DNA from: Bacilli bacterium
GTDB taxonomy: Bacteria > Bacillota_I > Bacilli_A > ML615J-28 > CAG-313
DNA: 64,000 nt
NCBI GenBank assembly: GCA_017937305.1
Contig: JAGBDV010000001.1
Location: 1 to 64,000, forward strand
Direction of reading: 5' to 3'
Positions 1-64,000 of this stretch are shown here, in pieces; positions within the stretch are counted from its first letter, which is position 1, and every line of letters starts with the position of its first letter. Position numbers and translations under genes: made by a program. The notes under the pieces are model-generated. The model made no database searches, was not told the DNA's origin, and saw nothing but the letters and a program-made list of their open reading frames with translations.

Positions 1-80
1 AACTTTTCTTCATCAATATTTTCAGTTTCAATTTCAATTGAATATTTAGTAGTCACCTTATAAATAACTTTCTTTTTCAT
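1..80 (-). CDS. Partial small protein of unknown function (N-terminus only)
   Basis: Only 26 codons are visible, starting at the ATG at position 80 and running off the left edge. The N-terminus reads MKKKVIYKVTTKYSIEIE and is rich in Lys and Glu; I do not recognise a family. A strong ribosome site (AAGGAGG, 90-96) lies 9 bases upstream of the ATG, so translation is credible. That site can pair with an upstream repeat, and a leader ORF and terminator precede it, so expression is probably conditional. No function can be given. Confidence 0.6.
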   Translation of the reverse strand, partial: MKKKVIYKVTTKYSIEIETENIDEEK

Positions 81-88
81 AATAAAAA

Positions 89-142
89 ACCTCCTTGTGA
101 ATTTCTAAATTTTCAAAAAAACTTAAAAATCCGCAAGGAGGT
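89..142 (-). promoter_or_regulatory. Inverted repeat that can sequester the ribosome site of the partial gene
   Basis: In the minus-strand transcript, ACCTCCTTG (142 to 134) is a perfect 9-base complement of CAAGGAGGT (97 to 89). The second arm contains the ribosome site of the gene that starts at 80. The loop is 36 bases. This arrangement is known from translational attenuators; regulation here is inferred. Confidence 0.55.
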
Positions 143-173
143 CCACGAATATATAAATTAATACAAATTCTGC

Positions 174-223
174 AAACAAAAAGGCAATCATAGTTAGATA
201 CTAGGTATCTAGCCATAATTGCC
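174..223 (-). terminator. Intrinsic terminator after the leader ORF
   Basis: An imperfect long hairpin (outer arms GGCAAT at 183-188 and ATTGCC at 218-223, inner arms TAGATAC and GTATCTA) is followed on the minus strand by TTTTTG. It sits between a 20-codon leader ORF and the partial gene at 1-80, so it may act as an attenuator. Confidence 0.6.
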
Positions 224-257
224 AGTTTATTTAAAATATTTAATTGTATAATACAGT

Positions 258-320
258 CTACGTATTATCATAGCAACCGCTACGTATTCGAAGCGGCGTA
301 ATGTCGTTTGTCCAACGCAT
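258..320 (-). CDS. Short leader-type peptide, 20 aa
   Basis: An ATG at 320 is preceded by the strong ribosome site AAAGGAGGG and opens a 20-codon frame beginning MRWTNDITPLRI and ending CYDNT. It is less AT-rich than its surroundings. I do not recognise it. The terminator at 174-223 and the sequestered ribosome site of the next gene follow on the same strand, which fits a leader peptide controlling a downstream gene. Upstream (about 340-440) are small hairpins and a 2x direct repeat ATTAGTGTATAA, possible regulatory sites. A chance ORF is possible, but the ribosome site argues against it. Confidence 0.45.
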   Translation of the reverse strand: MRWTNDITPLRIRSGCYDNT

Positions 321-511
321 TAAATAATCCCTCCTTTGTAATCTTATTTAATAAGATTATAAATTTTAAGATTTTTAATATTAATGCGTATAATCTAAAA
401 CTATTACGCATATAATATTAGTTTATACACTAATATTATACACTAATGGGTTTGTAAAAAATTGTCTAATATTATCTTCATTATAACAATCATTATAAAA
501 TTTGATATAAC

Positions 512-739
512 TTATTTTGATTTTTCAATTAAATCTTTACCTTTAAAATAACAAGCAGTTCCAATTAGTTCAAGAAATCCAAATATAAATATAACTCCTA
601 AATATTGTTTTATATTTGCTTTATCAATTATATTATCAATTAGATCATATAAACCTAAAATCACACCTAGTATCCAAAATAAAATGCCTGCAAACTTAAA
701 ATAATGGCCTAATGAATTACTATTCGACGGGTATCTCAC
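512..739 (-). CDS. Small two-TM membrane protein, 75 aa
   Basis: The frame encodes a short protein with two hydrophobic stretches: about residues 15-33 (containing FAGILFWILGVILGLY) and 46-64 (LGVIFIFGFLELIGTACYF). A Lys/Glu-rich tail follows. I place the start at GTG 739 because GAGGA (744-748) lies at good spacing; a TTG at 751 would have no ribosome site. No family is recognised and no operon partner is evident. The IS110 element lies upstream. Confidence 0.6.
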   Translation of the reverse strand: MRYPSNSNSLGHYFKFAGILFWILGVILGLYDLIDNIIDKANIKQYLGVIFIFGFLELIGTACYFKGKDLIEKSK

Positions 740-803
740 GAGTATCCTCAAACAATTATCTTACTTCTTTTTTATTTTAGTAACTTCATTATATCATAAT
801 TTA

Positions 804-966
804 TTAGCATAGTCCACCATTACAACCAGTTAAAATAATATTAACTAACATTTTCTCTATTAATTTAACTATTGATTCCTCTTCCACTTCCTCAATAACA
901 AAATATGTTATTTCTTTACTTTCTGAATAATATTCAGTTTTAACTTCTTTTTTACCTATAATCTTT
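804..966 (-). pseudogene. Coding remnant without a start codon
   Basis: An open frame of about 54 codons ends at TAA (804-806) with the tail LTGCNGGLC. It has coding-like composition, with stretches such as KKEVKTEYYSESKEITYFV and EEVEEESIVKLIEKML. The frame opens after an upstream TAA and has no ATG, GTG or TTG at its beginning. It lies beside the IS110 element, so it may be the 3' end of a gene broken by insertion or deletion. The product is unknown. Confidence 0.35.
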
Positions 967-1074
967 TCCTGGTATAATTAAAATATAATTAAATATTTTA
1001 TAATTTAATTATTTAAAACTATATTTTTCCTTTCTCTAGAGCCTTTTATTATTTATCGATAATTTACCCTATGG

Positions 1075-1080
1075 TATAAT
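1075..1080 (+). promoter_or_regulatory. Extended -10 promoter of the IS110 leader RNA
   Basis: TGGTATAAT (1072-1080) is an extended -10 element with a poor -35. Its expected start point, near 1087, coincides with the first arm of the closing stem of the candidate bridge RNA. Confidence 0.5.
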
Positions 1081-1085
1081 TATAT

Positions 1086-1250
1086 TGTATCGTGGATTAG
1101 TATTTTTTTCCTACAGCGATTGACTGTTTCAGAGAGGCTCTAACCACGATCTTAATAATTGTTGATGAGTTAGCTAACGCTTTTGACGTTTTATCGACTA
1201 CCAGGTTACATTAGTTAAGATTTATTCGTGGTTTAAATACGATACAAAAT
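1086..1250 (+). ncRNA. Candidate IS110 bridge RNA (leader RNA)
   Basis: The non-coding leader folds into nested stems by eye. TTGTATCGT (1085-1093) can pair with ACGATACAA (1239-1247). Alternatively, ATCGTGG plus TTAG (1089-1100) pairs with CTAACCACGAT (1140-1150), enclosing a large loop. A second domain is closed by GTTGAT (1161-1166) and ATCGAC (1193-1198), with AACG/CGTT inside. Two internal loops upstream of an IS110 transposase is the layout known for bridge RNAs, which carry target and donor guides. AGGCTCTA (1135-1142) is complementary to TAGAGCCT in the left flank (1037-1044). The RNA assignment is inferred from position and folding. Confidence 0.5.
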
Positions 1251-1278
1251 ATTACATTTCAAAGGTGGTGTTTATTTA

Positions 1279-2463
1279 ATGTCTATTTTTTATTATGTTG
1301 GCTTAGATATTTCTAAGTTCAAACATGATGGCTACATTATTGATGAAAGTGGTAGTATCATCAATAATTGCTTTACTTTTCCAAATGATCAAACTGGTTT
1401 TGATTATCTTAAATCAATACTTTTATCTCTTGGCCCTAGTAAAGAGAATATTTTTATTGGTCTAGAATCAACCGGTCATTATGGAAAGCTATTAAAGAAG
1501 TTTTTAACTTCTCATAATTATAATTTCATGGAAATCAATCCTATTCATACAGCTAATTTTAGAAAAGCTTTAAACGTTGCTAAAATTAAAAATGATAAAA
1601 TTGACTCAAAAATCATTATTACTACTATGCGTGAGCTTGGGTTTAAAAAGAAAGAATCTAGAAAACCCGAATATGATAAACTTAAACTTTTATACAGAGA
1701 ACATATTGATTACACAAATCAAAAAGCTAAATATTTAGTTAAACTAAACAATTATTGTGATAAATGTTTCCCTGAACTTCAAAGCGTAATTGAAATAAAA
1801 TCTGAGGTTGCTAAATATTTAATATCAAAGTTTCCTAATCTTAAATCTATAGTTAAAGCAAATAAAGAAAAGTTGTTTTCTAAACTTTACTCTATTTCTA
1901 GAGGGAGGTTATCAAGAAGTTCTTTTGATAAAATTATTGATTTATCTAAAAATACTATTGGTGTTCCTGATGAAATTGAATATCAACTAGCTATTCTTGC
2001 AATTAAAACAATAGAAAGTGTTAATATTTGTCTTAAAAAGATAGAATCACAAATTGAATCAATTTTAGATATCATTGATACTCCTCTAAAAGGGATTAAA
2101 GGTGTTGGAATCGTTTCTGTTGCAGCTATAATTGGTGAATATGGTTTATTTGAAACATTCGACAACTCGGAACAGGCATTAAAATTCGCGGGTATTATAC
2201 CAAATTTAGATCAATCAGGCACTAAATCAACTTATGGTAAAATGGCAAAATGTGGGTCACATTTATTAAGACGAACTTTAATGAACTTAATGCTTCCTTT
2301 ACGTCAATCACAGCCTTATTTTTATGAACTTTATCATAAAAAAAGACAGAATGGAAAACATGATCGTGTTGCTTGTTCTCATATGGTTAATAAATTTATA
2401 CGAATAGTTTTTTATTTAACCAAAAACAATAAATCATTTAATCCTTCTGTCTTAAATCAGTAG
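1279..2463 (+). CDS. IS110-family transposase (DEDD recombinase), 394 aa
   Basis: This is the recombinase of an IS110-type element. The N-terminal RuvC-like DEDD domain shows GLDISKFKH (about 8-16), LESTGHY (about 62-68) and INPIHTANFRKA followed by KNDKIDSK. The C-terminal Transposase_20 domain shows IKGVGIVSVAAIIGEYG, then IIPNLDQSGTKSTYGKM with the Ser-Gly expected to hold the catalytic serine, then GSHLLRRTLM. A central helical region separates them. Length is normal and the frame is intact. AAAGGTGG lies a few bases upstream of the ATG. It is one of very few plus-strand genes in the window, consistent with a recent insertion. Its upstream leader fits a bridge RNA. Confidence 0.93.
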   Translation: MSIFYYVGLDISKFKHDGYIIDESGSIINNCFTFPNDQTGFDYLKSILLSLGPSKENIFIGLESTGHYGKLLKKFLTSHNYNFMEINPIHTANFRKALNVAKIKNDKIDSKIIITTMRELGFKKKESRKPEYDKLKLLYREHIDYTNQKAKYLVKLNNYCDKCFPELQSVIEIKSEVAKYLISKFPNLKSIVKANKEKLFSKLYSISRGRLSRSSFDKIIDLSKNTIGVPDEIEYQLAILAIKTIESVNICLKKIESQIESILDIIDTPLKGIKGVGIVSVAAIIGEYGLFETFDNSEQALKFAGIIPNLDQSGTKSTYGKMAKCGSHLLRRTLMNLMLPLRQSQPYFYELYHKKRQNGKHDRVACSHMVNKFIRIVFYLTKNNKSFNPSVLNQ

Positions 2464-2782
2464 TCCACAACAACTACTTTAATTATTATATCATAGTGAT
2501 TTAAAAACAAAAAGATTTTTAATATTTTTATTAATGAAATACCTTTTTTGAAAAATTATGGGTATAACTTTTTGTATACTCTAATTATGAAAAACTTAAT
2601 ATTTTTTATTTTATTATTGACTTGTTATAGTTAGTCTCTCTTTCTTTTAATGGCCAAAAGCGAAACTGGGATACCCTGGTTTCGCTTCTTTACCACTAAA
2701 TATAAGAAAGGATGAAACTGAGATAATCAGCTCCACCCTTAATGTTAAAAGTGATATTAATTTATTAATTATGTTTGTAACT
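2464..2782. other. Intergenic region between the IS110 transposase and cassette A
   Basis: No gene is seen. It should contain the IS right end. A short hairpin GTATA...TATAC lies around 2550-2580 and a strong hairpin at 2658-2687. Confidence 0.5.
2652..2687 (-). terminator. Strong hairpin, probable terminator of the cassette A operon
   Basis: AAGCGAAAC (2658-2666) pairs with GTTTCGCTT (2679-2687), with GGG/CCC inside. On the minus strand it is followed by TTTTGG. It lies about 95 bases beyond the stop of the last cassette A gene. The T-run is short, so termination is likely but not certain. Confidence 0.5.
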
Positions 2783-3358
2783 TTAATCATAAATAACATC
2801 ATTTTCATATCCTAATGTACCACCGAAGCAATATGAATTAATAATTTTTTCTATTACATCTTCATATTGTTCATCATATAAGCGAAGTAATAATATATAA
2901 TCTCCTTTTTCTCGATTAATATATGCATTAATTTTCAAAACACTAAAAATCTCTTTTTCATCGGAAAATATATATTTTTCAATAGAATTTGAATAAATTT
3001 TAACTCTATCATAATTTTCATTGACTTTTATAGCGTATTCTACTTCATATTTATTATTAAATGATAAATCATTCCCTATGTAAAGCCAATCATTATTTTT
3101 ATATATAGAACTCACATATCCTTGTACAATTTGTTCTGCTATTACTTCTTTTGTATCTTTATTAATTAATGTTATTATACCATCATCAATAATAAACTCC
3201 CATTCATTAGGTATTTTAATGGTTCCTCTTAAAGTGCTATTTGTTGGGATTTTAGTTGTATAAAATCCTTCATAATTTTCATCATAAAAATTAAACAATC
3301 GACATCCACTTAAAAATAATATAAAGAATAAGAGAATTATTAAATTAATTTTTTTCAT
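2783..3358 (-). CDS. Lipoprotein downstream of RHS-A; candidate immunity protein, 191 aa
   Basis: The N-terminus has a basic start, a hydrophobic core and the lipobox LSGC at about residues 16-19, so it is a predicted lipoprotein on the outer face of the membrane. The mature part is rich in Asp, Asn, Tyr and beta-type sequence; I recognise no domain. It starts 12 bases after the RHS-A stop and has the ribosome site AAGGAAGG. It occupies the slot that a SUKH-3 immunity protein holds in cassette B. That position suggests immunity to the RHS-A tip, and an extracytoplasmic one would fit a toxin acting at the envelope. Function is inferred from position alone. Confidence 0.65.
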   Translation of the reverse strand: MKKINLIILLFFILFLSGCRLFNFYDENYEGFYTTKIPTNSTLRGTIKIPNEWEFIIDDGIITLINKDTKEVIAEQIVQGYVSSIYKNNDWLYIGNDLSFNNKYEVEYAIKVNENYDRVKIYSNSIEKYIFSDEKEIFSVLKINAYINREKGDYILLLRLYDEQYEDVIEKIINSYCFGGTLGYENDVIYD

Positions 3359-3370
3359 ATATACCTTCCT

Positions 3371-6300
3371 TTATTTAAATATAGTTATTTTAGGTAATGG
3401 CGTTTTAAAAATGTCTATAAAATCATTAACTGCCCCCATAATTTTACTAGCAATCCATTCACTTAACATTGCCGTATCATCTTCAGATGTAGGTCCCATA
3501 TCAGCCCCATCCATTGCATGGCTATTGCCAGCTAAATAAAATAAATAATGGGCTTGCAGTTCAATATATAATCCCAATATAGTCCTAGAGTCTTCATCTT
3601 TATAATACGTATTCTTTAAAAAATAAGCATACAATCCTGCATTCCAAAAACTATAATTAGGGTTATCCTGAAATTTAAATCTTGTGTCAGTTGCCATCTT
3701 AATTGATGAAAAAAGCAACGGTATATTAGCAAGAGAAACTGGCAAATCTCCATATAACATTCCTAATAACGAATATCCTATTCTTTTCCATCCAGTTATA
3801 CCAAATGATGTACATCTATCATATGCTGTTATAAATCCTTTTCTTATATACAATCCAATTAATTTACCTACATTTGATTTATAAATTGGATTAGGTACAA
3901 TCATATGCCCACTCGGATCTGCATAAGAAATAGGATTATTTGCACAGTAGCAGTATAGATTTAATCCATTTACACTTTCAGGATCTAAATATTCAATATC
4001 ATCAGGACTAATAAATCTACATAATTCCGGTGAATAATACCTTGAGGATAACCAAAACCATCCTGTTTCTTCATCATAATAGTAACCTTTATATCTAATA
4101 GGATTCAAATTCATAATTTGTAAATTTGTATAAACATTTGATACATTTTGCGAATTGCAAATTATTTCTTGATTTCCATATGCATCATACACATACCTAC
4201 CTACTAAGTTATAACTTTCATCAACTATTCCTATAACACTATTATCATAGTTTTTAATATAATAGAATGTTTTATTAACAACACCATCTTTAACAAGAAC
4301 GAATCCTAACAATCCATCTTTATCATATAAATATAATAGTGTTTCATTTTTTCTTACTTCTTTTAATAATTTATTATCATCATAGTAATAATATATATCA
4401 TAATTATTACTATTATTATTGCCATATGAAACACTTTTGCGATATCTAAGTCCATTTATTAAATTATATTCAAAATTTATTGTTTTTGAGATATCACCTA
4501 TTGAATTTAATCTATTTTTATTCCAATTTAATAAATATTGATATTCTATAATATTATCTTTAATTTTAGTTATTGATACACAATCTCTTGTAGTATTATC
4601 ATATCCTAAAGAAATGTTATAATCATTTGATACAATATTTGTTAATAAGCCTTTTTCATATAAATAATTAATATTATTTAATGTTCCATCTTTTTTTGTA
4701 TGAATGATATTATTAATTGATCCATCTGCATAATATGAAAATTCTTTAGTTCCAAAATATGATGTATCTTTAGTTAATTGCTCATTTATATCATATTCAT
4801 ATGAATTATCATAACTATAATCTTGACCTTCAATCCTAAATTTTATTGGATTACTAGTGATTTTGTCATTATAATCATAAGCAAAAGTTGATTCAACTGA
4901 AAATCCGCTTTCAACAGGATTAATAGTTATCTTTTCAAGTCTTCTTGTTTCTGTATTATATGAATTAGTAACATTAAATTTTTTTGTATTATTAGAATAT
5001 TTATTTTCTAATTCTTTTTTTGTTAATCTTCCGTATCCATCATAATAATATTCTGTTTCTATTAATCCAGCTTTATTTAAAACTTTAATTGTTGTCTTAT
5101 CAATTTGCGATTCTAGCACGTTATTACTTCTTACTTGTCTAAACTCTAATAAATTTTCAGGGTCAGTTTTATTAAAATTATTTTCTACATTCTGATTATT
5201 AAACCTATAATTTACATCATCATATCCAATTGCAAATTGCTTATAACTTATTTTATCAATTTCAGTTTCTTTTGTCAATACATATTCTTTATTTGAATAA
5301 TCACTAATTGATGTATAATCTTCATTTTCAGGATTTAATAATGGAAAGTACATTTGTTTTTGTATTAAATTATCATTATTTTTCATTTGATATTTTTCTG
5401 CTATATTTAATCTTTCATCTTTTACTATATTATAACTTATAACATTATTTAAATTATCTGGAGATTCTGTATCAACATCATATAAACAAGATAATACTTC
5501 TTCATTATTATGTTTAATTGAAATCAATTTATTTTTACTATTATATGTACTTGTAAATATATTATTACCATTTTCTTCTTCTAAAATAGTTAAAATTTCA
5601 TTATCAACCTCATCTTTAAACAGCTTTCTATTATTAAAAATATTTGTAAATAAATTTCCTTGATTATTAAATGTTTTAATCATAGTTGATTGTGCTCTAT
5701 TATATTTATTATTTAATAATAAAGGAGTATGATCAAATTGGTAAATAATGTTATTAGTATCATCATAATCAGCATGTGAACTTGTCTTAAATTCTACTAC
5801 TTTTCCGCTACCACTATATTTAATAAAATTACTATTTCCATTTGTTCTTTTTACTTCCACAATATTTTCATTAAAAATATCATATACATAATCAGTTATT
5901 CTGTCATCTTCAGAACTATTTTTAGAACTAATAAGTTCTTTTACTAATACACAATCATTATCATATACTAAATTAATAACTTTATTTAATTGAGTAATAC
6001 AAAATTGACTTGGATATATACTATAAGATAATGTATAATACGGTTCAGTAGAATTTTGATCCGTAAAATAAACATTAATTAGATCATCGTAATCATCATA
6101 TTCATAACAAATAGTAATATTTTTTGAAGTTTCTTCTTCTATAATTTTACCTAATAAATCATATTTTTCATATGAATTATTTGTAATTAAAGTTACATCA
6201 TCTCCACTATATATTCTTTTCTCTCCGGTTTTTCTAATATACATATATTTTACATTTTCTTGATTTATAATTTCTGTTTCGAAGCTATATATTGTATTAA

Positions 6301-8131
6301 CTACTTCAATATCATATTGCAAGGCATTCCTTAATAATAAATCATAGTTATTTAAGTTAATTTCTGTTACTCCATCAGTCAATTTTATAATAATATTTGT
6401 AGCATATCTTTTATATCTTCCATTATCAAATGAAACAATATGGTAAGTTGAATCATTTTCAAAATAATCTTTTTTTAATTGTAATAAATCATTAAAACTT
6501 AATCTAGTAGATGACCATATTAATTCATTAATAGTATATGTATTATCATTATCTTGAATAGAACAACTAATCATATCAATATCATTAATATTAATTTCTT
6601 CATTAGTTGTTTTGTTTACAAGTATTACATCACTATGAGTGCCTGCTTTTAATTTTAAATCAGAGATTAATAATGGACAATTATCAGCAGGTAATAATTC
6701 TTCATCATACGAAAATTTAAGTTTTAAATTTTTGAATTGAAGGTCATTTATAGTAATTGACATATTTAATTTTTGCCAAGCGTTCACCGCATCTTTATTT
6801 AAATATCCATAACCACATACACTTTCTTCATCATCACTGTTGATAACTAATACTTTAACTTTATCAGATAATAGTTCTATATTAAGATACACTAAACACG
6901 ATAAATCATAATAATTAACTCCCAAAAAGTTATTTAGTAAGTTACTTTTAAATTCAGCAAAATAATTTTCATTAGTATCTTTAATAGATAGTGTATCAGA
7001 TGTTAATGAATATGCATTTCTATTATTAATGCAAATTGTGCTTGAACCAGTTGGCATTACATCTAATCCAAATTTATTTGTCTCATCTTTAAAATGTGAT
7101 TCATCAACTTGTTCTAAGGCAGTTGTAAATCTTCCTTCACTATCATAAAAATAAACAATAGTTACATTATTACTATTTGTAACATTTGTTTTATGATTTG
7201 TTGGAAGATATGAAATTGTTAATGATTCAATGGTATCTAATTTATTAATATCATCTTCATTAAAAACAAATTGTTTATCACTTAAATACTTATCATCACC
7301 TAATATAAATTCACTACCTAAATATTCATCTACTTCAGCCATAATTGGAATTATTTTGACATTATATGAATCTAAAGAAACCACTTTATTTCCTAAATAA
7401 ACAAAATCAATTTCTTGACACTTATTGTAAGAAATCATTTTAGTAATATTATGTGCTGAATTATATTCATATTTAAATATTTTCTTTTCGCCTTTATAAG
7501 TTGTTTTCTTTACATAAATTAAATTTTCATTTTCATCATAGTAATATTCTAAATTATATTTATTTTTATGATCACCATATATAGAACATGTTTTAATTAA
7601 TCCATCATCATAATATGCAAATTCTATTCTATTTTGGACTTCCCTTGTATCATAATAACTCACTACTTGATTTTTACTATTATATGATATAACTTTTGAA
7701 AAGTTTTTATAATTAATTCTTGTTAATCTCTCATTAACAAATTTTAATTCTACACCATTTTGCATAGTAATTGTTTGAGTTGAAGAATCAAATATAAAGT
7801 TTAATCCACTTGTATCATAATATTTTGTTCCGGTTAATAACTTAAATTCATGTTTCATTCCAACTTCATCAATATAATAATACACATCTTGAATTTTATA
7901 AATATATTGTTCAATATCTAATTTCCACTTATTTCCACATTTACTACTTAATCCACTAGGTAAACTAAAGTGTGAATTATATACATGATTAACTCTTAAA
8001 TTATAACTTTCAATATTAATATTAGCATCTGGAGTTGAAAATAATAATCTACCTGTAAAAGTATTAATACTGCCTTGTCCATTACCTAATTCAAAAGATA
8101 ACTCCTTTTGAAAATTTTTACTATTATCCAT
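3371..8131 (-). CDS. RHS-repeat polymorphic toxin A, about 1586 aa
   Basis: A giant RHS/YD-repeat shell protein. The N-terminus (MDNSKNFQKELSFELGNG) has no signal peptide. A beta-jelly-roll-like insert lies around residues 380-500, followed by dense YD repeats such as YYYDGYGRLTKKEL. The conserved RHS core spans about 1343-1410 (NPIRYKGYYYDEETG ... RYYSPELCRFISPDD ... NPISYADPSGHM). The 176-residue tip beyond it (1411-1586) is the expected toxin. It holds GMLYGDLPVSLANIP and AGNSHAMDGADMGP, but I recognise no family. I choose the second ATG (8131), which matches the cassette B start and has GGATGG at good spacing; the ATG at 8143 lies inside the ligase stop region. The ligase precedes it and a lipoprotein follows. 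Confidence 0.88.
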   Translation of the reverse strand: MDNSKNFQKELSFELGNGQGSINTFTGRLLFSTPDANINIESYNLRVNHVYNSHFSLPSGLSSKCGNKWKLDIEQYIYKIQDVYYYIDEVGMKHEFKLLTGTKYYDTSGLNFIFDSSTQTITMQNGVELKFVNERLTRINYKNFSKVISYNSKNQVVSYYDTREVQNRIEFAYYDDGLIKTCSIYGDHKNKYNLEYYYDENENLIYVKKTTYKGEKKIFKYEYNSAHNITKMISYNKCQEIDFVYLGNKVVSLDSYNVKIIPIMAEVDEYLGSEFILGDDKYLSDKQFVFNEDDINKLDTIESLTISYLPTNHKTNVTNSNNVTIVYFYDSEGRFTTALEQVDESHFKDETNKFGLDVMPTGSSTICINNRNAYSLTSDTLSIKDTNENYFAEFKSNLLNNFLGVNYYDLSCLVYLNIELLSDKVKVLVINSDDEESVCGYGYLNKDAVNAWQKLNMSITINDLQFKNLKLKFSYDEELLPADNCPLLISDLKLKAGTHSDVILVNKTTNEEININDIDMISCSIQDNDNTYTINELIWSSTRLSFNDLLQLKKDYFENDSTYHIVSFDNGRYKRYATNIIIKLTDGVTEINLNNYDLLLRNALQYDIEVVNTIYSFETEIINQENVKYMYIRKTGEKRIYSGDDVTLITNNSYEKYDLLGKIIEEETSKNITICYEYDDYDDLINVYFTDQNSTEPYYTLSYSIYPSQFCITQLNKVINLVYDNDCVLVKELISSKNSSEDDRITDYVYDIFNENIVEVKRTNGNSNFIKYSGSGKVVEFKTSSHADYDDTNNIIYQFDHTPLLLNNKYNRAQSTMIKTFNNQGNLFTNIFNNRKLFKDEVDNEILTILEEENGNNIFTSTYNSKNKLISIKHNNEEVLSCLYDVDTESPDNLNNVISYNIVKDERLNIAEKYQMKNNDNLIQKQMYFPLLNPENEDYTSISDYSNKEYVLTKETEIDKISYKQFAIGYDDVNYRFNNQNVENNFNKTDPENLLEFRQVRSNNVLESQIDKTTIKVLNKAGLIETEYYYDGYGRLTKKELENKYSNNTKKFNVTNSYNTETRRLEKITINPVESGFSVESTFAYDYNDKITSNPIKFRIEGQDYSYDNSYEYDINEQLTKDTSYFGTKEFSYYADGSINNIIHTKKDGTLNNINYLYEKGLLTNIVSNDYNISLGYDNTTRDCVSITKIKDNIIEYQYLLNWNKNRLNSIGDISKTINFEYNLINGLRYRKSVSYGNNNSNNYDIYYYYDDNKLLKEVRKNETLLYLYDKDGLLGFVLVKDGVVNKTFYYIKNYDNSVIGIVDESYNLVGRYVYDAYGNQEIICNSQNVSNVYTNLQIMNLNPIRYKGYYYDEETGWFWLSSRYYSPELCRFISPDDIEYLDPESVNGLNLYCYCANNPISYADPSGHMIVPNPIYKSNVGKLIGLYIRKGFITAYDRCTSFGITGWKRIGYSLLGMLYGDLPVSLANIPLLFSSIKMATDTRFKFQDNPNYSFWNAGLYAYFLKNTYYKDEDSRTILGLYIELQAHYLFYLAGNSHAMDGADMGPTSEDDTAMLSEWIASKIMGAVNDFIDIFKTPLPKITIFK

Positions 8132-8133
8132 AA

Positions 8134-9498
8134 TTAAAACCATCCTTTCTCTGTTAATTCTTCTAATACTTCTTCAACAATTTCACTATCTTTAAAGAAC
8201 TTCATTGATTCTTCACCATCACATAATGTTCTTTTATTACCACGACCGGCAATAAAGATAGCATCTTTTTCATTTGAACAAGTAATTGCTTCTTTGATAG
8301 CTTCTACTCTATCTAAGATAATTTCACTATTAACTGTTTCACCTAAATATGATTTTAAATTAAGACATATTTGTTGGACATCTTCTGCCCCACTATCACA
8401 TTCAGTTAAATATACATAATCAACATCTTTTAATAAGCCCATTGCATATTTTCTATATTTTACTCTTGAGTTAATATACTCTTCTGATTTAAACTTTTCA
8501 TCCCAATGTTTATATCCATATCCAACAGAGCCAACTACTACTTTAATTTGATTAATTAGGCCTTTTTCTTTTAATTCTTTTAAACATTCTAAAGGTTTAT
8601 CAAGTTGTGTATCAATTAATATTAATCTATTATTCATATTAATTACTTCACTTCTTCCACCAACTTTAATATCATAAATTACGTCTTTAAATTTGTCTAC
8701 ATCAAATAAATTTAAAGCTTGTAAAGTAGTGATTGTTGCTAAGATATTAAATGCATTATATTTCATTAATAATTTAGTCTTAAAATTAATTACTTCATCA
8801 CTAACTTTAACTTCCATATTTAATCCATCTAGTGTCAAAAATAATTCTTGTAATACTACATCAAAGAAGTTTTTATTAACTTGATATGTTTTTAAAATAT
8901 GATCTGTTGAAAATAGATATTTATCATTATGTGACGTTAACTTTAATAATTCATTTAATAATTTTTCATTATAACATTGAAAACCAATTACGCATTTTGT
9001 ATCTTTATTTGTGTTTCTAAAAAATGATTTTTTTAATTCAACATATTCTTCTTCAGAATAATTTTCTTCACTATGGAATGGATTTAAGTTTGTTAATACT
9101 TTAACATCAAAATCGATATCATCTAAAATATGTTTTTCTAAAACTGATTCATTAACTTCTAAAATTAAATAGTCAGCTTCATATGCTTCCACTTCTTCAA
9201 TAATATTAAATAAATCTTGTTCTGATCTAAGCGCAATTTCAATGCCGATAGTTTTATCTATATATGTTACAGGTGAATCTACCATTGCACTTGAATATAA
9301 AACTGATTTATATCCCAAACTCTTTAAGTATTCATGTAACATAACACATGTTGATGATTTACCTGTACTTCCTGTAACACCAATTATTTTTAATTCATTA
9401 ATATTTTTATCTTCTTTCTTTTTAAATTCTTTTTTGAATTTTCTTGTTTGCTGTAACTCTTTTTTTAATAATTTTTCTTTTACTTTTTGAAGTTTCAT
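8134..9498 (-). CDS. MurE-like Mur ligase family protein A, 454 aa
   Basis: An ATP-dependent ligase of the Mur fold. After a very basic leader of about 35 residues come the P-loop GVTGSTGKSS (about 40-49), LILEVNES, a Mur-type segment NLNPFHSEENYSEEEYVELK with the His and Lys equivalents, YNAFNILATI, then C-terminal GRSEVINM, LIDTQ, VVVGSVGYGYKHW and IFIAGRGNKRT. The order and spacing match MurE, but the amino-acid-recognition DNPR of MurE is replaced by ECDSGAED, so the added residue is probably different. This is unlikely to be the housekeeping enzyme: it lies in a toxin operon and is duplicated in cassette B. The ribosome site is AAGGAG. Substrate unknown; wall-precursor modification is inferred. 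Confidence 0.85.
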   Translation of the reverse strand: MKLQKVKEKLLKKELQQTRKFKKEFKKKEDKNINELKIIGVTGSTGKSSTCVMLHEYLKSLGYKSVLYSSAMVDSPVTYIDKTIGIEIALRSEQDLFNIIEEVEAYEADYLILEVNESVLEKHILDDIDFDVKVLTNLNPFHSEENYSEEEYVELKKSFFRNTNKDTKCVIGFQCYNEKLLNELLKLTSHNDKYLFSTDHILKTYQVNKNFFDVVLQELFLTLDGLNMEVKVSDEVINFKTKLLMKYNAFNILATITTLQALNLFDVDKFKDVIYDIKVGGRSEVINMNNRLILIDTQLDKPLECLKELKEKGLINQIKVVVGSVGYGYKHWDEKFKSEEYINSRVKYRKYAMGLLKDVDYVYLTECDSGAEDVQQICLNLKSYLGETVNSEIILDRVEAIKEAITCSNEKDAIFIAGRGNKRTLCDGEESMKFFKDSEIVEEVLEELTEKGWF

Positions 9499-9513
9499 AA
9501 CTTTCTCCTTTTA

Positions 9514-10017
9514 CTAATCTTCTGGTGAAATTGATGCATATGTATAATTAACATGACAATCAATAACTCCTATAATTACATTTGTTTCATTTGAAGTTAA
9601 TGTAACTTTAAATGGAATTTTTTCTGTTCCTTGTAATGTTCCTCCTGAGCTTTTAACTGTACCTGTGATAGTTACTGTTTCTGTTACATCATCATAAGAA
9701 CCATTTAACGTAATATTATTTGATAAATCATATTCTACTGTGATATCTACTTTTTCTAAACATTCAATAGTAATTGTGTTTGTTGGTACTACATTTGGAG
9801 ATAAATCCATATATTTTTTTGCAACCTTATAGCCTTTTCTAATAAACTCTAAAGTATATTTATCAATTGATGAGCCTGACTCATAAACTTGTCCTTCATC
9901 TCTTGTGATATAACAATACATTTTTGAAATATCACCTTTTTCATCTCTCACAACACTATCTACTTCAAATGATTTTCTATGCAGATATTGTGCATTTCTG
10001 TTTTTAATATTTTTCAT
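9514..10017 (-). CDS. Phage tail-fibre-like small protein A2, 167 aa
   Basis: The N-terminal part (about 1-60) follows a pattern seen in prophage tail-fibre or baseplate proteins: a start like NRNAQYLHRKSF, an acidic GDISKMYCYITRDEG, and ESGSSIDKYTLEFIRKGY where phage proteins have GTP-x-NAxNLN. The C-terminal part (about 75-167) is beta-rich (ITIECLEKVDITVEYDL, VTITGTVKS, IPFKVTLTSNETNVIIG) and looks like one Ig-type sandwich. It ends with ISPED, similar to the end of the cassette B homologue. No signal peptide. It lies between its paralogue A1 and the Mur ligase, so it may be an adaptor or particle-like component. Function is inferred. Confidence 0.6.
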   Translation of the reverse strand: MKNIKNRNAQYLHRKSFEVDSVVRDEKGDISKMYCYITRDEGQVYESGSSIDKYTLEFIRKGYKVAKKYMDLSPNVVPTNTITIECLEKVDITVEYDLSNNITLNGSYDDVTETVTITGTVKSSGGTLQGTEKIPFKVTLTSNETNVIIGVIDCHVNYTYASISPED

Positions 10018-10048
10018 ATTATTTTCTCCTTTAATTTTGAATTATTAA

Positions 10049-10534
10049 TTAATCATAATCAAACTCAACTGTACATTTTACATATCCGATTTTTACATTA
10101 GTTTCTTCAGAAGTCAAAGTAACATAAAAATCAAAATTTGTAATTCCAGTTCCGGTAACATTATTTTTAACTGTTGCAGTAACCGTAACTATACCAGTAG
10201 TATTATTGACAGAACAACTCAAATTAAATGGGAACGAACTACTATTTCCTACTGTTGCATTAACTTCTTCCAAACATTCGATTGTTAATGTATTCGTAGT
10301 TAACAAATTCTTTCTTAATTCCATTAAAGATCTCGGTACCCTATATCCTTTTCTAATAAACTTTAATGTATCTTTATTTATAGGCGTTCCTTCTTGATCT
10401 ACATCACCATCTGCTCTTCCAATAAACCCATAAAACTTTGTGATATCTCCAGCATTATTTCTTTCTAATACTTCTTCAACAACTATTAGTTTTCTATTTA
10501 CATATTCTGCTTTTCTATTTTCAATATGTTTCAT
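10049..10534 (-). CDS. Phage tail-fibre-like small protein A1, 161 aa
   Basis: A paralogue of the next gene: the same N-terminal pattern (ENRKAEYVNRKLIVVEEV, GDITKFYGFIGRADG, QEGTPINKDTLKFIRKGYR) and the same beta-rich C-terminal half (TNTLTIECLEEVNATV, GIVTVTATVKN, FDFYVTLTSEETNVKIG). The GTPIN element resembles the GTPLNA motif of Firmicutes phage tail proteins. It starts 2 bases after the holin stop, so the genes are probably co-translated. Cassette B has a single member at this place, so A1/A2 look like a local duplication. Its role in the toxin locus is not known. Confidence 0.6.
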   Translation of the reverse strand: MKHIENRKAEYVNRKLIVVEEVLERNNAGDITKFYGFIGRADGDVDQEGTPINKDTLKFIRKGYRVPRSLMELRKNLLTTNTLTIECLEEVNATVGNSSSFPFNLSCSVNNTTGIVTVTATVKNNVTGTGITNFDFYVTLTSEETNVKIGYVKCTVEFDYD

Positions 10535-10536
10535 TT

Positions 10537-10827
10537 TTAACTGTCTCCTTCTTTATTTTTAATAAATATTTGCTTTATTATTTGGTTAGTTCCAGTAGAA
10601 CTAACTCCACTTACCATACCAATTCCTAATGCAGTCCAAGCATTAGATACATTTAATAATATTTCAGGATTTGTTAGGAATATTAATATCCCTAACAAAC
10701 CACCAAAACATGCTAGTATTATTGGTATTAATTTGTATAAGTCTTGTTTATTTTTAAATAAGACTTTATAAATTTCACCTATTATGTAACATATGATTAC
10801 TATAATAGGAATACTAGTAAACTCCAT
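10537..10827 (-). CDS. Phage holin, hol44 / holin_5_2 type, A copy, 96 aa
   Basis: A small membrane protein with three hydrophobic stretches: IPIIVIICYIIGEIY (about 6-20), LIPIILACFGGLLGILIFL (about 33-51) and ALGIGMVSGVSSTGTNQ (about 66-82). The last, ending in a glycine-rich STG-NQ motif, is typical of the Hol44 superfamily V holins of Gram-positive phages. The C-terminus is charged (IFIKNKEGDS), as in holins. Holins form membrane lesions that release endolysin, and some non-phage loci use them to export large toxins. No endolysin gene is visible in either cassette. An upstream GGAGG supports the start. Family call is good; role in toxin release is inferred. Confidence 0.85.
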   Translation of the reverse strand: MEFTSIPIIVIICYIIGEIYKVLFKNKQDLYKLIPIILACFGGLLGILIFLTNPEILLNVSNAWTALGIGMVSGVSSTGTNQIIKQIFIKNKEGDS

Positions 10828-10875
10828 TTAATCTTCCTCCTGAATTTAAATAGATTTTATTATTACTTGATATCA

Positions 10876-11160
10876 TTATAAATCATCTACTCGTTTTGTT
10901 AAATTAGCTACAGCTTCTTCAACTTTTGCAAGTCTTTCTAAAATATTGCGATATCTTTCATCAACTTTGGTCAAATTCTTTTCCACCCTATCTACACATG
11001 CTTTTATATAGCCAATATCAGATATTACAATCCCATCGTTTTTACTTTCTTGTTGTTTATCATTCAATGAATTTCTTTTAAAAGCAAAATAAGCGAATGT
11101 AATGCTTGATATTGTTCCAATAATACTAACAATTGAAACAACTATTGTTAATGAATCCAT
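10876..11160 (-). CDS. TM plus coiled-coil protein of phage lysis-module type, A copy, 94 aa
   Basis: One N-terminal TM segment (about 4-27, TIVVSIVSIIGTISSITFAY) is followed by a basic/polar linker and a long heptad-patterned region (about 50-94, with VDRVEKNLTKVDERYRNILE and LAKVEEAVANLTKRVDDL). Such proteins commonly sit next to holins in Firmicutes prophages. By my alignment it differs from its cassette B copy at seven of 94 residues, far more conserved than the toxin. That suggests it interacts with another conserved membrane component, probably the holin. The exact function is unknown. Confidence 0.75.
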   Translation of the reverse strand: MDSLTIVVSIVSIIGTISSITFAYFAFKRNSLNDKQQESKNDGIVISDIGYIKACVDRVEKNLTKVDERYRNILERLAKVEEAVANLTKRVDDL

Positions 11161-11184
11161 TAGACTATCTCCATTATATTTTAA

Positions 11185-11442
11185 TTAAATATAACCTTCA
11201 TCTAACTGTTCTAAAGCATTCATAGATAACCACATAATATATTCAGGATTTCTTTCCTCATAAATTTCTGTTTCTAATTTAACAATATTTTCTTCTTCAC
11301 TTTCATTATGTACTTCTTTTACTTCCATAACTACTTGATCACAATCTTCATTAGCTTCTTGCTTTCGAATACAAAATACACTAACTAAAACAATTACTAA
11401 TAATAACGTAATTGCAACTAAAACTAATTTACCTTTTTTCAT
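11185..11442 (-). CDS. Small membrane-anchored protein at the head of operon A, 85 aa
   Basis: Starts at ATG 11442, preceded by AAAGGATGG; a longer frame from 11472 would begin inside the conserved palindrome. The start MKKGKLVLVAITLLLVIVL gives one TM segment or uncleaved signal anchor. A short acidic extracytoplasmic part follows, with a conserved CDQVV and a NPEY motif shared with cassette B. It is the first gene after the operon promoter. I do not recognise a family. It could be a sensor, a chaperone or a signal-peptide source; none is shown. Confidence 0.65.
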   Translation of the reverse strand: MKKGKLVLVAITLLLVIVLVSVFCIRKQEANEDCDQVVMEVKEVHNESEEENIVKLETEIYEERNPEYIMWLSMNALEQLDEGYI

Positions 11443-11457
11443 AATCCATCCTTTAGG

Positions 11458-11475
11458 AATATGAACGTTCATATT
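11458..11475. promoter_or_regulatory. 18-bp palindrome in the 5' leader of operon A
   Basis: AATATGAACGTTCATATT is a perfect palindrome just upstream of the ribosome site of the first operon gene. An identical copy lies at 22451-22468 in cassette B. It may be an operator or an RNA hairpin controlling translation. Confidence 0.65.
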
Positions 11476-11486
11476 TTTATTTTATT

Positions 11487-11534
11487 TAACTATAGTTATG
11501 TTTAAAGTTTACATTAAAATTATTTTGTTGTCAA
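11487..11534 (-). promoter_or_regulatory. Operon A promoter with operator-like palindrome
   Basis: TTGACA (11529-11534) and TAAACT (11506-11511) are separated by 17 bases on the minus strand. The expected start falls beside the palindrome TAACTATAGTTA (11487-11498). Cassette B has the same elements at the same spacing, which supports a real, regulated promoter. Confidence 0.7.
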
Positions 11535-11574
11535 ATGTCAGTCCTTCAATTTTCTGAAAGCAAAATGAAATATT

Positions 11575-11618
11575 TGCAAAAAAAAAAAAAAAAAACAGTC
11601 AATTTTTAGACTGTTTTG
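11575..11618 (-). terminator. Intrinsic terminator after regulator A
   Basis: AAAACAGTC (11593-11601) pairs with GACTGTTTT (11610-11618), followed on the minus strand by a T-run of about 20. It separates the regulator transcript from the toxin operon. Confidence 0.85.
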
Positions 11619-11644
11619 TGTTTTAAAATCGTATTTTTTCGAAA

Positions 11645-12757
11645 TTACATTTTTTTTAAAATTTCTAATATACATTTATTAATATTACATGTTTCTAATT
11701 CTGTTATTTTCTTTTTATTATTATTTTTTAAGATACTATTTAATATATTAAGATATTCTTTGAAATTATTATTTTTATCATTCGCTGTTAATTCTTTAAA
11801 AAATGTATCATATTGTTTTTTATCGGTATAATAATATGAAATTAATAGACTAAATACCTCACTTAATCCTAAATTGTTTTTACTCTTTAATATACTAATT
11901 ACTTCATTAAATTTTTTTAATCCTAAACATGTAATTGTATATAACCCCTTAGTATACTCATATTCCAATCCTTTATTTTTCAAGGAAGATAAAACTTTAA
12001 ATTGTTTTTGGGCTAAAAAGTATGCATTTTTAAATTTTAGAAGATAATTATAATTTGATATTAATGTTAAATTAATATAAAAAGCTCTTTTATAATTTTC
12101 ATCTTTTAAATACAGTTCTTTAACTTTATTACAATAATAAATACTTTCAATATATCTCTTCATTACTAAACATCGTGTAGCAATTGTATGATATGTAAGT
12201 TCATTAATATAATCATTTGATAAAAAATAAATGTCAATATCTTTTTTGAATGTTACATCAAGAATCTCAATAATTTCTTTTAATTCATCATCAAAGAAAT
12301 CTTCATATTGTTTAACTTCTTCATATAATTCAAAATTATTGTTTTGTATATTTTTCGGTGACTCTTGATCATTAATTATCATTAATAACTTTAGTAATTT
12401 AAACATAGGAAAAATAATATATCTTTTTTCAATCATGCTGTCTAACCATTCATAATGTGATGAATAATTCTCATAATCTTTATAATATATATCATAATAT
12501 ATTCTATTTATTTTTTCTTCAATTTCATCAACTAATTCAATACTACATAAATTATATTCAAAATATTGTGATAATTGTTTTAATATAGATTCACCTATTT
12601 TATTTCCTTCTTTTTTTACTCTTCTATATGAACTAGGTGAAATATTGATACTTTCTAAAAACATTTCCTTATTTGATGACTTAGTTTTTATTAGAACATC
12701 TAATAAATTAAAATATTGTTTGAAATCTTTATATTTTTCTAATTTAAATTTTTTCAT
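11645..12757 (-). CDS. HTH plus helical-repeat (TPR-like) regulator A, 370 aa
   Basis: The N-terminal 70 residues contain a helix-turn-helix-like segment (NKEMFLESINISPSSYRRVK then GNKIGESILKQLSQYF). The rest is an all-helical array with TPR-like Tyr/Leu spacing (for example YIESIYYCNKVKELYLKDEN and KNAYFLAQKQFKVLSSLKN). The layout resembles RRNPP-type peptide-responsive regulators, although the HTH is not a standard XRE. It has its own consensus promoter and terminator, so it is transcribed apart from the operon it precedes. The cassette B homologue (372 aa) is similar throughout and a truncated third copy lies at 13288. It is likely to control the palindromic operon promoter; the sign of control is unknown. 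Confidence 0.7.
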   Translation of the reverse strand: MKKFKLEKYKDFKQYFNLLDVLIKTKSSNKEMFLESINISPSSYRRVKKEGNKIGESILKQLSQYFEYNLCSIELVDEIEEKINRIYYDIYYKDYENYSSHYEWLDSMIEKRYIIFPMFKLLKLLMIINDQESPKNIQNNNFELYEEVKQYEDFFDDELKEIIEILDVTFKKDIDIYFLSNDYINELTYHTIATRCLVMKRYIESIYYCNKVKELYLKDENYKRAFYINLTLISNYNYLLKFKNAYFLAQKQFKVLSSLKNKGLEYEYTKGLYTITCLGLKKFNEVISILKSKNNLGLSEVFSLLISYYYTDKKQYDTFFKELTANDKNNNFKEYLNILNSILKNNNKKKITELETCNINKCILEILKKM

Positions 12758-12793
12758 AAAAAACGCCTCTTATCTTATTATTTTACTATATAT

Positions 12794-12822
12794 ATTATAA
12801 TATTTTAGTATGAATATGTCAA
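12794..12822 (-). promoter_or_regulatory. Consensus sigma-A promoter of regulator A
   Basis: TTGACA (12817-12822) and TATAAT (12794-12799) with a 17-base spacer, upstream of the regulator ATG. Cassette B has the same promoter at 23772-23800. Confidence 0.85.
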
Positions 12823-13110
12823 ATTGATATCTTTCAAAAATGTGAAAGAAAAAATAATAAAATTTAATAATTTCAATTTTTCTTTCTATATATTGATAGG
12901 TTCAAATGTAATATAAAAATTTTATAAAAAAACATTCTTTTTTTTACTAAAGGTGATTTCCTATCTCATCGGAAAAATAGTGATTATTCGCATCCAAATT
13001 TGATGCAATTTATATTATATATGTAAAACATCTAGATTCATAATTTAATTATATTATTGCACCAATATATAAAAATCCTCCAAATAACTATAAATTATTC
13101 GGAGAAAATT
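12823..13110. other. Intergenic region before the plus-strand fragment
   Basis: AT-rich and without a credible gene. A weak hairpin GCATC-N7-GATGC lies around 13000. Confidence 0.4.
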
Positions 13111-13251
13111 ATGAAAAAAGTTTTTTGGGTAGGAGCTAGAGAATCCGATATAGTAAATGAAACAATATTTTGTGGTTCAATAACTCTATTTGGTTCTGGC
13201 AAAAATAATAATTATTCTTATGCAAATGCTCGAAAAGAACACTTGTCTTAA
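13111..13251 (+). pseudogene. N-terminal fragment of an unidentified gene (ATP-grasp-like start), 46 aa
   Basis: GGAG is followed at 6 bases by an ATG that opens MKKVFWVGARESDIV and then GSITLFGSGKNNNYSY, stopping after 46 codons. The Rossmann-like start resembles N-termini I associate with ATP-grasp-type ligases, but I am not sure of that. The stop comes where such a protein would only have begun, and the opposite-strand gene fragment at 13288 follows closely. I read this as a truncated gene left by rearrangement. A genuine 46-residue protein cannot be excluded. Confidence 0.4.
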
Positions 13252-13287
13252 TAGATAAAACTTTTCTTAAGTCCTCTATTCTAATTG

Positions 13288-13497
13288 CTAATATTTCTTT
13301 TTGTATTTAGAAAGTTTGGAAATAATTTTTGGTCCTACGCCTTGTTCTTTTTCTCTACATCTTCTATATGAACTATTATTTATGTAAAGTTCATTAAAAA
13401 TTGCTTCTTTCCCTTTTTCATAGAATTTAATATATGTATCAAAAAAGTGAAAATATATCATAGAACCTTTATAATCAGTAAAAGATATTTTATTCAT
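13288..13497 (-). pseudogene. Truncated third copy of the cassette regulator (HTH part only), 69 aa
   Basis: The start has the ribosome site GGAGG. The protein aligns with the N-terminus of both regulators: FTDYKGSMIYFHFFDTYIKF against KDFKQYFNLLDVLIK, NELYINNSSYRRCREKEQG against ESINISPSSYRRVKKEGN, then GPKIISKLSKY against GESILKQLSQYF. It ends right after the HTH and lacks the helical-repeat domain of about 300 residues. It could be a decayed remnant of a third cassette or a functional HTH-only competitor. The intact start and ribosome site leave the second option open. Confidence 0.6.
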
Positions 13498-13790
13498 TGA
13501 TTTTCCTCCATATATTTTACTAAAATATTAATTTACAAATTAATACGTGCTTTCTACAATATTATATCATAAAACTTATTTTTTTCAACAAATTTAGAGT
13601 AAAATAAAATGAGCTATTATTTCTACGTATCAATAACTCAAAACTGCTTAATAAATACTAATACTATTGATATTTCCAAACCATTAATATAACTATCACA
13701 ATTTTATAAATAATATTTGTGTTAATCATCTCATATATATTAGATACACTTATAATAAATTATTTAAATAATCTTTTTTATAATTTATGG
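13498..13790. other. Intergenic region between the regulator remnant and cassette B
   Basis: AT-rich, with no supported gene on either strand and no convincing repeat. Confidence 0.4.
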
Positions 13791-13830
13791 AAAAAGAGAT
13801 TATTATTTTTAAAAATAATAATCTCTTTTT
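13791..13830 (-). terminator. Perfect 40-base palindromic terminator of the cassette B operon
   Basis: Two 20-base arms starting AAAAAGAGATTATTA and ending TAATAATCTCTTTTT form a perfect hairpin with flanking T-runs on both strands. It lies about 80 bases after the immunity-gene stop and closes the cassette B transcript. Confidence 0.8.
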
Positions 13831-13907
13831 GATAAATTTTGAACCTATTTTATTTCTCACAAAATATAATTAATGTATAACATTTATCAATAATTGTCAC
13901 AATTATA

Positions 13908-14750
13908 CTAATCAGAAACTAATAAAATATTAAACTGTTTATATTCACCACCCCATAATTTTACAGCAATTAAATTGTCATACCAGGATAATATTTCACT
14001 TTTATATTTATTTTCAAATAATTCTTTATTAATAACATCATTAGTTAGAAAGTAATTATAATTCGTTATAATCATTAAATATGATTCCTTATTTATATAT
14101 TCAGTTAATTTTCTCATATTTAAAATATGCATTTGAAAATCAAAAGATACTTTATCAAATGGAATTAATTTATTTAATTCTAAAATAAAATTTTTTAAAT
14201 TACTACATTTTTTTCCATCTAACTCAATTACAAAAGAGTGATTAAATTTTTCTTTATACTTATTAATTTCATCTTTATTTATTTTATATATTTCGTTTTT
14301 AAAAGTACATGGCTTAGCTTTAATTGGAATTTCTTCAACCTTATTGCCATAATAGCAATTTTCTATCATTTCATAAATATTATTTCCAAACAAGAATAAA
14401 TAACCATCAAATGAAGCATATATTTTTCCTGACAAAGAAATCATAATTAAATAGTAAAAACCAATTTCTCCTATAGGTATTAACTGTTCTCCTACAGATT
14501 CCTCATAATCTAATGCTACTTCTTTATCTTCTGCTATCATTTTCTCACAATCAAAAATTACCTTATCTCTTGATTTTTTTAAAGGGAATTTAAAAGTAAA
14601 CTTATCAAATCTTTCTAAAAACAGAATTAAATTTTCATTAACTTCATATCCGTTTTGTTTTATATATTTAATTATTCGATCAATATCTCTTTTTTCATTA
14701 TTCCAACCATTTTTTTTTAAGCATTGTAGTACGTCTTTAGAAAAACACAT
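13908..14750 (-). CDS. SUKH-3-type immunity protein with barstar-like C-terminal half, 280 aa
   Basis: The N-terminal half (about 1-130) matches the SUKH-3 pattern: LKKNGWNNEKRDIDRIIKYI, NGYEVNENLILFLERF, then PIGEIGFYYLIMISLSGKIY, and FGNNIYEMIENCYYG. SUKH proteins are common immunity partners of nuclease and deaminase toxins. The C-terminal half (about 170-280) starts HSFVIELDGKKCSNLKNFIL, continues MRKLTEYI and IITNYNYFL, and ends WYDNLIAVKLWGGEYKQFNI. That pattern is barstar-like, which I hold with less confidence. No signal peptide, so it acts in the cytoplasm. It begins 9 bases after the RHS-B stop, the usual place of a cognate immunity gene. A two-domain protein could neutralise two toxin activities. 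Confidence 0.75.
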   Translation of the reverse strand: MCFSKDVLQCLKKNGWNNEKRDIDRIIKYIKQNGYEVNENLILFLERFDKFTFKFPLKKSRDKVIFDCEKMIAEDKEVALDYEESVGEQLIPIGEIGFYYLIMISLSGKIYASFDGYLFLFGNNIYEMIENCYYGNKVEEIPIKAKPCTFKNEIYKINKDEINKYKEKFNHSFVIELDGKKCSNLKNFILELNKLIPFDKVSFDFQMHILNMRKLTEYINKESYLMIITNYNYFLTNDVINKELFENKYKSEILSWYDNLIAVKLWGGEYKQFNILLVSD

Positions 14751-14759
14751 AATTTCCTC

Positions 14760-17700
14760 CTATCCACTGACAACTAATAAAATACCTCGAAGAAGTTTTC
14801 TACAATTTCTACACATAGGCGCCATGGCCAAATCCTTAACCCTTACAGTTGTTACTACTAAATCACTAAGTCTAGCCCCATCATCTAAAGCTTTTGAAAC
14901 TGCCCTCACTTCTGCACAATTAAAAATATCATCCCATTCTTCTAAAGATGGAAACTCTCTTGCTTTTAAAAGTTTATTTGGAATAAAATCAGGATTTCTT
15001 CCTGCTTTTCCACGATAAATTTTTCCAGTTTTTTTGTCAATGGCTGTAGATACATTGTTATATTTTCTTTTTGAAGTAGCAAACACATCTTTAGCATACT
15101 GAAGTGCTGACTGTTGTGAAGCATTTACTATTTTAATAGCACTGGAAATATTAAGACTAGTACTTATGATCGCAAACAATCCAGTAATAGCCAAAGAGAA
15201 CGACCAATTATTATTTATGTAATTTAAAAAACCGGGACCAAAACCTTTTTTTGAACAAAAGCCAGCTATTGCAGCTGCTCCAAAAAACCACAAACCTGAA
15301 ATTACTACACTTTTTACTAAAGCTTTAGCCAAGATAGCAGCAGCACCAATATTAAAGAATGCAACAACAATAATTATTATTACAGCAATTACCATTAACC
15401 CTATTGATATAGCTTTTCCGAGCGGACTATTCCAAAATTTTTGCCAAGTCACTTGCCAAAAATATTGCCACTTTGTTAATTCATCAGAATCATAAGTAAG
15501 CTTTTCAAATGTTTCATAAGTATATGTATTATACACTAAATTAATAGGATTTGCAACAGTTAAACTATACAAATTAAGACTATACAAAGAATTGGCATTT
15601 GAAAATGCAACTTCTGGTGATACCGCTGAAATAAATTGTTTCATTAACGGAGAATAATATCTACCATTAATAAAATATAATTTACTTTCAGTATCATAAT
15701 ATAGTGATTTCCATCTTATTGGATTGATATTCCCAATATGATTTTCATCTGTAATAATGGTTCCACCTTTCTTATCATATACCATACAGTTTCCCCATGA
15801 ATCATATTCATAATAAGCTACTTCTTTATCTTTATTATATATTGCAATTACATTATCTTCAGCATCTTTAACAAATGTATATTGAAATTCATCATTATTA
15901 TATAATGGTATAATTCCACTCAATCCGTCTGCATCATATAAATATCTAATCATTAGACCATTTCTTTCTTCCCTAATTAACTTTGATCCATCATATACAT
16001 AATCTACATTATTGTCATTAATAGTCTTTTTAAAACGCACTCCTTCACCATTATAATAATATTTAATATTTTTATCACAAATGTATTGTTTTAATAAGTT
16101 ACCTCTTTCCCAAAACATATTTTGAGGTTTAGTTTTTGAATCAATATTATAATGCGTACAATTTCCAAAATTATCATAATCAAATAAGTTTTCAATAAAT
16201 TTCTCTTTTCGTTTTGTTAATCTTCCTTTATCATATGTATAATATGTAGATTCACCAGCCATAGATTCACAATATAAACTTCCATCTTTATTATATGAAT
16301 ATGTCTTATCTGCATATATAAAAGATGAATTTGTACTACTTTCAAAAATTAACCTATTTGCATTATCATATTTATATGTATTTAAAGTTTCTTCACTATC
16401 ATTACCTCTTTCTGAGGTAATTTTTTTATTAGAAATATTTCCTTTTTTGTCATAGGCATAATTTATTTGATATGTTTGGGTTTTTGACATTGGATTAGTA
16501 ATTTTCTTTGTAATTTGTTCTACTTGAAATGTTCCTTTTTTATAAGTAATTTCTTCTGTTACTTTTGAATTTGCTCCAAATAGTCCATCCTTAATTACAT
16601 CCTCTTTGTATCTTAGTCTGCCTAATTTATCAAATTCATAGGATGTTTTTATAGGTAATATCTCAACTTTATCATTAACTACTTCCGTAATAGTTTCTTT
16701 AATTCGTGGATTCATTAGTTTACTTTCATCCTTAGTGTTTTCGCACTTATAGTATACTCCTCCATATTGTACTTGGTTTGTTGAATTTAATTTAGTAGAA
16801 AAATAACTCTCACCATCTTCATTAAAAACCTCATACTCCGTTAAGTCATTAAACTCATTATAATGATATTTATAAGTTCTATTTTCATATGGATCATATT
16901 TTTCTTCAATTTTACTAGCACCATTACTTTCCCATAGTTCTTGTCTTCTATATGTTATTTCTTTATCCCCATTAATAACTGAAGTTATTCTCCCATATTT
17001 ATCAAAATGTATAGTTGATGTGTCAATTTCACTAGAATTATACAAATCTCTATAATAAGAAGTTGTTAATTTATTTTCTACATAATTCATATTTCTTGAT
17101 AATAACAATTGTTTGTTAGGTTTTTTTAACTCATCTCTATACATTAAATAATAATTCGTTGTTTCACCCAATAAATTGTAATTGAACAAAAAACCATACA
17201 TATTACTTTTGTTCCATCCAATAGGCGTCACTGCCAACAATCTACCATTCTTATCATATTTCAAATAATTAGATCCATCTAAATTATTTGAAATTTTTTT
17301 AATTTGCGAAGAAGTATTGTATTTCATTTCAACGGACAAACTTTTTTCTTCATCATTATTATAATGTATATTAGATACATTACCTGAATGCTCATCAGTT
17401 GTTGTAACAACTTTACCTCTATAACTTTCTTCTGAACTTTCTGTTTCTTTAATGGAATACTTTGTTGAAATCACTTCATCAGTATCTTTATGACCCATTG
17501 TTTTCTCTATTAAATTACCTTTTTCATCATAATAATAGCATACTTCAACACCATATTCATCTATCTCCTTTAAAAGATTTCCATTAATATCATAATAGTT
17601 ATATATTGAACTCATTTCATGATTGTTTTTGTCGGATTTCAAACCTTTATTTATCTCTGTAATTTGTAAAATACAATCAGTATTTTTTCCATTCATATTT

Positions 17701-19598
17701 ATATTTTTTAAAAAATGTGGTATTCCATAAGTATATAAATTATTATCAGGACTCTTTACCTCTGAAAAATATAAGGCCCTAGTATTATCTCCATATTCAT
17801 CACTTCCAAACATTACTGGAAACTCTATATTATTAGAATAAAACTTTACACTATTAACCAATATTTTTTTTGTCCCATCACAACACGATAAAATGTAAGG
17901 TAAATCACTGCCATTTAAGCCTCTTGTTTTGAATAAACTATAATAAGTAGATTGAATATCTTTTTCACTAAAATATAAATTCGAATTAACGTATTCAGTG
18001 ATTTCATCTGAATCACTGGTTGTTTTATATTTTATTTTAGTTATTTTATCCACATATCCCCAATTTTCTCCATTTGTTAAACAATATTTTGATACCCCAC
18101 TATGATACAATTTCATATCACCAATTTTTACAATTTTGTTACTATTATTTTCACCGAACATTATTTTAATATCATTTAAATTTTGATACTTTATACAAAT
18201 TGGTATAGCAACATGTTGCCAGCTATTTATTGCAGAAGTATCAACATTAAAAGAGAAAATTTCTTCTTGAGTTTGTGCATTTTCTGATGAATTAATTTCA
18301 ATATTAACTTTTGAATTTGATACATTTTGTTGTATATTTAACCAAAAGTCACACATGAAATTTATATAATTAGAACATTTATATTTTCTATAACTCTTCA
18401 AGTTTTCAAAATAGTCTTTCATTAAATTTTCTTTACTAATTATATAATCCATATTTAAAATATGAACATTTCTAGTATTTATTTTTTCTACATTATCTGA
18501 TGTTGAAATCATAGTTTCTTGTCCATATTTTTCTGTTGTTTTCAAATCATTAATGTCACCATTATTAATTTCAAATTCAGAGACTGTATATCCTTTTTCA
18601 TTAAAAAAGTATATAAATTTTAGATTTTTTTCATTTTCCACAATTGTATTATTATCATCATAAATTAAATTGTTATATGAAATTAAATCTTCTCCATAAA
18701 TTGTTGGATTTTTAATAATAAAGTTCTCATCTGATATATACTTTCCTCCAATATATTTATCCTCGTCTACATAACTATTAATATTTAAGTAATAGTTATT
18801 TTTTTCTTTTTTAATGTTCTCCAAAGTAACAAAGCCTTGCTTTATAGATTCAATTTGATCATTAATATTATAATCAAATAAGAATGTAGACTTGTCCTTT
18901 AATGACACAACATTAGTTAAATGATTTTTTGTATAAATAAACATATGTTTTTCAATATCATTAGACACTTTTATTAAATCATTGTTTTCATTATATTCAT
19001 AGTGTATCTTTTTTATTATATTGATACCATTTTTATATTTTATATAATTTAATAAATTAGTTTCATTATCATATTCAAATAGTAATTTCATATTAGGATA
19101 ATTTGTATCATAAATATTTTTTAATCTTCCAAAAGAATCATAATCAAATTTTTTTGTTTCATTATTATTTGAAACACTTTTAATTATTTTGTTGTTTTCA
19201 AATATCAATCTATTATTTTGTTGATCTTTAATTGTTAATAAATTATTATTCACCTCTAATATTAATTCTAATCCTTCTGAATCATAAAATTTATTATTCG
19301 ATAATTGTTCAAATATATGTTTATATCCCATCGAGTCTATGTATACATATTTCCCATTTTCAAAAATTATATATTGTTGAACATTTAATTTAAAATTATT
19401 ACCTACATAAGTGTTAACATGCTGCGATAAATCAAACATGGAATTATATATATGACTTACATCAATATTAAATAAATTATTACCAATACCTACATCATAA
19501 TATTCATATAATAATCTCCCAGTTGAAAGATTTATTTTTGCAAACCCCGCTCCTGAACTATATGATAATTCACTTTGATTAATTCTACTATTATCCAT
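14760..19598 (-). CDS. RHS-repeat toxin B with YwqJ-like deaminase tip, 1612 aa
   Basis: The N-terminus (MDNSRINQSELSYSSGAG) has no signal peptide. YD repeats run through the shell (for example YYYDEKGNLIEKTMG). A degenerate RHS core lies at about 1292-1356 (NPIRWKSLYYDTESK, GRYYSPLMKQFIS). The 256-residue tip begins with three hydrophobic segments (about 1397-1426, 1431-1447, 1466-1482), as in some toxins that must cross a target membrane. The last part has YRGKAGRNPDFIPN, the zinc-deaminase motif CAE (Cys1561, Glu1563) and APMCRNC (Cys1596, Cys1599), matching YwqJ-like nucleic-acid deaminases. AGGGTGG precedes the ATG; the ligase stop is 4 bases upstream. The SUKH-3 gene follows. The family call rests on motif and context. 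Confidence 0.9.
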   Translation of the reverse strand: MDNSRINQSELSYSSGAGFAKINLSTGRLLYEYYDVGIGNNLFNIDVSHIYNSMFDLSQHVNTYVGNNFKLNVQQYIIFENGKYVYIDSMGYKHIFEQLSNNKFYDSEGLELILEVNNNLLTIKDQQNNRLIFENNKIIKSVSNNNETKKFDYDSFGRLKNIYDTNYPNMKLLFEYDNETNLLNYIKYKNGINIIKKIHYEYNENNDLIKVSNDIEKHMFIYTKNHLTNVVSLKDKSTFLFDYNINDQIESIKQGFVTLENIKKEKNNYYLNINSYVDEDKYIGGKYISDENFIIKNPTIYGEDLISYNNLIYDDNNTIVENEKNLKFIYFFNEKGYTVSEFEINNGDINDLKTTEKYGQETMISTSDNVEKINTRNVHILNMDYIISKENLMKDYFENLKSYRKYKCSNYINFMCDFWLNIQQNVSNSKVNIEINSSENAQTQEEIFSFNVDTSAINSWQHVAIPICIKYQNLNDIKIMFGENNSNKIVKIGDMKLYHSGVSKYCLTNGENWGYVDKITKIKYKTTSDSDEITEYVNSNLYFSEKDIQSTYYSLFKTRGLNGSDLPYILSCCDGTKKILVNSVKFYSNNIEFPVMFGSDEYGDNTRALYFSEVKSPDNNLYTYGIPHFLKNINMNGKNTDCILQITEINKGLKSDKNNHEMSSIYNYYDINGNLLKEIDEYGVEVCYYYDEKGNLIEKTMGHKDTDEVISTKYSIKETESSEESYRGKVVTTTDEHSGNVSNIHYNNDEEKSLSVEMKYNTSSQIKKISNNLDGSNYLKYDKNGRLLAVTPIGWNKSNMYGFLFNYNLLGETTNYYLMYRDELKKPNKQLLLSRNMNYVENKLTTSYYRDLYNSSEIDTSTIHFDKYGRITSVINGDKEITYRRQELWESNGASKIEEKYDPYENRTYKYHYNEFNDLTEYEVFNEDGESYFSTKLNSTNQVQYGGVYYKCENTKDESKLMNPRIKETITEVVNDKVEILPIKTSYEFDKLGRLRYKEDVIKDGLFGANSKVTEEITYKKGTFQVEQITKKITNPMSKTQTYQINYAYDKKGNISNKKITSERGNDSEETLNTYKYDNANRLIFESSTNSSFIYADKTYSYNKDGSLYCESMAGESTYYTYDKGRLTKRKEKFIENLFDYDNFGNCTHYNIDSKTKPQNMFWERGNLLKQYICDKNIKYYYNGEGVRFKKTINDNNVDYVYDGSKLIREERNGLMIRYLYDADGLSGIIPLYNNDEFQYTFVKDAEDNVIAIYNKDKEVAYYEYDSWGNCMVYDKKGGTIITDENHIGNINPIRWKSLYYDTESKLYFINGRYYSPLMKQFISAVSPEVAFSNANSLYSLNLYSLTVANPINLVYNTYTYETFEKLTYDSDELTKWQYFWQVTWQKFWNSPLGKAISIGLMVIAVIIIIVVAFFNIGAAAILAKALVKSVVISGLWFFGAAAIAGFCSKKGFGPGFLNYINNNWSFSLAITGLFAIISTSLNISSAIKIVNASQQSALQYAKDVFATSKRKYNNVSTAIDKKTGKIYRGKAGRNPDFIPNKLLKAREFPSLEEWDDIFNCAEVRAVSKALDDGARLSDLVVTTVRVKDLAMAPMCRNCRKLLRGILLVVSG

Positions 19599-19602
19599 AT
19601 TA

Positions 19603-20952
19603 TTACCACCCTAGTTCTTTAACTACTTTTTCAACTACTTCACTATCTTTTACTAATTTAAATGTTGTTTCACTATTGCATAATACTTTTCTATTACCTC
19701 GTCCACTTATAAATACTGCATCACCTTCTTCTGAATCTAAAATTGCTTGTTTAATTGCTTCTTCTCGATCCAAAATAATTGATGATGGAATAAGTCCTTC
19801 TAAATTTGCTTCTAATTCTTTACAAATGTCATTTGTATTTTCTTTACCACTATCACTTTCTGTCAAATAAACATAATCTGCAACACCAGGCAATAAACTC
19901 ATAGCAAATTTTCTGACATCTTTTCTTTGTAAAGCAAATTCTTTTGTTTTAAATCTATCCTCCCAATGTTTATAACCATAGCCCATTGAACCTACAACTA
20001 CTTTAACTTTATTAACTTTTCCTTGTCCTTTTAGGTGTTTCAAGCAATCTAGCATAGCTGGCAAATGAGAATCAATAATAATTAATCTTCCATTTACTCT
20101 ATATACTTCTGATCTTCCAGGTATTACTAATTGATTTAATGCTTGTTCAAATTTTCTCACATTTAAAACATCCATAACATCTAATGCTGTTAATGCAACT
20201 AAAATATTTAATGCATTATGTGACATCATTAGTGTTGTTTCCATTTTATAAGTATCATCATTTAAATTGAATCTTAATTTCATTCCTGAAATATCATTAT
20301 CTAATCCTGTTAACAAACATTTTACTTTGTCTTTTTCTAAACCTTTTAGTGTAGCAATATAATTACTTGAACATACAAATTTTGGATAACTATTCAATTG
20401 TAGCAATTCATCTAATAACTCTTTGCTATAGTCTTGAAAGCCAAAAACGCATTTACAATCATCAGCAATATCTTTGAAAAATGATTTTTTTAATTCCACA
20501 TACTCTTCTTCTGGATATTGTTCAAGATTATGTTTCGGATTCAAATTTGTTAACACACGAACATCAAAAGGTACATCCCTTAGAAAACCTTTTTCTAATG
20601 AACTTTCATTAACTTCTAAAACTAAATAATCTGCACCATATGCTTCAACTTCTTCAATAATACTAATTAATGATTCTTCATCTCTAACAGCAACTTCATA
20701 AGCTTCATTTTTCTTTAAATGACTTGCAGGAGAATCAACCATAACACTTGAATATAATGTTGATTTATAACCTAAAAATTTCAAATAATTATGAATCATT
20801 AATGCTGTAGTTGATTTTCCTCGACTTCCTGTAATACCTATAATTTTTAAATTATTTCTTTTAGAATTAATATTATTTTTGTATTCTTTTTTTGTACCTC
20901 TTTTTTTTATTTGCTTTTTTTCTAATTTTTCTTTCACTTTAAAAAGTTTCAT
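19603..20952 (-). CDS. MurE-like Mur ligase family protein B, 449 aa
   Basis: A homologue of the cassette A ligase over its whole length. A basic leader of about 33 residues is followed by the P-loop GITGSRGKST (about 39-48), LVLEVNES, NLNPKHNLEQYPEEEYVELK, HNALNILVALTAL, GRSEVYRVNGRLIIIDS, VVVGSMGYGYKHWEDRF, TESDSGKE, ILDREEAIKQAI and VFISGRGNRKV. These correspond in order to the ATPase, central and C-terminal domains of MurE, but with DSG in place of the DNPR amino-acid motif. All residues expected for ATP binding are present, so it is probably active. It could add an unusual residue to a wall precursor or to another acceptor. It is preceded by the tail-fibre-like gene and followed by RHS-B. 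Confidence 0.85.
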   Translation of the reverse strand: MKLFKVKEKLEKKQIKKRGTKKEYKNNINSKRNNLKIIGITGSRGKSTTALMIHNYLKFLGYKSTLYSSVMVDSPASHLKKNEAYEVAVRDEESLISIIEEVEAYGADYLVLEVNESSLEKGFLRDVPFDVRVLTNLNPKHNLEQYPEEEYVELKKSFFKDIADDCKCVFGFQDYSKELLDELLQLNSYPKFVCSSNYIATLKGLEKDKVKCLLTGLDNDISGMKLRFNLNDDTYKMETTLMMSHNALNILVALTALDVMDVLNVRKFEQALNQLVIPGRSEVYRVNGRLIIIDSHLPAMLDCLKHLKGQGKVNKVKVVVGSMGYGYKHWEDRFKTKEFALQRKDVRKFAMSLLPGVADYVYLTESDSGKENTNDICKELEANLEGLIPSSIILDREEAIKQAILDSEEGDAVFISGRGNRKVLCNSETTFKLVKDSEVVEKVVKELGW

Positions 20953-20973
20953 TTTAATTACCTCCTTAAATAT

Positions 20974-21534
20974 CTAATCTTCTGGTGTTGTAGATGGCAC
21001 TTGGAAAGTAACTGTGCATGTTACTTTCTTAATTAACTCATCTGTTTCCTGTGAATATAATTTCACTACAAAATCAAATTCTGTAGCTCCTGATGATTCT
21101 GGATCTTGACATGCTGTAATATCAATAGTTATTGTTCCTGCTGATACACTATTTGGAGCAGAAACAGTAAAATACTCTTGATAATCATTTTCAATAACAA
21201 TTCTAACTGCTTCTGACACATCAATATAAATGCTATCATACATTGCGCATGATCCATCAAATAAAACTGTAGCTTCAGCATTTTCTAATACTGCCATACC
21301 ATTTTCATGGTAATTTTCTAATGCTATTTTCACGGCAGATTCGATCATTTCTTTAACTGTTGCATTTAAATTTGAGGCTTTCAAAGGAGTACCATTTTCA
21401 TATATAGTTCCTTCATTTCTTGCTTCATCAACAATTAGTTCATAAATTTCACCATTTTCATCATACGTAATATCTTTAATTGTTAATTTTTTTCTATTAG
21501 GATATTGAACTTCCCTATCCACAAATTTACTCAT
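20974..21534 (-). CDS. Phage tail-fibre-like small protein B, 186 aa
   Basis: The N-terminus is the clearest phage-type sequence in either cassette: EVQYPNRKKLTIKDI, ENGEIYELIVDEARNEG and YENGTPLKASNLNATVKEM, matching the tail-fibre pattern R-EG...GTPLNA-NLN. A helical stretch (about 60-80) links it to a beta-rich C-terminal domain (about 85-186: VRIVIENDYQEYFTVSAPN, GTITIDITACQD, TEFDFVVKLYSQET) ending STTPED. It stands between the holin and the Mur ligase. It is longer than A1 and A2 because of an extra helical and linker part. It may anchor the toxin to an assembly or to the cell surface; this is inferred. Confidence 0.65.
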   Translation of the reverse strand: MSKFVDREVQYPNRKKLTIKDITYDENGEIYELIVDEARNEGTIYENGTPLKASNLNATVKEMIESAVKIALENYHENGMAVLENAEATVLFDGSCAMYDSIYIDVSEAVRIVIENDYQEYFTVSAPNSVSAGTITIDITACQDPESSGATEFDFVVKLYSQETDELIKKVTCTVTFQVPSTTPED

Positions 21535-21538
21535 TTTT

Positions 21539-21820
21539 TTATTCTCCTTCTTTTTTAAATAATTGTTTTATAATTTGATTTGCTCCAGTTGAACTGGATC
21601 CACTTACAATACCAATTAGTAGCGCACTCCATATATTTGACGTATTTAACATCATTTCTGGATTTGTTAGGAATATTAATATTCCTAACAAACCTCCGAA
21701 ACTTGCTAAAACTACTGGTATTAATCTGTAAAAGTTTTGTTTATTTTTAAATAAAACTTTATAAATTTCTCCAACTATGTAACATAATATTACTATTATT
21801 GGAATACTTGTAAATTCCAT
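21539..21820 (-). CDS. Phage holin, hol44 / holin_5_2 type, B copy, 93 aa
   Basis: Closely similar to the cassette A holin: MEFTSIPIIVILCYIVGEIY, LIPVVLASFGGLLGILIFL and a final GIVSGSSSTGANQIIKQ. Three hydrophobic stretches and a charged tail. I start at the ATG at 21820 because it matches the A copy and GGAGG lies 9 bases upstream; a longer frame from a TTG at 21847 has no counterpart in A. It is separated from the tail-fibre-like gene by 4 bases. Conservation against a changing toxin suggests that it serves a cargo-independent step such as release. Confidence 0.85.
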   Translation of the reverse strand: MEFTSIPIIVILCYIVGEIYKVLFKNKQNFYRLIPVVLASFGGLLGILIFLTNPEMMLNTSNIWSALLIGIVSGSSSTGANQIIKQLFKKEGE

Positions 21821-21867
21821 TTGAAATATCCTCCATAATTTCTTCAAGTTTAATTGATGAAAGAATA

Positions 21868-22152
21868 TTAAAACTCATCAACTCTTTTTGTTAGATTAGC
21901 AACAGACTCCTCAACTTTTGCTAATCTTTCTAAAATATTTCGATACCTTTCATCTACTTTATTTAAATTTTTTTCTACTCTATCTACACACGCTTTGATA
22001 TAACCAATATCTGATATTACAATCCCATCGTTTTTACTTTCTTGTTGCTTATCATTTAAAGCATTTCTTTTAAAAGCAAAATATGCAAATGTAATACTTG
22101 ATATAGTTCCTATAATACTAATTATAGAAACTATAATTGTTAATGAATCCAT
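21868..22152 (-). CDS. TM plus coiled-coil protein of phage lysis-module type, B copy, 94 aa
   Basis: One N-terminal TM segment (TIIVSIISIIGTISSITFAY) is followed by SDIGYIKACVDRVEKNLNKV and a heptad-patterned C-terminus (LAKVEESVANLTKRVDEF). The length equals that of the A copy and only seven residues differ by my count. The C-terminal coil faces the cytoplasm if the first residues lie outside. Its fixed position next to the holin in both cassettes suggests joint function. No known activity can be assigned. Confidence 0.75.
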   Translation of the reverse strand: MDSLTIIVSIISIIGTISSITFAYFAFKRNALNDKQQESKNDGIVISDIGYIKACVDRVEKNLNKVDERYRNILERLAKVEESVANLTKRVDEF

Positions 22153-22167
22153 TAAATTACACCTTAA

Positions 22168-22434
22168 TTAAAGATTAATTTCTTTTGCGTGTTTTGATGA
22201 TGTTGTAGATAAACGAAGATAATATTCAGGATTTTCATCTTCAATGACTTCTTTTTTTAGTAATACTACATTATCACTTTCTTCTTTAACACTTTCATTA
22301 TTTGTTTGTTCTACTTCAATAACTACTTGATCACATACCTCATTAACTTCTTCTTTTTTAGTTGAAGTTAATCCAAATAATACAATTACAAAAATTAATG
22401 CAATTGCAACTAACACTACTTTAATTTTCCTCAT
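22168..22434 (-). CDS. Small membrane-anchored protein at the head of operon B, 88 aa
   Basis: Begins MRKIKVVLVAIALIFVIVLFG, a single TM segment or signal anchor, followed by an acidic region with CDQVVIEVEQ and ENPEYYLRLS. The CDQVV and NPEY elements are shared with the cassette A protein, while the C-termini differ. The ribosome site AAAGGAAGG lies just after the 18-bp palindrome. It is the first gene of the operon. Function unknown. Confidence 0.65.
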   Translation of the reverse strand: MRKIKVVLVAIALIFVIVLFGLTSTKKEEVNEVCDQVVIEVEQTNNESVKEESDNVVLLKKEVIEDENPEYYLRLSTTSSKHAKEINL

Positions 22435-22450
22435 AATTCCTTCCTTTAGG

Positions 22451-22468
22451 AATATGAACGTTCATATT
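22451..22468. promoter_or_regulatory. 18-bp palindrome in the 5' leader of operon B
   Basis: AATATGAACGTTCATATT, identical to 11458-11475, lies between the promoter and the first ribosome site. Retention in both cassettes while nearby bases differ points to function. Confidence 0.65.
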
Positions 22469-22480
22469 AAATTTTGTATT

Positions 22481-22528
22481 TAACTATAGTTATGCCTAGA
22501 TTTTACAACAATAAATAAACAATGTCAA
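22481..22528 (-). promoter_or_regulatory. Operon B promoter with operator-like palindrome
   Basis: TTGACA (22523-22528), a 17-base spacer and TAAAAT (22500-22505), with TAACTATAGTTA (22481-22492) at the predicted start point. The geometry is the same as in cassette A. Confidence 0.7.
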
Positions 22529-22571
22529 ATTTGCGTCTTTCAAATTTTGGAAGGAAAATATTATATTTTGC

Positions 22572-22608
22572 AAAAAAAAAAAAAAAACAGCCAGTTTTCT
22601 GACTGTTT
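22572..22608 (-). terminator. Intrinsic terminator after regulator B
   Basis: AAACAG (22585-22590) and CAG pair with CTG and CTGTTT (22599-22608) around a TTTT loop; on the minus strand a run of about 15 T follows. Same place and form as in cassette A. Confidence 0.85.
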
Positions 22609-22632
22609 AATACTATAAAATTCAAATTTAGG

Positions 22633-23745
22633 TTATTTACATTTTTTTAAAATTTCTAATATACATTTATTAATATTAAATTGATCTAATTCATAAATTC
22701 TTTTTTTATTATTATGTAAAATATCATATAACAAGACTAAACATTTATATGTTTCACTATTTTCATTTGTTGGGATATATTCTTCGTATAAATCTTTATA
22801 TTTTTTAATGTCAATATTATAAAATGATATTAATAAACTTACTAATTCTGTTAAAGTTAATCCATCTTTATCATGTAATACATTTATTACCTCTTTATAG
22901 TCTTTAAGTCCTAAACAAGTAATAGCATATGCTCCTTTAGTTAATTGATATTCTAAATCATAATTTTTTATAGATTCCAAATTTAATAACTGTTTTTGTG
23001 CTAATAAATTAGCTTTTTTAAACTTTAACAAATAATTATAATTTGCCATTAAAATCAAATTTATAAAGTAAATTCTTTTATAATTTTCATCCACGAAATA
23101 TTTATTTTTAACTACATTACAAAAATATATACTTTCTAAATATCTCCCCATTACAGTACATCTACTTGCTAAAGTATGATAGGTTAATTCATTTACATAG
23201 TCATTTGATAAATAATAATCGTCAAGTTCTTCTTTAAAAGTAACATCTAATATTTCTAATATTTCTTCAAACTCTTCACCATAAAAAGCTTTATATTCCG
23301 TTACTTCATTATATAATTCTCTATAAATATTTTGTATATTAATAGGATTATTTTTATCATTCACTATCATTAGTAATTTAAATAACTTAAATATTGGAAA
23401 AATAATATATCTTTTATTAATCATTTCCTCTAACCATTCATAATGATTTGAATAGTTTTCATAATTTTTATAATATATATCAAAATAGATAATATTAATT
23501 TTTGCTTCTATTTCATCTATTAAAGTCGATTTGCAAAGATTATATTTGAAGTATTTAGCTAATTTAGTTAAAATAGTATCCCCTATCTTATTTCCATCTT
23601 TTTTTACTCTTCTATAAGAACTTGGAGAAATATTTATTTCTTCTAGAAATAATTCTTTATTAGATGATTCAGTTTTTATTAAAACATCAAGTAAATTAAA
23701 ATATTGTTTAAAATCCTTATATTCATTTAGTTTAAATTTTTTCAT
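22633..23745 (-). CDS. HTH plus helical-repeat (TPR-like) regulator B, about 370 aa
   Basis: Homologous to regulator A from end to end. The N-terminal HTH-like part shows NKELFLEEINISPSSYRRVK and GNKIGDTILTKLAKYF; the helical array includes YLESIYFCNVVKNKYFVDEN and KKANLLAQKQLLNLESIKN; both proteins end NINKCILEILKK. I start at the ATG at 23745 with GGGGTG upstream rather than at a GTG two codons earlier. It has its own promoter and terminator. The helical domain may bind a peptide or partner protein as in RRNPP regulators; none has been identified here. Confidence 0.7.
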   Translation of the reverse strand: MKKFKLNEYKDFKQYFNLLDVLIKTESSNKELFLEEINISPSSYRRVKKDGNKIGDTILTKLAKYFKYNLCKSTLIDEIEAKINIIYFDIYYKNYENYSNHYEWLEEMINKRYIIFPIFKLFKLLMIVNDKNNPINIQNIYRELYNEVTEYKAFYGEEFEEILEILDVTFKEELDDYYLSNDYVNELTYHTLASRCTVMGRYLESIYFCNVVKNKYFVDENYKRIYFINLILMANYNYLLKFKKANLLAQKQLLNLESIKNYDLEYQLTKGAYAITCLGLKDYKEVINVLHDKDGLTLTELVSLLISFYNIDIKKYKDLYEEYIPTNENSETYKCLVLLYDILHNNKKRIYELDQFNINKCILEILKKCK

Positions 23746-23771
23746 AATCACACCCCATATATTTCTATAAT

Positions 23772-23800
23772 ATTATAGTATTTTAATAAAAATATGTCAA
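23772..23800 (-). promoter_or_regulatory. Consensus sigma-A promoter of regulator B
   Basis: TTGACA (23795-23800) and TATAAT (23772-23777) with a 17-base spacer, directly upstream of the regulator gene. Confidence 0.85.
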
Positions 23801-23980
23801 TTGCGAAATTATCGTCATATTGAAGGATTTCATACATTAATTAAAATTTCTTTATATTTTCTTTATATATTTTGAAAGAAAATTTATTTTTAAAGAAAAT
23901 TTAATACAAAACTTTTTTTATTAATAAATAATATTTCCTACTTTCAAATTTAATTTTACTTTAAAATATAAATTTAGTTA

Positions 23981-24011
23981 TAAAAAAACTTAGACCATTT
24001 TGATCTAAGTT
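23981..24011 (-). terminator. Terminator after the RecG/AlbA-type pseudogene
   Basis: AACTTAGA (23987-23994) pairs with TCTAAGTT (24004-24011), followed on the minus strand by a run of seven T. The rest of 23801-24058 shows nothing else. Confidence 0.75.
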
Positions 24012-24058
24012 CAATTTTATTTATTTTCCTCAATATTAAACCACAAAATTAAGTTACG

Positions 24059-24620
24059 TTATTTAATATTCCAATACCCTTTTGTTTTACCAATTCTTTC
24101 TAACATTCCTTTTTCTTTTAAACTATTTATAATATTATTAATTGTTCTTTTTGATTTACTTACCGCATCAGCAATTTCTTGAATTGTAATATTTGGATTT
24201 TCTTTTATTAAATTATAAACATTTTCTTCTACACATAATGATTCATTAGCGTAATCATTAGTGCAATTTGCGTTTAAATACGCTAATGCTTCTTCATCAA
24301 AATTAAAATTGATAACAACAAAATTATCACTAATTTCAAAATCTTCTTTTTTTTAAATATTGCATTATTCTTCGCATACCTCTACCAATATGTTCACCCA
24401 TATCTAAATCATTCATAATTTTCATTAGGTCCCTATTTCTAGGTAAAGATCTTGCTTTAAAAAATTCATCAGCTGATAATTCTTGAGGTAAACCACCATG
24501 TGTAACTAATTCAAACTTATCATCAATATTAATAGTATTAATTTCAATTAGACCTTCTGTTGATGGTTGAATGTATGAACGTATTCTATCAGCAATTATG
24601 TTTAAGATATTAACTGTAAA
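24059..24620 (-). pseudogene. RecG/AlbA_2-type ATP-binding regulator, truncated and frameshifted
   Basis: Conceptual translation gives LVTHGGLPQELSADEFFKAR, SLPRNRDLMKIMNDLDMGEH and IGRGMRRIMQYLKK, the signature of the HATPase_c_4 part of AlbA_2/RecG-like regulators. Then, in another frame, comes EDFEISDNFVVINFNFDEE and a winged-helix part (ITIQEIADAVSKSKRTINNI, LKEKGMLERIGKTKGYW) to the stop at 24059. The frame change falls in a run of A near 24346-24354. The first half of the family, including the AlbA_2 domain, is missing. This is a decayed gene of a type often found in genomic islands. Confidence 0.7.
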
Positions 24621-24892
24621 AAAAATATATTTTTATGAACATAATTTTTTACAGCTATCTTTATTTAAAACCATTAAAAGTCCTTCATGATTTAATATTA
24701 TCGACGGATAAAATCTAAACTAGAGAAGATTGTCAAATGATCCTATAGAAAGATTAAATTCTCAAATAGAAAAGATTAATATAAATGAGAATGATTATAC
24801 TAATTTATTTATATTTAAAAATAGAGATATTATTTTATCAATAAAGATGTAGCATTAAAAACATAGAAAAAAATAATAATTAAATATCTGGC
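24621..24892. other. Intergenic region with a weak plus-strand remnant
   Basis: No supported gene. A plus-strand frame at 24730-24852 (ending NLFIFKNRDIILSIKM) looks coding-like but has no ribosome site and only a TTG start; it is probably a gene remnant. Confidence 0.3.
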
Positions 24893-24930
24893 AAACAAAA
24901 AAAACACCCGTTTATGAAAACAGGTGTTTT
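24893..24930 (-). terminator. Terminator of the 24956-26330 gene group
   Basis: AAAACACC (24901-24908) pairs with GGTGTTTT (24923-24930), followed on the minus strand by a run of eight T. Confidence 0.85.
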
Positions 24931-24955
24931 ACACATAATTTTATACAGACCCCTT

Positions 24956-25501
24956 TTATTTACATAAATTTTTATGAGTAACACTACCAACTTTATATGC
25001 AAGAATGATCATTTCAATATCCTGCGGGCTATACACTCTATACTTAAAATAATAGTATAAACTATCAATAAAACTATCCAAAAAGGGAATATTATCTGAG
25101 TTATAATCAACATCTTCAAAAAGAAAAGATAAAACATACGATAAAGCAAATTTTTCATTTATAAAAACAAATTCTTCGGTTGGCGAATCAATAACCTGAA
25201 TGGGTCTTCTTCTTAACAACCAATATACTTCGTATGCTAATATCTTGTATTCATTTGTCTTCTTAATACCATGAAATGATTTCAATCTAGATATATCCGT
25301 AAAATAATCTAAAACTGCATGTATTAAAGCCAACTTATTCAATTTTAAACAATTTTTATAATTATCTTCAGTTGATTCAAAACTATCAATAAACTTTGAG
25401 ATTTGTTCTACAAAAGCGTTAAATCGTTCATTGACAACTTTTTCTGTAAACTCATTAATAATATCGTTATAATCAGAAAAAATACTTTTAATTTTATCCA
25501 T
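24956..25501 (-). CDS. Uncharacterised helical protein, 181 aa
   Basis: A mostly alpha-helical soluble protein without signal or TM. It contains LALIHAVLDYFTDISRLKSF, HGIKKTNEYKILAYEVYWLL and RRRPIQV, then FINEKFALSYVLSFLFEDVD. I have an impression of a widespread uncharacterised family with this R-x-SFH and LLRR-P pattern, but I cannot name it. It overlaps the upstream small membrane gene by 8 bases, so the two are co-translated, and it is the last gene before a strong terminator. Its place beside pseudogenes and a Gabija-like system is compatible with an accessory or defence role, which is only a guess. Confidence 0.6.
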   Translation of the reverse strand: MDKIKSIFSDYNDIINEFTEKVVNERFNAFVEQISKFIDSFESTEDNYKNCLKLNKLALIHAVLDYFTDISRLKSFHGIKKTNEYKILAYEVYWLLRRRPIQVIDSPTEEFVFINEKFALSYVLSFLFEDVDYNSDNIPFLDSFIDSLYYYFKYRVYSPQDIEMIILAYKVGSVTHKNLCK

Positions 25502-25778
25502 AATATCTAGTTTCGTTTTCTTTCATACTATTTATTTTTTTAATCATACATGAAGATTTTTTAATAAAAAAAGTATACATTATAGTTCTATCTTTATTAT
25601 TATGTTCTTTAGCGTGATTTATCAACTTATGTTCATTCACAACACGCATTTTTACTGCAACACTAGGAGTAAGTTCATTTTCTTTTTTTTCAACTCCAGC
25701 TAATTCATTAACTTTAAAAATTACAACCAAAATAGTAGAAATAAAAATAACTACTAATAATAAATATATATATACCAT
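25494..25778 (-). CDS. Small single-TM protein, 94 aa
   Basis: The N-terminus MVYIYLLLVVIFISTILVVI is one TM segment. A cytoplasmic basic tail follows (VAVKMRVVNEHKLINHAKEH, FFIKKSSCMIKKINSMKENE). I take the second ATG (25778), 8 bases after AAGGA. It overlaps the 181-residue gene and follows the four-TM gene by 36 bases, so the three probably form an operon. No family recognised. Confidence 0.55.
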   Translation of the reverse strand: MVYIYLLLVVIFISTILVVIFKVNELAGVEKKENELTPSVAVKMRVVNEHKLINHAKEHNNKDRTIMYTFFIKKSSCMIKKINSMKENETRYYG

Positions 25779-25814
25779 ATTCATAATCCTTTCAATTTTT
25801 CTCTTATTAGATAA

Positions 25815-26330
25815 CTAGTCACCTTTCTTAAAAGATAACAACACAAAATTTGTAATAGATAATATAATGACACTACATCCAAATACTATATTTACATTCA
25901 TCTGCGAATCTAAGAAAATACTATTAGGATTAGATATTAACAAAATATCATATATAATTGTAAGTGCAAACATTATAATTATATTCATAAAAGACACTAA
26001 AACCAATATTTTTTTTAATCCTTTAAAAATTTTTTCATACGAATCATCCCAAAATAATTCTAAAACAGCAGATAAAAATATTGATAAAGCTAAAGATAGG
26101 GTAGAATTTTCTGAAATTGTTTTAACTAATGCCCCATCAAAATTATTATATCTTATTACTGTAATAGCATATGATCCCAAAAAAAATATCAAAAATGAAA
26201 ATAACCATATCAATAAATATTTAAAAAATTTATAAATGTCAATTTTATAATTTGTTTTTTCTATTGATTGCTCACTTGTTTTATTCAAAATGTGCTTAAA
26301 AAATTTATTTTCCACTGCTACTAATCTCAC
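25815..26330 (-). CDS. Membrane protein with four TM segments, 171 aa
   Basis: Hydrophobic stretches lie at about 35-57 (LLIWLFSFLIFFLGSYAITV), 73-90 (STLSLALSIFLSAVLELFW), 105-128 (KILVLVSFMNIIIMFALTII) and 145-165 (VNIVFGCSVIILSITNFVLL). A short charged N-terminus begins at a GTG. I do not recognise it. First gene of a three-gene set with 25494-25778 and 24956-25501, closed by a strong terminator. Defence systems often pair a small membrane effector with a soluble sensor, so this set deserves a homologue search. Confidence 0.55.
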   Translation of the reverse strand: MRLVAVENKFFKHILNKTSEQSIEKTNYKIDIYKFFKYLLIWLFSFLIFFLGSYAITVIRYNNFDGALVKTISENSTLSLALSIFLSAVLELFWDDSYEKIFKGLKKILVLVSFMNIIIMFALTIIYDILLISNPNSIFLDSQMNVNIVFGCSVIILSITNFVLLSFKKGD

Positions 26331-26560
26331 TTTTTATAGAATATACTTATATTATTTTACCACATTCTTATTAATTTGTCAAATAGTATGAGCAATCATA
26401 AGTCATTATATTTAAATTAAACTATACTTTTCCTATATTATTATATGATTTAAATAATATATTATTTAAGAAAGTTTAAAATAATCATCTCAATTTATAA
26501 AAAACAAAACTATTATTAAAATTATATTTTTCTATATCACTTAAACTAAATTATAATGCT
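26331..26560. other. AT-rich intergenic region
   Basis: No gene or clear repeat seen between the membrane protein gene and the small peptide gene. Confidence 0.4.
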
Positions 26561-26686
26561 CTATAAGCAAAAAGAAGGTGCCTGCGGAACATAATCCAGA
26601 CCGGGAGCCGAACTATTCATATAAGAGAATTCTCCTATGATCAGCAGCATTAAAGCTTCAGTTATTTTTTTAACTATTGCTTTCAT
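26561..26686 (-). CDS. Small peptide with a near-perfect ribosome site, 41 aa
   Basis: AAGGAGGTG, a nine-base match to the anti-Shine-Dalgarno, stands 6 bases before the ATG at 26686. The peptide starts MKAIVKKITEALMLLIIGE, an amphipathic basic-then-hydrophobic segment, and ends in a polar Pro-rich tail SSAPGLDYVPQAPSFCL. The tail has unusually GC-rich codons for this genome. The shape (amphipathic leader plus short tail with a near-terminal Cys) is reminiscent of secreted signal peptide precursors, but no export or processing partner is nearby. Too short for homology by eye; likely translated, function unknown. Confidence 0.5.
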   Translation of the reverse strand: MKAIVKKITEALMLLIIGEFSYMNSSAPGLDYVPQAPSFCL

Positions 26687-26776
26687 ATGAACCACCTCCT
26701 TTTAACATTGAATAATTCCTTATTCATTATAATTATATCATATTTTGTATTTTTTTAAAATATAAATACATAAATT

Positions 26777-26974
26777 TCAAAATAATAATTTTTCTATAGG
26801 AACATTTAAAATTTCTAATAATTTCTCTATTTTATTTAAGTTAGGTAAACATATATCAGCTTCCCATTTATATATAGTTTGTCTGCTAACTCCTATTAAC
26901 TCAGCTAATTCTTCTTGACTAATTTTTTTGCTTTTTCTGATTGTTTCTAAATTAGAACTAAAATTAATTTTCAT
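26777..26974 (-). CDS. XRE-family (Cro/C1) HTH repressor, 65 aa
   Basis: A minimal HTH_3 protein: LETIRKSKKISQEELAELIG, VSRQTIYKWEADICLPNLNK and LEILNVPIEKLLF match the five-helix Cro/C1 fold, with Gln, Ser and Arg at the recognition helix. Its start overlaps the end of the upstream HExxH gene by 11 bases, so the two are translationally coupled. This resembles repressor/anti-repressor peptidase pairs of mobile elements, such as ImmR/ImmA of ICEBs1. It probably regulates the neighbouring island genes. Confidence 0.88.
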   Translation of the reverse strand: MKINFSSNLETIRKSKKISQEELAELIGVSRQTIYKWEADICLPNLNKIEKLLEILNVPIEKLLF

Positions 26975-27434
26975 ATAAATACTTTTTCATATACTCTTCC
27001 ACAAGTCTTTGAAACCTTTTATCTTCATACTTGAAATATATATTACGGTTTCTTAAATAATACTGACTAAAAGCAAAAACGTCAAGTTCAATTGCTTGTA
27101 ATGAATAATCATTATATTCATTTGAATTTACGTTAATATTAGCCGAAGATTTAGCTTGCGCTAGTTCTTCTTTCCATATTCTAGCAAATTTATCATCCAT
27201 TAAATTAGCCCAATAGATTTGAAATATATGCCTCATTTCATGAGTAATACATTTAGCCGATTCTAAAAAGTTATTTTCATATTTAATATTTATTACAATT
27301 TTAGATATAGGTTTTAGTATTAATCTACTATCATCAATTTCCAAGTTTTCGTACTCTATTGGTATTAAATCAATACCTAAGTATTCTGCTACTTCTTCTG
27401 ATAATTTTATTAATATATCTTTTATATCTTTCAT
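26964..27434 (-). CDS. HExxH zinc metallopeptidase-like protein coupled to XRE, 156 aa
   Basis: The motif CITHEMRHIFQIYWANLMDD (about 78-97) gives the zinc ligands His-Glu-x-x-His; downstream AIELDVFAFSQYYL supplies a candidate third ligand (Glu). The fold and size are like ImmA/IrrE or minimal gluzincin proteins. No signal peptide, so it acts in the cytoplasm. It overlaps the XRE gene. By analogy with ImmA it may cleave or control that repressor in response to a signal; the order here (peptidase first) is the reverse of ICEBs1. The analogy is inferred. Confidence 0.7.
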   Translation of the reverse strand: MKDIKDILIKLSEEVAEYLGIDLIPIEYENLEIDDSRLILKPISKIVINIKYENNFLESAKCITHEMRHIFQIYWANLMDDKFARIWKEELAQAKSSANINVNSNEYNDYSLQAIELDVFAFSQYYLRNRNIYFKYEDKRFQRLVEEYMKKYLYEN

Positions 27435-27609
27435 TTTTATATCCTCTATTAACTATTTGATAAAGAAAGTATATCATATAAATATTTTATGTTTCATTAA
27501 AAAAAGTAATAAGAATTATTAAAATTCTCCTTACACAATTGAGAAATCCCTATTGCAAATATTCAATTTTTAAAAATAATTATAAATAATGTAAAAAAGT
27601 TTTATATTA

Positions 27610-29157
27610 TTACTTTCTTAATAACGCAGATGATTTTTCTAATAATATTAATTCAAACTGCGTCCCGTGTATCCCGGAAGTATTGGAAAATGAAATATAT
27701 AAATTGTTTTTTGCACGAGAAAACGCAACAAATAATTTTCTTTTATACTCATCATCATATTTATATGGAGGTTGACTAAATACAACAAATACATTTTCTG
27801 CCTCTAACCCCTTTGACGAATGTATTGTCATTATCCTATTAGCATCTTCTCTTTTTATATAATGGTTTACGTGAACATCTTCGCATAATTGTGTAGACAA
27901 TTCAATTTTTATGGTTTCTGGTAAACTAACATCAAACATACTTAAAATTTTTATTAAATATTCAATAACATTTGACTCAAAATTTATTAATATATTATTT
28001 CTAATTTGTTCCTCTAATATAAAATTACTCAAATAAGTTCTGAAATCATCAATTCTATATGTTAATTTCGTATTCTTATTATCAAAATTATAATAAAAAA
28101 ACAATATTTCTTCAATTAAATCTAAGTATTCATCTTTAAAATCTTTATCTGCAATATCAATTGGTTTAGAATAAATGACATCCACACCTTTTTTTAACAA
28201 ATATTGATACCATAATAATGCATTATGGTTAGTTTCAAACAAAATCATAAAATTACCACTTATAGAACTCAATTCTTCGGAAGTTGGGAGTATATTAAAA
28301 TTTACTCGTGATTCATCTGAACCAGTGATAACATATTTATCATCTACTATTGAATTTGCAAACTCTAAAATACTTTTATGACATCTTACACTTACATTTA
28401 TTTTATATTCTGTATATCCTAAATTGCATAAATTATAGAATTGTTCTGGACGTGCCCCTCTAAATTGATATATTGATTGATTTTTATCACCAATTAAAAA
28501 GCAATTCAATTGACATTCATCAGCTAAAACCTTGATTAACATGTGTTGAAACTCATTTAAATCTTGAGCCTCATCTATATAAATACTAATATATTTATTT
28601 GATAAATATTCCTTCACTTCTGGTAAATTTCTAATCAAATAAATCGCAACTAAATAGTTTGCGAAAGATATCTCATATACACCATTTAAGAAATCATTCT
28701 TCCATTTATTTAAATAATTTTTATAGGCTACTTTATCATAATATTTAGTTCCATACTTCGTTATTTCTGAAGCTAAAGATTTCATCTCAGTCATCCTAAT
28801 TTTCAGTTTTTTAACGATATTTTTTCCGTTCCAATGTTTAATCAATCTGTTTTTATATGGATCAATTATTCCCATTAATACGAAAGAATCTATAGTGCCT
28901 ATATATGAATTAGAAATGTCACATTTTTGCTCCAATCTTTCTTCAAGTTGTTTAGAAGCTTCTTTAGTAAATGAGCAAGCTATTATACCTTGATTGAATT
29001 TAATATTAGACAATTCTTTTGATATTCTTTGAACTATTGTATATGTTTTTCCTGATCCTGGACCTGCAGATACAACAACTTTTTTTTCAGTTGAGTTGAT
29101 AATTAGCCCTTGTTGATAATCTAATTGTTCTTTTAATCTTTGATCAATATTATTCAT
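27610..29157 (-). CDS. gajB: Gabija-like GajB: UvrD/Rep-type SF1 helicase, 515 aa
   Basis: Superfamily 1 helicase motifs appear in order: Walker A AGPGSGKTYT (31-40), motif II YIDEAQDLNEFQ, motif III LIGDKNQSIYQFRGARPEQ, motif V IMTIHSSKGLEAENVFVVF and motif VI KLFVAFSRAKNNLYI. Length is close to GajB of Bacillus cereus and shorter than UvrD. It overlaps the upstream GajA-like gene by 8 bases, the canonical Gabija order. In Gabija, GajA and GajB form an antiphage complex that responds to nucleotide depletion and degrades DNA. The frame is intact, so the system is plausibly active. Confidence 0.88.
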   Translation of the reverse strand: MNNIDQRLKEQLDYQQGLIINSTEKKVVVSAGPGSGKTYTIVQRISKELSNIKFNQGIIACSFTKEASKQLEERLEQKCDISNSYIGTIDSFVLMGIIDPYKNRLIKHWNGKNIVKKLKIRMTEMKSLASEITKYGTKYYDKVAYKNYLNKWKNDFLNGVYEISFANYLVAIYLIRNLPEVKEYLSNKYISIYIDEAQDLNEFQHMLIKVLADECQLNCFLIGDKNQSIYQFRGARPEQFYNLCNLGYTEYKINVSVRCHKSILEFANSIVDDKYVITGSDESRVNFNILPTSEELSSISGNFMILFETNHNALLWYQYLLKKGVDVIYSKPIDIADKDFKDEYLDLIEEILFFYYNFDNKNTKLTYRIDDFRTYLSNFILEEQIRNNILINFESNVIEYLIKILSMFDVSLPETIKIELSTQLCEDVHVNHYIKREDANRIMTIHSSKGLEAENVFVVFSQPPYKYDDEYKRKLFVAFSRAKNNLYISFSNTSGIHGTQFELILLEKSSALLRK

Positions 29158-30832
29158 TCATAAACCCTACTAATATACTATTTTTATTGTCTTCATTTAT
29201 AGTAAGTTCAACTTTATTATCAACAATATATTTATGTAAGTTTTTTAATTTCGCTTCCTTCAAATAATTAAGATCTTCAACATTTTCAGCTTGTCCGATA
29301 AATTCTAAAAAATCTTTTTCAAATCCATCATGATGACATGATAGTAATACCCCATATTCTTTAAAAAGAGAGGTTATTTCTGTCATTTTTTCTTCTATTA
29401 AAGAATTACAAGTCTCATTTTCCTCATATTTAAAAATTTCTTTAGTTAATTCATTAATATTCAATATTTTACAAAGTCTTTCTTTTCCGCTTTCATCCAA
29501 ACAATTTAGCACTCTAGCAATACCCGCATATCTTCTTTGCTTTGGAAAAATATCATTATCAGTTTTAATTAACACTTTTATTCCTAATTTATTTAATATC
29601 TTTTTAGCTGGTGCAAAATCAATACCATATACACTAAAAATACCCATTTTGTTTTTCACTAAATAACTTTGAAAATTTTCATCTTTGATTGATAAAGCGT
29701 TATAGAAATATTTTTCACTATCACCTTCTACTAGCAATACTTTATCATAGAAGAAAATCTCGCTTATTTCTTCATTTAGCATGAAACCAAAAGCTTCATA
29801 GTCTTTTTCATCTATATTTAAAGTTTTACAAATAGTTTTTTTGTGTTTACCGTTATTAGTAGTGACAAATTTTAAAATTTGTCTCATTTTTCTATAATCA
29901 ATAATATAAGGTGAATGAGAAGTATAAATCATTTGATCTAAATTAAATTTCGATGTTAATTTAACATAACATTTTTGTAACAACGGATATAAATGATTTT
30001 CTGGTTCTTCGATAATCAATATTTTTTCTTTATCATCATTGTAAGAAATTCTTTGTAATAACATTGACAATGTCTTACTCTTTCCATCACCAATATTTAT
30101 GCTATCTTCTGTGCTTTTGACATATGGAATAATATCTAAAGATTTATATATATTTGAAATATCAACATCACTTTTAATTTTAAATTCAACATCTTCAAAT
30201 ATTTCGCCAAATCCTTCTTGATCATTAATTTCATTTGATAGCCCTGTTATATAATCATCATTTTGAATAGACACATTTAATTCTTCAACACTTTTCTTTA
30301 TTAAGGGATTAATCGTTTCGTTTCCATCTATACTTTTTTGTTGTCTAAGTTTAAAAAAATTTTTTTTATCTTTTTCAAAATCATAATTTGGATTTACATA
30401 AATTATATCTAAAACTTTGTCCAGTGGATTTGAAATATTTGTTGCAAAATCTTTTGAATCAAGTGACCCAATTTTGATATTTTCATTATAATAGTTAGTA
30501 TCTTCACAAAATACTGCATTATAAAATACACATATATAATCTTCATTATTTATTTTTTCAATGTGATGGCTTAAATGATTTTTATTTTCTAAACTTATAT
30601 TTTCTAATTTAATCTTCATATTAATAGTAATGTCTTCTTTATTGCAATTAGTTGAATCATTTATTGTTAATGGTATTCTCCTGATACTATAATCCAAAAC
30701 TTTTCTAATCGCATAACAAAAATTTGATTTTCCAGAATCATTTTTTCCAATTATTAAAAAATCTTCTTTCAAATTTTTTATGTCTATATCTAGCCCTCTA
30801 AAATTTTTTATTGTCACTTCTTGAATAAACAT
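29150..30832 (-). CDS. gajA: Gabija-like GajA: OLD-family ATPase/TOPRIM nuclease, 560 aa
   Basis: The N-terminal ABC-type ATPase shows Walker A IIGKNDSGKSNF (about 27-38) and Walker B ILIIEEPENHLYP, then an H-loop region MIYTSHSPYIIDY. The C-terminal TOPRIM nuclease shows VLLVEGDSEKYFYNAL with the catalytic Glu and LIKTDNDIF with the Asp pair. Size and domain order match GajA (about 578 aa). AAAGGAGAG precedes the ATG, and an extended -10 (TGGTATAAT, 30941-30949) lies about 110 bases upstream. Another OLD-plus-helicase pair is the alternative, but order, overlap and length favour Gabija. Confidence 0.88.
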   Translation of the reverse strand: MFIQEVTIKNFRGLDIDIKNLKEDFLIIGKNDSGKSNFCYAIRKVLDYSIRRIPLTINDSTNCNKEDITINMKIKLENISLENKNHLSHHIEKINNEDYICVFYNAVFCEDTNYYNENIKIGSLDSKDFATNISNPLDKVLDIIYVNPNYDFEKDKKNFFKLRQQKSIDGNETINPLIKKSVEELNVSIQNDDYITGLSNEINDQEGFGEIFEDVEFKIKSDVDISNIYKSLDIIPYVKSTEDSINIGDGKSKTLSMLLQRISYNDDKEKILIIEEPENHLYPLLQKCYVKLTSKFNLDQMIYTSHSPYIIDYRKMRQILKFVTTNNGKHKKTICKTLNIDEKDYEAFGFMLNEEISEIFFYDKVLLVEGDSEKYFYNALSIKDENFQSYLVKNKMGIFSVYGIDFAPAKKILNKLGIKVLIKTDNDIFPKQRRYAGIARVLNCLDESGKERLCKILNINELTKEIFKYEENETCNSLIEEKMTEITSLFKEYGVLLSCHHDGFEKDFLEFIGQAENVEDLNYLKEAKLKNLHKYIVDNKVELTINEDNKNSILVGFMNE

Positions 30833-30849
30833 TTTATCTCTCCTTTTTT

Positions 30850-31130
30850 ATTACTTGTTTAGTTAATAATTACATGATTACTTTTTTTAAAATTTAAAAT
30901 TAACTTTTTGTTTCTACATTTTTTGATTAATTGTAATAGAATTATACCATAATTTCATAAAAAAATATATAAAACAACATAAATTTGTTTTATCATTCTT
31001 TTTTTATAAAAGGAAATTTTAAATTTACTACAATATCCATTTTTTCCATTATAAATAATTTTTACTTAGTTTTTGTAGATTTTATAAGTTTTCCTATTTA
31101 AATGACAATAATAACATATGTATTTAAAAT
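30850..31130. other. AT-rich region upstream of gajA
   Basis: No gene seen; it contains the extended -10 element TGGTATAAT on the minus strand (30941-30949). Confidence 0.45.
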
Positions 31131-31173
31131 AAAAAAAGTAAGAAGAAATTTAAATAAAAATCTCTTCTTACTT
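31131..31173 (-). terminator. Terminator after the 31183 remnant
   Basis: AAGTAAGAAGA (31136-31146) pairs perfectly with TCTTCTTACTT (31163-31173); a T-run follows on the minus strand. It lies 10 bases after the stop of the remnant frame. Confidence 0.85.
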
Positions 31174-31182
31174 AATTAATTT

Positions 31183-31452
31183 TTATAAAGTTTTTATGTT
31201 CGACGCACTGAGGTTAAGACTAATTATGACCTTTACACTGTCTTTCCATACCCTATGTCTATAACCATCTTCTGTGATTATAAAAGTAGAATACCTGCAT
31301 TTATGCCTAAAATAGCCTATTTTTATAGTGTTTTCCTCTATTTTTGGTATGTAAGTTACATACTCCTCACATGTGTGTACACTATGTGATTGTAAGTTTT
31401 GTACTACAGATATACTATGGAGTTGACAATAAGTTATTAAAAATAGATATGC
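31183..31452 (-). pseudogene. Coding remnant, C-terminal part of an unknown protein
   Basis: A minus-strand frame of about 89 codons has coding-like content (VTYIPKIEENTIKIGYFRHK, YSTFIITEDGYRHRVWKDSV) and ends at a TAA 10 bases before a strong terminator. No ATG, GTG or TTG start lies at its beginning. It looks like the 3' end of a gene whose front was lost. The family is not recognised. The perfect repeat GTATGTAA-G-TTACATAC inside it may be coincidental. Confidence 0.35.
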
Positions 31453-31473
31453 TTATTTATTTGTTCAAAATAT

Positions 31474-31869
31474 TTATACTATATTCAAGTATTTTTTTCT
31501 TAAAACCCCTGCTTGATTTGCAGTAATATAACCTTCTACTTCTGCAACGTTAATATCGCTTTGTAATGTACAATAATAAATATCATAATGCGAAGTTTTA
31601 ATATTTCTATTAAACTTATCAATAGAATCTCTTAAAAAATCAGGAATATTAAATTCTAAATAATCTTTATTTACATTCTCTAAAGACATAATATATTCCA
31701 TTGATACTCCTAATGTATCAGCTATCTTTTTTATTGTTATGGCTTGAGATTTATAAATACTAGTTTTTCCACTACATAGATCTATTAATGTAGTTTTAGG
31801 AATTCTGCTTTCTTTTGAAAATCTATATATTGTATAATTACTATTTTTAATTAATTCTTGTAAATTCAT
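31474..31869 (-). CDS. XRE-family regulator with C-terminal extension, 131 aa
   Basis: The N-terminal HTH (about 1-60) reads MNLQELIKNSNYTIYRFSKE, RIPKTTLIDLCSGKTSIYKS and IKKIADTLGVSMEYIMSLE. The C-terminal 70 residues (FLRDSIDKFNRNI, YYCTLQSDINVAEVEGYITA, AGVLRKKYL) resemble a pattern seen in orphan regulators next to toxin-antitoxin or prophage genes. I take the ATG at 31869, 6 bases after GTGGTG. A consensus promoter with a palindrome in its spacer lies directly upstream, strongly suggesting autoregulation. Confidence 0.8.
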   Translation of the reverse strand: MNLQELIKNSNYTIYRFSKESRIPKTTLIDLCSGKTSIYKSQAITIKKIADTLGVSMEYIMSLENVNKDYLEFNIPDFLRDSIDKFNRNIKTSHYDIYYCTLQSDINVAEVEGYITANQAGVLRKKYLNIV

Positions 31870-31885
31870 ATTCATCACCACTATT

Positions 31886-31914
31886 ATTATATCGGAATTC
31901 CGACCTATTATCAA
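31886..31914 (-). promoter_or_regulatory. Promoter with embedded operator for the XRE gene
   Basis: TTGATA (31909-31914) and TATAAT (31886-31891) have a 17-base spacer. The spacer contains the perfect 12-bp palindrome TCGGAATTCCGA (31892-31903), a typical site for a repressor that blocks RNA polymerase. Confidence 0.8.
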
Positions 31915-32031
31915 GCATATTATAACAAATTAAACTTAATATATGTATAATTATTTAAATTTCAGTAATTCTTTTTATAAAATATCATCAATACATAATA
32001 CTTGTTTTAATTTTTTTGCATAATAGTATTA

Positions 32032-32061
32032 AAACCACCATTATTATAATAATGGTGGTTT
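32032..32061 (-). terminator. Perfect 30-base palindromic terminator of the feo operon
   Basis: Two 15-base arms (AAACCACCATTATTA and its complement) end 2 bases from the regulator stop; TTTT follows on the minus strand. Confidence 0.75.
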
Positions 32062-32063
32062 AA

Positions 32064-32423
32064 TTATTTTTCAATATACTTTTTAAAATAATCTAATAAT
32101 TCTTTAGTAATTACATGTTCTATACGACATGCATTATCCTCAGCTTCTTCATATGGAACACCAAGTTTTACTAATACTTTAGTAATAATTTCATGACGTT
32201 CATATATTTCATGTGCTTTAGCAAGTCCATTATCGGTAAAATTGATAATTAAATTATCAATAGTAATGTATCCTTTATCTTTTAAAAGATTAACAGCTCT
32301 TGATACACTTGCTCTAGAATAATTTAATTCATTTGCAATATCAATAGATCTAACTACATTTAATTTTGATTTTAATAATAGAATTGTTTCTAAGTACATT
32401 TCTTCTGATTCACGATATTTCAT
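32064..32423 (-). CDS. DtxR/MntR-family metal-dependent regulator, 119 aa
   Basis: The N-terminal winged helix is typical: YRESEEMYLETILLLKSKLN, RSIDIANELNYSRASVSRAV, LLKDKGYITIDNLIINFTDNG. The dimerisation/metal-binding domain follows: ERHEIITKVLVKLGVPYEEA and ACRIEHVITKELLDYFKKY, with the Glu, His, Cys and Glu-His ligands of the DtxR group. It lacks the C-terminal SH3-like domain, as in MntR-type members. I start at the ATG at 32423, 6 bases after AGGGTG. Last gene of the feo operon, so it is likely the iron-responsive repressor binding GTTAGC-N4-GCTAAC. Confidence 0.88.
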   Translation of the reverse strand: MKYRESEEMYLETILLLKSKLNVVRSIDIANELNYSRASVSRAVNLLKDKGYITIDNLIINFTDNGLAKAHEIYERHEIITKVLVKLGVPYEEAEDNACRIEHVITKELLDYFKKYIEK

Positions 32424-32456
32424 ATTTTTCACCCTAGTAACAATTTATCATAATAT

Positions 32457-32642
32457 TTATTTTTTTTCAAGATAATTATTAATATTATTACATGTACAAT
32501 TATTTGAAGACTTTCCACATGTTTTACTATATGGGCAGCCTACACATTTTTGTCCACTTTTTTTAGCTCTAACAATATATATTACTGCAAGTCCAATAAT
32601 AATAATTATTGCTGCAATAATTATAAAATCTATTGGTTTCAT
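32457..32642 (-). CDS. FeoB-associated Cys-rich membrane protein, 61 aa
   Basis: One TM segment (FIIIAAIIIIIGLAVIYIV) is followed by a short cytoplasmic Cys-rich part, GQKCVGCPYSKTCG and NNCTCNN. This is the pattern of the small FeoB-associated (P12-type or virus-attachment-like named) proteins seen after FeoB in Firmicutes. It sits 12 bases after feoB. It probably assists Fe2+ delivery or redox handling on the inner face of the membrane. Confidence 0.85.
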   Translation of the reverse strand: MKPIDFIIIAAIIIIIGLAVIYIVRAKKSGQKCVGCPYSKTCGKSSNNCTCNNINNYLEKK

Positions 32643-32654
32643 AATTAAAACCTC

Positions 32655-34907
32655 CTAATTATTTTTTAAAGAACGATTATTTTTAATAATTAAGAATGTA
32701 AGTATTCCTGCAAATAATAATGTTACTGCCCAACCTAAAATTGGCATCCAAATTGAAGAAAATGATGCTTTAGTAAATAAGTTACCAAAGAATGCTACTA
32801 AGAATGCTATTGAATACCCCATACCAAATTGGAATCCTACACCACCAAATAACCATTTCTTACTCTTAATTTCAGAATTCATTGCACCAATTGCTGCAAA
32901 GCATGGTGGAGTAAATAGATTAAACATTAAGTATGCAAGTGCAATTACAGAACTAATTCCCATTACTGTACGTAATGTATCTGATCCATTACCAATAATT
33001 TCAAAATCAGAATTAATCTTATTAGGAGTACCATAACATACTGCAAGTGTACCTACGACATTTTCTTTTGCAATAAAACCAGTAATACAAGCAGCAGATA
33101 ATTGCCATGCTTTTTCATTACCAGTAATAGGTGCAAATATATATGCAAATGGTTTTGCAACATTAGCTAAGATTGATGTTTCAGCTGCAGCTTGTAAGCT
33201 ACTACTTACCTTATCCCAATCTTCCTCTAATGCTGGATGATCATTTACAGTATAAAGTTCTCCTAAAAAATATGAGATTGCATTAGATAAATCTTCTTCA
33301 TTTTCAATAATTACTAAATTATCCTCTTCATCAAGCATATAATAGTTACCACTATTATCTTTATATGCATAATTGTTTAGATATTCTTCTGTAATAGCTG
33401 ATGTACCACTTTCTGTTATTGCATCATAATCAATAATATTAAATTTAAATGTAAATGTCAGCATTAATTGAACAACAAAGTTACATACTAAAATAATTGT
33501 ACCAGCTTTTACAATGTAGCTCCAACCACGTTGTAACATTGAACCTGCTGCTCTTTTTAGGCTTGGACCTTTATATTCAGGAAGTTCAATAATAAAGAAT
33601 GATTTTTTCTTTTTATATCCTGTAAGTAAGTTAATTAATAAAGCACCAACAAAAATAATAATAATACCAACAAAATACATAATAGGTGCAACCCACTGTG
33701 ATCCAAAGAAGAATGCACCAGTAAATAATGAAATTACTGGAAGTTTTGCACCACATGGCATAAATGGTGCAAGTATTGCAGTAGAACGTCTTTCTCTTTC
33801 ATTTCTAATTGTTCTACATGCCATTACACCTGGAATTGCACAACCAGTACCAATAACAAATGGAATAACTGATTTTCCAGAAAGACCAACTTTTTTAAAT
33901 ATTGGATCAAGTACTACTGATACTCTAGCCATATATCCACAATCTTCTAATAATGCAATTAAGAAATACATTACCATTACAAGTGGCAAGAATCCGACAA
34001 CTGCAGCAACACCACCAATAATACCATCAACAATAATTGCAGAAATTACTGGATGAGCATTTTCTAATAGTCCTGCTACAAATTCTTGGAACATTTCTAA
34101 AAGCCCAACAAGGCCTGGAATTTCTTTACCAGCTATTTCAACACCTTCTGCAATCCAAGCACCTGGACCTACTTGAGAAATCCAGAATACTAAAAACATT
34201 ACTACTGCAAAAATAGGAATACCAAGCCATTTATTTGTTAAGACTTTATCTATTTTATCTTGGAAGTTATTTTCTTTTGTAAATGTTTTTCTTGTTTCTA
34301 CAACTTTTACAATATTATTAACAAATTCAAAACGATCTCTATCAGCTTGTTCAACTGCTTCTTTACTAGATAAATCAACTCCTTCTTGTGTATATGGAGC
34401 AATTTGACCATTGCCTAGTAATTTAACAGCTTCTTCTACTAATAGTTTTAAACCTTTCTTTGAAGTTGATATTGTTTCAACAACTGGACACCCTAGTTTT
34501 TCTGATAAAACTTTTGCATCAACATTATTTTCTTTCTTTTTATTCAAGTCACTTTTATTTAGTGCTACAACTACTGGAATACCAAGTTCTAAAATTTGTG
34601 TAGTAAAAAATAAGCTTCTTGATAGATTTGTAGCATCAACAATATTGATAATAGCATCTGGTGTTTGTTCTTTTACATAATTACTTGTTACACTTTCTTC
34701 AGATGTAAAAGGACTCATTGAATAAGCGCCAGGTAAATCAACAATAATGATTTCTTCACTGCCTTTATAATAACCTTTTTTAATTTGATGTTCTTTCTTT
34801 TCAACGGTAACACCGGCCCAGTTACCTACTTTTTCATTACGGCCAGTAAGTGCATTATACATTGTAGTTTTTCCACTATTTGGATTACCTGCTAATGCAA
34901 TTCTCAT
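32655..34907 (-). CDS. feoB: FeoB ferrous iron transporter, about 750 aa
   Basis: Fe2+ permease with an N-terminal G domain: G1 GNPNSGKTTMYNALTG (about 6-21), G2 region GNWAGVTVEKKEH, G3 DLPGAYSM, G4 NKSD, then a linker and a polytopic membrane domain with GYMARVSVVLD and PFMPCGAKLPV, including the conserved Cys. A polar extracytoplasmic insertion, rich in Asn, Glu and Asp, lies at about 510-580. The start at 34907 has GAGAGG upstream; the operator palindrome lies 20 bases before it. Second transport gene after feoA, with the regulator at the end of the operon. Confidence 0.95.
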   Translation of the reverse strand: MRIALAGNPNSGKTTMYNALTGRNEKVGNWAGVTVEKKEHQIKKGYYKGSEEIIIVDLPGAYSMSPFTSEESVTSNYVKEQTPDAIINIVDATNLSRSLFFTTQILELGIPVVVALNKSDLNKKKENNVDAKVLSEKLGCPVVETISTSKKGLKLLVEEAVKLLGNGQIAPYTQEGVDLSSKEAVEQADRDRFEFVNNIVKVVETRKTFTKENNFQDKIDKVLTNKWLGIPIFAVVMFLVFWISQVGPGAWIAEGVEIAGKEIPGLVGLLEMFQEFVAGLLENAHPVISAIIVDGIIGGVAAVVGFLPLVMVMYFLIALLEDCGYMARVSVVLDPIFKKVGLSGKSVIPFVIGTGCAIPGVMACRTIRNERERRSTAILAPFMPCGAKLPVISLFTGAFFFGSQWVAPIMYFVGIIIIFVGALLINLLTGYKKKKSFFIIELPEYKGPSLKRAAGSMLQRGWSYIVKAGTIILVCNFVVQLMLTFTFKFNIIDYDAITESGTSAITEEYLNNYAYKDNSGNYYMLDEEDNLVIIENEEDLSNAISYFLGELYTVNDHPALEEDWDKVSSSLQAAAETSILANVAKPFAYIFAPITGNEKAWQLSAACITGFIAKENVVGTLAVCYGTPNKINSDFEIIGNGSDTLRTVMGISSVIALAYLMFNLFTPPCFAAIGAMNSEIKSKKWLFGGVGFQFGMGYSIAFLVAFFGNLFTKASFSSIWMPILGWAVTLLFAGILTFLIIKNNRSLKNN

Positions 34908-34926
34908 ATTTTCCTCTCTTTCTCTT

Positions 34927-34942
34927 GTTAGCATTTGCTAAC
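34927..34942. promoter_or_regulatory. DtxR-type operator before feoB
   Basis: GTTAGC-ATTT-GCTAAC. The same palindrome with another spacer stands before feoA (35224-35239). It is likely bound by the DtxR-family protein encoded in the operon. Confidence 0.7.
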
Positions 34943-34990
34943 AGTTAGTTCAAAAAAGAAAACCTAACAAATAGGTTTAACTTTCTTTGC

Positions 34991-35203
34991 CTAAATAATA
35001 ATAGCTTTTGCAAGATTTTTATCAATATTATATCTTGCATCTTTTATTGCAACAACACATCCAGCTTTGATATGTTGAATAACTGTTATAGGTTCACCAC
35101 TATAACATCCAAGTGTAAATAAAAACGAATCTAATTCTTCATCATCTGTTTCAATATTTTTAATAATATATTCTACTCCAGGAGTAGCATCAAGTAAATT
35201 CAT
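34991..35203 (-). CDS. feoA: FeoA-family protein, 70 aa
   Basis: A small SH3-like cytoplasmic protein: MNLLDATPGVEYIIKNIETD, then LDSFLFTLGCYSGEPITVIQ and CVVAIKDARYNIDKNLAKAI, matching the FeoA fold with its central Gly-Cys and basic C-terminal strand. I start at the ATG at 35203 with AGAGGTG upstream; the longer frame would begin in the operator. FeoA modulates FeoB transport. It stands directly before feoB, as usual. Confidence 0.88.
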   Translation of the reverse strand: MNLLDATPGVEYIIKNIETDDEELDSFLFTLGCYSGEPITVIQHIKAGCVVAIKDARYNIDKNLAKAIII

Positions 35204-35223
35204 ACTTACACCTCTTTTCATTT

Positions 35224-35239
35224 GTTAGCATCAGCTAAC
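35224..35239. promoter_or_regulatory. DtxR-type operator before feoA
   Basis: GTTAGC-ATCA-GCTAAC, a perfect 6+6 inverted repeat about 20 bases upstream of the feoA start. Confidence 0.7.
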
Positions 35240-35257
35240 AAATATATTATATTACTT

Positions 35258-35713
35258 TTATAACTTATTTTCAACAATAATGCTTTTATTAATTAGATAA
35301 TTTTCTAATATTTTAGCAGTATTATAAACAATAACACTGCATGGACGATTATCATAATATGAAGTTGTTCTTGCTTCAGGATTACCACCAATTTCTGCAA
35401 TAATATTCTTAGATTCAAGTAGATCTTTACAAATTAAAGATCCATTTACTTTTTCAACTTCGAGTAATAAATTTCTAGTTTCTTCATATACATAAGCTTT
35501 ATCACTACTATCTAATAATAAACCCATTACTACTGCAAGTCCACTTGCAGCACCACACGTAAGACGTAGTCTTGCAAGACCTCCACCAAGTGGTAAAGAT
35601 AATTTAAGTAAAGATTTTTCATCAACACCTAGTACATCTTTAAATGCAAGCACTACTGCTTGAGAGCAGTTTAATCCTTCTTCAAATAATTTTTTAGCAC
35701 GTTCTGCATACAT
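35258..35713 (-). CDS. C_GCAxxG_C_C family redox protein, 151 aa
   Basis: The five-motif Cys pattern is visible: LNCSQAVVLAF, TCGAASGLAVVMG, SLICKDLL and NRPCSVIVYNTAKILE. Members are probable redox-active or metal-handling cytoplasmic proteins of unknown exact role. The start at 35713 has GGAGGT 7 bases upstream. It lies 18 bases before the feoA operator region and in the same direction, so it may be read with the iron genes. Such proteins often accompany iron and manganese transport loci. Confidence 0.85.
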   Translation of the reverse strand: MYAERAKKLFEEGLNCSQAVVLAFKDVLGVDEKSLLKLSLPLGGGLARLRLTCGAASGLAVVMGLLLDSSDKAYVYEETRNLLLEVEKVNGSLICKDLLESKNIIAEIGGNPEARTTSYYDNRPCSVIVYNTAKILENYLINKSIIVENKL

Positions 35714-35729
35714 AATTAATACCTCCAAA

Positions 35730-35978
35730 TATATATTATATTATAAAACATAATGTAATAAATTTCAATTAGTTTAATCTTTATAAAATTTTTTAAATTT
35801 GTAAGAGCAATTTTAATATTTTTTTTAAATATATAAGTAGAAGTAGTTTTGACTTCTACTATTTTTAATTTATAGGGGATATTACTATTCTTCGTATGAT
35901 AGGGGAAATTATATGAAGGAGGTAATATTTTATGTTTTGTTAATAAAAAAGAACTCCTTCATTTATATGGAGGAGTAA
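35730..35978. other. Intergenic region with hairpin and mini-ORFs
   Basis: It contains a hairpin AGTAGAAGT-N7-ACTTCTACT (about 35839-35862, T-rich after it on the plus strand). On the plus strand there is also an AAGGAGGT-led mini-ORF of only three codons (ATG TTT TGT TAA) before the hydrophobic peptide gene. Confidence 0.45.
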
Positions 35979-36077
35979 ATGATTATTAATTTAATCAAGC
36001 TTATATCTGAAATATTCAGATTAATAAGTAATATGATTAGTTTACTAGTAGTTTTAATAAAAAACAAACGTAAATAA
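35979..36077 (+). CDS. Hydrophobic small peptide, type I toxin-like, 32 aa
   Basis: GGAGGAG is followed by an ATG that opens MIINLIKLISEIFRLISNMI and ends LLVVLIKNKRK, an amphipathic or membrane-inserting peptide with a basic tail. This is the shape of type I toxins and holin-like or modulin-like peptides. The upstream arm ACTCCT can pair with AGGAGT and hide the ribosome site, a feature of tightly controlled toxins. A strong terminator follows 10 bases later. It is one of very few plus-strand genes here. No antisense RNA can be shown by reading, so the toxin call is inference. Confidence 0.5.
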   Translation: MIINLIKLISEIFRLISNMISLLVVLIKNKRK

Positions 36078-36081
36078 AATA

Positions 36082-36131
36082 TAAAAAAAAGTCCCAACGA
36101 ACTAAATTGAAAAACTGGGACTTTTCTTTTC
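36082..36131. terminator. Bidirectional terminator between the small peptide and the EAL gene
   Basis: AAAAGTCCCA (36087-36096) pairs with TGGGACTTTT (36116-36125). T-runs follow on both strands, so it serves the plus-strand peptide gene and the minus-strand EAL gene. Confidence 0.85.
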
Positions 36132-36222
36132 ACGAAGAATAGTTCTAAGTAGAATACTTAACTACTTCGCTTTTATTATATCATATATATTTTATTTTGT
36201 AAATAGTAAATTAATAAATTTT

Positions 36223-38898
36223 TTATTTTTTGTTTTTGTTTTGACCTACTGAAAGAGTATGAGTTACATTGTATCCTTCAATTAGTTCAATACATTTATT
36301 AATAGGTAATGCTTTTGAAATTAGGAATCCTTGAATTATATTACAGTTGTTTTTAGCAAGGAATGACATTTGTTTTTCATCTTCTACACCTTCTGCGATG
36401 ATACCTAATTCAAGGCTTGTTGCAAGGGAAGCAATTTTATTAACAATAGCTCTTGAGTACGCATCATTATTAAGTGATCTTGTGAATTCTCTGTCAATCT
36501 TAATAGCTGTGATTGGTAATTCTTTTAAGTATAACATTGAAGAGTATCCTGTACAGAAGTCATCTAAGTGGATCATGAAGCCTTCTTTTCTTAATGTTTT
36601 TAGTTTTTCAATTACTAGTTCAAAGTTTTCCATTAAGAATGTTTCAGTGATTTCAAGTGCAACTTTTGTTGTATCTACTTCATATTTTTTAGCTGCTTCA
36701 AGTAAACCATTAACGAAACCTTCTTCTAATAATTGAGCTGGTGATACGTTTACAGATACTTCAATATTATATTTTTCTAACTCTTTTGCTGCTTTCATAG
36801 CAGATTCATTAATGAATTTTGTAAGTTGAGTGATTAAACCATTACGTTCTGCATATTCAATATATTGAAGTGGTGATTGACGATAGTATTTAGGGTTATT
36901 CCATCTAATTAATAATTCACCACCACAGATTACTTTTTCACTAACATTATATTGAGGTTGCATGTACATTTCAAATTCATTATTTTCAATTGCATATCCT
37001 AAGTCTTGTTCAAGAACTTTTTCAGATGAAATGAATCTTTCGATTGCTAGTGAATATACTTCTACATTATTAATATGTGATCCTTGTACTTTTTCATTAA
37101 GTTTAATTAATGAATTATATATATCTTCAGGATCTTCAGTTGTAAATGTTTCTAAGTCTAGGTTATATACTGCAAATGTTAAATCAAGTGGGAAACGGTT
37201 ACGTTTAACTTCAATTGGTTTTTTGAATTCATCTGTTAAGAATTTAGCAAAATCAAGTACTTGTTCGTATTTTTCTAGATCATCTATCGCAAGAGCAAAT
37301 GTAGCTTCATCAACATAATATAAAGACATAACTCTAGGGTCAATTAATGATTCTAGTTTTTCTTTACCTTTAATGATAATTTCATCACCAATAAACTTAC
37401 CATAGAATTTTTGTAAGCTTTGATAATTTTTTAGTTTAATAAATACTAATGAAATTAAACCTCTATTTTTCTTAGTGTTGATTTGATCAACATATTTTGC
37501 GATATCTTTTTTGAATAAAGTCTCATTTGGAAGTTGTGTAACAGGATTGTATAATGCAAGATTAAAGTAACTATTATTAAGTGCTTCGTCAGAAGTTGCA
37601 TTAATACATGTCATAATATAATTACCAAAGAATCTTAATACGATACAACGTAAGTATACAGTTTCACCACCATTTACTTGTTGAGGAAGTAATTTAATTG
37701 TAAGTGGTTTTTGTGTGAATACTGCGATAACATAGTCATTATAGTTTTCTTTATAAATAAAGTCATTAACTGAAGTAAATTCACTTGGGTTAAGAAGTAA
37801 TTTTCTAAAGTTAGAATTCATACTTAAAATCTTACCATTTTTATTTACTTTCATTTTGTAGATTTTATCGTTATATCTTTGATATACCATTAAATCAATG
37901 TCATTACTCTTCTTACTTAAGAAAATATAACTACCACCAAGGAATAAAATAACAACACTAATTACCACTGCAAATGCTGCTACAAGTGGAACAACTGCTT
38001 GATAGATAGGTTTTGTTACACGGTCAAATGATACAAGTAATACTAAGCATAATTCAGTTTGATATTTATCAGTAGAAAGGTTTGATGCAAGTAAATAACA
38101 AGTTTCATTTTTGTATCTAATATCACTAATACTTACTAATCCTACCTCACCACTTTCTGGGTTAAGGGCTTTATGTACATCATCAACAATACCAGTTTCT
38201 GTAAATTCTGCTTCTAGCATTTGATAGAATGGACCAATTTTTGCTCCTTCTTTTTGATATACACTCTTACCATCAGGATACATGATGAATAAGTTTTCAA
38301 ATTCAATTAAGTCTATAGCTTTATATAATTCATTAAAGTATGCTTCTGCATCAAAGTAAACTACTATTTCACCGAATTTAAATACGATAAATGGTTTACT
38401 TTCAAATTCAGAAGTTTTACCTTCATCTACTTTACATTCTTCAGGGTTACCAAAATTGATAATTGTGAATGTATCAGCATCATTTAAATCAATATATGTA
38501 GCGTTAATATCTTGATAGTAAATATTATTAATATAATAATTATTCTTATTATATCTTGATACATATGCACCAAAACCAGATTCAATTCCTTCAAAGAATA
38601 GGATTTGATTTTTATAGTTTTCTAGTGCTTCTAGTTTTTTATTTACTCTTACTTCTTGTTCTTCATCTGTAATAGTAGATGTAATTTCATATACTTTTTC
38701 TTCTAAATATTGATAGTCACTTTCTAATTTAGTTTCAATAGAATAGACAGTTGTGTTTTGAACAATCTTTAGTTCATCACCAATATTCTTTTTAAGAATT
38801 TGATTGCTAATAAAACCATATGCTACTATAACAATTGTAACTAAAACACCTATTGTGACTAAACCAACAAGTAAGTTAGTTATAAATGCTCTTTTCAT
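36223..38898 (-). CDS. Membrane GGDEF/EAL protein, probable c-di-GMP phosphodiesterase, 891 aa
   Basis: Two TM segments (about 9-30 and 303-327) frame an extracytoplasmic sensor of about 270 residues. A linker, a degenerate GGDEF domain (about 450-615, with YYVDEATFALAI where GGDEF should be) and an EAL domain (about 630-880) follow. The EAL residues look complete: GGELLIRW, NVSPAQL, LEITETF, LDDFCTGYSS, IKIDREF, AEGVE, IQGFLISKAL. So it probably degrades c-di-GMP and does not make it. It lies 16 bases after the 227-residue gene and may be co-transcribed with it. Confidence 0.9.
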   Translation of the reverse strand: MKRAFITNLLVGLVTIGVLVTIVIVAYGFISNQILKKNIGDELKIVQNTTVYSIETKLESDYQYLEEKVYEITSTITDEEQEVRVNKKLEALENYKNQILFFEGIESGFGAYVSRYNKNNYYINNIYYQDINATYIDLNDADTFTIINFGNPEECKVDEGKTSEFESKPFIVFKFGEIVVYFDAEAYFNELYKAIDLIEFENLFIMYPDGKSVYQKEGAKIGPFYQMLEAEFTETGIVDDVHKALNPESGEVGLVSISDIRYKNETCYLLASNLSTDKYQTELCLVLLVSFDRVTKPIYQAVVPLVAAFAVVISVVILFLGGSYIFLSKKSNDIDLMVYQRYNDKIYKMKVNKNGKILSMNSNFRKLLLNPSEFTSVNDFIYKENYNDYVIAVFTQKPLTIKLLPQQVNGGETVYLRCIVLRFFGNYIMTCINATSDEALNNSYFNLALYNPVTQLPNETLFKKDIAKYVDQINTKKNRGLISLVFIKLKNYQSLQKFYGKFIGDEIIIKGKEKLESLIDPRVMSLYYVDEATFALAIDDLEKYEQVLDFAKFLTDEFKKPIEVKRNRFPLDLTFAVYNLDLETFTTEDPEDIYNSLIKLNEKVQGSHINNVEVYSLAIERFISSEKVLEQDLGYAIENNEFEMYMQPQYNVSEKVICGGELLIRWNNPKYYRQSPLQYIEYAERNGLITQLTKFINESAMKAAKELEKYNIEVSVNVSPAQLLEEGFVNGLLEAAKKYEVDTTKVALEITETFLMENFELVIEKLKTLRKEGFMIHLDDFCTGYSSMLYLKELPITAIKIDREFTRSLNNDAYSRAIVNKIASLATSLELGIIAEGVEDEKQMSFLAKNNCNIIQGFLISKALPINKCIELIEGYNVTHTLSVGQNKNKK

Positions 38899-38914
38899 GT
38901 TTCTTCCCTCTTAA

Positions 38915-39598
38915 TTAAATATTTTTAAAACTTTCTATATGATCTACTGCAATATTAACCATTTCATCAAAATATGGTAAAACCATATTAAAATCAATTC
39001 TATTTTCAGTATTTAAGTGTATTGTATTAATATCGTAAGTAATCATAAGAGATCTTCTTTTACCTGATTCTGGGTTTTGATTGTTACCAATTAATACATT
39101 ATTGATATTAGTTACAACATTTACTTGTTCATTTTGAACTTCTTCTGGAGTATTAATTCTAAATGATAGTTCTGTTGTTTTTGGATTTTTTGGAACAAAA
39201 CTAATACGGTTAATTAATTCTTGCATTTTACTTCCATCATCATCAAATGTAAAGAAGCTTGTAACATATGCAATTCTATTTCCTAAAGGTTGTTCTAAAA
39301 TCTCTGAAATTTGTTTAAATACACCTTGTGCACTATTTAAAATTTGTGGCATCGATTCTGGTTTTACCCCAGGATACTGAACATCAATACGATTAGGTCT
39401 TAAGATAATTGTATAATGTTCTTTTTGATTAACTACTCTCATAACCCTTCCAGATTTATTTTGGGGATTATTTGGTTCTTGGTTAATTGAAATATTACAC
39501 TCTTTATATATTTCATTAATTCTAGGCATTACATCTTCATCAAATACTAAGAATGAACCAAATATTGAAAATAAATTATTTAAATTTTGTAATTCCAT
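38915..39598 (-). CDS. Uncharacterised soluble protein, 227 aa
   Basis: No signal or TM segment. The middle holds YTIILRPNRIDVQYPGVKPE, then NRIAYVTSFFTFDDDG and TELSFRINTPEE, followed by SLMITYDINTIHLNTENRID, alternating strands and helices. The arrangement is distantly like TIGR04255-type proteins, but I cannot confirm it. It lies 10 bases after the thioesterase gene and before the EAL gene, all in one direction, so it is part of a housekeeping run. Function unknown. Confidence 0.6.
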   Translation of the reverse strand: MELQNLNNLFSIFGSFLVFDEDVMPRINEIYKECNISINQEPNNPQNKSGRVMRVVNQKEHYTIILRPNRIDVQYPGVKPESMPQILNSAQGVFKQISEILEQPLGNRIAYVTSFFTFDDDGSKMQELINRISFVPKNPKTTELSFRINTPEEVQNEQVNVVTNINNVLIGNNQNPESGKRRSLMITYDINTIHLNTENRIDFNMVLPYFDEMVNIAVDHIESFKNI

Positions 39599-39608
39599 AG
39601 ATATCCTC

Positions 39609-40328
39609 CTATTTTTTAGTTACTACTGATGTAAAGATTAATTTATCATCACATACCCCAGTAATATAAGTATTATCGTTATCTAGCTGTTTATAGATTT
39701 TCATTTTGTTATTTTGTTTAATTTGATTAATATAGTTTACTGCAAGATGATTAATTTCAACTGCTTTATAATCACAAATATCAAAAACTAGTTCTGCATA
39801 TTTTGCGTTATTCATATGATGATAAATATCTATATCTGATTTTCTAACTGTATAATCACATAAATAATTTATATCATCTTTTACATTTTTTGGTTTTGTT
39901 AGTTTTTCTTTAAATAAAACCGATTCAATAAATTCACCATCTGGATACACACTATCTGATTTTATCATTTTTAATGTACTAAAGTCAAGTAAAACCCACG
40001 ATGCACATCCTTTTGCGTAAACTTTTCCACTTAAAGATGTAACTTCATATTCTCTTTTGAACTCTACTTTTGAAGGAGCATGCGGAAATGTTTTAACTAC
40101 TACAGTTTCCATTGGTGTAGGACTTTCATACATATATAAGTCTTGTCTTACAACAATCCATGCATAACCATTTTTATCACAGTATTCATTACCAATACCA
40201 AGTAAGTCTGCATGGTCTCCTGCAATTCTTTGAAATATATCTAAATAGGCATAAGGTTTCATACCATAATGTTCATCGAACATACCATTTGTTAATGTAA
40301 AATGTTTTTCGAATAAAAGAACACTCAT
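39609..40328 (-). CDS. Acyl-ACP thioesterase, 239 aa
   Basis: Double hot-dog fold of the acyl-ACP thioesterase family. The N-terminal half shows YLDIFQRIAGDHADLLGIG, YAWIVVRQDLYMYESPT and VVVKTFPHAPSKVEFKREYE, then GCASWVLLDFSTLKMIKSDS. The C-terminal half shows the catalytic-type HHMNNAKYAELVFDICD and INHLAVNYINQIKQNNKMKI. It releases fatty acids from acyl carrier protein in the cytoplasm, providing free fatty acids for lipid synthesis or export. It is followed by the 227-residue gene at 10 bases. Confidence 0.9.
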   Translation of the reverse strand: MSVLLFEKHFTLTNGMFDEHYGMKPYAYLDIFQRIAGDHADLLGIGNEYCDKNGYAWIVVRQDLYMYESPTPMETVVVKTFPHAPSKVEFKREYEVTSLSGKVYAKGCASWVLLDFSTLKMIKSDSVYPDGEFIESVLFKEKLTKPKNVKDDINYLCDYTVRKSDIDIYHHMNNAKYAELVFDICDYKAVEINHLAVNYINQIKQNNKMKIYKQLDNDNTYITGVCDDKLIFTSVVTKK

Positions 40329-40340
40329 ACTCTATTCTCC

Positions 40341-40865
40341 TTATAGTTTTATTTGTTTAAATACTTCCCCATTAACATTTTTAATTTCTAAGACATTATT
40401 AGATAATGTTGCGTAGCACGCAATATTATCCTTTGGAATACTTATTGAACCAATATTCACATATATATTAGACTCTAAATAATCAACTTTAGTAATATGC
40501 GTATGTCCATAAAGAACAACACTATTCTCTACATTTAATGGTTGTTTAGAATTATATTTATGACCATGTGTTAAATATATATGTTTATTATTATATAAGA
40601 TACACGCAAGAGAAAGAATAGGAAAATCAAGTACCATATCATCTACTTCTGCATCACAATTACCTCTTACACATATAATCTTATCTTTTAATGGATTTAA
40701 AATATTAATCACTTCTTTAGGATTATATGAAATAGGTAAGTCATTTCTTGGTCCATGTGGTAAGATATCACCAAGTAATAATAATTTATCAAATGATTCA
40801 TTTTCTAAAACTTTCTTTAAATTAAGAGTACTACCATGAATATCTGATATAATTAAATATTTCAT
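40341..40865 (-). CDS. YfcE/MJ0936-type metallophosphoesterase, 174 aa
   Basis: Calcineurin-like phosphoesterase: MKYLIISDIHGSTLNLKKVL, LLLLGDILPHGPR, IICVRGNCDAEVDD, IYLTHGHKYN and VLYGHTHITKVD give the D-H, GD, GNCD, GH and GHTH metal ligands in order. Size is that of the single-domain YfcE group. Cytoplasmic, broad phosphodiesterase activity expected. It shares one base of its start with the stop of the Dabb gene (TAATG), so they are coupled. Confidence 0.9.
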   Translation of the reverse strand: MKYLIISDIHGSTLNLKKVLENESFDKLLLLGDILPHGPRNDLPISYNPKEVINILNPLKDKIICVRGNCDAEVDDMVLDFPILSLACILYNNKHIYLTHGHKYNSKQPLNVENSVVLYGHTHITKVDYLESNIYVNIGSISIPKDNIACYATLSNNVLEIKNVNGEVFKQIKL

Positions 40866-41158
40866 TATTCTACCTCATAGTCTACTGCAACGCTAGCGCA
40901 TCTAATTTCATGCATTAGAGGTTTTACTACTGTGCAGTGATATAAATCTTTTTGATAAATTTCTAAATGTTCCATTGATTCTACTAATACTTCAAGAATA
41001 ATATCATAACTTCTTTCACTATGTAATAGGTCAATTCCTACATGAATATCAATTACAGTTGGAACATTTTCTTTCATTGAAAGAAGTGTTTTTTTAGCTT
41101 CTTCAATTCTATTTTTATATTCATCTTTTATTTTAAAACAAACAATATGTTTAATCAT
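40865..41158 (-). CDS. Dabb (stress-responsive A/B barrel) protein, 97 aa
   Basis: A dimeric alpha/beta barrel pattern: MIKHIVCFKIKDEYKNRIEE, ENVPTVIDIHVGIDLLHSER, YDIILEVLVESMEHLEIYQK and HCTVVKPLMHEIRCASVAVD with the typical H-C-V-KP-M segment. Members are small cytoplasmic proteins of uncertain role. It is coupled to the phosphoesterase gene downstream and starts 5 bases after the YbaK-type gene. Confidence 0.9.
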   Translation of the reverse strand: MIKHIVCFKIKDEYKNRIEEAKKTLLSMKENVPTVIDIHVGIDLLHSERSYDIILEVLVESMEHLEIYQKDLYHCTVVKPLMHEIRCASVAVDYEVE

Positions 41159-41163
41159 TTTAT

Positions 41164-41625
41164 TTACTCCTTACATAAATCTAATGTTCGATAGTTTACT
41201 ACTTTTTTTAAGTCACTTGGTGAGATTTCTATTTGAGCACCAATACGCCCAGCACTAAAGAAGATTGTATTAAATGATAACACAGATTCATCAATAAATG
41301 TTGGAAAACACTTTTTCATCCCTATTGGACTACATCCACCATGGATATATCCAGTAAGTGGTTCTAAGTCTTTTTGTTTAATCATTTCAATCTTTTTTTC
41401 TTTTAAAAAAGATGCTGCTTTTTTTAAATCTAATTCTTTATTTGCAGGAATCATAAAGACATAATATTTAGAACCAACTGTTACAAGTGTTTTAAATACT
41501 TGATTTGGGTTTTGGTTTAATACTTCTGCTACAAAACATGCATCAAGTTTAATTGGATCATAATAATGAGGTATATATTTTAACTTTTTTTGTTCTAATA
41601 TTTTCATTACCATAGTTTTTTCCAT
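41164..41625 (-). CDS. ybaK: YbaK/EbsC-type Cys-tRNA(Pro) deacylase, 153 aa
   Basis: An editing deacylase of the YbaK/ProX family. Visible are DACFVAEVLNQNPNQVFKTL, VFMIPANKELDLKKAASFL, the GYIHGGCSPIGMKK loop and SAGRIGAQIEISPSDLKKVV. These match the substrate-binding region of YbaK, which hydrolyses mischarged Cys-tRNA(Pro). Length is normal. It is the first gene of the short run to 38915; a non-coding gap and terminator lie on the other side. Confidence 0.92.
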   Translation of the reverse strand: MEKTMVMKILEQKKLKYIPHYYDPIKLDACFVAEVLNQNPNQVFKTLVTVGSKYYVFMIPANKELDLKKAASFLKEKKIEMIKQKDLEPLTGYIHGGCSPIGMKKCFPTFIDESVLSFNTIFFSAGRIGAQIEISPSDLKKVVNYRTLDLCKE

Positions 41626-41701
41626 TATATCACCACATTACATTATACTATTATTTTTTATAAAAAACTAAAATTTAACTAATTTTTATTTTTAAGTTAG
41701 A

Positions 41702-41730
41702 AAAATGGACATCTAAAAGATGCCCATTTT
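41702..41730 (-). terminator. Terminator after the amidase lipoprotein gene
   Basis: AAAATGG and CATC (41702-41713) pair with GATG and CCATTTT (41719-41730) around TAAAA; T-rich sequence follows on the minus strand. Confidence 0.75.
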
Positions 41731-41746
41731 ATTGTTTAAATTTAGA

Positions 41747-43696
41747 TTATCCATCAATTAATTTAGTTGTATATTCTTTAGAAATTACAATATCATTACT
41801 GCGTTTAACAACTACAGAATAACTAACTAGAGTTGCACCATTTAACTTTTTAGCAATATAACCATCATCAGTTAAGATATCTGATCCACTTTTCCATTCA
41901 AATGTTAAACCACTAAAGTGTTCCATACCAAATTTTTCTAATGAAATTAAGTCTCTAAAGTGTTGCCAGTAACCTTGATCTCTGATTGCGGCAGGACAAT
42001 CTTTACCAGAAATATTATTATGTTGCATTACACGAAGAACATCTAAGTCATTTTCAATTAATAAGTGTGCAACTAAATCTGCAAAGATACGGTAAGTTTT
42101 CATATAATCACTTCCTGCATCAACCATACTTTCAATACCGATTGAATTTAAGTTTCCACCACGGTTTCCAATATATCTATAAGTTTCGCTCCACCAGTTA
42201 TCGTTTAGCCAGTAGTTACCATTTTCACCAATTTCATAATATAAGCCACTTGAAGTAATGCTTGCTAAAGCAGGTGCGTCACTTGGCTTTTTAAGAAGAC
42301 TTCTTACACCGTTGAAACAATAGTATCCTTCGCTGTCAATTGATAGATTTGGGCGTTCTGCTGTTGCTTTAATGCCTGAATCTAATAGTTTATAACCATA
42401 TTTAGTTCCATCTCCTGCGTGATGTGCTACTTCATCATTTGGAATATGATGATAAATTCCATCACTACCGCAGCTATAATGCCAACTAGTTGAACCTGCA
42501 GCAGAACTTGTAACATATCCTGCATGACCAAATGCACCTGTATCATTATTTGCAGTATCATGACATACAATAAATTCAACACTTTGTAGTTTTCTTCCTG
42601 TTCTATTTGCAGCACCTAGTGGAATTAAATATTCAATTCTTTCTTCCCATACATTATCAAAGAAGAATAAAGAGTTAAATGTTTGAGAAATATTTGTATA
42701 TTCATCAAATGTTACACGTTTTAATTCATCTTCTGCAATAGCGCTTAAGAAGTTCTCTAATACTTCTTCTTCACTCATTTTAGATATATCTAATGCTTTA
42801 ACTTTTAACCAGAATTTAACATCTTCTACCATATCACCAGAATAAATAAATGCTTGAAGATCAACATATCTATCAAATACATATTGAGTAACTTTACCAT
42901 CAAGTCCTACAACACGTGGATGAGATGTCTTCCATTCAATTTTTGTACCTTGTTCAGGATGTGTTGAAGGTAGAGTTAAATCAGATGAAATATTTAAATC
43001 AGGAATAATTTCATTTTGTAACCATGAAGATACAATATCAATTTTTTCTTCATCACTTGCACCAAGAACTAACATTTCAAATGAATCTTCAATGTAGTGA
43101 GTTTCATCTACTAAAATCTTATAACTAATTACAACTGGAGTTTCAACTAAGGGCTTAATATATACACCTTCATTTGTAAATACACTTTCATCTGATGATG
43201 ACCATGTAATTGTAAAGAAATCATTAAAGTTAGTTTCTAAATAATCAGACATATCTTCTTGAAGACGTTCAGGGAATTGTCCTTCAAATTGACTCTTCAT
43301 ATAAGCAAATGTACGAGGATATAATTTAAATTCTAAGTTTCCTTCTTTTGTTTCATCTAATTCATTAGTAATAACATAAGACATTGTAATATCAGTAATC
43401 TTTTTAGTATCTCTACCAATAATCTTACCAGTATTATCTACTCTATTTGGTAATGAAGATGTCCAGGTAATTGTTACATCTTTATCTAAATATTTAGTAG
43501 GTAATTCTTCTAATCCTTCATCAATTAAAAGATTATCAGTATACATAGCTTTAATCCAAGTATCAACCTCATCTAGATTAGTAACTACTTCTGGAGTTTT
43601 ATCGTCATCATTATCATCACCTTTATTCTTATTACAGCTTGTTAATGCCACTAATAAGATTAGCATTAAAATACCAAATGTTTTAAAGTGTTTCAT
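41747..43696 (-). CDS. Lipoprotein N-acetylmuramoyl-L-alanine amidase (Amidase_2), 649 aa
   Basis: Signal with lipobox ALTSC (about 16-20). Three Ig-like modules of the aBig type follow (ITWTSSLPNRVDNTGK, ITWSSSDESVFTNEGV, IEWKTSHPRVVGLDGK). The amidase domain (about 360-600) shows FIVCHDTANNDTG, SWHYSCGSDGIYHHIPNDEV, HHAGDGTKYG, GIESMVDAGSD and MQHNNISGKDCPAAIR, giving the His, His and Cys/Asp zinc-site residues. It cleaves the bond between MurNAc and L-Ala outside the cell. A fourth, incomplete Ig-like module ends the protein. Start at 43696 with AAGGG upstream. Confidence 0.9.
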   Translation of the reverse strand: MKHFKTFGILMLILLVALTSCNKNKGDDNDDDKTPEVVTNLDEVDTWIKAMYTDNLLIDEGLEELPTKYLDKDVTITWTSSLPNRVDNTGKIIGRDTKKITDITMSYVITNELDETKEGNLEFKLYPRTFAYMKSQFEGQFPERLQEDMSDYLETNFNDFFTITWSSSDESVFTNEGVYIKPLVETPVVISYKILVDETHYIEDSFEMLVLGASDEEKIDIVSSWLQNEIIPDLNISSDLTLPSTHPEQGTKIEWKTSHPRVVGLDGKVTQYVFDRYVDLQAFIYSGDMVEDVKFWLKVKALDISKMSEEEVLENFLSAIAEDELKRVTFDEYTNISQTFNSLFFFDNVWEERIEYLIPLGAANRTGRKLQSVEFIVCHDTANNDTGAFGHAGYVTSSAAGSTSWHYSCGSDGIYHHIPNDEVAHHAGDGTKYGYKLLDSGIKATAERPNLSIDSEGYYCFNGVRSLLKKPSDAPALASITSSGLYYEIGENGNYWLNDNWWSETYRYIGNRGGNLNSIGIESMVDAGSDYMKTYRIFADLVAHLLIENDLDVLRVMQHNNISGKDCPAAIRDQGYWQHFRDLISLEKFGMEHFSGLTFEWKSGSDILTDDGYIAKKLNGATLVSYSVVVKRSNDIVISKEYTTKLIDG

Positions 43697-43731
43697 AATT
43701 TTCCCTTTCATTTTCGTTTCTTGATTATTTC

Positions 43732-45015
43732 CTATTTAATTATTATATTAGAGTTTTCTAAAATAATTTTTGTTTGGTAAAATTCTTTTAAAGCTTTTAC
43801 CATATCTTTTAAATCTTTACTTCCTGCTACTTCATTTGATGAATGCATTGCAAGTTGTGCAAGACCAATGTCTAAAGCTTTAATCGATAACTTTTCAAGT
43901 TGGATTCTACCTAAAGTAGAACCACCTCTTAAATCACTTCTATTTGTATAATCTTGGTAACTAACTTCTGCTTTATCGCAAATTGCTTTAAAAATACCTG
44001 CAGAAATTCCATCAGTAGTATAACTAAGTGATGAATGATATTTAATTACAATACCTTTATTTAAATGGACATTATTTGTAGGATCACTTTTTTCAGGATG
44101 TGCAGGATGAACTGCGTGTGCATTATCTGCAGATACTAACATTGAATTTTGATACATCACATATTTATTTAAATTTAGTTCATCACAAATTCTTTCTAAT
44201 ACATCAGTTAAGAATGTAGATGCTGCACCATGATTAGACCCGCTTCCTACTTCTTCATTATCAAAGATTGCACAAACAGAAATATTTGATTCAGGCCTTG
44301 CTTCAAGGAATGCTTCAAGCGATGCAAATACACATTCTAAGTCATCAAGTTTAGGTGAAATAATTAATTCATTATCAAAACCAGCTACACATCCTTTTTC
44401 TTTATTATATAAGAATAAATCATGTGATAAGATTTCTTCATCTTCACTAAAGATAGAAACTTTCTTTAGTTGATTCATAAATGAATTTGATTCATTTGTA
44501 AGACCAACAACTGGTAATAAATCATTTTGAAGATTAAGTTCTAAATTATTACCCTTTAAATGTGCTGCAAGACTAGGAATTACAACATTATGTCCTGATA
44601 AGTTTACAAGTCTTGTATCAACACCTTCTTTTGTTTTTACAAATACTCTTCCTGCAATTCCTAAAGGTTTATCAAACCATGTACTAATTAACATACCACC
44701 ATAAGGTTCAGTGTTAAGTTTTTTATAACTTCCTGAATTTAATTCACCATTTGGTTTTACCTTAAAGCTTGGTGAATCATTATGACTTGCAACAATCATA
44801 AATCCTTCTTGAGTAGCTGGCACTTTAAATGTAATTATTGAAGCACCACCACGAACTACAAAATAAGATTTATTAGGTTCTAGGTTCCACTTTTTGTTTT
44901 CTTCTAATTCAATATAATTAAAGTTCTTTAAGATTGCTTTAATTAAATGAATATTATGATAAACAGAAACGGAACTTTCAATAAAATTTAATAACTCATT
45001 TACGTATTTTTCCAT
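43732..45015 (-). CDS. M18 family aminopeptidase, 427 aa
   Basis: A dinuclear zinc aspartyl-type aminopeptidase. Visible are IVASHNDSPSFKVKPNG (first metal ligands His-Asp), GRVFVKT with LSGHNVVIPSLAAHL, CAIFDNEEVGSGSNHGAAS (Asp and Glu-Glu catalytic/metal residues), SADNAHAVHPAHPEKSDPT and LRGGSTLGRIQ, and the His near the C-terminus (AMHSSNE). Length fits the family. Cytoplasmic peptide degradation. It follows the ABC-F gene by 25 bases and precedes the amidase gene. Confidence 0.93.
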   Translation of the reverse strand: MEKYVNELLNFIESSVSVYHNIHLIKAILKNFNYIELEENKKWNLEPNKSYFVVRGGASIITFKVPATQEGFMIVASHNDSPSFKVKPNGELNSGSYKKLNTEPYGGMLISTWFDKPLGIAGRVFVKTKEGVDTRLVNLSGHNVVIPSLAAHLKGNNLELNLQNDLLPVVGLTNESNSFMNQLKKVSIFSEDEEILSHDLFLYNKEKGCVAGFDNELIISPKLDDLECVFASLEAFLEARPESNISVCAIFDNEEVGSGSNHGAASTFLTDVLERICDELNLNKYVMYQNSMLVSADNAHAVHPAHPEKSDPTNNVHLNKGIVIKYHSSLSYTTDGISAGIFKAICDKAEVSYQDYTNRSDLRGGSTLGRIQLEKLSIKALDIGLAQLAMHSSNEVAGSKDLKDMVKALKEFYQTKIILENSNIIIK

Positions 45016-45040
45016 AATTTCTTTCCTTTATATATATAAT

Positions 45041-46810
45041 TTATTTATACTTGTTATTTCTATATTCAATGATTTGTTCATTGATTTTATTTAAATATTC
45101 CCAACGTTCTAACTTTTCTAATAGTTCTAGTTCTAATTCTTCTATTTTGTTAGAAATCTCCATTAATTTTTGATAATCAGTTGAATATACTAATTGTTCA
45201 TCTTTTAATGCTTTAATTTTATTTTCAATATTTTCAATTACATTTTCAATGTTATCAAATTCTTTTTTCTCTTGAGATGTAAATCTAGGAATATTTACGA
45301 CTTCTTTTTTTACTTTTTCTTTTTCAGTAATAATTCTTGGATTAAGTGATATATAATCACTTACAATACCATTATACTCTTTTATTTCATTATTTTCAAG
45401 GACCAATAAATGGTCGGCAACTTTATCTAAGAAATATCTATCATGACTAACGACAATGACTGCCCCTTTAAATGATTCTAAGTATTGTTCTAGAATTTCT
45501 AGAGTATATACATCTAAATCATTAGTAGGTTCATCTAAGAATAAAACATTAGGGTTTTTCATTAAAACTGTTAAAAGTTGTAATCTTCTTTTTTCTCCAC
45601 CAGATAGTCTAGATACTTGCATTTGCTGGATAGATGGAGGAAATAGATAATTTTCCAAGATTTGTGATGCAGATAGTCTTCCTGTGGTTGTTTCTACATA
45701 TTCACCAAATTGTTTTAAATAATCGATCATTTTAATATTTTTATTAAAATCAGGCATTTCTTGAGCGAAGTACCCTATATTAATTGTCTTACCAATAGTA
45801 ATCGTTCCAAAATCGACCGGAATAAGCCCCAGAATTGATTTAAAGAGTGTTGTCTTGCCAGCACCATTTTCTCCAACAATTCCAAGTCTATCAAACTTTT
45901 TAACAATATATGAGAAGTTTTTAAATAAAACTTCACCTTTTATACTTTTTTGAATGTTTTCTATTTCAATAGTTGTTTTACCCATTCTAGTTTTAATACT
46001 AGATAACTCTAGTTCATTATTAGCATTTAATTCACTATGAACAGTGTTTACTTCTTCTTCTAACTTTTTAAAACGAGCTAAACGTTCTGTACTTTTAGTA
46101 GTACGAGCTTGTGGATTTAAAGATGCCCATTGAGCTTCTTTTTTAAATAAAGCTGATAACTTTCTTTCATAAGCTTCACGTTCTAAAAGCCTTTCAGCTT
46201 TTAATTCTAGAAACTTTGAATAGTTAGCATCATATAAATATATATTACCATGCTCGATCTCCATTGTTTTACTAGTAACACGCTCTAAGAAATATCTATC
46301 ATGTGTAACAAGAAGTAATCCTCTATTATATTTAATTAAGAATTTTTCTAACCAATTAATCATCCAAATATCTAAATGGTTAGTTGGTTCATCTAAAATA
46401 AGTAAATCTACATCTTCACAAAGTGCTACCGCAAGACCAAGTCGCTTTTTTTCTCCACCAGATAAAGTAGAAATAATTCGGTTATAATCACTTAGCCCCA
46501 TTTTAGATAACATTGACTTCGCAACAAACTCTTCAACTTTTACACATTTATTAAAAGCTTCTAATACAGTATCTAATTCATTAAAAACAGATTCTTGTGG
46601 AAGATATCCAATTTTTAAATCTTTCTTTTTAGATATGATTCCACTATCAAGTTCTACTTCTCCAATAATAGCTTTAATAAGAGTGCTTTTACCTGCGCCA
46701 TTAATTCCAAGAAGTCCAATCTTATCAGTATCATTAATTACAAAAGATGCATCTTTAAATAATGTTTTGTCTAAATATTTAATTGTAATATTAAATGCAT
46801 TAATTAACAT
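45041..46810 (-). CDS. ABC-F family ATPase (YdiF/Uup-like), 589 aa
   Basis: Two ABC cassettes without membrane segments: GINGAGKSTLIKAI, TLSGGEKKRLGLAVAL and LLILDEPTNHLDIWMINW in the first; GENGAGKTTLFKSI, RLSGGEKRRLQLLTVL and VLFLDEPTNDLDVYTLEI in the second. A linker holds ARTTKSTERLARFKKLEEE and a C-terminal coiled coil is present. Such proteins act on the ribosome during translation stalls or confer antibiotic resistance. I start at the ATG at 46810; AAAGGA lies 9 bases upstream, and the upstream ATGs lack spacing. A TTGAAA-17-TATACT promoter lies at 46831-46859. Confidence 0.93.
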   Translation of the reverse strand: MLINAFNITIKYLDKTLFKDASFVINDTDKIGLLGINGAGKSTLIKAIIGEVELDSGIISKKKDLKIGYLPQESVFNELDTVLEAFNKCVKVEEFVAKSMLSKMGLSDYNRIISTLSGGEKKRLGLAVALCEDVDLLILDEPTNHLDIWMINWLEKFLIKYNRGLLLVTHDRYFLERVTSKTMEIEHGNIYLYDANYSKFLELKAERLLEREAYERKLSALFKKEAQWASLNPQARTTKSTERLARFKKLEEEVNTVHSELNANNELELSSIKTRMGKTTIEIENIQKSIKGEVLFKNFSYIVKKFDRLGIVGENGAGKTTLFKSILGLIPVDFGTITIGKTINIGYFAQEMPDFNKNIKMIDYLKQFGEYVETTTGRLSASQILENYLFPPSIQQMQVSRLSGGEKRRLQLLTVLMKNPNVLFLDEPTNDLDVYTLEILEQYLESFKGAVIVVSHDRYFLDKVADHLLVLENNEIKEYNGIVSDYISLNPRIITEKEKVKKEVVNIPRFTSQEKKEFDNIENVIENIENKIKALKDEQLVYSTDYQKLMEISNKIEELELELLEKLERWEYLNKINEQIIEYRNNKYK

Positions 46811-46830
46811 AATATTCATTCCTTTATTAT

Positions 46831-46859
46831 AGTATACCATATTTATACATTCTTTTCAA
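46831..46859 (-). promoter_or_regulatory. Probable promoter of the ABC-F gene
   Basis: TTGAAA (46854-46859) and TATACT (46831-46836) with a 17-base spacer, placed between the terminator at 46862-46887 and the ABC-F start. The predicted 5' leader is very short. Confidence 0.55.
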
Positions 46860-46861
46860 AG

Positions 46862-46887
46862 AAAAAAAGCTCTAATTCATTAGAGCT
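46862..46887 (-). terminator. Terminator after the LRR lipoprotein group
   Basis: AGCTCTAAT (46868-46876) and ATTAGAGCT (46879-46887) form a perfect stem with a two-base centre; a run of seven T follows on the minus strand. Confidence 0.85.
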
Positions 46888-46900
46888 CTTAAATTAAATA

Positions 46901-48097
46901 TTAATTAGGTAACCCCTTACTTACTTCAACATTTAAAGAACCATAAAACGAGTTATCATTCATTGTAACACTTTCATGAACAATTACACTTTGTAAACTT
47001 GGACAATTATAAAATGCATATTCTTCAATTAAACCAATAGAATAATTTGAAGATACACTACTAAGATTAGGACAGTTATAAAATGCATATTTTAAAATTT
47101 TAATACCACGTTTAGCTAATAATATATATGGAGCTTTAATAACTATTTCCTTAATATATTGATTATTATAAAACGCATAACTATCAATATTAATAATATC
47201 AGCACCAATGATTAATTTTTCGTTAGTAGCCCATGGTGGACAGTATATTAAAGATAAACTTGATCTATCATATATAATACCTTCTCTATATTGGAAAGTA
47301 TTGTTATTTTCTAGCGATATTTCTTTTAAATTATCCATTCCTAGAAAACATGATGCAGACAACTTTGTACAATTTGATAAGTTTAGTTTTTCAAGACTAA
47401 AACAATTACTAAATGCATAGTCTCCTAATGTAAATGATTTAGAGTTAAACTCTATATTTTTTAAATTAACACAACCACTAAACGCATAATCTCCAATAGT
47501 TTGTAAATTTTCAGTTAATGAAACATTTTCTAAACTAACACAATTAGAAAATGCATGTTCTTTTATCTCTTTAAGTTCATTATTTAAGTTTAATGAACTT
47601 AAACTAATACAATTAGAAAAAGCTTCTTCCCCAATTGAAACCATTGTATTTGGTAATATTACAGAAGATAAGCTTGCACAATTTTTAAAAGCTTTATCTT
47701 TTATTGCAGTAACATTACTTGAAGCTCTAATAGAGATTAAATTATAACAATTTTCAAAAGCAGATTCAGGAATAGATATAGGCCCATCAAACATATAAAC
47801 ATATTCTAATGAATGACAATCTTTAAACTGTTCTTTTTCTAGCTTTTCTAAAGTTTCAGGAAGTAATACTGATTTAATTATAGAATTACCAGTAAAAGCT
47901 TCTTTATCGATATATTTTACTTCTATTATTTTAGGTCCATTAGAATATGCATGAGGTATAATGACTTCTGTATCAGTACCGGTATAATTAGTTAATCTAT
48001 CACCAACAAACTCAAAATCTCCAAACTTATATTCATAAGAACAGCCACATATTAAAAATGAAAAACAAACTATAATAATAACAAATATTTTTTTCAT
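46901..48097 (-). CDS. BspA-type LRR (LRR_5) lipoprotein, long form, 398 aa
   Basis: Lipobox FLICGC near residue 20 after MKKIFVIIIVCFSF. A shared N-terminal module follows (FVGDRLTNYTGTDTEVIIPH), then LRR_5 repeats of about 23 residues (AFSNCVSLENVSLTENLQTI, AFSGCVNLKNIEF). An internal non-LRR segment (YREGIIYDRSSLSLIYCPPW) resembles the same region of the 383-residue long form at 49108. The start is the ATG at 48097 with AAGGTG upstream. Surface-exposed adhesion or binding role is typical of BspA-like proteins. Last gene of its transcript. Confidence 0.88.
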   Translation of the reverse strand: MKKIFVIIIVCFSFLICGCSYEYKFGDFEFVGDRLTNYTGTDTEVIIPHAYSNGPKIIEVKYIDKEAFTGNSIIKSVLLPETLEKLEKEQFKDCHSLEYVYMFDGPISIPESAFENCYNLISIRASSNVTAIKDKAFKNCASLSSVILPNTMVSIGEEAFSNCISLSSLNLNNELKEIKEHAFSNCVSLENVSLTENLQTIGDYAFSGCVNLKNIEFNSKSFTLGDYAFSNCFSLEKLNLSNCTKLSASCFLGMDNLKEISLENNNTFQYREGIIYDRSSLSLIYCPPWATNEKLIIGADIINIDSYAFYNNQYIKEIVIKAPYILLAKRGIKILKYAFYNCPNLSSVSSNYSIGLIEEYAFYNCPSLQSVIVHESVTMNDNSFYGSLNVEVSKGLPN

Positions 48098-48111
48098 ATC
48101 TATCACCTTTA

Positions 48112-48987
48112 TTAATATATATCAGCTACAGGACAATTTGCGAATGCTTTATCTGCTACATCTGCAGAATAAGAAAACTCAATATATCTTAATTTCAGAC
48201 AATTTTTAAAAGCATAATGCCCAACAAGCTCAATTTGTTTAGTATTTTTTACTTTCTTTAAAGCAAAACAAGATTCAAAAGTATAGTTATTTATTGCTTC
48301 GACCTTTTTAGACATTACTACTTTTTTTAATTTCACACAATTTCTAAAGCATCCCTCACCTACATCTTTTACAGTATTTGGAATCTTTATACGCTTTAAC
48401 GATTGACAATCTTGAAATGCATATTCACCAATATGAATTAAATTATCAGGAATCGTTATTTTCTTTAATGATAAACATTTACTAAATGTATATGCACTAA
48501 TAGCATCAATCCCTTTAGATAACTTAACTTTTTTTAAACTTATACAAGAATCAAAAGCATGTTCTTTAATCTCACTAACACTATCAGGAATAGAAATCTT
48601 TTCTAGTGAAATACAACGTTCAAAAGATGAGACACCAATACTTTTTAGTCCGTCATTAAATTTTATATCTACTAAATTAAAACAATAATTAAAAGCATTA
48701 TCTTCTATTGATTCAATACTATTAGGTAACTTAACAGTTTCTATAAAGAACTTCTCTTTAAAGGCTGAATCACCAATTACCTTAACATCAACAACTTTAT
48801 TGAAAGAATCAATATAAGTACTAGGTATTATAACAGAATTTGAATTACCAATATATTTAACTAATACGCCATTATTAAATTCAAAATCACTTTGTGGGTT
48901 GTATTCTTGTTTATTATTAGAACATCCACATAAAGTTAATCCAATAAAACAAATACTAATAAAAAGCATTAGTCTTCTTAATTTCAT
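48112..48987 (-). CDS. BspA-type LRR lipoprotein, short form, 291 aa
   Basis: MKLRRLMLFISICFIGLTLCGC gives a lipoprotein signal with lipobox LCGC. The N-terminal module is FNNGVLVKYIGNSNSVIIPS, then LRR_5 repeats (AFNYCFNLVDIKFNDGLKSI, AFDSCISLKKVKLSKGIDAI and so on). It lacks the insert of the long forms. The start is the ATG at 48987 with GAGGTG upstream; a consensus promoter lies just before (49021-49049). It is 15 bases upstream of the long form at 48097 and probably co-transcribed. Confidence 0.88.
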   Translation of the reverse strand: MKLRRLMLFISICFIGLTLCGCSNNKQEYNPQSDFEFNNGVLVKYIGNSNSVIIPSTYIDSFNKVVDVKVIGDSAFKEKFFIETVKLPNSIESIEDNAFNYCFNLVDIKFNDGLKSIGVSSFERCISLEKISIPDSVSEIKEHAFDSCISLKKVKLSKGIDAISAYTFSKCLSLKKITIPDNLIHIGEYAFQDCQSLKRIKIPNTVKDVGEGCFRNCVKLKKVVMSKKVEAINNYTFESCFALKKVKNTKQIELVGHYAFKNCLKLRYIEFSYSADVADKAFANCPVADIY

Positions 48988-49020
48988 GGTGCACCTCACA
49001 TTACTTTGTAATCTATTTAT

Positions 49021-49049
49021 ATTATATCAAAATATTAATTTTATTGCAA
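49021..49049 (-). promoter_or_regulatory. Promoter of the second LRR lipoprotein pair
   Basis: TTGCAA (49044-49049) and TATAAT (49021-49026) with a 17-base spacer. It begins in the T-run of the preceding terminator, so the second pair has its own transcript. Confidence 0.75.
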
Positions 49050-49082
49050 AAAAATAAAAAATCCACTTAATTAAGTGGATTT
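49049..49082 (-). terminator. Terminator of the first LRR lipoprotein transcript
   Basis: A perfect 24-base palindrome (core TCCACTTAATTAAGTGGA) at 49059-49082 with a T-rich minus-strand tail. The rpmE terminator at 51923-51955 has the same core. Confidence 0.8.
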
Positions 49083-49107
49083 AATTTCAGACTATATAAG
49101 TTAAAAC

Positions 49108-50259
49108 TTAATTTTCAGGTCGCCATTGTGAATTTTGAGAATAAAACATTGCATTAGGAGAGTTTTCAAATACTTTACTATTTGATGGAACAAATAACTC
49201 ATCATTAACAACTACCTTTTTTAGGTTTGGACAATCCTTAAATGCTTTATAACCTACATAAAATATTGAATTATTAGAAATAACCTCATTAAGTTTTTCG
49301 CATCCTTCAAAAGCATTATCATTAATTTTGAAATGATCTTTATTTTCAACATCAATAGGTGCATTAATATTCACGCTCTTCAAATTTACAGCATTTAAAA
49401 AAGCAGATGTCCCAATAGCTTTTGTACCATCTAAAACAGTATATTCTTTATCTTTCTTTTTAGGAGGATAAAAAACTAATGTTTTTGTTTCTTCATTATA
49501 TAAAACACTGTCATATGTTTTATATATCTCATTATCTTCAACTATAAGTTTAGAAAGATTAGGTAAAGCTCTTAAAATATATACATTAATATTTGTACAA
49601 TTTGATAAATTGATTTCTGTTAAACTTGTACAGTTCTTAAAAGCTGCTTCACCAATTGTATATTCTGTTTTAGGAAATATAATAGTCTTTAAAGCATGAC
49701 AATTTTCAAAACATCCTTTAGCAATGCTATTAACACCAGATTTTAGCTCAACTTTTTTTAATGAAACACAATTTTTAAAAGCTGCTTCACCAAGCGTTTC
49801 TACACCCATTGGAGCAATAAATTCTTCTAATGAGACACATTCATTAAACGCATGGGAACCAATTGATTTTAAACCAGATGAAAAGTTAACAAAAGTTAAA
49901 TTATAGCATTTATCAAAACAATAATTAGGAATATATTTAATAGAACCTTTAAATTCTACTTTCTCTAAAGAATAACATCCAGAAAACATATTTTGATGTA
50001 AAGATGTAACACCTTTAGGAACAACAATACTCTTTATTACAGAATTATTTGTAAATACACCTAATTTAATTGATTGTACCTCAATAATAGTACCATCTTT
50101 TTCATAAGATTCAGGAATTTCAACATTTACACTAGTCCCTTTATATTCAATTAAATTCGAACCGCTAAATACAAAATCATCAATATTAGATTTTTTATCA
50201 CAACCGACAATCAATATACTAATAAAAATAACAAATAATAAACTTAATACTTTTCTCAT
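49108..50259 (-). CDS. BspA-type LRR lipoprotein, long form, 383 aa
   Basis: Signal MRKVLSLLFVIFISILIVGC with the lipobox at Cys20. The common N-terminal module (FSGSNLIEYKGTSVNVEIPE) and LRR_5 repeats follow (CFDKCYNLTFVNFSSGLKSI, AFNECVSLEEFIAPMGVETL). As in the 401-frame homologue, an interruption (YDSVLYNEETKTLVFYPPKK) precedes a second set of repeats. It is the last gene before a strong terminator and stands 4 bases after the short form at 50264. Expected at the cell surface; ligand unknown. Confidence 0.88.
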   Translation of the reverse strand: MRKVLSLLFVIFISILIVGCDKKSNIDDFVFSGSNLIEYKGTSVNVEIPESYEKDGTIIEVQSIKLGVFTNNSVIKSIVVPKGVTSLHQNMFSGCYSLEKVEFKGSIKYIPNYCFDKCYNLTFVNFSSGLKSIGSHAFNECVSLEEFIAPMGVETLGEAAFKNCVSLKKVELKSGVNSIAKGCFENCHALKTIIFPKTEYTIGEAAFKNCTSLTEINLSNCTNINVYILRALPNLSKLIVEDNEIYKTYDSVLYNEETKTLVFYPPKKKDKEYTVLDGTKAIGTSAFLNAVNLKSVNINAPIDVENKDHFKINDNAFEGCEKLNEVISNNSIFYVGYKAFKDCPNLKKVVVNDELFVPSNSKVFENSPNAMFYSQNSQWRPEN

Positions 50260-50263
50260 CTTA

Positions 50264-51148
50264 TCAAGCCTCTTTTTCTGGTAAATTTTTTAAATTTATA
50301 CACTCATCAAATGCTGTATCATGACAATCAATATTATCATTTAGTTTAATTTTTCTTAAGCTTTCACATCTTAAAAATGCATGTTCCTCAATAGACTTAA
50401 GGTTTGATGAAAATTTAATACTCTTTAGATTATAACAATTTGAAAAAGTATTTTTTGGAATAGTTGTAATGTTTTTAGATAGTTTTACAGTTTTAAGATT
50501 AACGCAATATGCAAAAACCCCGTTTCCAATTTCAGAGACAGAATTAGGAACATTAATGTCCTTTAGACTACTGCATCCTAAGAAAACACTATCTCCTAAT
50601 ATATATAATGATTTAGAAAAAATAACTGTTCTTAAACTTATACATTTTTCAAATGTATTAGAATTAATTGAAATTAAACTTTCTGACAACTTAACTACTT
50701 TTAAACTTACACATCCAGAAAAAGCAGAAGGACCTAAGTAATTTAGTTTATCAGGCAATTTAATATTTTCTAAACTCACACAATCCTTAAATGCTTGTTG
50801 ATTAATTTCTTTTATCGAATTATTGAATATTATTTTTTTCAAACGCAAACAAGAGTCAAACGCATTATCACCAATAAGTTTAATATTTTTAGATAAAACA
50901 ACTTTTTTTATAAATGTATTATCTAAAAAAGCTTTACTACTAATTTCGACAACATCAATTCTTTCACCATTTTCTTCATAATATGAAGGTATTACAACCA
51001 CTTCATCAGTACCCAAATATTTAATAAGTTTTCCATTTTTAAAATTAAAATCATCTATTGAATTATTTTTTAATTCACTAGTGCATCCAAATAAAACTGA
51101 TAAGCTACATAATAAAAACAATAATAAAATCTTACTAATATATTTCAT
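50264..51148 (-). CDS. BspA-type LRR lipoprotein, short form, 294 aa
   Basis: MKYISKILLLFLLCSLSVLFGC has a lipobox FGC. The N-terminal module (FKNGKLIKYLGTDEVVVIPS) and eight or more LRR_5 repeats of about 23 residues follow (AFDSCLRLKKIIFNNSIKEI, TFEKCISLRTVIFSKSLYIL). I start at the ATG at 51148 with GAGGT at correct spacing. It and the following long form form one short-long unit, repeated as 48987/48097. The lipoprotein at 51161 precedes it by 12 bases. Confidence 0.88.
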   Translation of the reverse strand: MKYISKILLLFLLCSLSVLFGCTSELKNNSIDDFNFKNGKLIKYLGTDEVVVIPSYYEENGERIDVVEISSKAFLDNTFIKKVVLSKNIKLIGDNAFDSCLRLKKIIFNNSIKEINQQAFKDCVSLENIKLPDKLNYLGPSAFSGCVSLKVVKLSESLISINSNTFEKCISLRTVIFSKSLYILGDSVFLGCSSLKDINVPNSVSEIGNGVFAYCVNLKTVKLSKNITTIPKNTFSNCYNLKSIKFSSNLKSIEEHAFLRCESLRKIKLNDNIDCHDTAFDECINLKNLPEKEA

Positions 51149-51160
51149 ATACATACCTCT

Positions 51161-51859
51161 TTATTCTATAGGAAGACCATCAGGTTCTTCTACAACTACT
51201 TCTCCAATATCAAAAAATCTTAAAACTTCTGTTACTTCAATTTCAATAGAGTAACCATCTAAATTCAAACTCATAAAACATTCTATATCTAAATAATTTA
51301 GTTGATTCTTTACAAGTATAATATTATACTTATTAAAACCAAATTCTGTAAGTTCAAATTCAATTTCCCCTATTTGATCTTCACACAATGAAATAAAAGA
51401 ATCTTTGGCTTCTTCATTTAAAGTACTACAATCTCCATAATAGACATTACCACATTTATCAAATTTTCCAAGGACACTATAATCAAAATCTACAAGTAAA
51501 TTATCATATTCTTCAATGTCTTCAATATCTAGTAACACCCATCTATTATTTTGCATTGTATAAGATTTAAGATAATCCCCTTCTATTTTATAATATACAT
51601 CTATATAGTTTAAGCCTTGTTTATAAGTAATTAACATTTTATCCCTATCACATTTTGCAGAAAAGGATATACCTGTACTTGAACTTTCTTTTTCTCCATC
51701 TTTAATCACTGTAGATTTATACATTACTCTTCCACTTACGCTATAAGTTGTTTCATTCAATTTTGAAAAAGCCTTCTTAAGAGTTAAATTACTACTACAA
51801 CTTGATAAAGAAATAACCAGTAAAAAACAAATAAATAACAAGAATCTTTTCATATTCAT
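51161..51859 (-). CDS. Lipoprotein of unknown function, 232 aa
   Basis: MNMKRFLLFICFLLVISLSSC is a lipoprotein signal with lipobox LSSC. The mature part is beta-rich (VSGRVMYKSTVIKDGEKESS, ISFSAKCDRDKMLITYKQGL, YYKIEGDYLKSYTM), like LolA/LppX-type folds, though I cannot confirm that. The start at 51859 fits AGGAGG at 8 bases. First gene of the LRR lipoprotein transcript, so it may serve the same surface process. Confidence 0.7.
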   Translation of the reverse strand: MNMKRFLLFICFLLVISLSSCSSNLTLKKAFSKLNETTYSVSGRVMYKSTVIKDGEKESSSTGISFSAKCDRDKMLITYKQGLNYIDVYYKIEGDYLKSYTMQNNRWVLLDIEDIEEYDNLLVDFDYSVLGKFDKCGNVYYGDCSTLNEEAKDSFISLCEDQIGEIEFELTEFGFNKYNIILVKNQLNYLDIECFMSLNLDGYSIEIEVTEVLRFFDIGEVVVEEPDGLPIE

Positions 51860-51922
51860 AGACATAACCTCCTTATTCTTATATTAAGTATATTATACCT
51901 CTTTAAAAATAAATTACAATAA

Positions 51923-51955
51923 AATAAATAAAAAATCCACTTAATTAAGTGGACT
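51923..51955 (-). terminator. rpmE terminator
   Basis: TCCACTTAATTAAGTGGA (51936-51953) with T-rich sequence after it on the minus strand, 13 bases beyond the rpmE stop. Confidence 0.8.
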
Positions 51956-51967
51956 TTATTTTTTATA

Positions 51968-52192
51968 CTATTTTCCTGCTTTTTTAGCTTGAGCTGCAGC
52001 AACACGTTTGTTGAATCTGTCAACACGACCAGCAGCTTGAGCAAACTTTTGTTCACCAGTATAGAATGGATGACATTTAGAACATGTATCAACACGCACT
52101 TCTTTCTTAGTTGATCCTGATTCAAATGTAGCACCACATGATACGCAAACAACAGTTACTTTGTTATATTGAGGATGAATTCCTTTTCTCAT
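51968..52192 (-). CDS. rpmE: 50S ribosomal protein L31, 74 aa
   Basis: The whole sequence matches zinc-type L31: [20 protein letters not shown], then [18 protein letters not shown] and a basic tail [16 protein letters not shown]. The two Cys pairs (about 16/19 and 37/40) bind zinc, so this is the C+ form. A perfect TTGACA-17-TATAAT promoter lies 64 bases before the start and a hairpin terminator follows, so it is a single-gene unit. GGAGAG precedes the ATG. Confidence 0.97.
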
Positions 52193-52255
52193 GCTTTACT
52201 CTCCTTCCGCCATGATTTATCTTATAAAACCATAGTAAGTTTATTTTACGTATAT

Positions 52256-52284
52256 ATTATACCAAAATAATACGTCTTTGTCAA
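52256..52284 (-). promoter_or_regulatory. rpmE promoter
   Basis: TTGACA (52279-52284), a 17-base spacer and TATAAT (52256-52261): full consensus, as expected for a ribosomal protein gene. Confidence 0.88.
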
Positions 52285-52356
52285 ATACAAGGCAATTCTT
52301 TAATTATGCTAAATATTTTTTTAAATATTTATTAAAAATATGAACTTTCCTTATAA

Positions 52357-52397
52357 ATAAAAAAAGAAGTATTAAAGAGTTTCCTCTTAATACTTCT
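52357..52397 (-). terminator. Terminator of the giant-protein gene
   Basis: AGAAGTATTAA plus GAG (52365-52379) pairs with CTC plus TTAATACTTCT (52384-52397) around TTTC; a run of seven T follows on the minus strand, 9 bases from the stop. Confidence 0.88.
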
Positions 52398-52405
52398 TAA
52401 TTTTT

Positions 52406-55400
52406 TTAAAGGATGATTCCTTCAGCAGCAAGAACAGCTTCGAAAATTGCTTTTGCGATAACTGTAGATTCAGCATTAGTTTTAGCAGCTTGAAGTTCAG
52501 GAAGAGTTACTGTACCAGCATTGATACTTGCAACTAGAGTTTCTAATTGGTTAATTACAGCTAGTTCAGCATCCCACTTAGCTTCAGTTTGAATACTTTC
52601 AACTTCTGCTTTAGATACAGTGTAGTAAGAACCAAGGCCAAGAGTGCTTAAGTTGTTGTTGAATTCTTCAACGAATGCAGCAGTTAAGATTTCTGATTCT
52701 AATGCGATCATGATTGATTCACCAGTTAAGTTATTAATTGGTTCATCCATTGCATCAAGACCCATTGAGTCAAGTTTCTTAATTGCGCCAACGATAGCAT
52801 CAAGTTCAGCTGCCCAGTCAGAAATTACGATTGATGAATCATAGTAATCTTTAACTACAGGCATCTTAGGAACCATGTATTCAGCAGATGCTGTTAAGAT
52901 TTCATTTACTAAAACAGTGTCAGCTTTGATACCTTCATAAGCATCAACAACTTCGTTAAGTACGTAAGTACCGTTATTTAATGAATCTAATAAGTTATTT
53001 AGATCTTTAATAGCAGCTAGTTCAGCATCCCAATTTGTAACTGCAGCAAGTTTTGCTTGAGTAGCTTGGTAGTATGATTGTAATCCTAGAGCTTCTAATT
53101 TTTCGTTAACTGTGTCAACTAAGATATCAGATAAGATTACTGAATCACAGATATATTCAACAGTTTGTCCGCTAATGTTGTCCATATTAACATCATCGAT
53201 ATTTGCAATACCATCATTAACTAGGCTTTCAAGAGCATTAACAATTGTTAAAATTTCTTTTTCCCAATCAGCAATTACCATTGTATCTTCGTAAAGTGAT
53301 CCGATGTGAGGGATAACTTTGATACAAGCTTCAGCGAATGCTTCTTCATTACCTTTTGCAAGGTTAGTATCGAAGCAAATAGCAACCATTTGTTTAATTG
53401 GAGCATAGTTCCAATTAGCAAATTCAGCCATATACTTAGTCATTTCAGATTGACCAGCAAGTCTTAACATTTCTGCAAGACGGTAGTAATCTTCAACGAT
53501 TTGTTCATTTGTGAATGATTCATCACTAATACGTTCATCGATTAATGCATATAAATCACTTGAATATTTTTGAACGAATTTACCATTAACAACTTGTACA
53601 CCTAATCTTGCAAGAACTTTAACAGTTTCACTTGGAAGAACAGCTTCTAATGCATCAGCAACACCACTTAGAACAGCAGGGTTCTTAATTTCATCGAAGC
53701 TTAGGTTGAAGTTAGTTGCATCATATAATTCTTGTAATTCTGCGAAGAATGCATTTGAGTATACAACTTCATTAGCAAAGTCAATTGCAAGTAAGCCGTT
53801 AATTTCTTCTTCTGAAAGTTCAATTGATGTTAAGTATCCAACAGCTGTAATAATAATCTTAGCAGCATTGTCTTTTAACATAATATCAGTACCAAATACT
53901 TCAACGATTTCAGCTACTGCATTTAAGTTACTTAAAATGCTAGTTAAGTTGATGTTAGATGGTTTAAATGCAGTGATTTCGTATGTAGCATTTACTACTT
54001 TCCAGAAGTTAGGAAGTGAGTATGCAAGTACGTCATCTAGAGTTGCATCATATTCCATTACACCATCAGTGTAGCTTAATGTTAATGCATTGAATGTACC
54101 TTCAACTAATTGGAAGAATAATTGATCAACGATACTTGATTCAGCAATTGTATAAGCCATTTCGCTTAAGTCAGCTTGAATAGCTGCATCAGCAAGGATA
54201 GATAAGTCAAGAGCTTTAATGCTTGAAGCATTTTCTTTAACGAATGCTAGTAATTGTTTAGCAAGTTTGTAAGCAACTTTAGCTTCGTGAGTAGCACTAA
54301 CTTCATTCCAGTTAAAGTCTAATACACCATAAGCCCATGCACGGTTGCAAACTTTAGTAATAGCTTTTTGAACTTTACCAGGAAGAGTAACACTATCAAA
54401 TAGAGCTTCTTTCATCATTTGGATTGTAGCAGCATCAGTTAAATCGATACCTTCATTTCCAAATACACCAAGTTCAACTAAACCATTTAAGAATTCAGAA
54501 ATATTGTAAAGTACTTCTTCATCATTTTGGTTAAGAGCTAAGTTAACTTGAAGTTTACCAGCAACTTTAACACAAACTTTATCTAAAGCATTTAGAGCTT
54601 TTTCAGCAACAGCTTTAACTAAAGTAGTATCAATAGCGATTGTATACATTTCAACGATAGCGTAGATTGCATCAGTATTACCTAAGAATGAAGCATTGAA
54701 TCCTGATTCTAATAAGCCTTCCATTACTGCATAAGCATATGGAGCCATTGAAGCATAGATATCAGCATCAGCCTTGAAGCTAATTGATGATGCATCATAT
54801 TTAGCAAGATCAAAGTCTTTATCTAATTTTTGGATATATGAAGTTAAACCGAATTTATCTAGAGCAGCTTGAGCAACTACTAGGACATCAGCTTTCTTAA
54901 CTTCAACAATATTTAACTTAGCAGCATTTCTAATGATTTCTTCTAAGTAAGAAATTGCATCAACACCTGGAAGAGTTCTTGTAGAAACTACTTTGTAAAG
55001 TTTAGAATCATAGATATCATGAGCAATTTCAGCAAGTAAGCTTAAGTCTTCAGCAAGCATTGCTTCATCATAAGCACTTACATCACCGATAACAGCAAGG
55101 ATACCAGAAAGACGAGTGTAGATTAATTGTTCATATACTGGAAGAGCAAGTTTAGCAACAAGTTCAGATTCACTAGCTAAATCAACAAGATTTAGACAAG
55201 CTTCACCACTTAGTTTTCTAGCTTCATCCATTAATGTATCTACTAATGTCTTAATAGCAGGTTTAACTTGTTTGTCTTTTAATAGAGCAATTGATTCTTT
55301 AACATCAGCTTTAACATTAGCTAATAATTCTTTAGCATAAGGTTTAACTTCAGAAAGTTTTTCAACGCCTACAGCATTTAGAGATTCAACACCATTTCTT

Positions 55401-58400
55401 ACAAGTTCAACGATTAATTCTTGTTCAGCTTCTAAGTCAACAGTAGTTAAATCAACACCTGATAAATCAACACCTAATACTTTTTCAACTGTCTTAACTA
55501 ATAATTCAGCAAAGTTGTAATCAACTACTACTAACTTGAATGCATCTTCAACAAGTTTTGCAAGAGCTTCGCTATTAGTAATTTGGATATCTTCTTTATT
55601 AATTAAGTAAGCATAAGCATTAGCAGCTTCAAGGTCTCTTAAGATTTCAGCATAAACTGGTAAATCTTGAAGTAATTCGCTATCTGCGATTTCTTCAACT
55701 TTTAATGTGTTAATTACAGATGCAGCTAATCCGCCAAGTTTTTCAGAAGCTAAACTTAATGTAGCTTTAATAACTTGTGGAGCAAGAGTTTGTACTAGAG
55801 TTGTATCAATAGAAGCTTCATAAGCATCTACAACTGCATTATATGCAACTGTATTGAATACTAAGTTTCTATTTAATCCGTTATTTAAGATTTCTTCAAC
55901 TAATACGTAAGCATATTGAACAAGTCCAGCAAGAGTGTCTTTATCTTGTGCTAAATCAATAGCATCAAAGTCAATTGCATTAACATCAATATGTTTGCCA
56001 TAAACTTTTTCAAGAACGATTGCAAGATCTTCTAGTTTAACATCTACGATATTTAATTCACATAGATCAAGAACGATTTCTTCTAAGTATGGAAGACATC
56101 CTTCACCAGGTAGTGTTCTAGCAGAAACTAAATGATAAATCTTAGAATCATAAACGTTATGAACGATTTCTTTAACAAGTGCTAAATCAGATGCAAGCAT
56201 TGTTTCATCATAAGCACTTAAGTCAGCAAGATCTGCGATTGTACCAGAAAGACGAGTATAGATCTTTTGTTCGTAAACTGGAAGAGCAAGTTTTGCAACA
56301 AGTTCTGATTCACAAACTAGATCAACAATTTCAAGACATACAGCACCAGTTAATTTTCTAGCTTCAGCTACAAGAGTTTCAACTAGAGCTTTAATACTAG
56401 CTTTGTATTCTTTATTCTTAAGAAGTGAAATAGCTTCTTTAACATCTGCTTTAACGTCTGCAAGAGTTTCTCTTAAGTAAGGTTTAACTTCAGAAAGTTT
56501 TTCAACACCTAATGTATTAAGAGTAACAACACCATTGTTAACTAAGTTAACTAATAATGCTTGTTCACTTTCAACGTCAACACTTGTTAAATCAACATTT
56601 GTTAAATCAAGGTTAAGAACATCTTCAAGAACTAATGCAACTAATTCTTGGAAGTTGTTATCAACAGCATTAAGTTCAAATGCTTTTTCAGCTAATAAAG
56701 CGATTGTTTCATTGTCAGTAACTAAGATATCTTCTTTATAAAGAACTTTTCTAAGTAGATCTAATTCTTCAACAAGAGTTAAGATTTCAGCACCAACAAG
56801 AAGGTCTTCAATAATTTCTTCATCGCTTAAGCTTTCTACATCAAGAGTATTTACTAATTCTTGAGGTAGACCAGAAAGGCGAGCACTAACTTTTTCTGCA
56901 AGAACTCTCACTACTTCTGGAGCAATTGAAATTTCACTTACTAATTCAACAACAGATGGATAAATTGTTTGATAATCATAAATAAGGGCATATAAATCAG
57001 ATTTAGTGATTGTTGCAGCTTTAACAGCAGCTAAATCAGTAAATGGATTATGTTCAGATAATAGAACTGGGATTAATTGTTCATAAATTTCACCAAGAAC
57101 AGCTAAATCATTAGCTAGATCCATTGATGTAATATCAAGTTGAGATAAGTTATATTTAACTTTTTCATCAACAAATTCATAAATTTCAACTTTCTTAGCG
57201 TTTACATATTCAATAGATGCGATAGTATTTAATAATTCTTTAACTAAAGCAGCTTGATCAAAGTTGATTTCAGCACCTGTGTAAACATCGTATACACCTA
57301 GGTCTAATGCCATCATAGCGATGTCAATTAGTTTAACTAAGTCTTCTGTCATTGCAATACTTGAATCATATACATCATCAACATTTGCAAGTTCTTCAGG
57401 AAGTACATTAGCAACTTTATCTTTTAATGCTTGATTGTAAACAGGTAAGATATTGTATTTAACGATTGTAAGTTCAGTAACTAAACGAGCAATTTGTTCT
57501 ACATTTGCAACTTGAACATCGTTATTTAATAATTGTTTAATGCTAGCTTTACCAGCAGCAACAAATTCTTTTAAGTCACCTAATGTTGCGATACCTTCGA
57601 TTTCACATACATCATAAACTAAAGTGATAATATCAACAAGTGAGCTTAAATCTTCATGATATAATACACCACTAATGTTGTATAGTTCTTTATCGAAGTA
57701 GTAACCATTAATCTTCTTAGAATCTAAACTATTAGAAACAACTTCTAAGATATCATCAAATCTATTTTCAAGAAGGTTAAGATTATTTAATGTATTTACT
57801 GCATTAACGATTAATGATTCAGCATCAGCATTAAAGATCATACCCTTAAGAAGAGCAGAGATATCATTAGCTAATAATTGTTCAACTAAGTCAGCGATTG
57901 CAGTGAAGTCTTCTGCTAATTGTTCAACTGTTAATCTTTCAGGATCAATAGCTTGATAATATTCAGGAGCTAATTGTTTAAATACAGGAATAGCAAGTAA
58001 GAAGATAGCACCATTAGTTTGTTCAATAATAGTAGTATCTAATAGACTTGTTAATGCATCTTTTAAGCAAGTTACATATTCATCATCTGTCCAATCAGCG
58101 ATATTAATTCTAATAGGTTTAAGATCTTCTAAGTTCTTAATGAAGAAGTTAGGATCAGTAAGAATTGGTAATAAGCTTTCGTAAGCAGCAACGATTAATT
58201 TAGCATCTTCTTTTAAATCAATTAGACTAAAGTCTACGCTTGAAGAATCAATTGTAGTAGCTTTAGCAGCTAATTCAGCAAGTCTACCTTGAGTATTTAA
58301 GTAATTTAATCCTAATACATTAGTGATAACTGTTTCTACAGCTTCTTTGTTTGCATAAGGAATATCAGAACCTTCAACTAAGAAACTACATAAATCTAAT

Positions 58401-61400
58401 TCGATAACAGCTTCAATAACTTCAATTAAGCTATTCAAGTCTGCTTCAACTTGGTTGTAATGAACATAGATATTATGTAAATCTGCAAGACCAGCAAGTT
58501 TTTCGTTAGCTAAGAATTTTTCAGATACAGGAAGTAATGCAGCTTCAACTAATTGGCTATCAACTACAACTTCAAGAACTTCTTTAATAACTGCAAGATA
58601 ATCATTAGTATCATAGTTAACTGTTAAGTATTGTTTAAAGTCAACAGAACTAAAGTCTGCAAGTCTAGTTAATTCTAGAGTTAATAATGCATCGTTTGCA
58701 GCATGTAGTAAATCACCAATTACGCTAATTTCAGCAGTCCAATCAATTTCATCTAATACATCTTTTTGGATGTCAACACCAAGTTTATCAAATACGATAG
58801 CAAGGATATCAGATTTAGATTCAGATAATACGTTCATTGCAAGAACATCTTCTAGAGAAACTACTAATTGATCGAAGTATTCTTGGTTAAGAGCTTCACC
58901 TTCAAATGCATAACCTAAAACATTAGCAGGATATACAACTTTTACAAGGTTGCTTAATGTTACTAAATCAGCACTAATTTCTTCAGCTGTACTAATAATA
59001 GACATTGCATCAATACCTTTAGTATGTAAGAATGATACTAAGTATAATTGAGCAAATTCAAGTTCAGCAGCTAGAGCTTTAGATTCACTAATAGCAACTA
59101 AGATTTCAGCAACATCATTGAAGTAATCTTCTTCATTGTAGATTGTAAAGTCTTTTGCAGTAGATGCAAATTCTTTTAATCCTTCAAGAGAAAGAATGTG
59201 ATATCTAACACCAAATGTTTCAACTAAATCAGAGATTTCAGCAAGTACATTTGCAACATTATCAATTTCAGCATTCCAATCGATATCAGCGAAATCAGTT
59301 TCACTTACTTTACCATCAAACTTAAGTACGCTACCGTAAATTAAGTTAGTAATAACAGTTACAAGTTTATCTTGTTCATAAGTTAAGATATTAACATCTT
59401 TGAATACTCTTACAGTATTAGCAAGTTCATTTACATAATTACCTTGAATTTCTTTTGCATCTAATGAAGCAAATACATCAAGATCTCTTACCCAACGAAC
59501 TACTTCATTTAGAAGTACTTTAACGTCACTTGCAAGTTGTTCACCAGTGAATACACCTGAAAGATAAGTTAAATCGATACCAGCAGCACTAGCTTTATCT
59601 AGACCAAAGTCAGCAAGTGTTGGAAGAGCATATTGAACTAGTTTAGAATCAAGTGCAGCATTTACGATTTCTTGAACATGAGTATAAACTTGATCTTCGA
59701 AATCTTTATAGTTCATGAATTGTTTATCATTAACGAATGCTTTTACATCTTCTAACGATACTAAGTTAAAGTCAGCTTGAATATTCTTAACTAATGCAAG
59801 AATTTCTTGAAGTTTAACATTTTCACTAGCAAAATCAATATTTGCAAATTCAGCAGCATTTACAGAAGCACTACGAGCAGCAGCATTAATACCAAGTTTA
59901 GGATATACAAGGTTAAATACTAATGCAGTAAATTCTTTGTTGTTATTAACAGCAAGATTTAATTGTTCTAATAATGCAACGATTTCAACTGCAACATCAA
60001 GATTGATATTTTCAATGTTACCAGTGAATACATATTCTAATGCACCAAATTCAATAGCAAGTTTAGCAATTTGAACTAATACATCAACATCGCTTACTAA
60101 TTCTTCACAAGTTACACTGTTCTTTAAGAATGATAAATCAATAGTTTGAGGGATTAATGAAATAGCATAGTTAAATACTTCAACAAGTTTTAATTGAACT
60201 AAATCACTAGATACTGCAAGGTTAAGGATATTACCAAGTGAATTTACAGCATCTTCACTAAAGTGTTGTTCATACTTGTCAATGTATAAATATTCTCTAT
60301 TCTTGATGAATTTTAATACATCAGAAACAGTATCAAATCCTTCAACTTCTAGTAATACTTTAACTTCTTCTAATACTTCTACTAATAGAGCATTTTCATC
60401 AGCAAAGTCTACTAATCTAAAGTCGATTGGTTTAACTTCTTCAAGTTTAAGTGTAGGAGCAATTAGATTAACTACTAGTGCAGCAATTTCTTCATTAGTC
60501 TTGTTAAGAATATTAAGTTCTTCTAATAATTTAACAACTTCAATAACAGGATCAACATTGATTACAACATCACCAGAGAAGATTAAATCAACAATACCAA
60601 ATTCAACAGCATGTTCACTAATTTCTACTAATGTTCTAATATCAGCTTGAAGTTCTTCGTTAGAGAATTGATCATTGAAGAATGATAAATCAAATACTAA
60701 CATAGAATCAGCAAATTGAATACCAAATTCTGCTAAGTCAACTAAATGTAAACCTAAGATTTCACTTTCAGCAGCAAGTAATAATAAGTCTTGAGCATTA
60801 TCAATAACTCTATCGTTATATGCATTTGCATCTAAATAGTCTTTATTTTGGATAAATGCAAGAATATCAGAAACGCTACTTAAGTTTTCATTACCTAAGA
60901 TTTCGCCAAGTAATTGAACAGCATTTTGAAGTAATTCATTTTCATGAGCATAATTAATATTAGCATAATCACTAGCTTCAACATCTAATTCAAGTTTTAA
61001 TAAACCAGCAAGTTTAGATACAAGAAGTGCAGTCCATTCAGGTTGAGCACAAGTAAGAATGTTAAGGTCTTCTAATAATGCAACAATATTAACTACATAA
61101 TCAGCATTGATATTTTCGATATCTTTATTTGCAAGATATTCAATAGCACCAAAGTCAACAGCATTTTGAACGATTTCAACAATTACGTCCAAGTCGCTTA
61201 ATAATTGTTCACCAGTTAATCTGCCTTTTAAGAATGTAATATCGAAGCCTTTGTCTTTTGCAAGATTCATTGCAAATTCAACACCTGCAAGTGCAGCAGC
61301 TTGGATTAATTTACTTTCAACAGCAGTATTTAAAATGTCAACAACTTTATTAACATTTTCAGTAGTAACTACGATTGAGTTAGTAAAGTCTTTGTTGTTA

Positions 61401-64000
61401 ATGAATAATAAGATGTCAGATAATGAATCTAAGTTTAGATCATTAGCTAATGCACCAAATTTAACTAATACTTCACCAAGAAGAACAGTTTCATCAGTCC
61501 AGTTAATTACTTCAAAGTCAGCAGCAGTAAATTCATAATCAAGGTTAAGTTTAGCATTGTTCTTAAGAACATTGTTAAGTACACTTGGAAGAATTTCATT
61601 AGCACAGTTATTAATTACATTTAATGTACCAACTGTAGCTAAGATTTCAGCTAATTGATCGTAATTAATAGGATCTAAATCATGTAATTCATAGTATTGT
61701 AATAAGTTAGCAGCAACAGCTTGACGAGCGATTGTAGCTAAAGTCTTAAGATCACTTGATAATTCATCTTGAGTTAAGTTAGTAAGACTAGAGAAGTCTC
61801 CAAGTTTAACTAATGCTTCAAGTTCACTAACGTTATCTAAAGCACCAACTAATGCTTGTTTAACAAGTTGTAAATCACTTAATAATTCAACTAAATCAGC
61901 AAGACCAAGTAAATTGTAATCTTTTACTAAATCAGTATTTGCAAACCATTTTTCAGCAAAGAATGCTTTAACTTCTTCAACTTTAGTTAGGTTATTTGCT
62001 TTAATTAAATCGAAAATTAATGGTAGAGCTTTTTTGATGATTTCTAAATCTTCATCAAATTCGTAACCTTCATCAAATTGGAAGTCGCTTGCAGCAACAA
62101 ATTTGTTAGCAGGTAAGAATTTTTCTACAACATAACTTAAGATTTGGTTTTCGTTCATTTCAACAATGTTAAGATTGAAGATAATATCAACAATTTCAAC
62201 AAGGTATTCAACTTCTGGAAGATCACCTGTCCAGTTAGCTTTCTTATATTCTAAGATTTGAACATCGTATACAGCAACTTTTAATGCATCAACAATTGAC
62301 ATAATGTCTTCAACTAGTAATTCACTAGTCATGTCTTTACCTAAGAAGCCAATATAAATGTTCTTTTGTTTTGCAAGATATAATGCATATTCTAAACCAA
62401 CAGGAAGAACTTCTTCAACTAGTTGTAAGTTGAATAGTTTTTCAACCATTGCGAATAAAATATCATAGTTACCTTCTCTTAAGAAATCATCTTCTAAGAA
62501 TTGTTTTTCTTTGATGAATTCTAATAAACCACCTACTCTGAAGATTCTGTTTTCAGTTAGTAAATCCATAAAGTCATCAACTAAACCATTGATAGTTTCA
62601 ACTTCAAGTTTCCAATCTACTTCTGCAAAATATTCAGGAGTAAAGTTTTCAATACTTACGTTCATAATTGATTGAACATAGTTAAGAGCCCATGAAACAA
62701 GTTCTGCTTCACTACCTTTAACAAGGTTAAGATCAAAGATTGTAGAAACTACTTTCTTGATAGCTTCTGCAGCATCTTCAAAGTAATATTCTTTTTCTAG
62801 TAAGTATGATTGTACTTTTTCATCAACTAAGATTTGAACAATGTAAAGTACTTTACGTACATCATCAGCAAGTAAACCTGTATGAAGGTTTTCAAGATTT
62901 AAGATTTCTTTTACTTCTTCAAATTGTTCAGGAATTAAATTACATACGAACTTAGCAATTACTTCAGGTAATAAAACTTCAATAATTTCAGAACCGTTAG
63001 TAGAACCAGTTTCAGTATATTTACCAAATAATACATCAAGAGCATTTAAGAATGCATCAAGAGTTTCTTCTTGTAAGTAATATTCTTTGTTTAGTACAAT
63101 CTTATTATTTTCGTCAAATGTTAAGAAGTTTTCATCTTGTAATACAATTTCAAGTTCATCGATTGCAGAGATTAATAATGCTTGTTCTCTATCAAAATCA
63201 ACATGATCGAATGCACCTTTTTCAAGATCAGGGAAGATGTTAGTAGCTCTTAGTAAGATACGAACTAATCTACCTTCATAACCTTCAAGGATTTTTGAAT
63301 CAAAAATACCATTGATGATTGTTTTAATAGCTTCTGTATTAGCTAAATCGATAGCTTGAATGCCTTCTTCTTTAACTTTTAATACATTAAGTTCAACTAC
63401 AGCTTTTGCAACATCAATTAATTTTTGTACTTCTTTTACAAGTTCAGAAGATTCTAAACCAGTAATTACATCATTAAGTGTTCCATCTTCATCATCAGCA
63501 TCTTTTACTAGTGGAACTACGAATTGTTTTAATGCACTTGGTAATAATTCTAACATTAATTTTGAATCAACAACAACATCTAGTAAATCAACTACATATT
63601 CATATGTTTCATCATTGTTAAGAATCATTTCTAAGTCATAAGTACCATTGTTAATATCAACACCTTCAAGTCTTGACATTTTACCAACGATAGTTAAGAT
63701 AGCTTGTAAGTTAGCTACTTCTGAGTAACCTTGTTCGTTAGTCCATACAACTTCTGATAAATCAACACCTTCTAAGTTTTCTTCACTAATTACTTTGAAT
63801 TGTTTTAATGCAGCTAAAATTAAATTGTTTTTAGCTTCATCATCATCTAGTAAGTTAAGACCAAATAATAATGCGATTGTGTCTGTACCTAAATCACCAC
63901 CAACTTTAGTAAAGTTGATATCAGCTAATGTGAAGTTAAGACCACAAATTTCATAAACATTTTGTGCGATTAAAACTAAATCAGCAAAATCATTTTTCCA
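52406..64000 (-). CDS. Giant helical-repeat protein, C-terminal 3,864 residues (5' partial)
   Basis: The frame is open from the right edge to the stop at 52406. An internal Met at 63679 is not the start, because 107 in-frame codons precede it in the window (for example LEGVDLSEVVWTNEQGYSEV). The protein is acidic, rich in Leu, Val, Ala, Asp and Glu, poor in Cys, and consists of degenerate alpha-helical repeats of roughly 184 residues. Recurrent parts look like LVEVVEALLDLNIL, then SLSDVLAFIKNKDYL, then DSKLVQLALPVAEFGLDLAK and SFLKGKLT-x-E-L. Two 380-codon units align without gaps. The C-terminus (FEAVLAAEGIIL) has no LPXTG, anchor or Cys. No enzymatic motif seen. Less AT-rich than the neighbouring genes. 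Function unknown; a surface or scaffold role is a guess. Confidence 0.9.
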   Translation of the reverse strand, partial: WKNDFADLVLIAQNVYEICGLNFTLADINFTKVGGDLGTDTIALLFGLNLLDDDEAKNNLILAALKQFKVISEENLEGVDLSEVVWTNEQGYSEVANLQAILTIVGKMSRLEGVDINNGTYDLEMILNNDETYEYVVDLLDVVVDSKLMLELLPSALKQFVVPLVKDADDEDGTLNDVITGLESSELVKEVQKLIDVAKAVVELNVLKVKEEGIQAIDLANTEAIKTIINGIFDSKILEGYEGRLVRILLRATNIFPDLEKGAFDHVDFDREQALLISAIDELEIVLQDENFLTFDENNKIVLNKEYYLQEETLDAFLNALDVLFGKYTETGSTNGSEIIEVLLPEVIAKFVCNLIPEQFEEVKEILNLENLHTGLLADDVRKVLYIVQILVDEKVQSYLLEKEYYFEDAAEAIKKVVSTIFDLNLVKGSEAELVSWALNYVQSIMNVSIENFTPEYFAEVDWKLEVETINGLVDDFMDLLTENRIFRVGGLLEFIKEKQFLEDDFLREGNYDILFAMVEKLFNLQLVEEVLPVGLEYALYLAKQKNIYIGFLGKDMTSELLVEDIMSIVDALKVAVYDVQILEYKKANWTGDLPEVEYLVEIVDIIFNLNIVEMNENQILSYVVEKFLPANKFVAASDFQFDEGYEFDEDLEIIKKALPLIFDLIKANNLTKVEEVKAFFAEKWFANTDLVKDYNLLGLADLVELLSDLQLVKQALVGALDNVSELEALVKLGDFSSLTNLTQDELSSDLKTLATIARQAVAANLLQYYELHDLDPINYDQLAEILATVGTLNVINNCANEILPSVLNNVLKNNAKLNLDYEFTAADFEVINWTDETVLLGEVLVKFGALANDLNLDSLSDILLFINNKDFTNSIVVTTENVNKVVDILNTAVESKLIQAAALAGVEFAMNLAKDKGFDITFLKGRLTGEQLLSDLDVIVEIVQNAVDFGAIEYLANKDIENINADYVVNIVALLEDLNILTCAQPEWTALLVSKLAGLLKLELDVEASDYANINYAHENELLQNAVQLLGEILGNENLSSVSDILAFIQNKDYLDANAYNDRVIDNAQDLLLLAAESEILGLHLVDLAEFGIQFADSMLVFDLSFFNDQFSNEELQADIRTLVEISEHAVEFGIVDLIFSGDVVINVDPVIEVVKLLEELNILNKTNEEIAALVVNLIAPTLKLEEVKPIDFRLVDFADENALLVEVLEEVKVLLEVEGFDTVSDVLKFIKNREYLYIDKYEQHFSEDAVNSLGNILNLAVSSDLVQLKLVEVFNYAISLIPQTIDLSFLKNSVTCEELVSDVDVLVQIAKLAIEFGALEYVFTGNIENINLDVAVEIVALLEQLNLAVNNNKEFTALVFNLVYPKLGINAAARSASVNAAEFANIDFASENVKLQEILALVKNIQADFNLVSLEDVKAFVNDKQFMNYKDFEDQVYTHVQEIVNAALDSKLVQYALPTLADFGLDKASAAGIDLTYLSGVFTGEQLASDVKVLLNEVVRWVRDLDVFASLDAKEIQGNYVNELANTVRVFKDVNILTYEQDKLVTVITNLIYGSVLKFDGKVSETDFADIDWNAEIDNVANVLAEISDLVETFGVRYHILSLEGLKEFASTAKDFTIYNEEDYFNDVAEILVAISESKALAAELEFAQLYLVSFLHTKGIDAMSIISTAEEISADLVTLSNLVKVVYPANVLGYAFEGEALNQEYFDQLVVSLEDVLAMNVLSESKSDILAIVFDKLGVDIQKDVLDEIDWTAEISVIGDLLHAANDALLTLELTRLADFSSVDFKQYLTVNYDTNDYLAVIKEVLEVVVDSQLVEAALLPVSEKFLANEKLAGLADLHNIYVHYNQVEADLNSLIEVIEAVIELDLCSFLVEGSDIPYANKEAVETVITNVLGLNYLNTQGRLAELAAKATTIDSSSVDFSLIDLKEDAKLIVAAYESLLPILTDPNFFIKNLEDLKPIRINIADWTDDEYVTCLKDALTSLLDTTIIEQTNGAIFLLAIPVFKQLAPEYYQAIDPERLTVEQLAEDFTAIADLVEQLLANDISALLKGMIFNADAESLIVNAVNTLNNLNLLENRFDDILEVVSNSLDSKKINGYYFDKELYNISGVLYHEDLSSLVDIITLVYDVCEIEGIATLGDLKEFVAAGKASIKQLLNNDVQVANVEQIARLVTELTIVKYNILPVYNQALKDKVANVLPEELANVDDVYDSSIAMTEDLVKLIDIAMMALDLGVYDVYTGAEINFDQAALVKELLNTIASIEYVNAKKVEIYEFVDEKVKYNLSQLDITSMDLANDLAVLGEIYEQLIPVLLSEHNPFTDLAAVKAATITKSDLYALIYDYQTIYPSVVELVSEISIAPEVVRVLAEKVSARLSGLPQELVNTLDVESLSDEEIIEDLLVGAEILTLVEELDLLRKVLYKEDILVTDNETIALLAEKAFELNAVDNNFQELVALVLEDVLNLDLTNVDLTSVDVESEQALLVNLVNNGVVTLNTLGVEKLSEVKPYLRETLADVKADVKEAISLLKNKEYKASIKALVETLVAEARKLTGAVCLEIVDLVCESELVAKLALPVYEQKIYTRLSGTIADLADLSAYDETMLASDLALVKEIVHNVYDSKIYHLVSARTLPGEGCLPYLEEIVLDLCELNIVDVKLEDLAIVLEKVYGKHIDVNAIDFDAIDLAQDKDTLAGLVQYAYVLVEEILNNGLNRNLVFNTVAYNAVVDAYEASIDTTLVQTLAPQVIKATLSLASEKLGGLAASVINTLKVEEIADSELLQDLPVYAEILRDLEAANAYAYLINKEDIQITNSEALAKLVEDAFKLVVVDYNFAELLVKTVEKVLGVDLSGVDLTTVDLEAEQELIVELVRNGVESLNAVGVEKLSEVKPYAKELLANVKADVKESIALLKDKQVKPAIKTLVDTLMDEARKLSGEACLNLVDLASESELVAKLALPVYEQLIYTRLSGILAVIGDVSAYDEAMLAEDLSLLAEIAHDIYDSKLYKVVSTRTLPGVDAISYLEEIIRNAAKLNIVEVKKADVLVVAQAALDKFGLTSYIQKLDKDFDLAKYDASSISFKADADIYASMAPYAYAVMEGLLESGFNASFLGNTDAIYAIVEMYTIAIDTTLVKAVAEKALNALDKVCVKVAGKLQVNLALNQNDEEVLYNISEFLNGLVELGVFGNEGIDLTDAATIQMMKEALFDSVTLPGKVQKAITKVCNRAWAYGVLDFNWNEVSATHEAKVAYKLAKQLLAFVKENASSIKALDLSILADAAIQADLSEMAYTIAESSIVDQLFFQLVEGTFNALTLSYTDGVMEYDATLDDVLAYSLPNFWKVVNATYEITAFKPSNINLTSILSNLNAVAEIVEVFGTDIMLKDNAAKIIITAVGYLTSIELSEEEINGLLAIDFANEVVYSNAFFAELQELYDATNFNLSFDEIKNPAVLSGVADALEAVLPSETVKVLARLGVQVVNGKFVQKYSSDLYALIDERISDESFTNEQIVEDYYRLAEMLRLAGQSEMTKYMAEFANWNYAPIKQMVAICFDTNLAKGNEEAFAEACIKVIPHIGSLYEDTMVIADWEKEILTIVNALESLVNDGIANIDDVNMDNISGQTVEYICDSVILSDILVDTVNEKLEALGLQSYYQATQAKLAAVTNWDAELAAIKDLNNLLDSLNNGTYVLNEVVDAYEGIKADTVLVNEILTASAEYMVPKMPVVKDYYDSSIVISDWAAELDAIVGAIKKLDSMGLDAMDEPINNLTGESIMIALESEILTAAFVEEFNNNLSTLGLGSYYTVSKAEVESIQTEAKWDAELAVINQLETLVASINAGTVTLPELQAAKTNAESTVIAKAIFEAVLAAEGIIL
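54890..55640 (-). repeat. Internal repeat copy 2 of the giant gene
   Basis: It aligns with 56030-56780 at an exact offset of 1,140 bases (380 codons). Examples at equal phase are the GAAGAGCAAG at 55141 and 56281 and the ATATCTTCTTTAT near 55588 and 56728. No insertion or deletion appears between the copies by eye. Confidence 0.75.
56030..56780 (-). repeat. Internal repeat copy 1 of the giant gene
   Basis: It encodes VGVEKLSEVKPY-like and SESELVAKLALPVYEQ segments that recur 380 residues later. Shorter and weaker repeats surround both copies. Confidence 0.75.

Follow-up and report, generated by a model that had tools for sequence, protein, structure and literature searches.

The C-terminal tip of RHS-A, one of the two RHS genes of the 64,000-nucleotide window (i.e., the whole stretch of DNA analysed here), appears to be a member of an undescribed family, and the best-supported reading of the sequences is that the tip and the lipoprotein encoded next to it represent a new toxin and immunity family inside the known RHS architecture. 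With a probability of roughly 0.6, this tip would act from outside at the membrane and would be neutralised by the adjacent outer-leaflet lipoprotein.

The RHS-A tip and the adjacent lipoprotein

The features discussed below are the following (window positions):

2708-2740, minus strand: terminator-like hairpin ending the RHS-A/lipoprotein operon (1 found versus 0.2 expected)
2783-3358, minus strand: lipoprotein, 191 aa, predicted cognate immunity protein, 12 bp 3' of the RHS-A stop
3302-3313, minus strand: lipobox L-S-G-C with predicted lipidation at Cys19 (from the sequence)
3371-8143, minus strand: RHS-A gene (ORF, 1590 aa)
3374-3901, minus strand: RHS-A tip, 176 residues, i.e., pre-toxin segment plus toxin domain (ORF and homologue alignments)
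3410-3679, minus strand: probable toxin domain, predicted all-helical, tip residues ~75-164 (alignments and low-confidence AF2 helices)
3458-3481, minus strand: second invariant acidic motif, D-D-T-A-M-L-S-E, tip residues 141-148 (codons and alignment)
3545-3562, minus strand: invariant motif E-L-Q-A-H-Y, tip residues 114-119 (codons and alignment)
3746-3901, minus strand: pre-toxin segment, tip residues 1 to ~50-52 (pattern G-x2-GW-x3-GY-x4-G)
13908-14750: SUKH-3 protein next to RHS-B, cytoplasmic-type (E 1.1e-14)
14760-19598: RHS-B gene, with a deaminase-like tip

RHS-A displays the features of RHS polymorphic toxins, that is, an RHS core located 5' of the tip (TIGR03696, residues 1319-1413, E 4.8e-20 in the NCBIfam search) and a variable tip placed at an NPxxYxDxxG junction; the junction motif is NPISYADPSGH, and the tip begins directly past NPISYADPSGHM. 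No signal peptide was seen on inspection of the RHS-A N-terminus, no export domain was reported by Pfam or NCBIfam, and the small genes upstream of RHS-A gave no informative PHROGs match. The tip gene and the lipoprotein gene are the 3' end of one operon, as witnessed by the short gap between them, the good, GGAAGG-type ribosome site of the lipoprotein gene and the terminator-like hairpin past its stop codon. On the opposite strand, 320 bp 3' of the lipoprotein gene, lies an IS110-family transposase gene (DEDD_Tnp_IS110, Transposase_20; 1279-2463), which has the appearance of an ordinary insertion. In the regions 8134-10534 and 19603-21534, each RHS gene has a MurE-like Mur ligase gene 5' of it, overlapping RHS-A by 10 bp and lying 4 bp before RHS-B, and the small proteins encoded 5' of both have in common an N-terminal (N/D)REVQYPNRKxL-type segment that recalls the way phage tail fibres begin; Mur ligase, small proteins and RHS gene form a conserved RHS cassette.

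The gene occupying the immunity slot of RHS-A encodes a lipoprotein and not a cytoplasmic SUKH protein, as originally predicted: its start, MKKINLIILLFFILFLSGC, is made up of a short charged stretch, a hydrophobic run and the lipobox, although the Pfam profile LPAM_1 remained sub-threshold (E 0.11). In contrast, RHS-B is accompanied by a SUKH-3 protein, and its tip (dCMP_cyt_deam E 0.018 and YwqJ E 0.19, both below the cut-off) probably acts in the cytoplasm, since a deaminase-like tip with a SUKH-3 neighbour is the usual layout for a cytoplasmic toxin. The structural model of the RHS-A lipoprotein is beta-rich, with a pLDDT of 63, and the best Foldseek matches obtained with it include PsbP, LpqN, Mog1p and Tsi3, all of them weak (E 1e-3 to 0.2, TM <0.41); a PsbP/Mog1p-like fold might thus be taken as a lead. 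Other lipoproteins are encoded elsewhere in the window: five small ones lie in tandem at 46901-51865, four of which carry leucine-rich BspA-like repeats, and they adjoin a giant repetitive protein of >3,800 residues (52406-64000) that extends beyond the window.

As far as the tip itself is concerned, the prediction of an unrecognised stretch of 176 residues turned out to be exact, coordinates included. Neither the tip nor the lipoprotein gave anything above noise against Pfam, NCBIfam, PADLOC, PHROGs, PDB sequences, plasmids and phages, and the remaining genomes of the taxonomic family yielded no relatives of either. In the homologues, the pre-toxin segment is a hydrophobic stretch followed by the pattern G..GW...GY/W....G; variants of this pattern also precede unrelated RHS toxins (L017, L028, L030), so that this segment is probably not the toxic part. 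Downstream of it, the three full-length tips retain Y-S, A-G-L, R-T, G, E-L-Q-x-H-Y, G-N, A, G and D-x-T-A-x3-E, and a distant RHS tip in genome G276 (profile E 5.7e-8) still retains R, G, E-L-x2-H-Y, N-P-A, G and D-x-A-x3-E. The invariant polar residues R106, E114, H118, N126, D141 and E148 suggest that the tip may be an enzyme; these few residues make its activity testable. AlphaFold, which had been proposed as a check, produced from three sequences an all-helical model of the tip, but one of low confidence (pLDDT 48, poor for a fold search) for which no fold match was retrieved.

Relatives of the pair and the recombinases located beside them

Among the 395 genomes of the class, a relative of the tip was disclosed in G329 (E 1.7e-15, 37% identity over 117 residues), and a two-sequence profile revealed a second full-length relative in G411 (E 3e-48). 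Both carriers belong to the Acholeplasmataceae, and in both of them the RHS tip stands as an orphan, starting with TPVMYxDxxG and devoid of the core; hence, the same tip family occurs core-joined in the window and orphan in G329 and G411, i.e., the tip is interchangeable between loci. A homologue of the lipoprotein lies directly 3' of the tip, in the same order, at 3/3 full-length loci, the gaps being 12 bp in the window and 14 and 15 bp in G329 and G411. The tips of G329 and G411 are 32% and 40% identical to the window tip (shuffle z 14), and their lipoproteins 32% and 34% identical to that of the window (z 9-11); between G329 and G411, the identity is 56% for the tips and 38% for the lipoproteins. 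Tip and lipoprotein have diverged together. Full tip matches and strong lipoprotein matches fall in the same two genomes of the 395 (co-occurrence p ~1e-5, kinship ignored), with the proviso that three full-length loci are a small sample, two of them coming from one genus, and that these counts are not independent. The pairing exceeds chance, since both families lie adjacent to each other in G329 and G411 as well, with gene order and spacing retained; the evidence supports the lipoprotein as a co-inherited partner of the tip. When genome and viral contigs were scanned with degenerate patterns, only the G329 and G411 loci were returned.

Besides the window genome, G329 and G411, strong lipoprotein profile matches were obtained only in G403, whose orphan lipoprotein (98% identical) is embedded in an RHS-tip array, with an IS3 element in the place of the tip. 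In this genome, identity to G329 (98.6% over 2.57 kb) starts at the last base of the tip stop codon, with the IS3-type element upstream; this break of homology at the tip stop, beside the IS3-type element, points to a lipoprotein left without its tip. The finding of the lipoprotein in relatives lacking RHS genes had been named as evidence against the pairing, and the outcome is mixed: the G403 orphan does lie among RHS tips, whereas a distant homologue in G460 (E 5e-13) has no RHS junction motif around it in the 12 kb examined, and a weak match in G244 lies at a contig edge. The G460 homologue has no lipobox and carries an N-terminal TM anchor; given the lipoboxes of the three other homologues (LSGC in the window, LTSC and LTGC), the outside-facing, membrane-bound location of the protein seems to be kept by two means.

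Several further candidates were discarded. Lipoprotein matches at E 1e-5 to 1e-3 covered mostly the N-terminal signal region only; of the weak order-level matches L003-L008, the best one, L003, is antisense to another gene; L029 and L031 are likewise not relatives, and L028 and L030 have only the pre-toxin pattern in common with the tip.

In G403, a second, unrelated RHS tip with a metallopeptidase-like HEYGHH motif (L057, 10575-11749) is followed by a lipoprotein, which suggests that lipoprotein immunity may recur in these RHS-tip arrays. Small proteins with HExxH-like motifs (HEMRH, HEITHYYQ, HELTHYYQ) are found near RHS/immunity-type arrays in several genomes, at 26964-27434 in the window, L058 9252-10250 and L028 2-280.

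Outside the window, the tip-lipoprotein unit of G329 is located just 3' of a large serine recombinase (L011, C10:151501-171500) harboring the domains Resolvase, Recombinase, Zn_ribbon_recom and DUF4368. When such recombinases were searched for in 160 genomes of the order of G329, an RHS junction sequence was found past the gene in 12/12 Acholeplasmataceae recombinases (at least 42% identity; a two-piece copy in G305 was counted once), and in 1/16 of the more distant matches found elsewhere (G463, L020); the difference is significant (Fisher p 4e-7) if kinship is ignored. The recombinase-side junction consists of a variable left half, e.g., CTGGGTTACAGGCACATG, followed by ACTCCAGTGATGTA or a near variant; its distance from the recombinase stop codon is 23-24 or 98-117 bp, and greater in two copies with a disrupted frame, and an RHS tip follows it in at least 10 of the 12 cases. 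Recombinase loci ending next to an RHS core/tip junction, with tip-immunity units on both sides, are L011, L094, L095, L096, L097, L098, L099, L057 and L020.

A 3.4-kb stretch of G329, comprising tip, immunity gene and recombinase, is 92% identical in G217, which belongs to another genus; the identity stops ~30 bp beyond the junction, and different tips are found thereafter. The insertion of a unit composed of tip, immunity gene and recombinase at the core/tip junction would leave this pattern, and this suggests that such an event might provide the core with a new tip and its immunity gene, while the old tip-immunity unit, now an orphan, would be displaced downstream. At odds somewhat short of even, the tip-lipoprotein unit might therefore be the cargo of an undescribed site-specific element, with large serine recombinases of the Acholeplasmataceae using the RHS core/tip junction as attachment site; tip diversity would then be driven by an enzyme and not left to homologous recombination, and the toxin mobilised in this way would, for the present unit, be one directed at the membrane. 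No such recombinase is present beside RHS-A in the window, and no description of recombinase-driven RHS tip swapping was found in the full-text literature, of which the coverage was partial. If true, the recombinase link would represent a concrete enzymatic answer to the question of RHS tip exchange.

Where the toxin might act

We infer the toxicity of the RHS-A tip, the immunity, the delivery, the extracellular site and the lipid target, and the proposal runs as follows. RHS-A would be a polymorphic toxin delivered by contact or secretion, whose C-terminal ~100 residues would form an undescribed helical, probably enzymatic toxin domain. This domain would reach the membrane from outside, and its target would most likely be a lipid or some other component exposed there rather than peptidoglycan. 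The lipoprotein, held at the outer leaflet of the cytoplasmic membrane, would bind the domain and block it, sparing the producer and its kin. No gene besides that of the lipoprotein occupies the immunity slot, and this, together with the lipobox or TM anchor of the partner, suggests that the tip is met outside the cytoplasmic membrane. Thus, of the original prediction of an envelope toxin with extracytoplasmic immunity, the new tip and the co-inherited lipoprotein (3/3 loci) hold, whereas action at the envelope would follow from the location of the partner and from the lack of another candidate in its slot.

The nature of the target can be approached through the carriers. The penicillin-binding transpeptidase family PF00905, the one Pfam family from which the presence of PBPs and of a wall was judged, is present in the window genome (G000), G276 and G460, and absent from G329, G411 and G403 (99%, 81% and 100% complete, respectively); the Acholeplasmataceae are a wall-less family. 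A host lacking peptidoglycan has no use for an antidote to a toxin that attacks it, which makes the membrane, or something on it, a more likely shared target than peptidoglycan, on the assumption that immunity genes are retained against kin. A toxin from a wall-less host might still be aimed at walled rivals; the retained immunity gene, however, suggests that kin are at risk.

This bears directly on the possibility that the target, attacked from outside, is peptidoglycan or its lipid-linked precursors, the tip being a muramidase, an amidase or a lipid II phosphatase like TelC, and the lipoprotein guarding the zone where the wall is made. Lipoprotein or periplasmic immunity is common for wall-targeting toxins (e.g., TipC for TelC, PMC12419801), the window genome does have PBPs, and one of the weak Foldseek similarities of the lipoprotein is to Tsi3, a muramidase immunity protein. 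Nevertheless, G329, G411 and G403, which carry the pair or the orphan, would have no self-target, and glycosidase, amidase and ColM profiles do not match the tip; this explanation is considered unlikely.

Just as unlikely is a tip working in the cytoplasm, for instance as a nuclease, with a lipoprotein that prevents the toxin from docking at the surface or entering, and does not block the toxic activity. It is true that the cytoplasm is where the majority of RHS tips act, that of RHS-B probably among them, and that the invariant E, H and D would also fit a metal-dependent nuclease. A known cytoplasmic nuclease in this position would have contradicted the original prediction, but the tip matches no nuclease or deaminase family; moreover, a second, cytoplasmic immunity gene is found beside none of the three tips, and a surface blocker would give the producer no protection from toxin made internally.

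The tip might also depolarise or perforate the membrane in a TspA-like manner without being an enzyme. The hydrophobic pre-toxin segments of the homologues (19-residue Kyte-Doolittle maximum 1.8-1.9) and the predicted all-helical structure of the tip would be compatible with such a pore, but the hydrophobic segment falls in the region common to unrelated tips, and the C-terminal ~100 residues, with their invariant polar residues, reach just 0.5-1.35 on the same scale, which makes a pore less probable than either of the two preceding explanations. Finally, operon position by itself is no proof of immunity and the weak PsbP/Mog1p-like similarity of the lipoprotein recalls a fold also found in the T6SS Eag chaperones of RHS effectors, but a lipoprotein acting as an RHS accessory (receptor, export or maturation factor, second effector) and not as an antidote is very improbable, given that RHS-B has no lipoprotein, that the lipoprotein travels with this tip only and in the immunity slot, and that it persists without the tip in G403.

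Comparison with known systems

With the Bacillota RHS toxins of the WapA type, which have SUKH or other cytoplasmic immunity proteins, RHS-A shares the RHS core, the variable tip at a fixed junction and the immunity gene immediately 3'; it differs from them in the new tip family, the predicted extracytoplasmic immunity lipoprotein and the lack of a recognised export signal. The immunity protein Imm65, which is paired with Tox-JAB-1 in Bacteroidetes (table in PMC3482391), likewise carries a signal peptide and a lipobox, but it comes from another host phylum and goes with another toxin class, and no common sequence family was seen. The Y-S-x3-A-G-L pattern of the tip had suggested Ntox44, characterised by DxK, GNxxxG and DxxxD (PMC3482391); this candidate was rejected, as the genome search with PF15607 missed the tip and the three motifs are absent from it.

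A resemblance also exists with the lipocone toxins (TelC-TipC, Min-Wnt, prok-SAA, CapCone), in terms of helical polymorphic-toxin tips, membrane-anchored immunity and conserved H, E and D. Their immunity proteins are all TM proteins or lipoproteins, and their signature residues sit in a core of four helices, H in the second, E in the third and D in the fourth (PMC12419801). The tip recalls serum amyloid A and the lipocones in the succession E-x3-H...GN..A..G, but the helix order misfits: in its low-confidence model, E114 and H118 are on one predicted helix (E-L-x2-H) and D141/E148 on the next, and a fourth core helix is not evident. In hmmscan with E values up to 10, none of the lipocone profiles (SAA, VanZ, DUF2279, DUF4056) matched the tip. 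It might be part of a group of lipid-head-group toxins such as the lipocones; membership is not claimed, because E and H fall on the same predicted helix and a match to a lipocone profile is lacking.

The closest working parallel, by analogy, would be the phospholipase A TslA of the Staphylococcus aureus T7SS, which is neutralised by the lipoprotein TilA (PMC10730906). Both cases would involve a Gram-positive antibacterial toxin and an adjacent lipoprotein antidote acting outside the cell. The two systems differ in that TslA, a lipase, shows reverse domain order and has T7SS partners, and TilA belongs to DUF576, whereas the toxin domain proposed here is the C-terminal tip of an RHS protein, for which no lipase (alpha/beta-hydrolase) domain was matched in Pfam and the low-confidence model is all-helical. 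If true, the membrane-acting pair proposed here would enlarge, by one toxin family and one immunity family, the small set of Gram-positive pairs known to work outside the cytoplasm and, being present in both walled and wall-less Bacilli, would point to a membrane target common to both.

What the first reader, a model, noticed from the sequence alone, without database searches (positions are those of the whole stretch)
14763..15530. RHS-B tip: YwqJ-like deaminase preceded by three hydrophobic segments
The CAE and PMCRNC motifs give a complete zinc-deaminase signature at the extreme C-terminus. Hydrophobic stretches directly before it suggest a membrane-crossing pretoxin part.
Basis: partly seen in the sequence, partly recalled or inferred. 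Interest (0 to 1): 0.65.

Follow-up and report, generated by a model that had tools for sequence, protein, structure and literature searches.

The report
RHS toxin with YwqJ-like deaminase tip
An uncultured Bacilli genome carries a giant shell-forming (RHS) toxin whose last hundred residues look like a zinc deaminase paired with a matching immunity gene; the tip is of a known sort, but its operon also carries an unexplained cell-wall-type ligase and a phage holin.

Summary
Confirmed: RHS-B (14760..19598, minus strand, 1612 aa) ends in CAE (residues 1561-1563) and PMCRNC (1594-1599), after two clear and one marginal hydrophobic segments. No shuffled tip has the motif pair (0 of 20,000). The tip is a divergent YwqJ-like deaminase: PF14431 scores 14.4 bits, below its 25.9 cut-off, but relatives in Tenacibaculum and E. 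coli are, like RHS-B, followed by SUKH-3 genes, and Zhang 2012 lists SUKH as immunity to YwqJ deaminases. The hydrophobic stretch is not part of the toxin: the same module sits in other RHS proteins with other tips. RHS-B lacks the second DPxG aspartate used for tip release elsewhere. Nucleic-acid editing is untested; B. subtilis YwqJ stops growth without effect on chromosome or rRNA, so the substrate is open. Beyond the finding: a truncated MurE-like ligase directly precedes RHS-B; RHS sequence lies downstream of 24 of 25 such ligases that can be judged, a phage holin upstream of 13 of 26. I found no paper on this linkage. Tip: new member of a known kind; operon: new variant.

The parts
14760..19598 (-). 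RHS-B, 1612-aa RHS/YD-repeat carrier with C-terminal toxin tip
   Evidence: PF05593 41.4 bits (cut-off 22); TIGR03696 35 bits over its cut-off (28.9, under it); no N-terminal hydrophobic segment
15525..15662 (-). end of RHS core (residues 1313-1358) with degenerate release motif: ...NPINLVYNTYT where RHS-A has ...NPISYADPSGH
   Evidence: sequence; catalytic Asp of second DPLGL motif per PMC8636562 passages
15354..15410 (-). hydrophobic segment 1 (residues 1397-1415)
   Evidence: Kyte-Doolittle 3.26, 0 of 500 shuffles reach it
15255..15311 (-). hydrophobic segment 2 (residues 1430-1448)
   Evidence: Kyte-Doolittle 1.87
15147..15203 (-). hydrophobic segment 3, marginal (residues 1466-1484)
   Evidence: Kyte-Doolittle 1.58
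14763..15077 (-). YwqJ-like deaminase domain (residues 1508-1612)
   Evidence: PF00383 E 0.0054, PF14431 E 0.045; alignment with Tenacibaculum and E. coli tips
14910..14918 (-). CAE motif (residues 1561-1563): zinc Cys and catalytic Glu (roles recalled)
14802..14819 (-). PMCRNC motif (residues 1594-1599): zinc Cys pair (role recalled)
13908..14750 (-). two-domain immunity protein: N half SUKH-3; C half (about 13911-14318) weakly barstar-like in its relatives
   Evidence: PF14433 E 1.1e-14; PF01337 E 0.0036 and 0.021 in L010 and L009 homologs, none in the window copy itself
19603..20952 (-). MurE-like ligase without the N-terminal (UDP-substrate) domain
   Evidence: PF08245 70.5 bits, PF02875 42.5 bits; alignment
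20974..21534 (-). small phage tail-like protein, no family match
   Evidence: no curated match; same position in relatives; 'tail-like' is my label, from a recalled resemblance
21542..21817 (-). phage holin, family Hol44
   Evidence: PF16079 50.4 bits (cut-off 29.2); phrog_1129 holin E 6.6e-16
21868..22152 (-). small phage-type membrane/coiled-coil protein
   Evidence: phrog_1863 E 1.7e-14; XhlA only weak, E 0.039
22168..22434 (-). small protein at the head of the operon
   Evidence: ORF
22500..22528 (-). promoter-like site TTGACA-17-TAAAAT before the operon
   Evidence: 11 of 12 matches; the promoter scan as a whole is near chance (113 found, 97 expected)
22585..22608 (-). terminator-like hairpin between the regulator gene and the operon
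   Evidence: 10 pairs then T run
3371..11160 (-). second cassette of the same plan: RHS-A (3371-8143), Mur ligase (8134-9498), two tail-like genes, holin (10540-10827), phrog_1863 gene (10876-11160)

Best explanation
RHS-B is an RHS polymorphic antibacterial toxin. The YD-repeat shell (shown by sequence) would enclose the C-terminal domain; a carrier-owned hydrophobic module of about 100 residues would help the tip cross the membrane of the target cell (inferred); the last ~105 residues are a zinc deaminase of the YwqJ-like sort (motifs and relatives shown, fold and activity inferred) that would inactivate an essential substrate, probably a nucleotide-type small molecule or a specific RNA rather than bulk DNA or rRNA (inferred from B. 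subtilis YwqJ). The gene directly after it makes a SUKH-3 immunity protein that protects the producer (pairing shown, neutralisation inferred).
For: Complete CAE + PMCRNC signature, absent from 20,000 shuffles. Weak but concordant deaminase models: PF00383 E 0.0054, PF14431 E 0.045; the ortholog gives 0.0036 and 0.031 and the E. coli relative reaches PF14431 E 3.5e-4. Of three plasmid-collection relatives I opened two (Tenacibaculum L058, E. coli L059), and both are directly followed by SUKH-3 genes, as is the orphan copy L010. SUKH is a listed immunity partner of YwqJ deaminases (PMC3482391 passages). Selection holds the pair: between window and L014, dN/dS 0.27 for the deaminase stretch and 0.06 for SUKH-3. 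Module boundary in composition: G+C 0.344 in the deaminase, 0.237 in the RHS shell. The hydrophobic module recurs with other tips in L041, L012 and L121.
Against: PF14431 stays under its cut-off, and 0 of 395 class genomes, own genome included, reach E 0.001. AlphaFold models of depth 1 and 2 are poor (pLDDT 57 and 55): Foldseek gives nothing; the second look lists cytidine deaminases as 6 of its 9 rows but at Z 2.6-2.9 only, and the second model gives no deaminase. The orphan relative L010 has lost the zinc Cys of CAE (SDE instead). Tip release cannot use the usual aspartate. No toxicity data.
Confidence: 0.72

Rival explanations
1. The hydrophobic module itself is the weapon (a pore or membrane-disrupting tip), and the deaminase is a second or decayed domain.
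For: Segment 1 is extreme (Kyte-Doolittle 3.26, 0 of 500 shuffles). Several RHS tips of this group (L044, L055, L056, L057) end in hydrophobic glycine-rich stretches with no evident enzyme.
Against: The same module is followed by different C-terminal domains in L041, L012 (Hint-type domain, recalled label, then other tips) and L121, which fits a carrier part; the deaminase motifs are complete and under purifying selection.
Confidence: 0.12
2. The tip is a nucleic-acid editing deaminase like DddA (C-to-U in DNA or RNA). This is a rival on the substrate only, within the best explanation.
For: Interbacterial deaminase toxins that edit DNA exist (PMC7901873, search listing and start of abstract only).
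Against: No sequence feature found here points to nucleic acid; B. [quoted passage not shown] That test would miss point edits.
Confidence: 0.3
3. RHS-B is a decayed or silent gene whose tip no longer acts.
For: The release aspartate is gone; an orphan tip in L010 lost its zinc Cys, the tip in L009 is broken into short frames, and the E. coli copy is a short remnant downstream of a transposase-like frame.
Against: RHS-B is open over 1612 codons, conserved at 95.7% with dN/dS 0.14 in L014, with complete motifs and intact partner genes in both.
Confidence: 0.08
4. RHS-B leaves the cell through a type VIIb secretion system, as proposed for the Listeria RHS toxin LrhA.
For: LrhA is a 1656-residue RHS toxin beside essC8 (PMC10327511 passages).
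Against: EssC (TIGR03928) passes its cut-off in 1 of 15 genomes of the family, not in the window's own genome; the own genome is only 72% complete. The RHS-B operon holds a holin and a Mur-type ligase instead.
Confidence: 0.08

Closest known systems
B. subtilis YwqJ (LXG toxin) and the YwqJ-like deaminase family PF14431
   Same: CxE and Cys-pair deaminase signature at the C-terminus of a polymorphic toxin with a neighbouring immunity gene
   Different: RHS carrier instead of LXG; SUKH-3 partner; PF14431 score below cut-off; no type VIIb locus found
RHS polymorphic toxins with aspartate autocleavage (Photorhabdus Rhs1, Tc toxin TcC subunits)
   Same: YD-repeat shell, conserved core, variable tip
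   Different: second DPxG aspartate missing, hydrophobic module between core and tip; no PAAR, VgrG or TcA part seen in the genes scanned
Listeria LrhA/LrhI (type VIIb RHS toxin)
   Same: Gram-positive RHS toxin of 1600-odd residues with a downstream immunity gene
   Different: LrhA lies in an ess locus; RHS-B lies after a holin and a Mur-type ligase
Type 10 secretion and TcdE-type holin release of large toxins
   Same: holin gene beside a giant toxin gene
   Different: no endolysin or spanin recognised in the operon; the Mur-type ligase has no counterpart there that I know of; function of the holin here untested
MurE (UDP-MurNAc-tripeptide synthetase)
   Same: Mur ligase middle and C-terminal domains, P-loop GSxGKST, candidate carbamoylated Lys in YxxxKxxFF (role recalled)
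   Different: no N-terminal domain; C-terminal motif GRGN-x4-C; linked to RHS genes rather than the cell-wall cluster

Membership tests
YwqJ-like deaminase (PF14431) | profile score over the curated cut-off (25.9 bits) | tested here: not met
   14.4 bits for the last 136 aa; no match at E 0.001 in own genome. So it is called YwqJ-like, not a PF14431 member
deaminase superfamily (zinc-dependent) | (H/C)xE and PCxxC-type zinc and catalytic motifs in order | tested here: met
   CAE 1561-1563, PMCRNC 1594-1599; the second motif reads PxCxxC here and in the L010, L058 and L059 relatives
deaminase superfamily (zinc-dependent) | alpha/beta deaminase fold | tested here: inconclusive
   models of pLDDT 57 and 55; cytidine deaminases top one second look at Z 2.9, rmsd 4.2, 71 aligned, none listed in the other
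deaminase superfamily (zinc-dependent) | deamination of a nucleotide or nucleic acid | not testable with these tools
   needs biochemistry
RHS polymorphic toxin | YD repeats and RHS-associated core | tested here: met
   PF05593 41.4 bits; TIGR03696 35 bits over cut-off, 28.9
RHS polymorphic toxin | variable C-terminal tip after a shared carrier, with a downstream immunity gene | tested here: met
   different tips after the same module in L041, L012, L121; SUKH-3 gene downstream
RHS toxin with aspartyl autocleavage | two DPxG motifs with catalytic Asp in the second | tested here: not met
   RHS-B reads NPINLVYNTYT where RHS-A reads NPISYADPSGH; role of the Asp from PMC8636562 passages
SUKH-3 immunity protein (PF14433) | profile score over cut-off (23 bits) | tested here: met
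   55.2 bits over residues 3-131
Barstar (PF01337), C half of the immunity protein | profile score over cut-off (23.4 bits) | tested here: not met
   best 17.7 bits in the L010 homolog, nothing in the window copy
MurE / UDP-MurNAc-peptide ligase | N-terminal UDP-substrate domain | tested here: not met
   the linked ligases start near the P-loop; the canonical MurE-like ligase of the same genome has about 60 more residues before it
Mur ligase superfamily | middle and C-terminal ligase domains with P-loop | tested here: met
   PF08245 70.5 bits, PF02875 42.5 bits; invariant columns
type VIIb secretion substrate | EssC in the same genome | tested here: inconclusive
   none over cut-off in own genome, 1 of 15 in the family; own genome 72% complete
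holin-dependent toxin release (type 10-like) | holin plus cell-wall hydrolase in the toxin locus | tested here: inconclusive
   holin PF16079 50.4 bits; no hydrolase recognised in the operon; an amidase gene lies elsewhere at 41747-43711

The most novel reading that the evidence does not exclude
RHS-B is the cargo of an undescribed export or arming cassette of some Bacilli: a holin, a small phage-type protein, and a truncated MurE-like ligase with its own signature (GRGN-x4-C) that acts on the RHS toxin or on the wall at its exit site. The ligase would attach amino acids to a non-UDP substrate (the tail-like protein, the RHS protein, or wall peptide), letting a signal-less giant toxin be anchored or released without type VI or VII secretion, with tips set free by another route than the usual aspartate.
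Probability: 0.3. Interest if true: 0.8.

Novelty: new variant of a known kind. Interest (0 to 1): 0.45.

Why it matters
As a deaminase tip it adds a divergent member to a toxin group whose substrate is still unknown, with a small, ready-made toxin-immunity pair for testing it. The larger point is how Gram-positive cells without an obvious secretion system export RHS giants: the near-constant link of a truncated Mur ligase to such genes, often with a holin, gives that open question concrete genes to test.

Tried and rejected
Family models: PF14431 across 395 class genomes gave 0 matches. The five-row profile A1 over 392 phylum genomes gave 64 with a match at E 0.01; besides the window and its ortholog I read two of them: L062 has a YwqJ-like look (PF14431 E 0.16 only), L063 holds an ordinary-looking 134-aa cytidine deaminase; the rest were not read. 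Viral contigs: A1, the Mur ligase alone and the immunity protein alone found no relative; the Mur alignment A2 found two distant ones. Phages: no match to the tip. Plasmids: no match to the Mur ligase. Solved structures by sequence: nothing significant. The two structure models are too poor to carry a claim; the second look at the second model lists no deaminase, which is no evidence either way.

Considered and rejected: chance motif; that the hydrophobic stretch belongs to the deaminase. Type VIIb export is weakened, not excluded.

Full report
THE OBSERVATION. The stretch 14763..15530 is the last 256 residues (1357-1612) of RHS-B, an ORF of 1612 aa at 14760..19598 on the minus strand. CAE lies at 1561-1563 and PMCRNC at 1594-1599. 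A search for the motif pair in 286 ORFs from 26 loci found it in RHS-B and its ortholog only, and in 0 of 20,000 shuffles of the 196-aa tip. Hydrophobic segments: 1397-1415 at 3.26, 1430-1448 at 1.87 and 1466-1484 at 1.58; the strongest is not reached in 500 shuffles.

WHAT THE TIP IS. Pfam gives two weak, concordant matches to the last 136 aa: PF00383 at 17.0 bits (E 0.0054) and PF14431 at 14.4 bits (E 0.045), both under cut-off. tblastn in plasmid records found three relatives, one in Tenacibaculum and two in E. coli. The two I opened are each followed directly by an annotated SUKH-3 gene, confirmed by PF14433; the E. coli tip matches PF14431 at E 3.5e-4. The E. coli copy is a remnant of 66 codons next to a transposase-like frame; a 640-base query of it with its SUKH-3 gene matches 146 of 5,426 E. 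coli genomes. An orphan tip with a SUKH-3 gene (L010) reads SDE where CAE stands, so has lost a zinc Cys. The same pairing in three phyla is the best evidence that tip and SUKH-3 are toxin and immunity. Zhang 2012 lists YwqJ among the deaminase families paired with SUKH (PMC3482391, passages).

FOLD. Two AlphaFold runs of depth 1 and 2 gave pLDDT 57 and 55. Foldseek found nothing. I count this as inconclusive.

SUBSTRATE. Nothing here names it. The type toxin YwqJ strongly inhibits growth of B. subtilis with no effect on chromosome or rRNA, and the authors suggest small molecules (PMC8321402, passages).

THE HYDROPHOBIC MODULE. Of 24 RHS-type proteins, 18 were complete with a recognisable core end (four were cut, two had no match to the motif used). 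17 of these 18 have at least one segment at 1.6 or more after the core (RHS-A has none), but only 5 of 18 stand beyond nearly all shuffles of their own composition (5 or fewer of 500). RHS-B and L121 are the extremes. A stretch of about 170 aligned residues, core end included, is shared at 33-44% identity by RHS-B and each of L041, L012 and L121, which then continue into different C-terminal domains. It is therefore a carrier part. That it moves the tip through a membrane is inference.

RELEASE. In Photorhabdus Rhs1 the aspartate of the second DPLGL motif cuts off the tip (PMC8636562, passages). RHS-A of the same window reads NPISYADPSGH at that place, RHS-B NPINLVYNTYT; L121, L041, L012 and L046 also lack it. 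Release there must differ or be absent.

THE OPERON. Upstream of RHS-B in one direction lie a small gene (22168-22434), a phrog_1863 gene, a holin (PF16079 50.4 bits), a small tail-like gene, and a MurE-like ligase whose stop is 4 bases from the RHS start. A terminator-like hairpin at 22608-22585 and a promoter-like TTGACA-17-TAAAAT at 22528-22500 precede them; the promoter scan as a whole is close to chance. A second cassette of the same plan ends with RHS-A (3371-11160).

IS THE LINK REAL? Mur-ligase relatives were chosen by ligase similarity alone: 23 in 15 of 43 genomes of the order, and one each in three further genomes among 395 of the class. Of these 26 loci, 25 have sequence downstream, and 24 of the 25 have an RHS profile match there, 23 in the next large ORF and one (L053) after a break; L123 is cut and unassigned, L047 ends at the ligase. 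A holin profile match lies upstream in 13 of 26, the phrog_1863 type in 9, the tail-like type in 18. The RHS profile was iterated within the same ORF set, so drift is possible, but the core motif is visible in the proteins printed. The reverse is weaker: by my own count of the rows, 19 of 34 RHS matches in frames of 1000 aa or more in the order's 43 genomes follow such a ligase; own-genome contig C8 has an RHS giant with a holin but no ligase. The class sample shows the ligase in 18 of 395 genomes, the phylum sample in 7 of 392: a restricted trait.

THE LIGASE. The linked ligases keep the P-loop, a conserved LExxE and YxxxKxxFF in most, and an invariant GRGN-x4-C near the end; they lack the N-terminal domain of MurE. 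They are separate from the genome's own cell-wall-type ligases on C15 and C5:97301. A substrate other than UDP-MurNAc-peptide is likely (inference).

RECENT EXCHANGE. Against L014, synonymous divergence is 1.2 in the holin gene, 0.33 in the tail-like gene, 0.40 in the ligase, but 0.14 in RHS-B and 0.12 in SUKH-3: the toxin-immunity block seems to have moved between lineages more recently than the genes before it.

LITERATURE. No held paper has Mur ligase + Rhs + polymorphic toxin, or Mur ligase + holin + toxin; the one with Rhs + Mur ligase is about MurD dynamics (listing only). The terms holin, Mur ligase and murE do not occur in the held text of Zhang 2012. Only open-licence papers were searchable, so this is not proof of absence.

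VERDICT. Tip: a new, divergent member of a known kind. With its operon and missing release aspartate: a new variant worth following.

Noticed in passing
27613-30832: Adjacent OLD-family ATPase/TOPRIM gene and UvrD helicase gene match GajA (E 6.8e-60) and GajB (E 5.4e-66): a Gabija anti-phage system.
   Followed up: partly
3371-8143 and 2783-3358: RHS-A tip has no family match, and the gene after it codes for a 191-aa protein with a lipoprotein-like start: an unassigned toxin-immunity pair.
   Followed up: no
22633-23751, 11645-12757, 13288-13497: Two paralogous 370-aa regulator-like genes precede the two cassettes (no Pfam match for the one scanned), and a short relative of such a regulator follows SUKH-3; the ortholog L014 has a full-length one there.
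   Followed up: partly
52406-63679: 3757-aa ORF with no Pfam or PADLOC match at E 0.001.
   Followed up: no
46901-51154: Cluster of BspA-type leucine-rich repeat genes.
   Followed up: no
L119:7307-11754: Stretch of a 237-kb viral contig with Mur-ligase-like open frames, broken under both codes tried, next to tail-fibre-like repeats; a possible phage source of the truncated ligase. The window ligase also matches phage family phrog_16655 at E 2.6e-9.
   Followed up: partly
L041 and L046 tips; L012: RHS tips with a Hint/intein-like domain (recalled label) between carrier and toxin.
   Followed up: no
L059:2965-3629: E. coli remnant of a deaminase tip with SUKH-3; the query matches 146 of 5,426 genomes: a widespread orphan immunity locus.
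   Followed up: partly
1279-2463: IS110-family transposase gene beside the RHS-A cassette.
   Followed up: no
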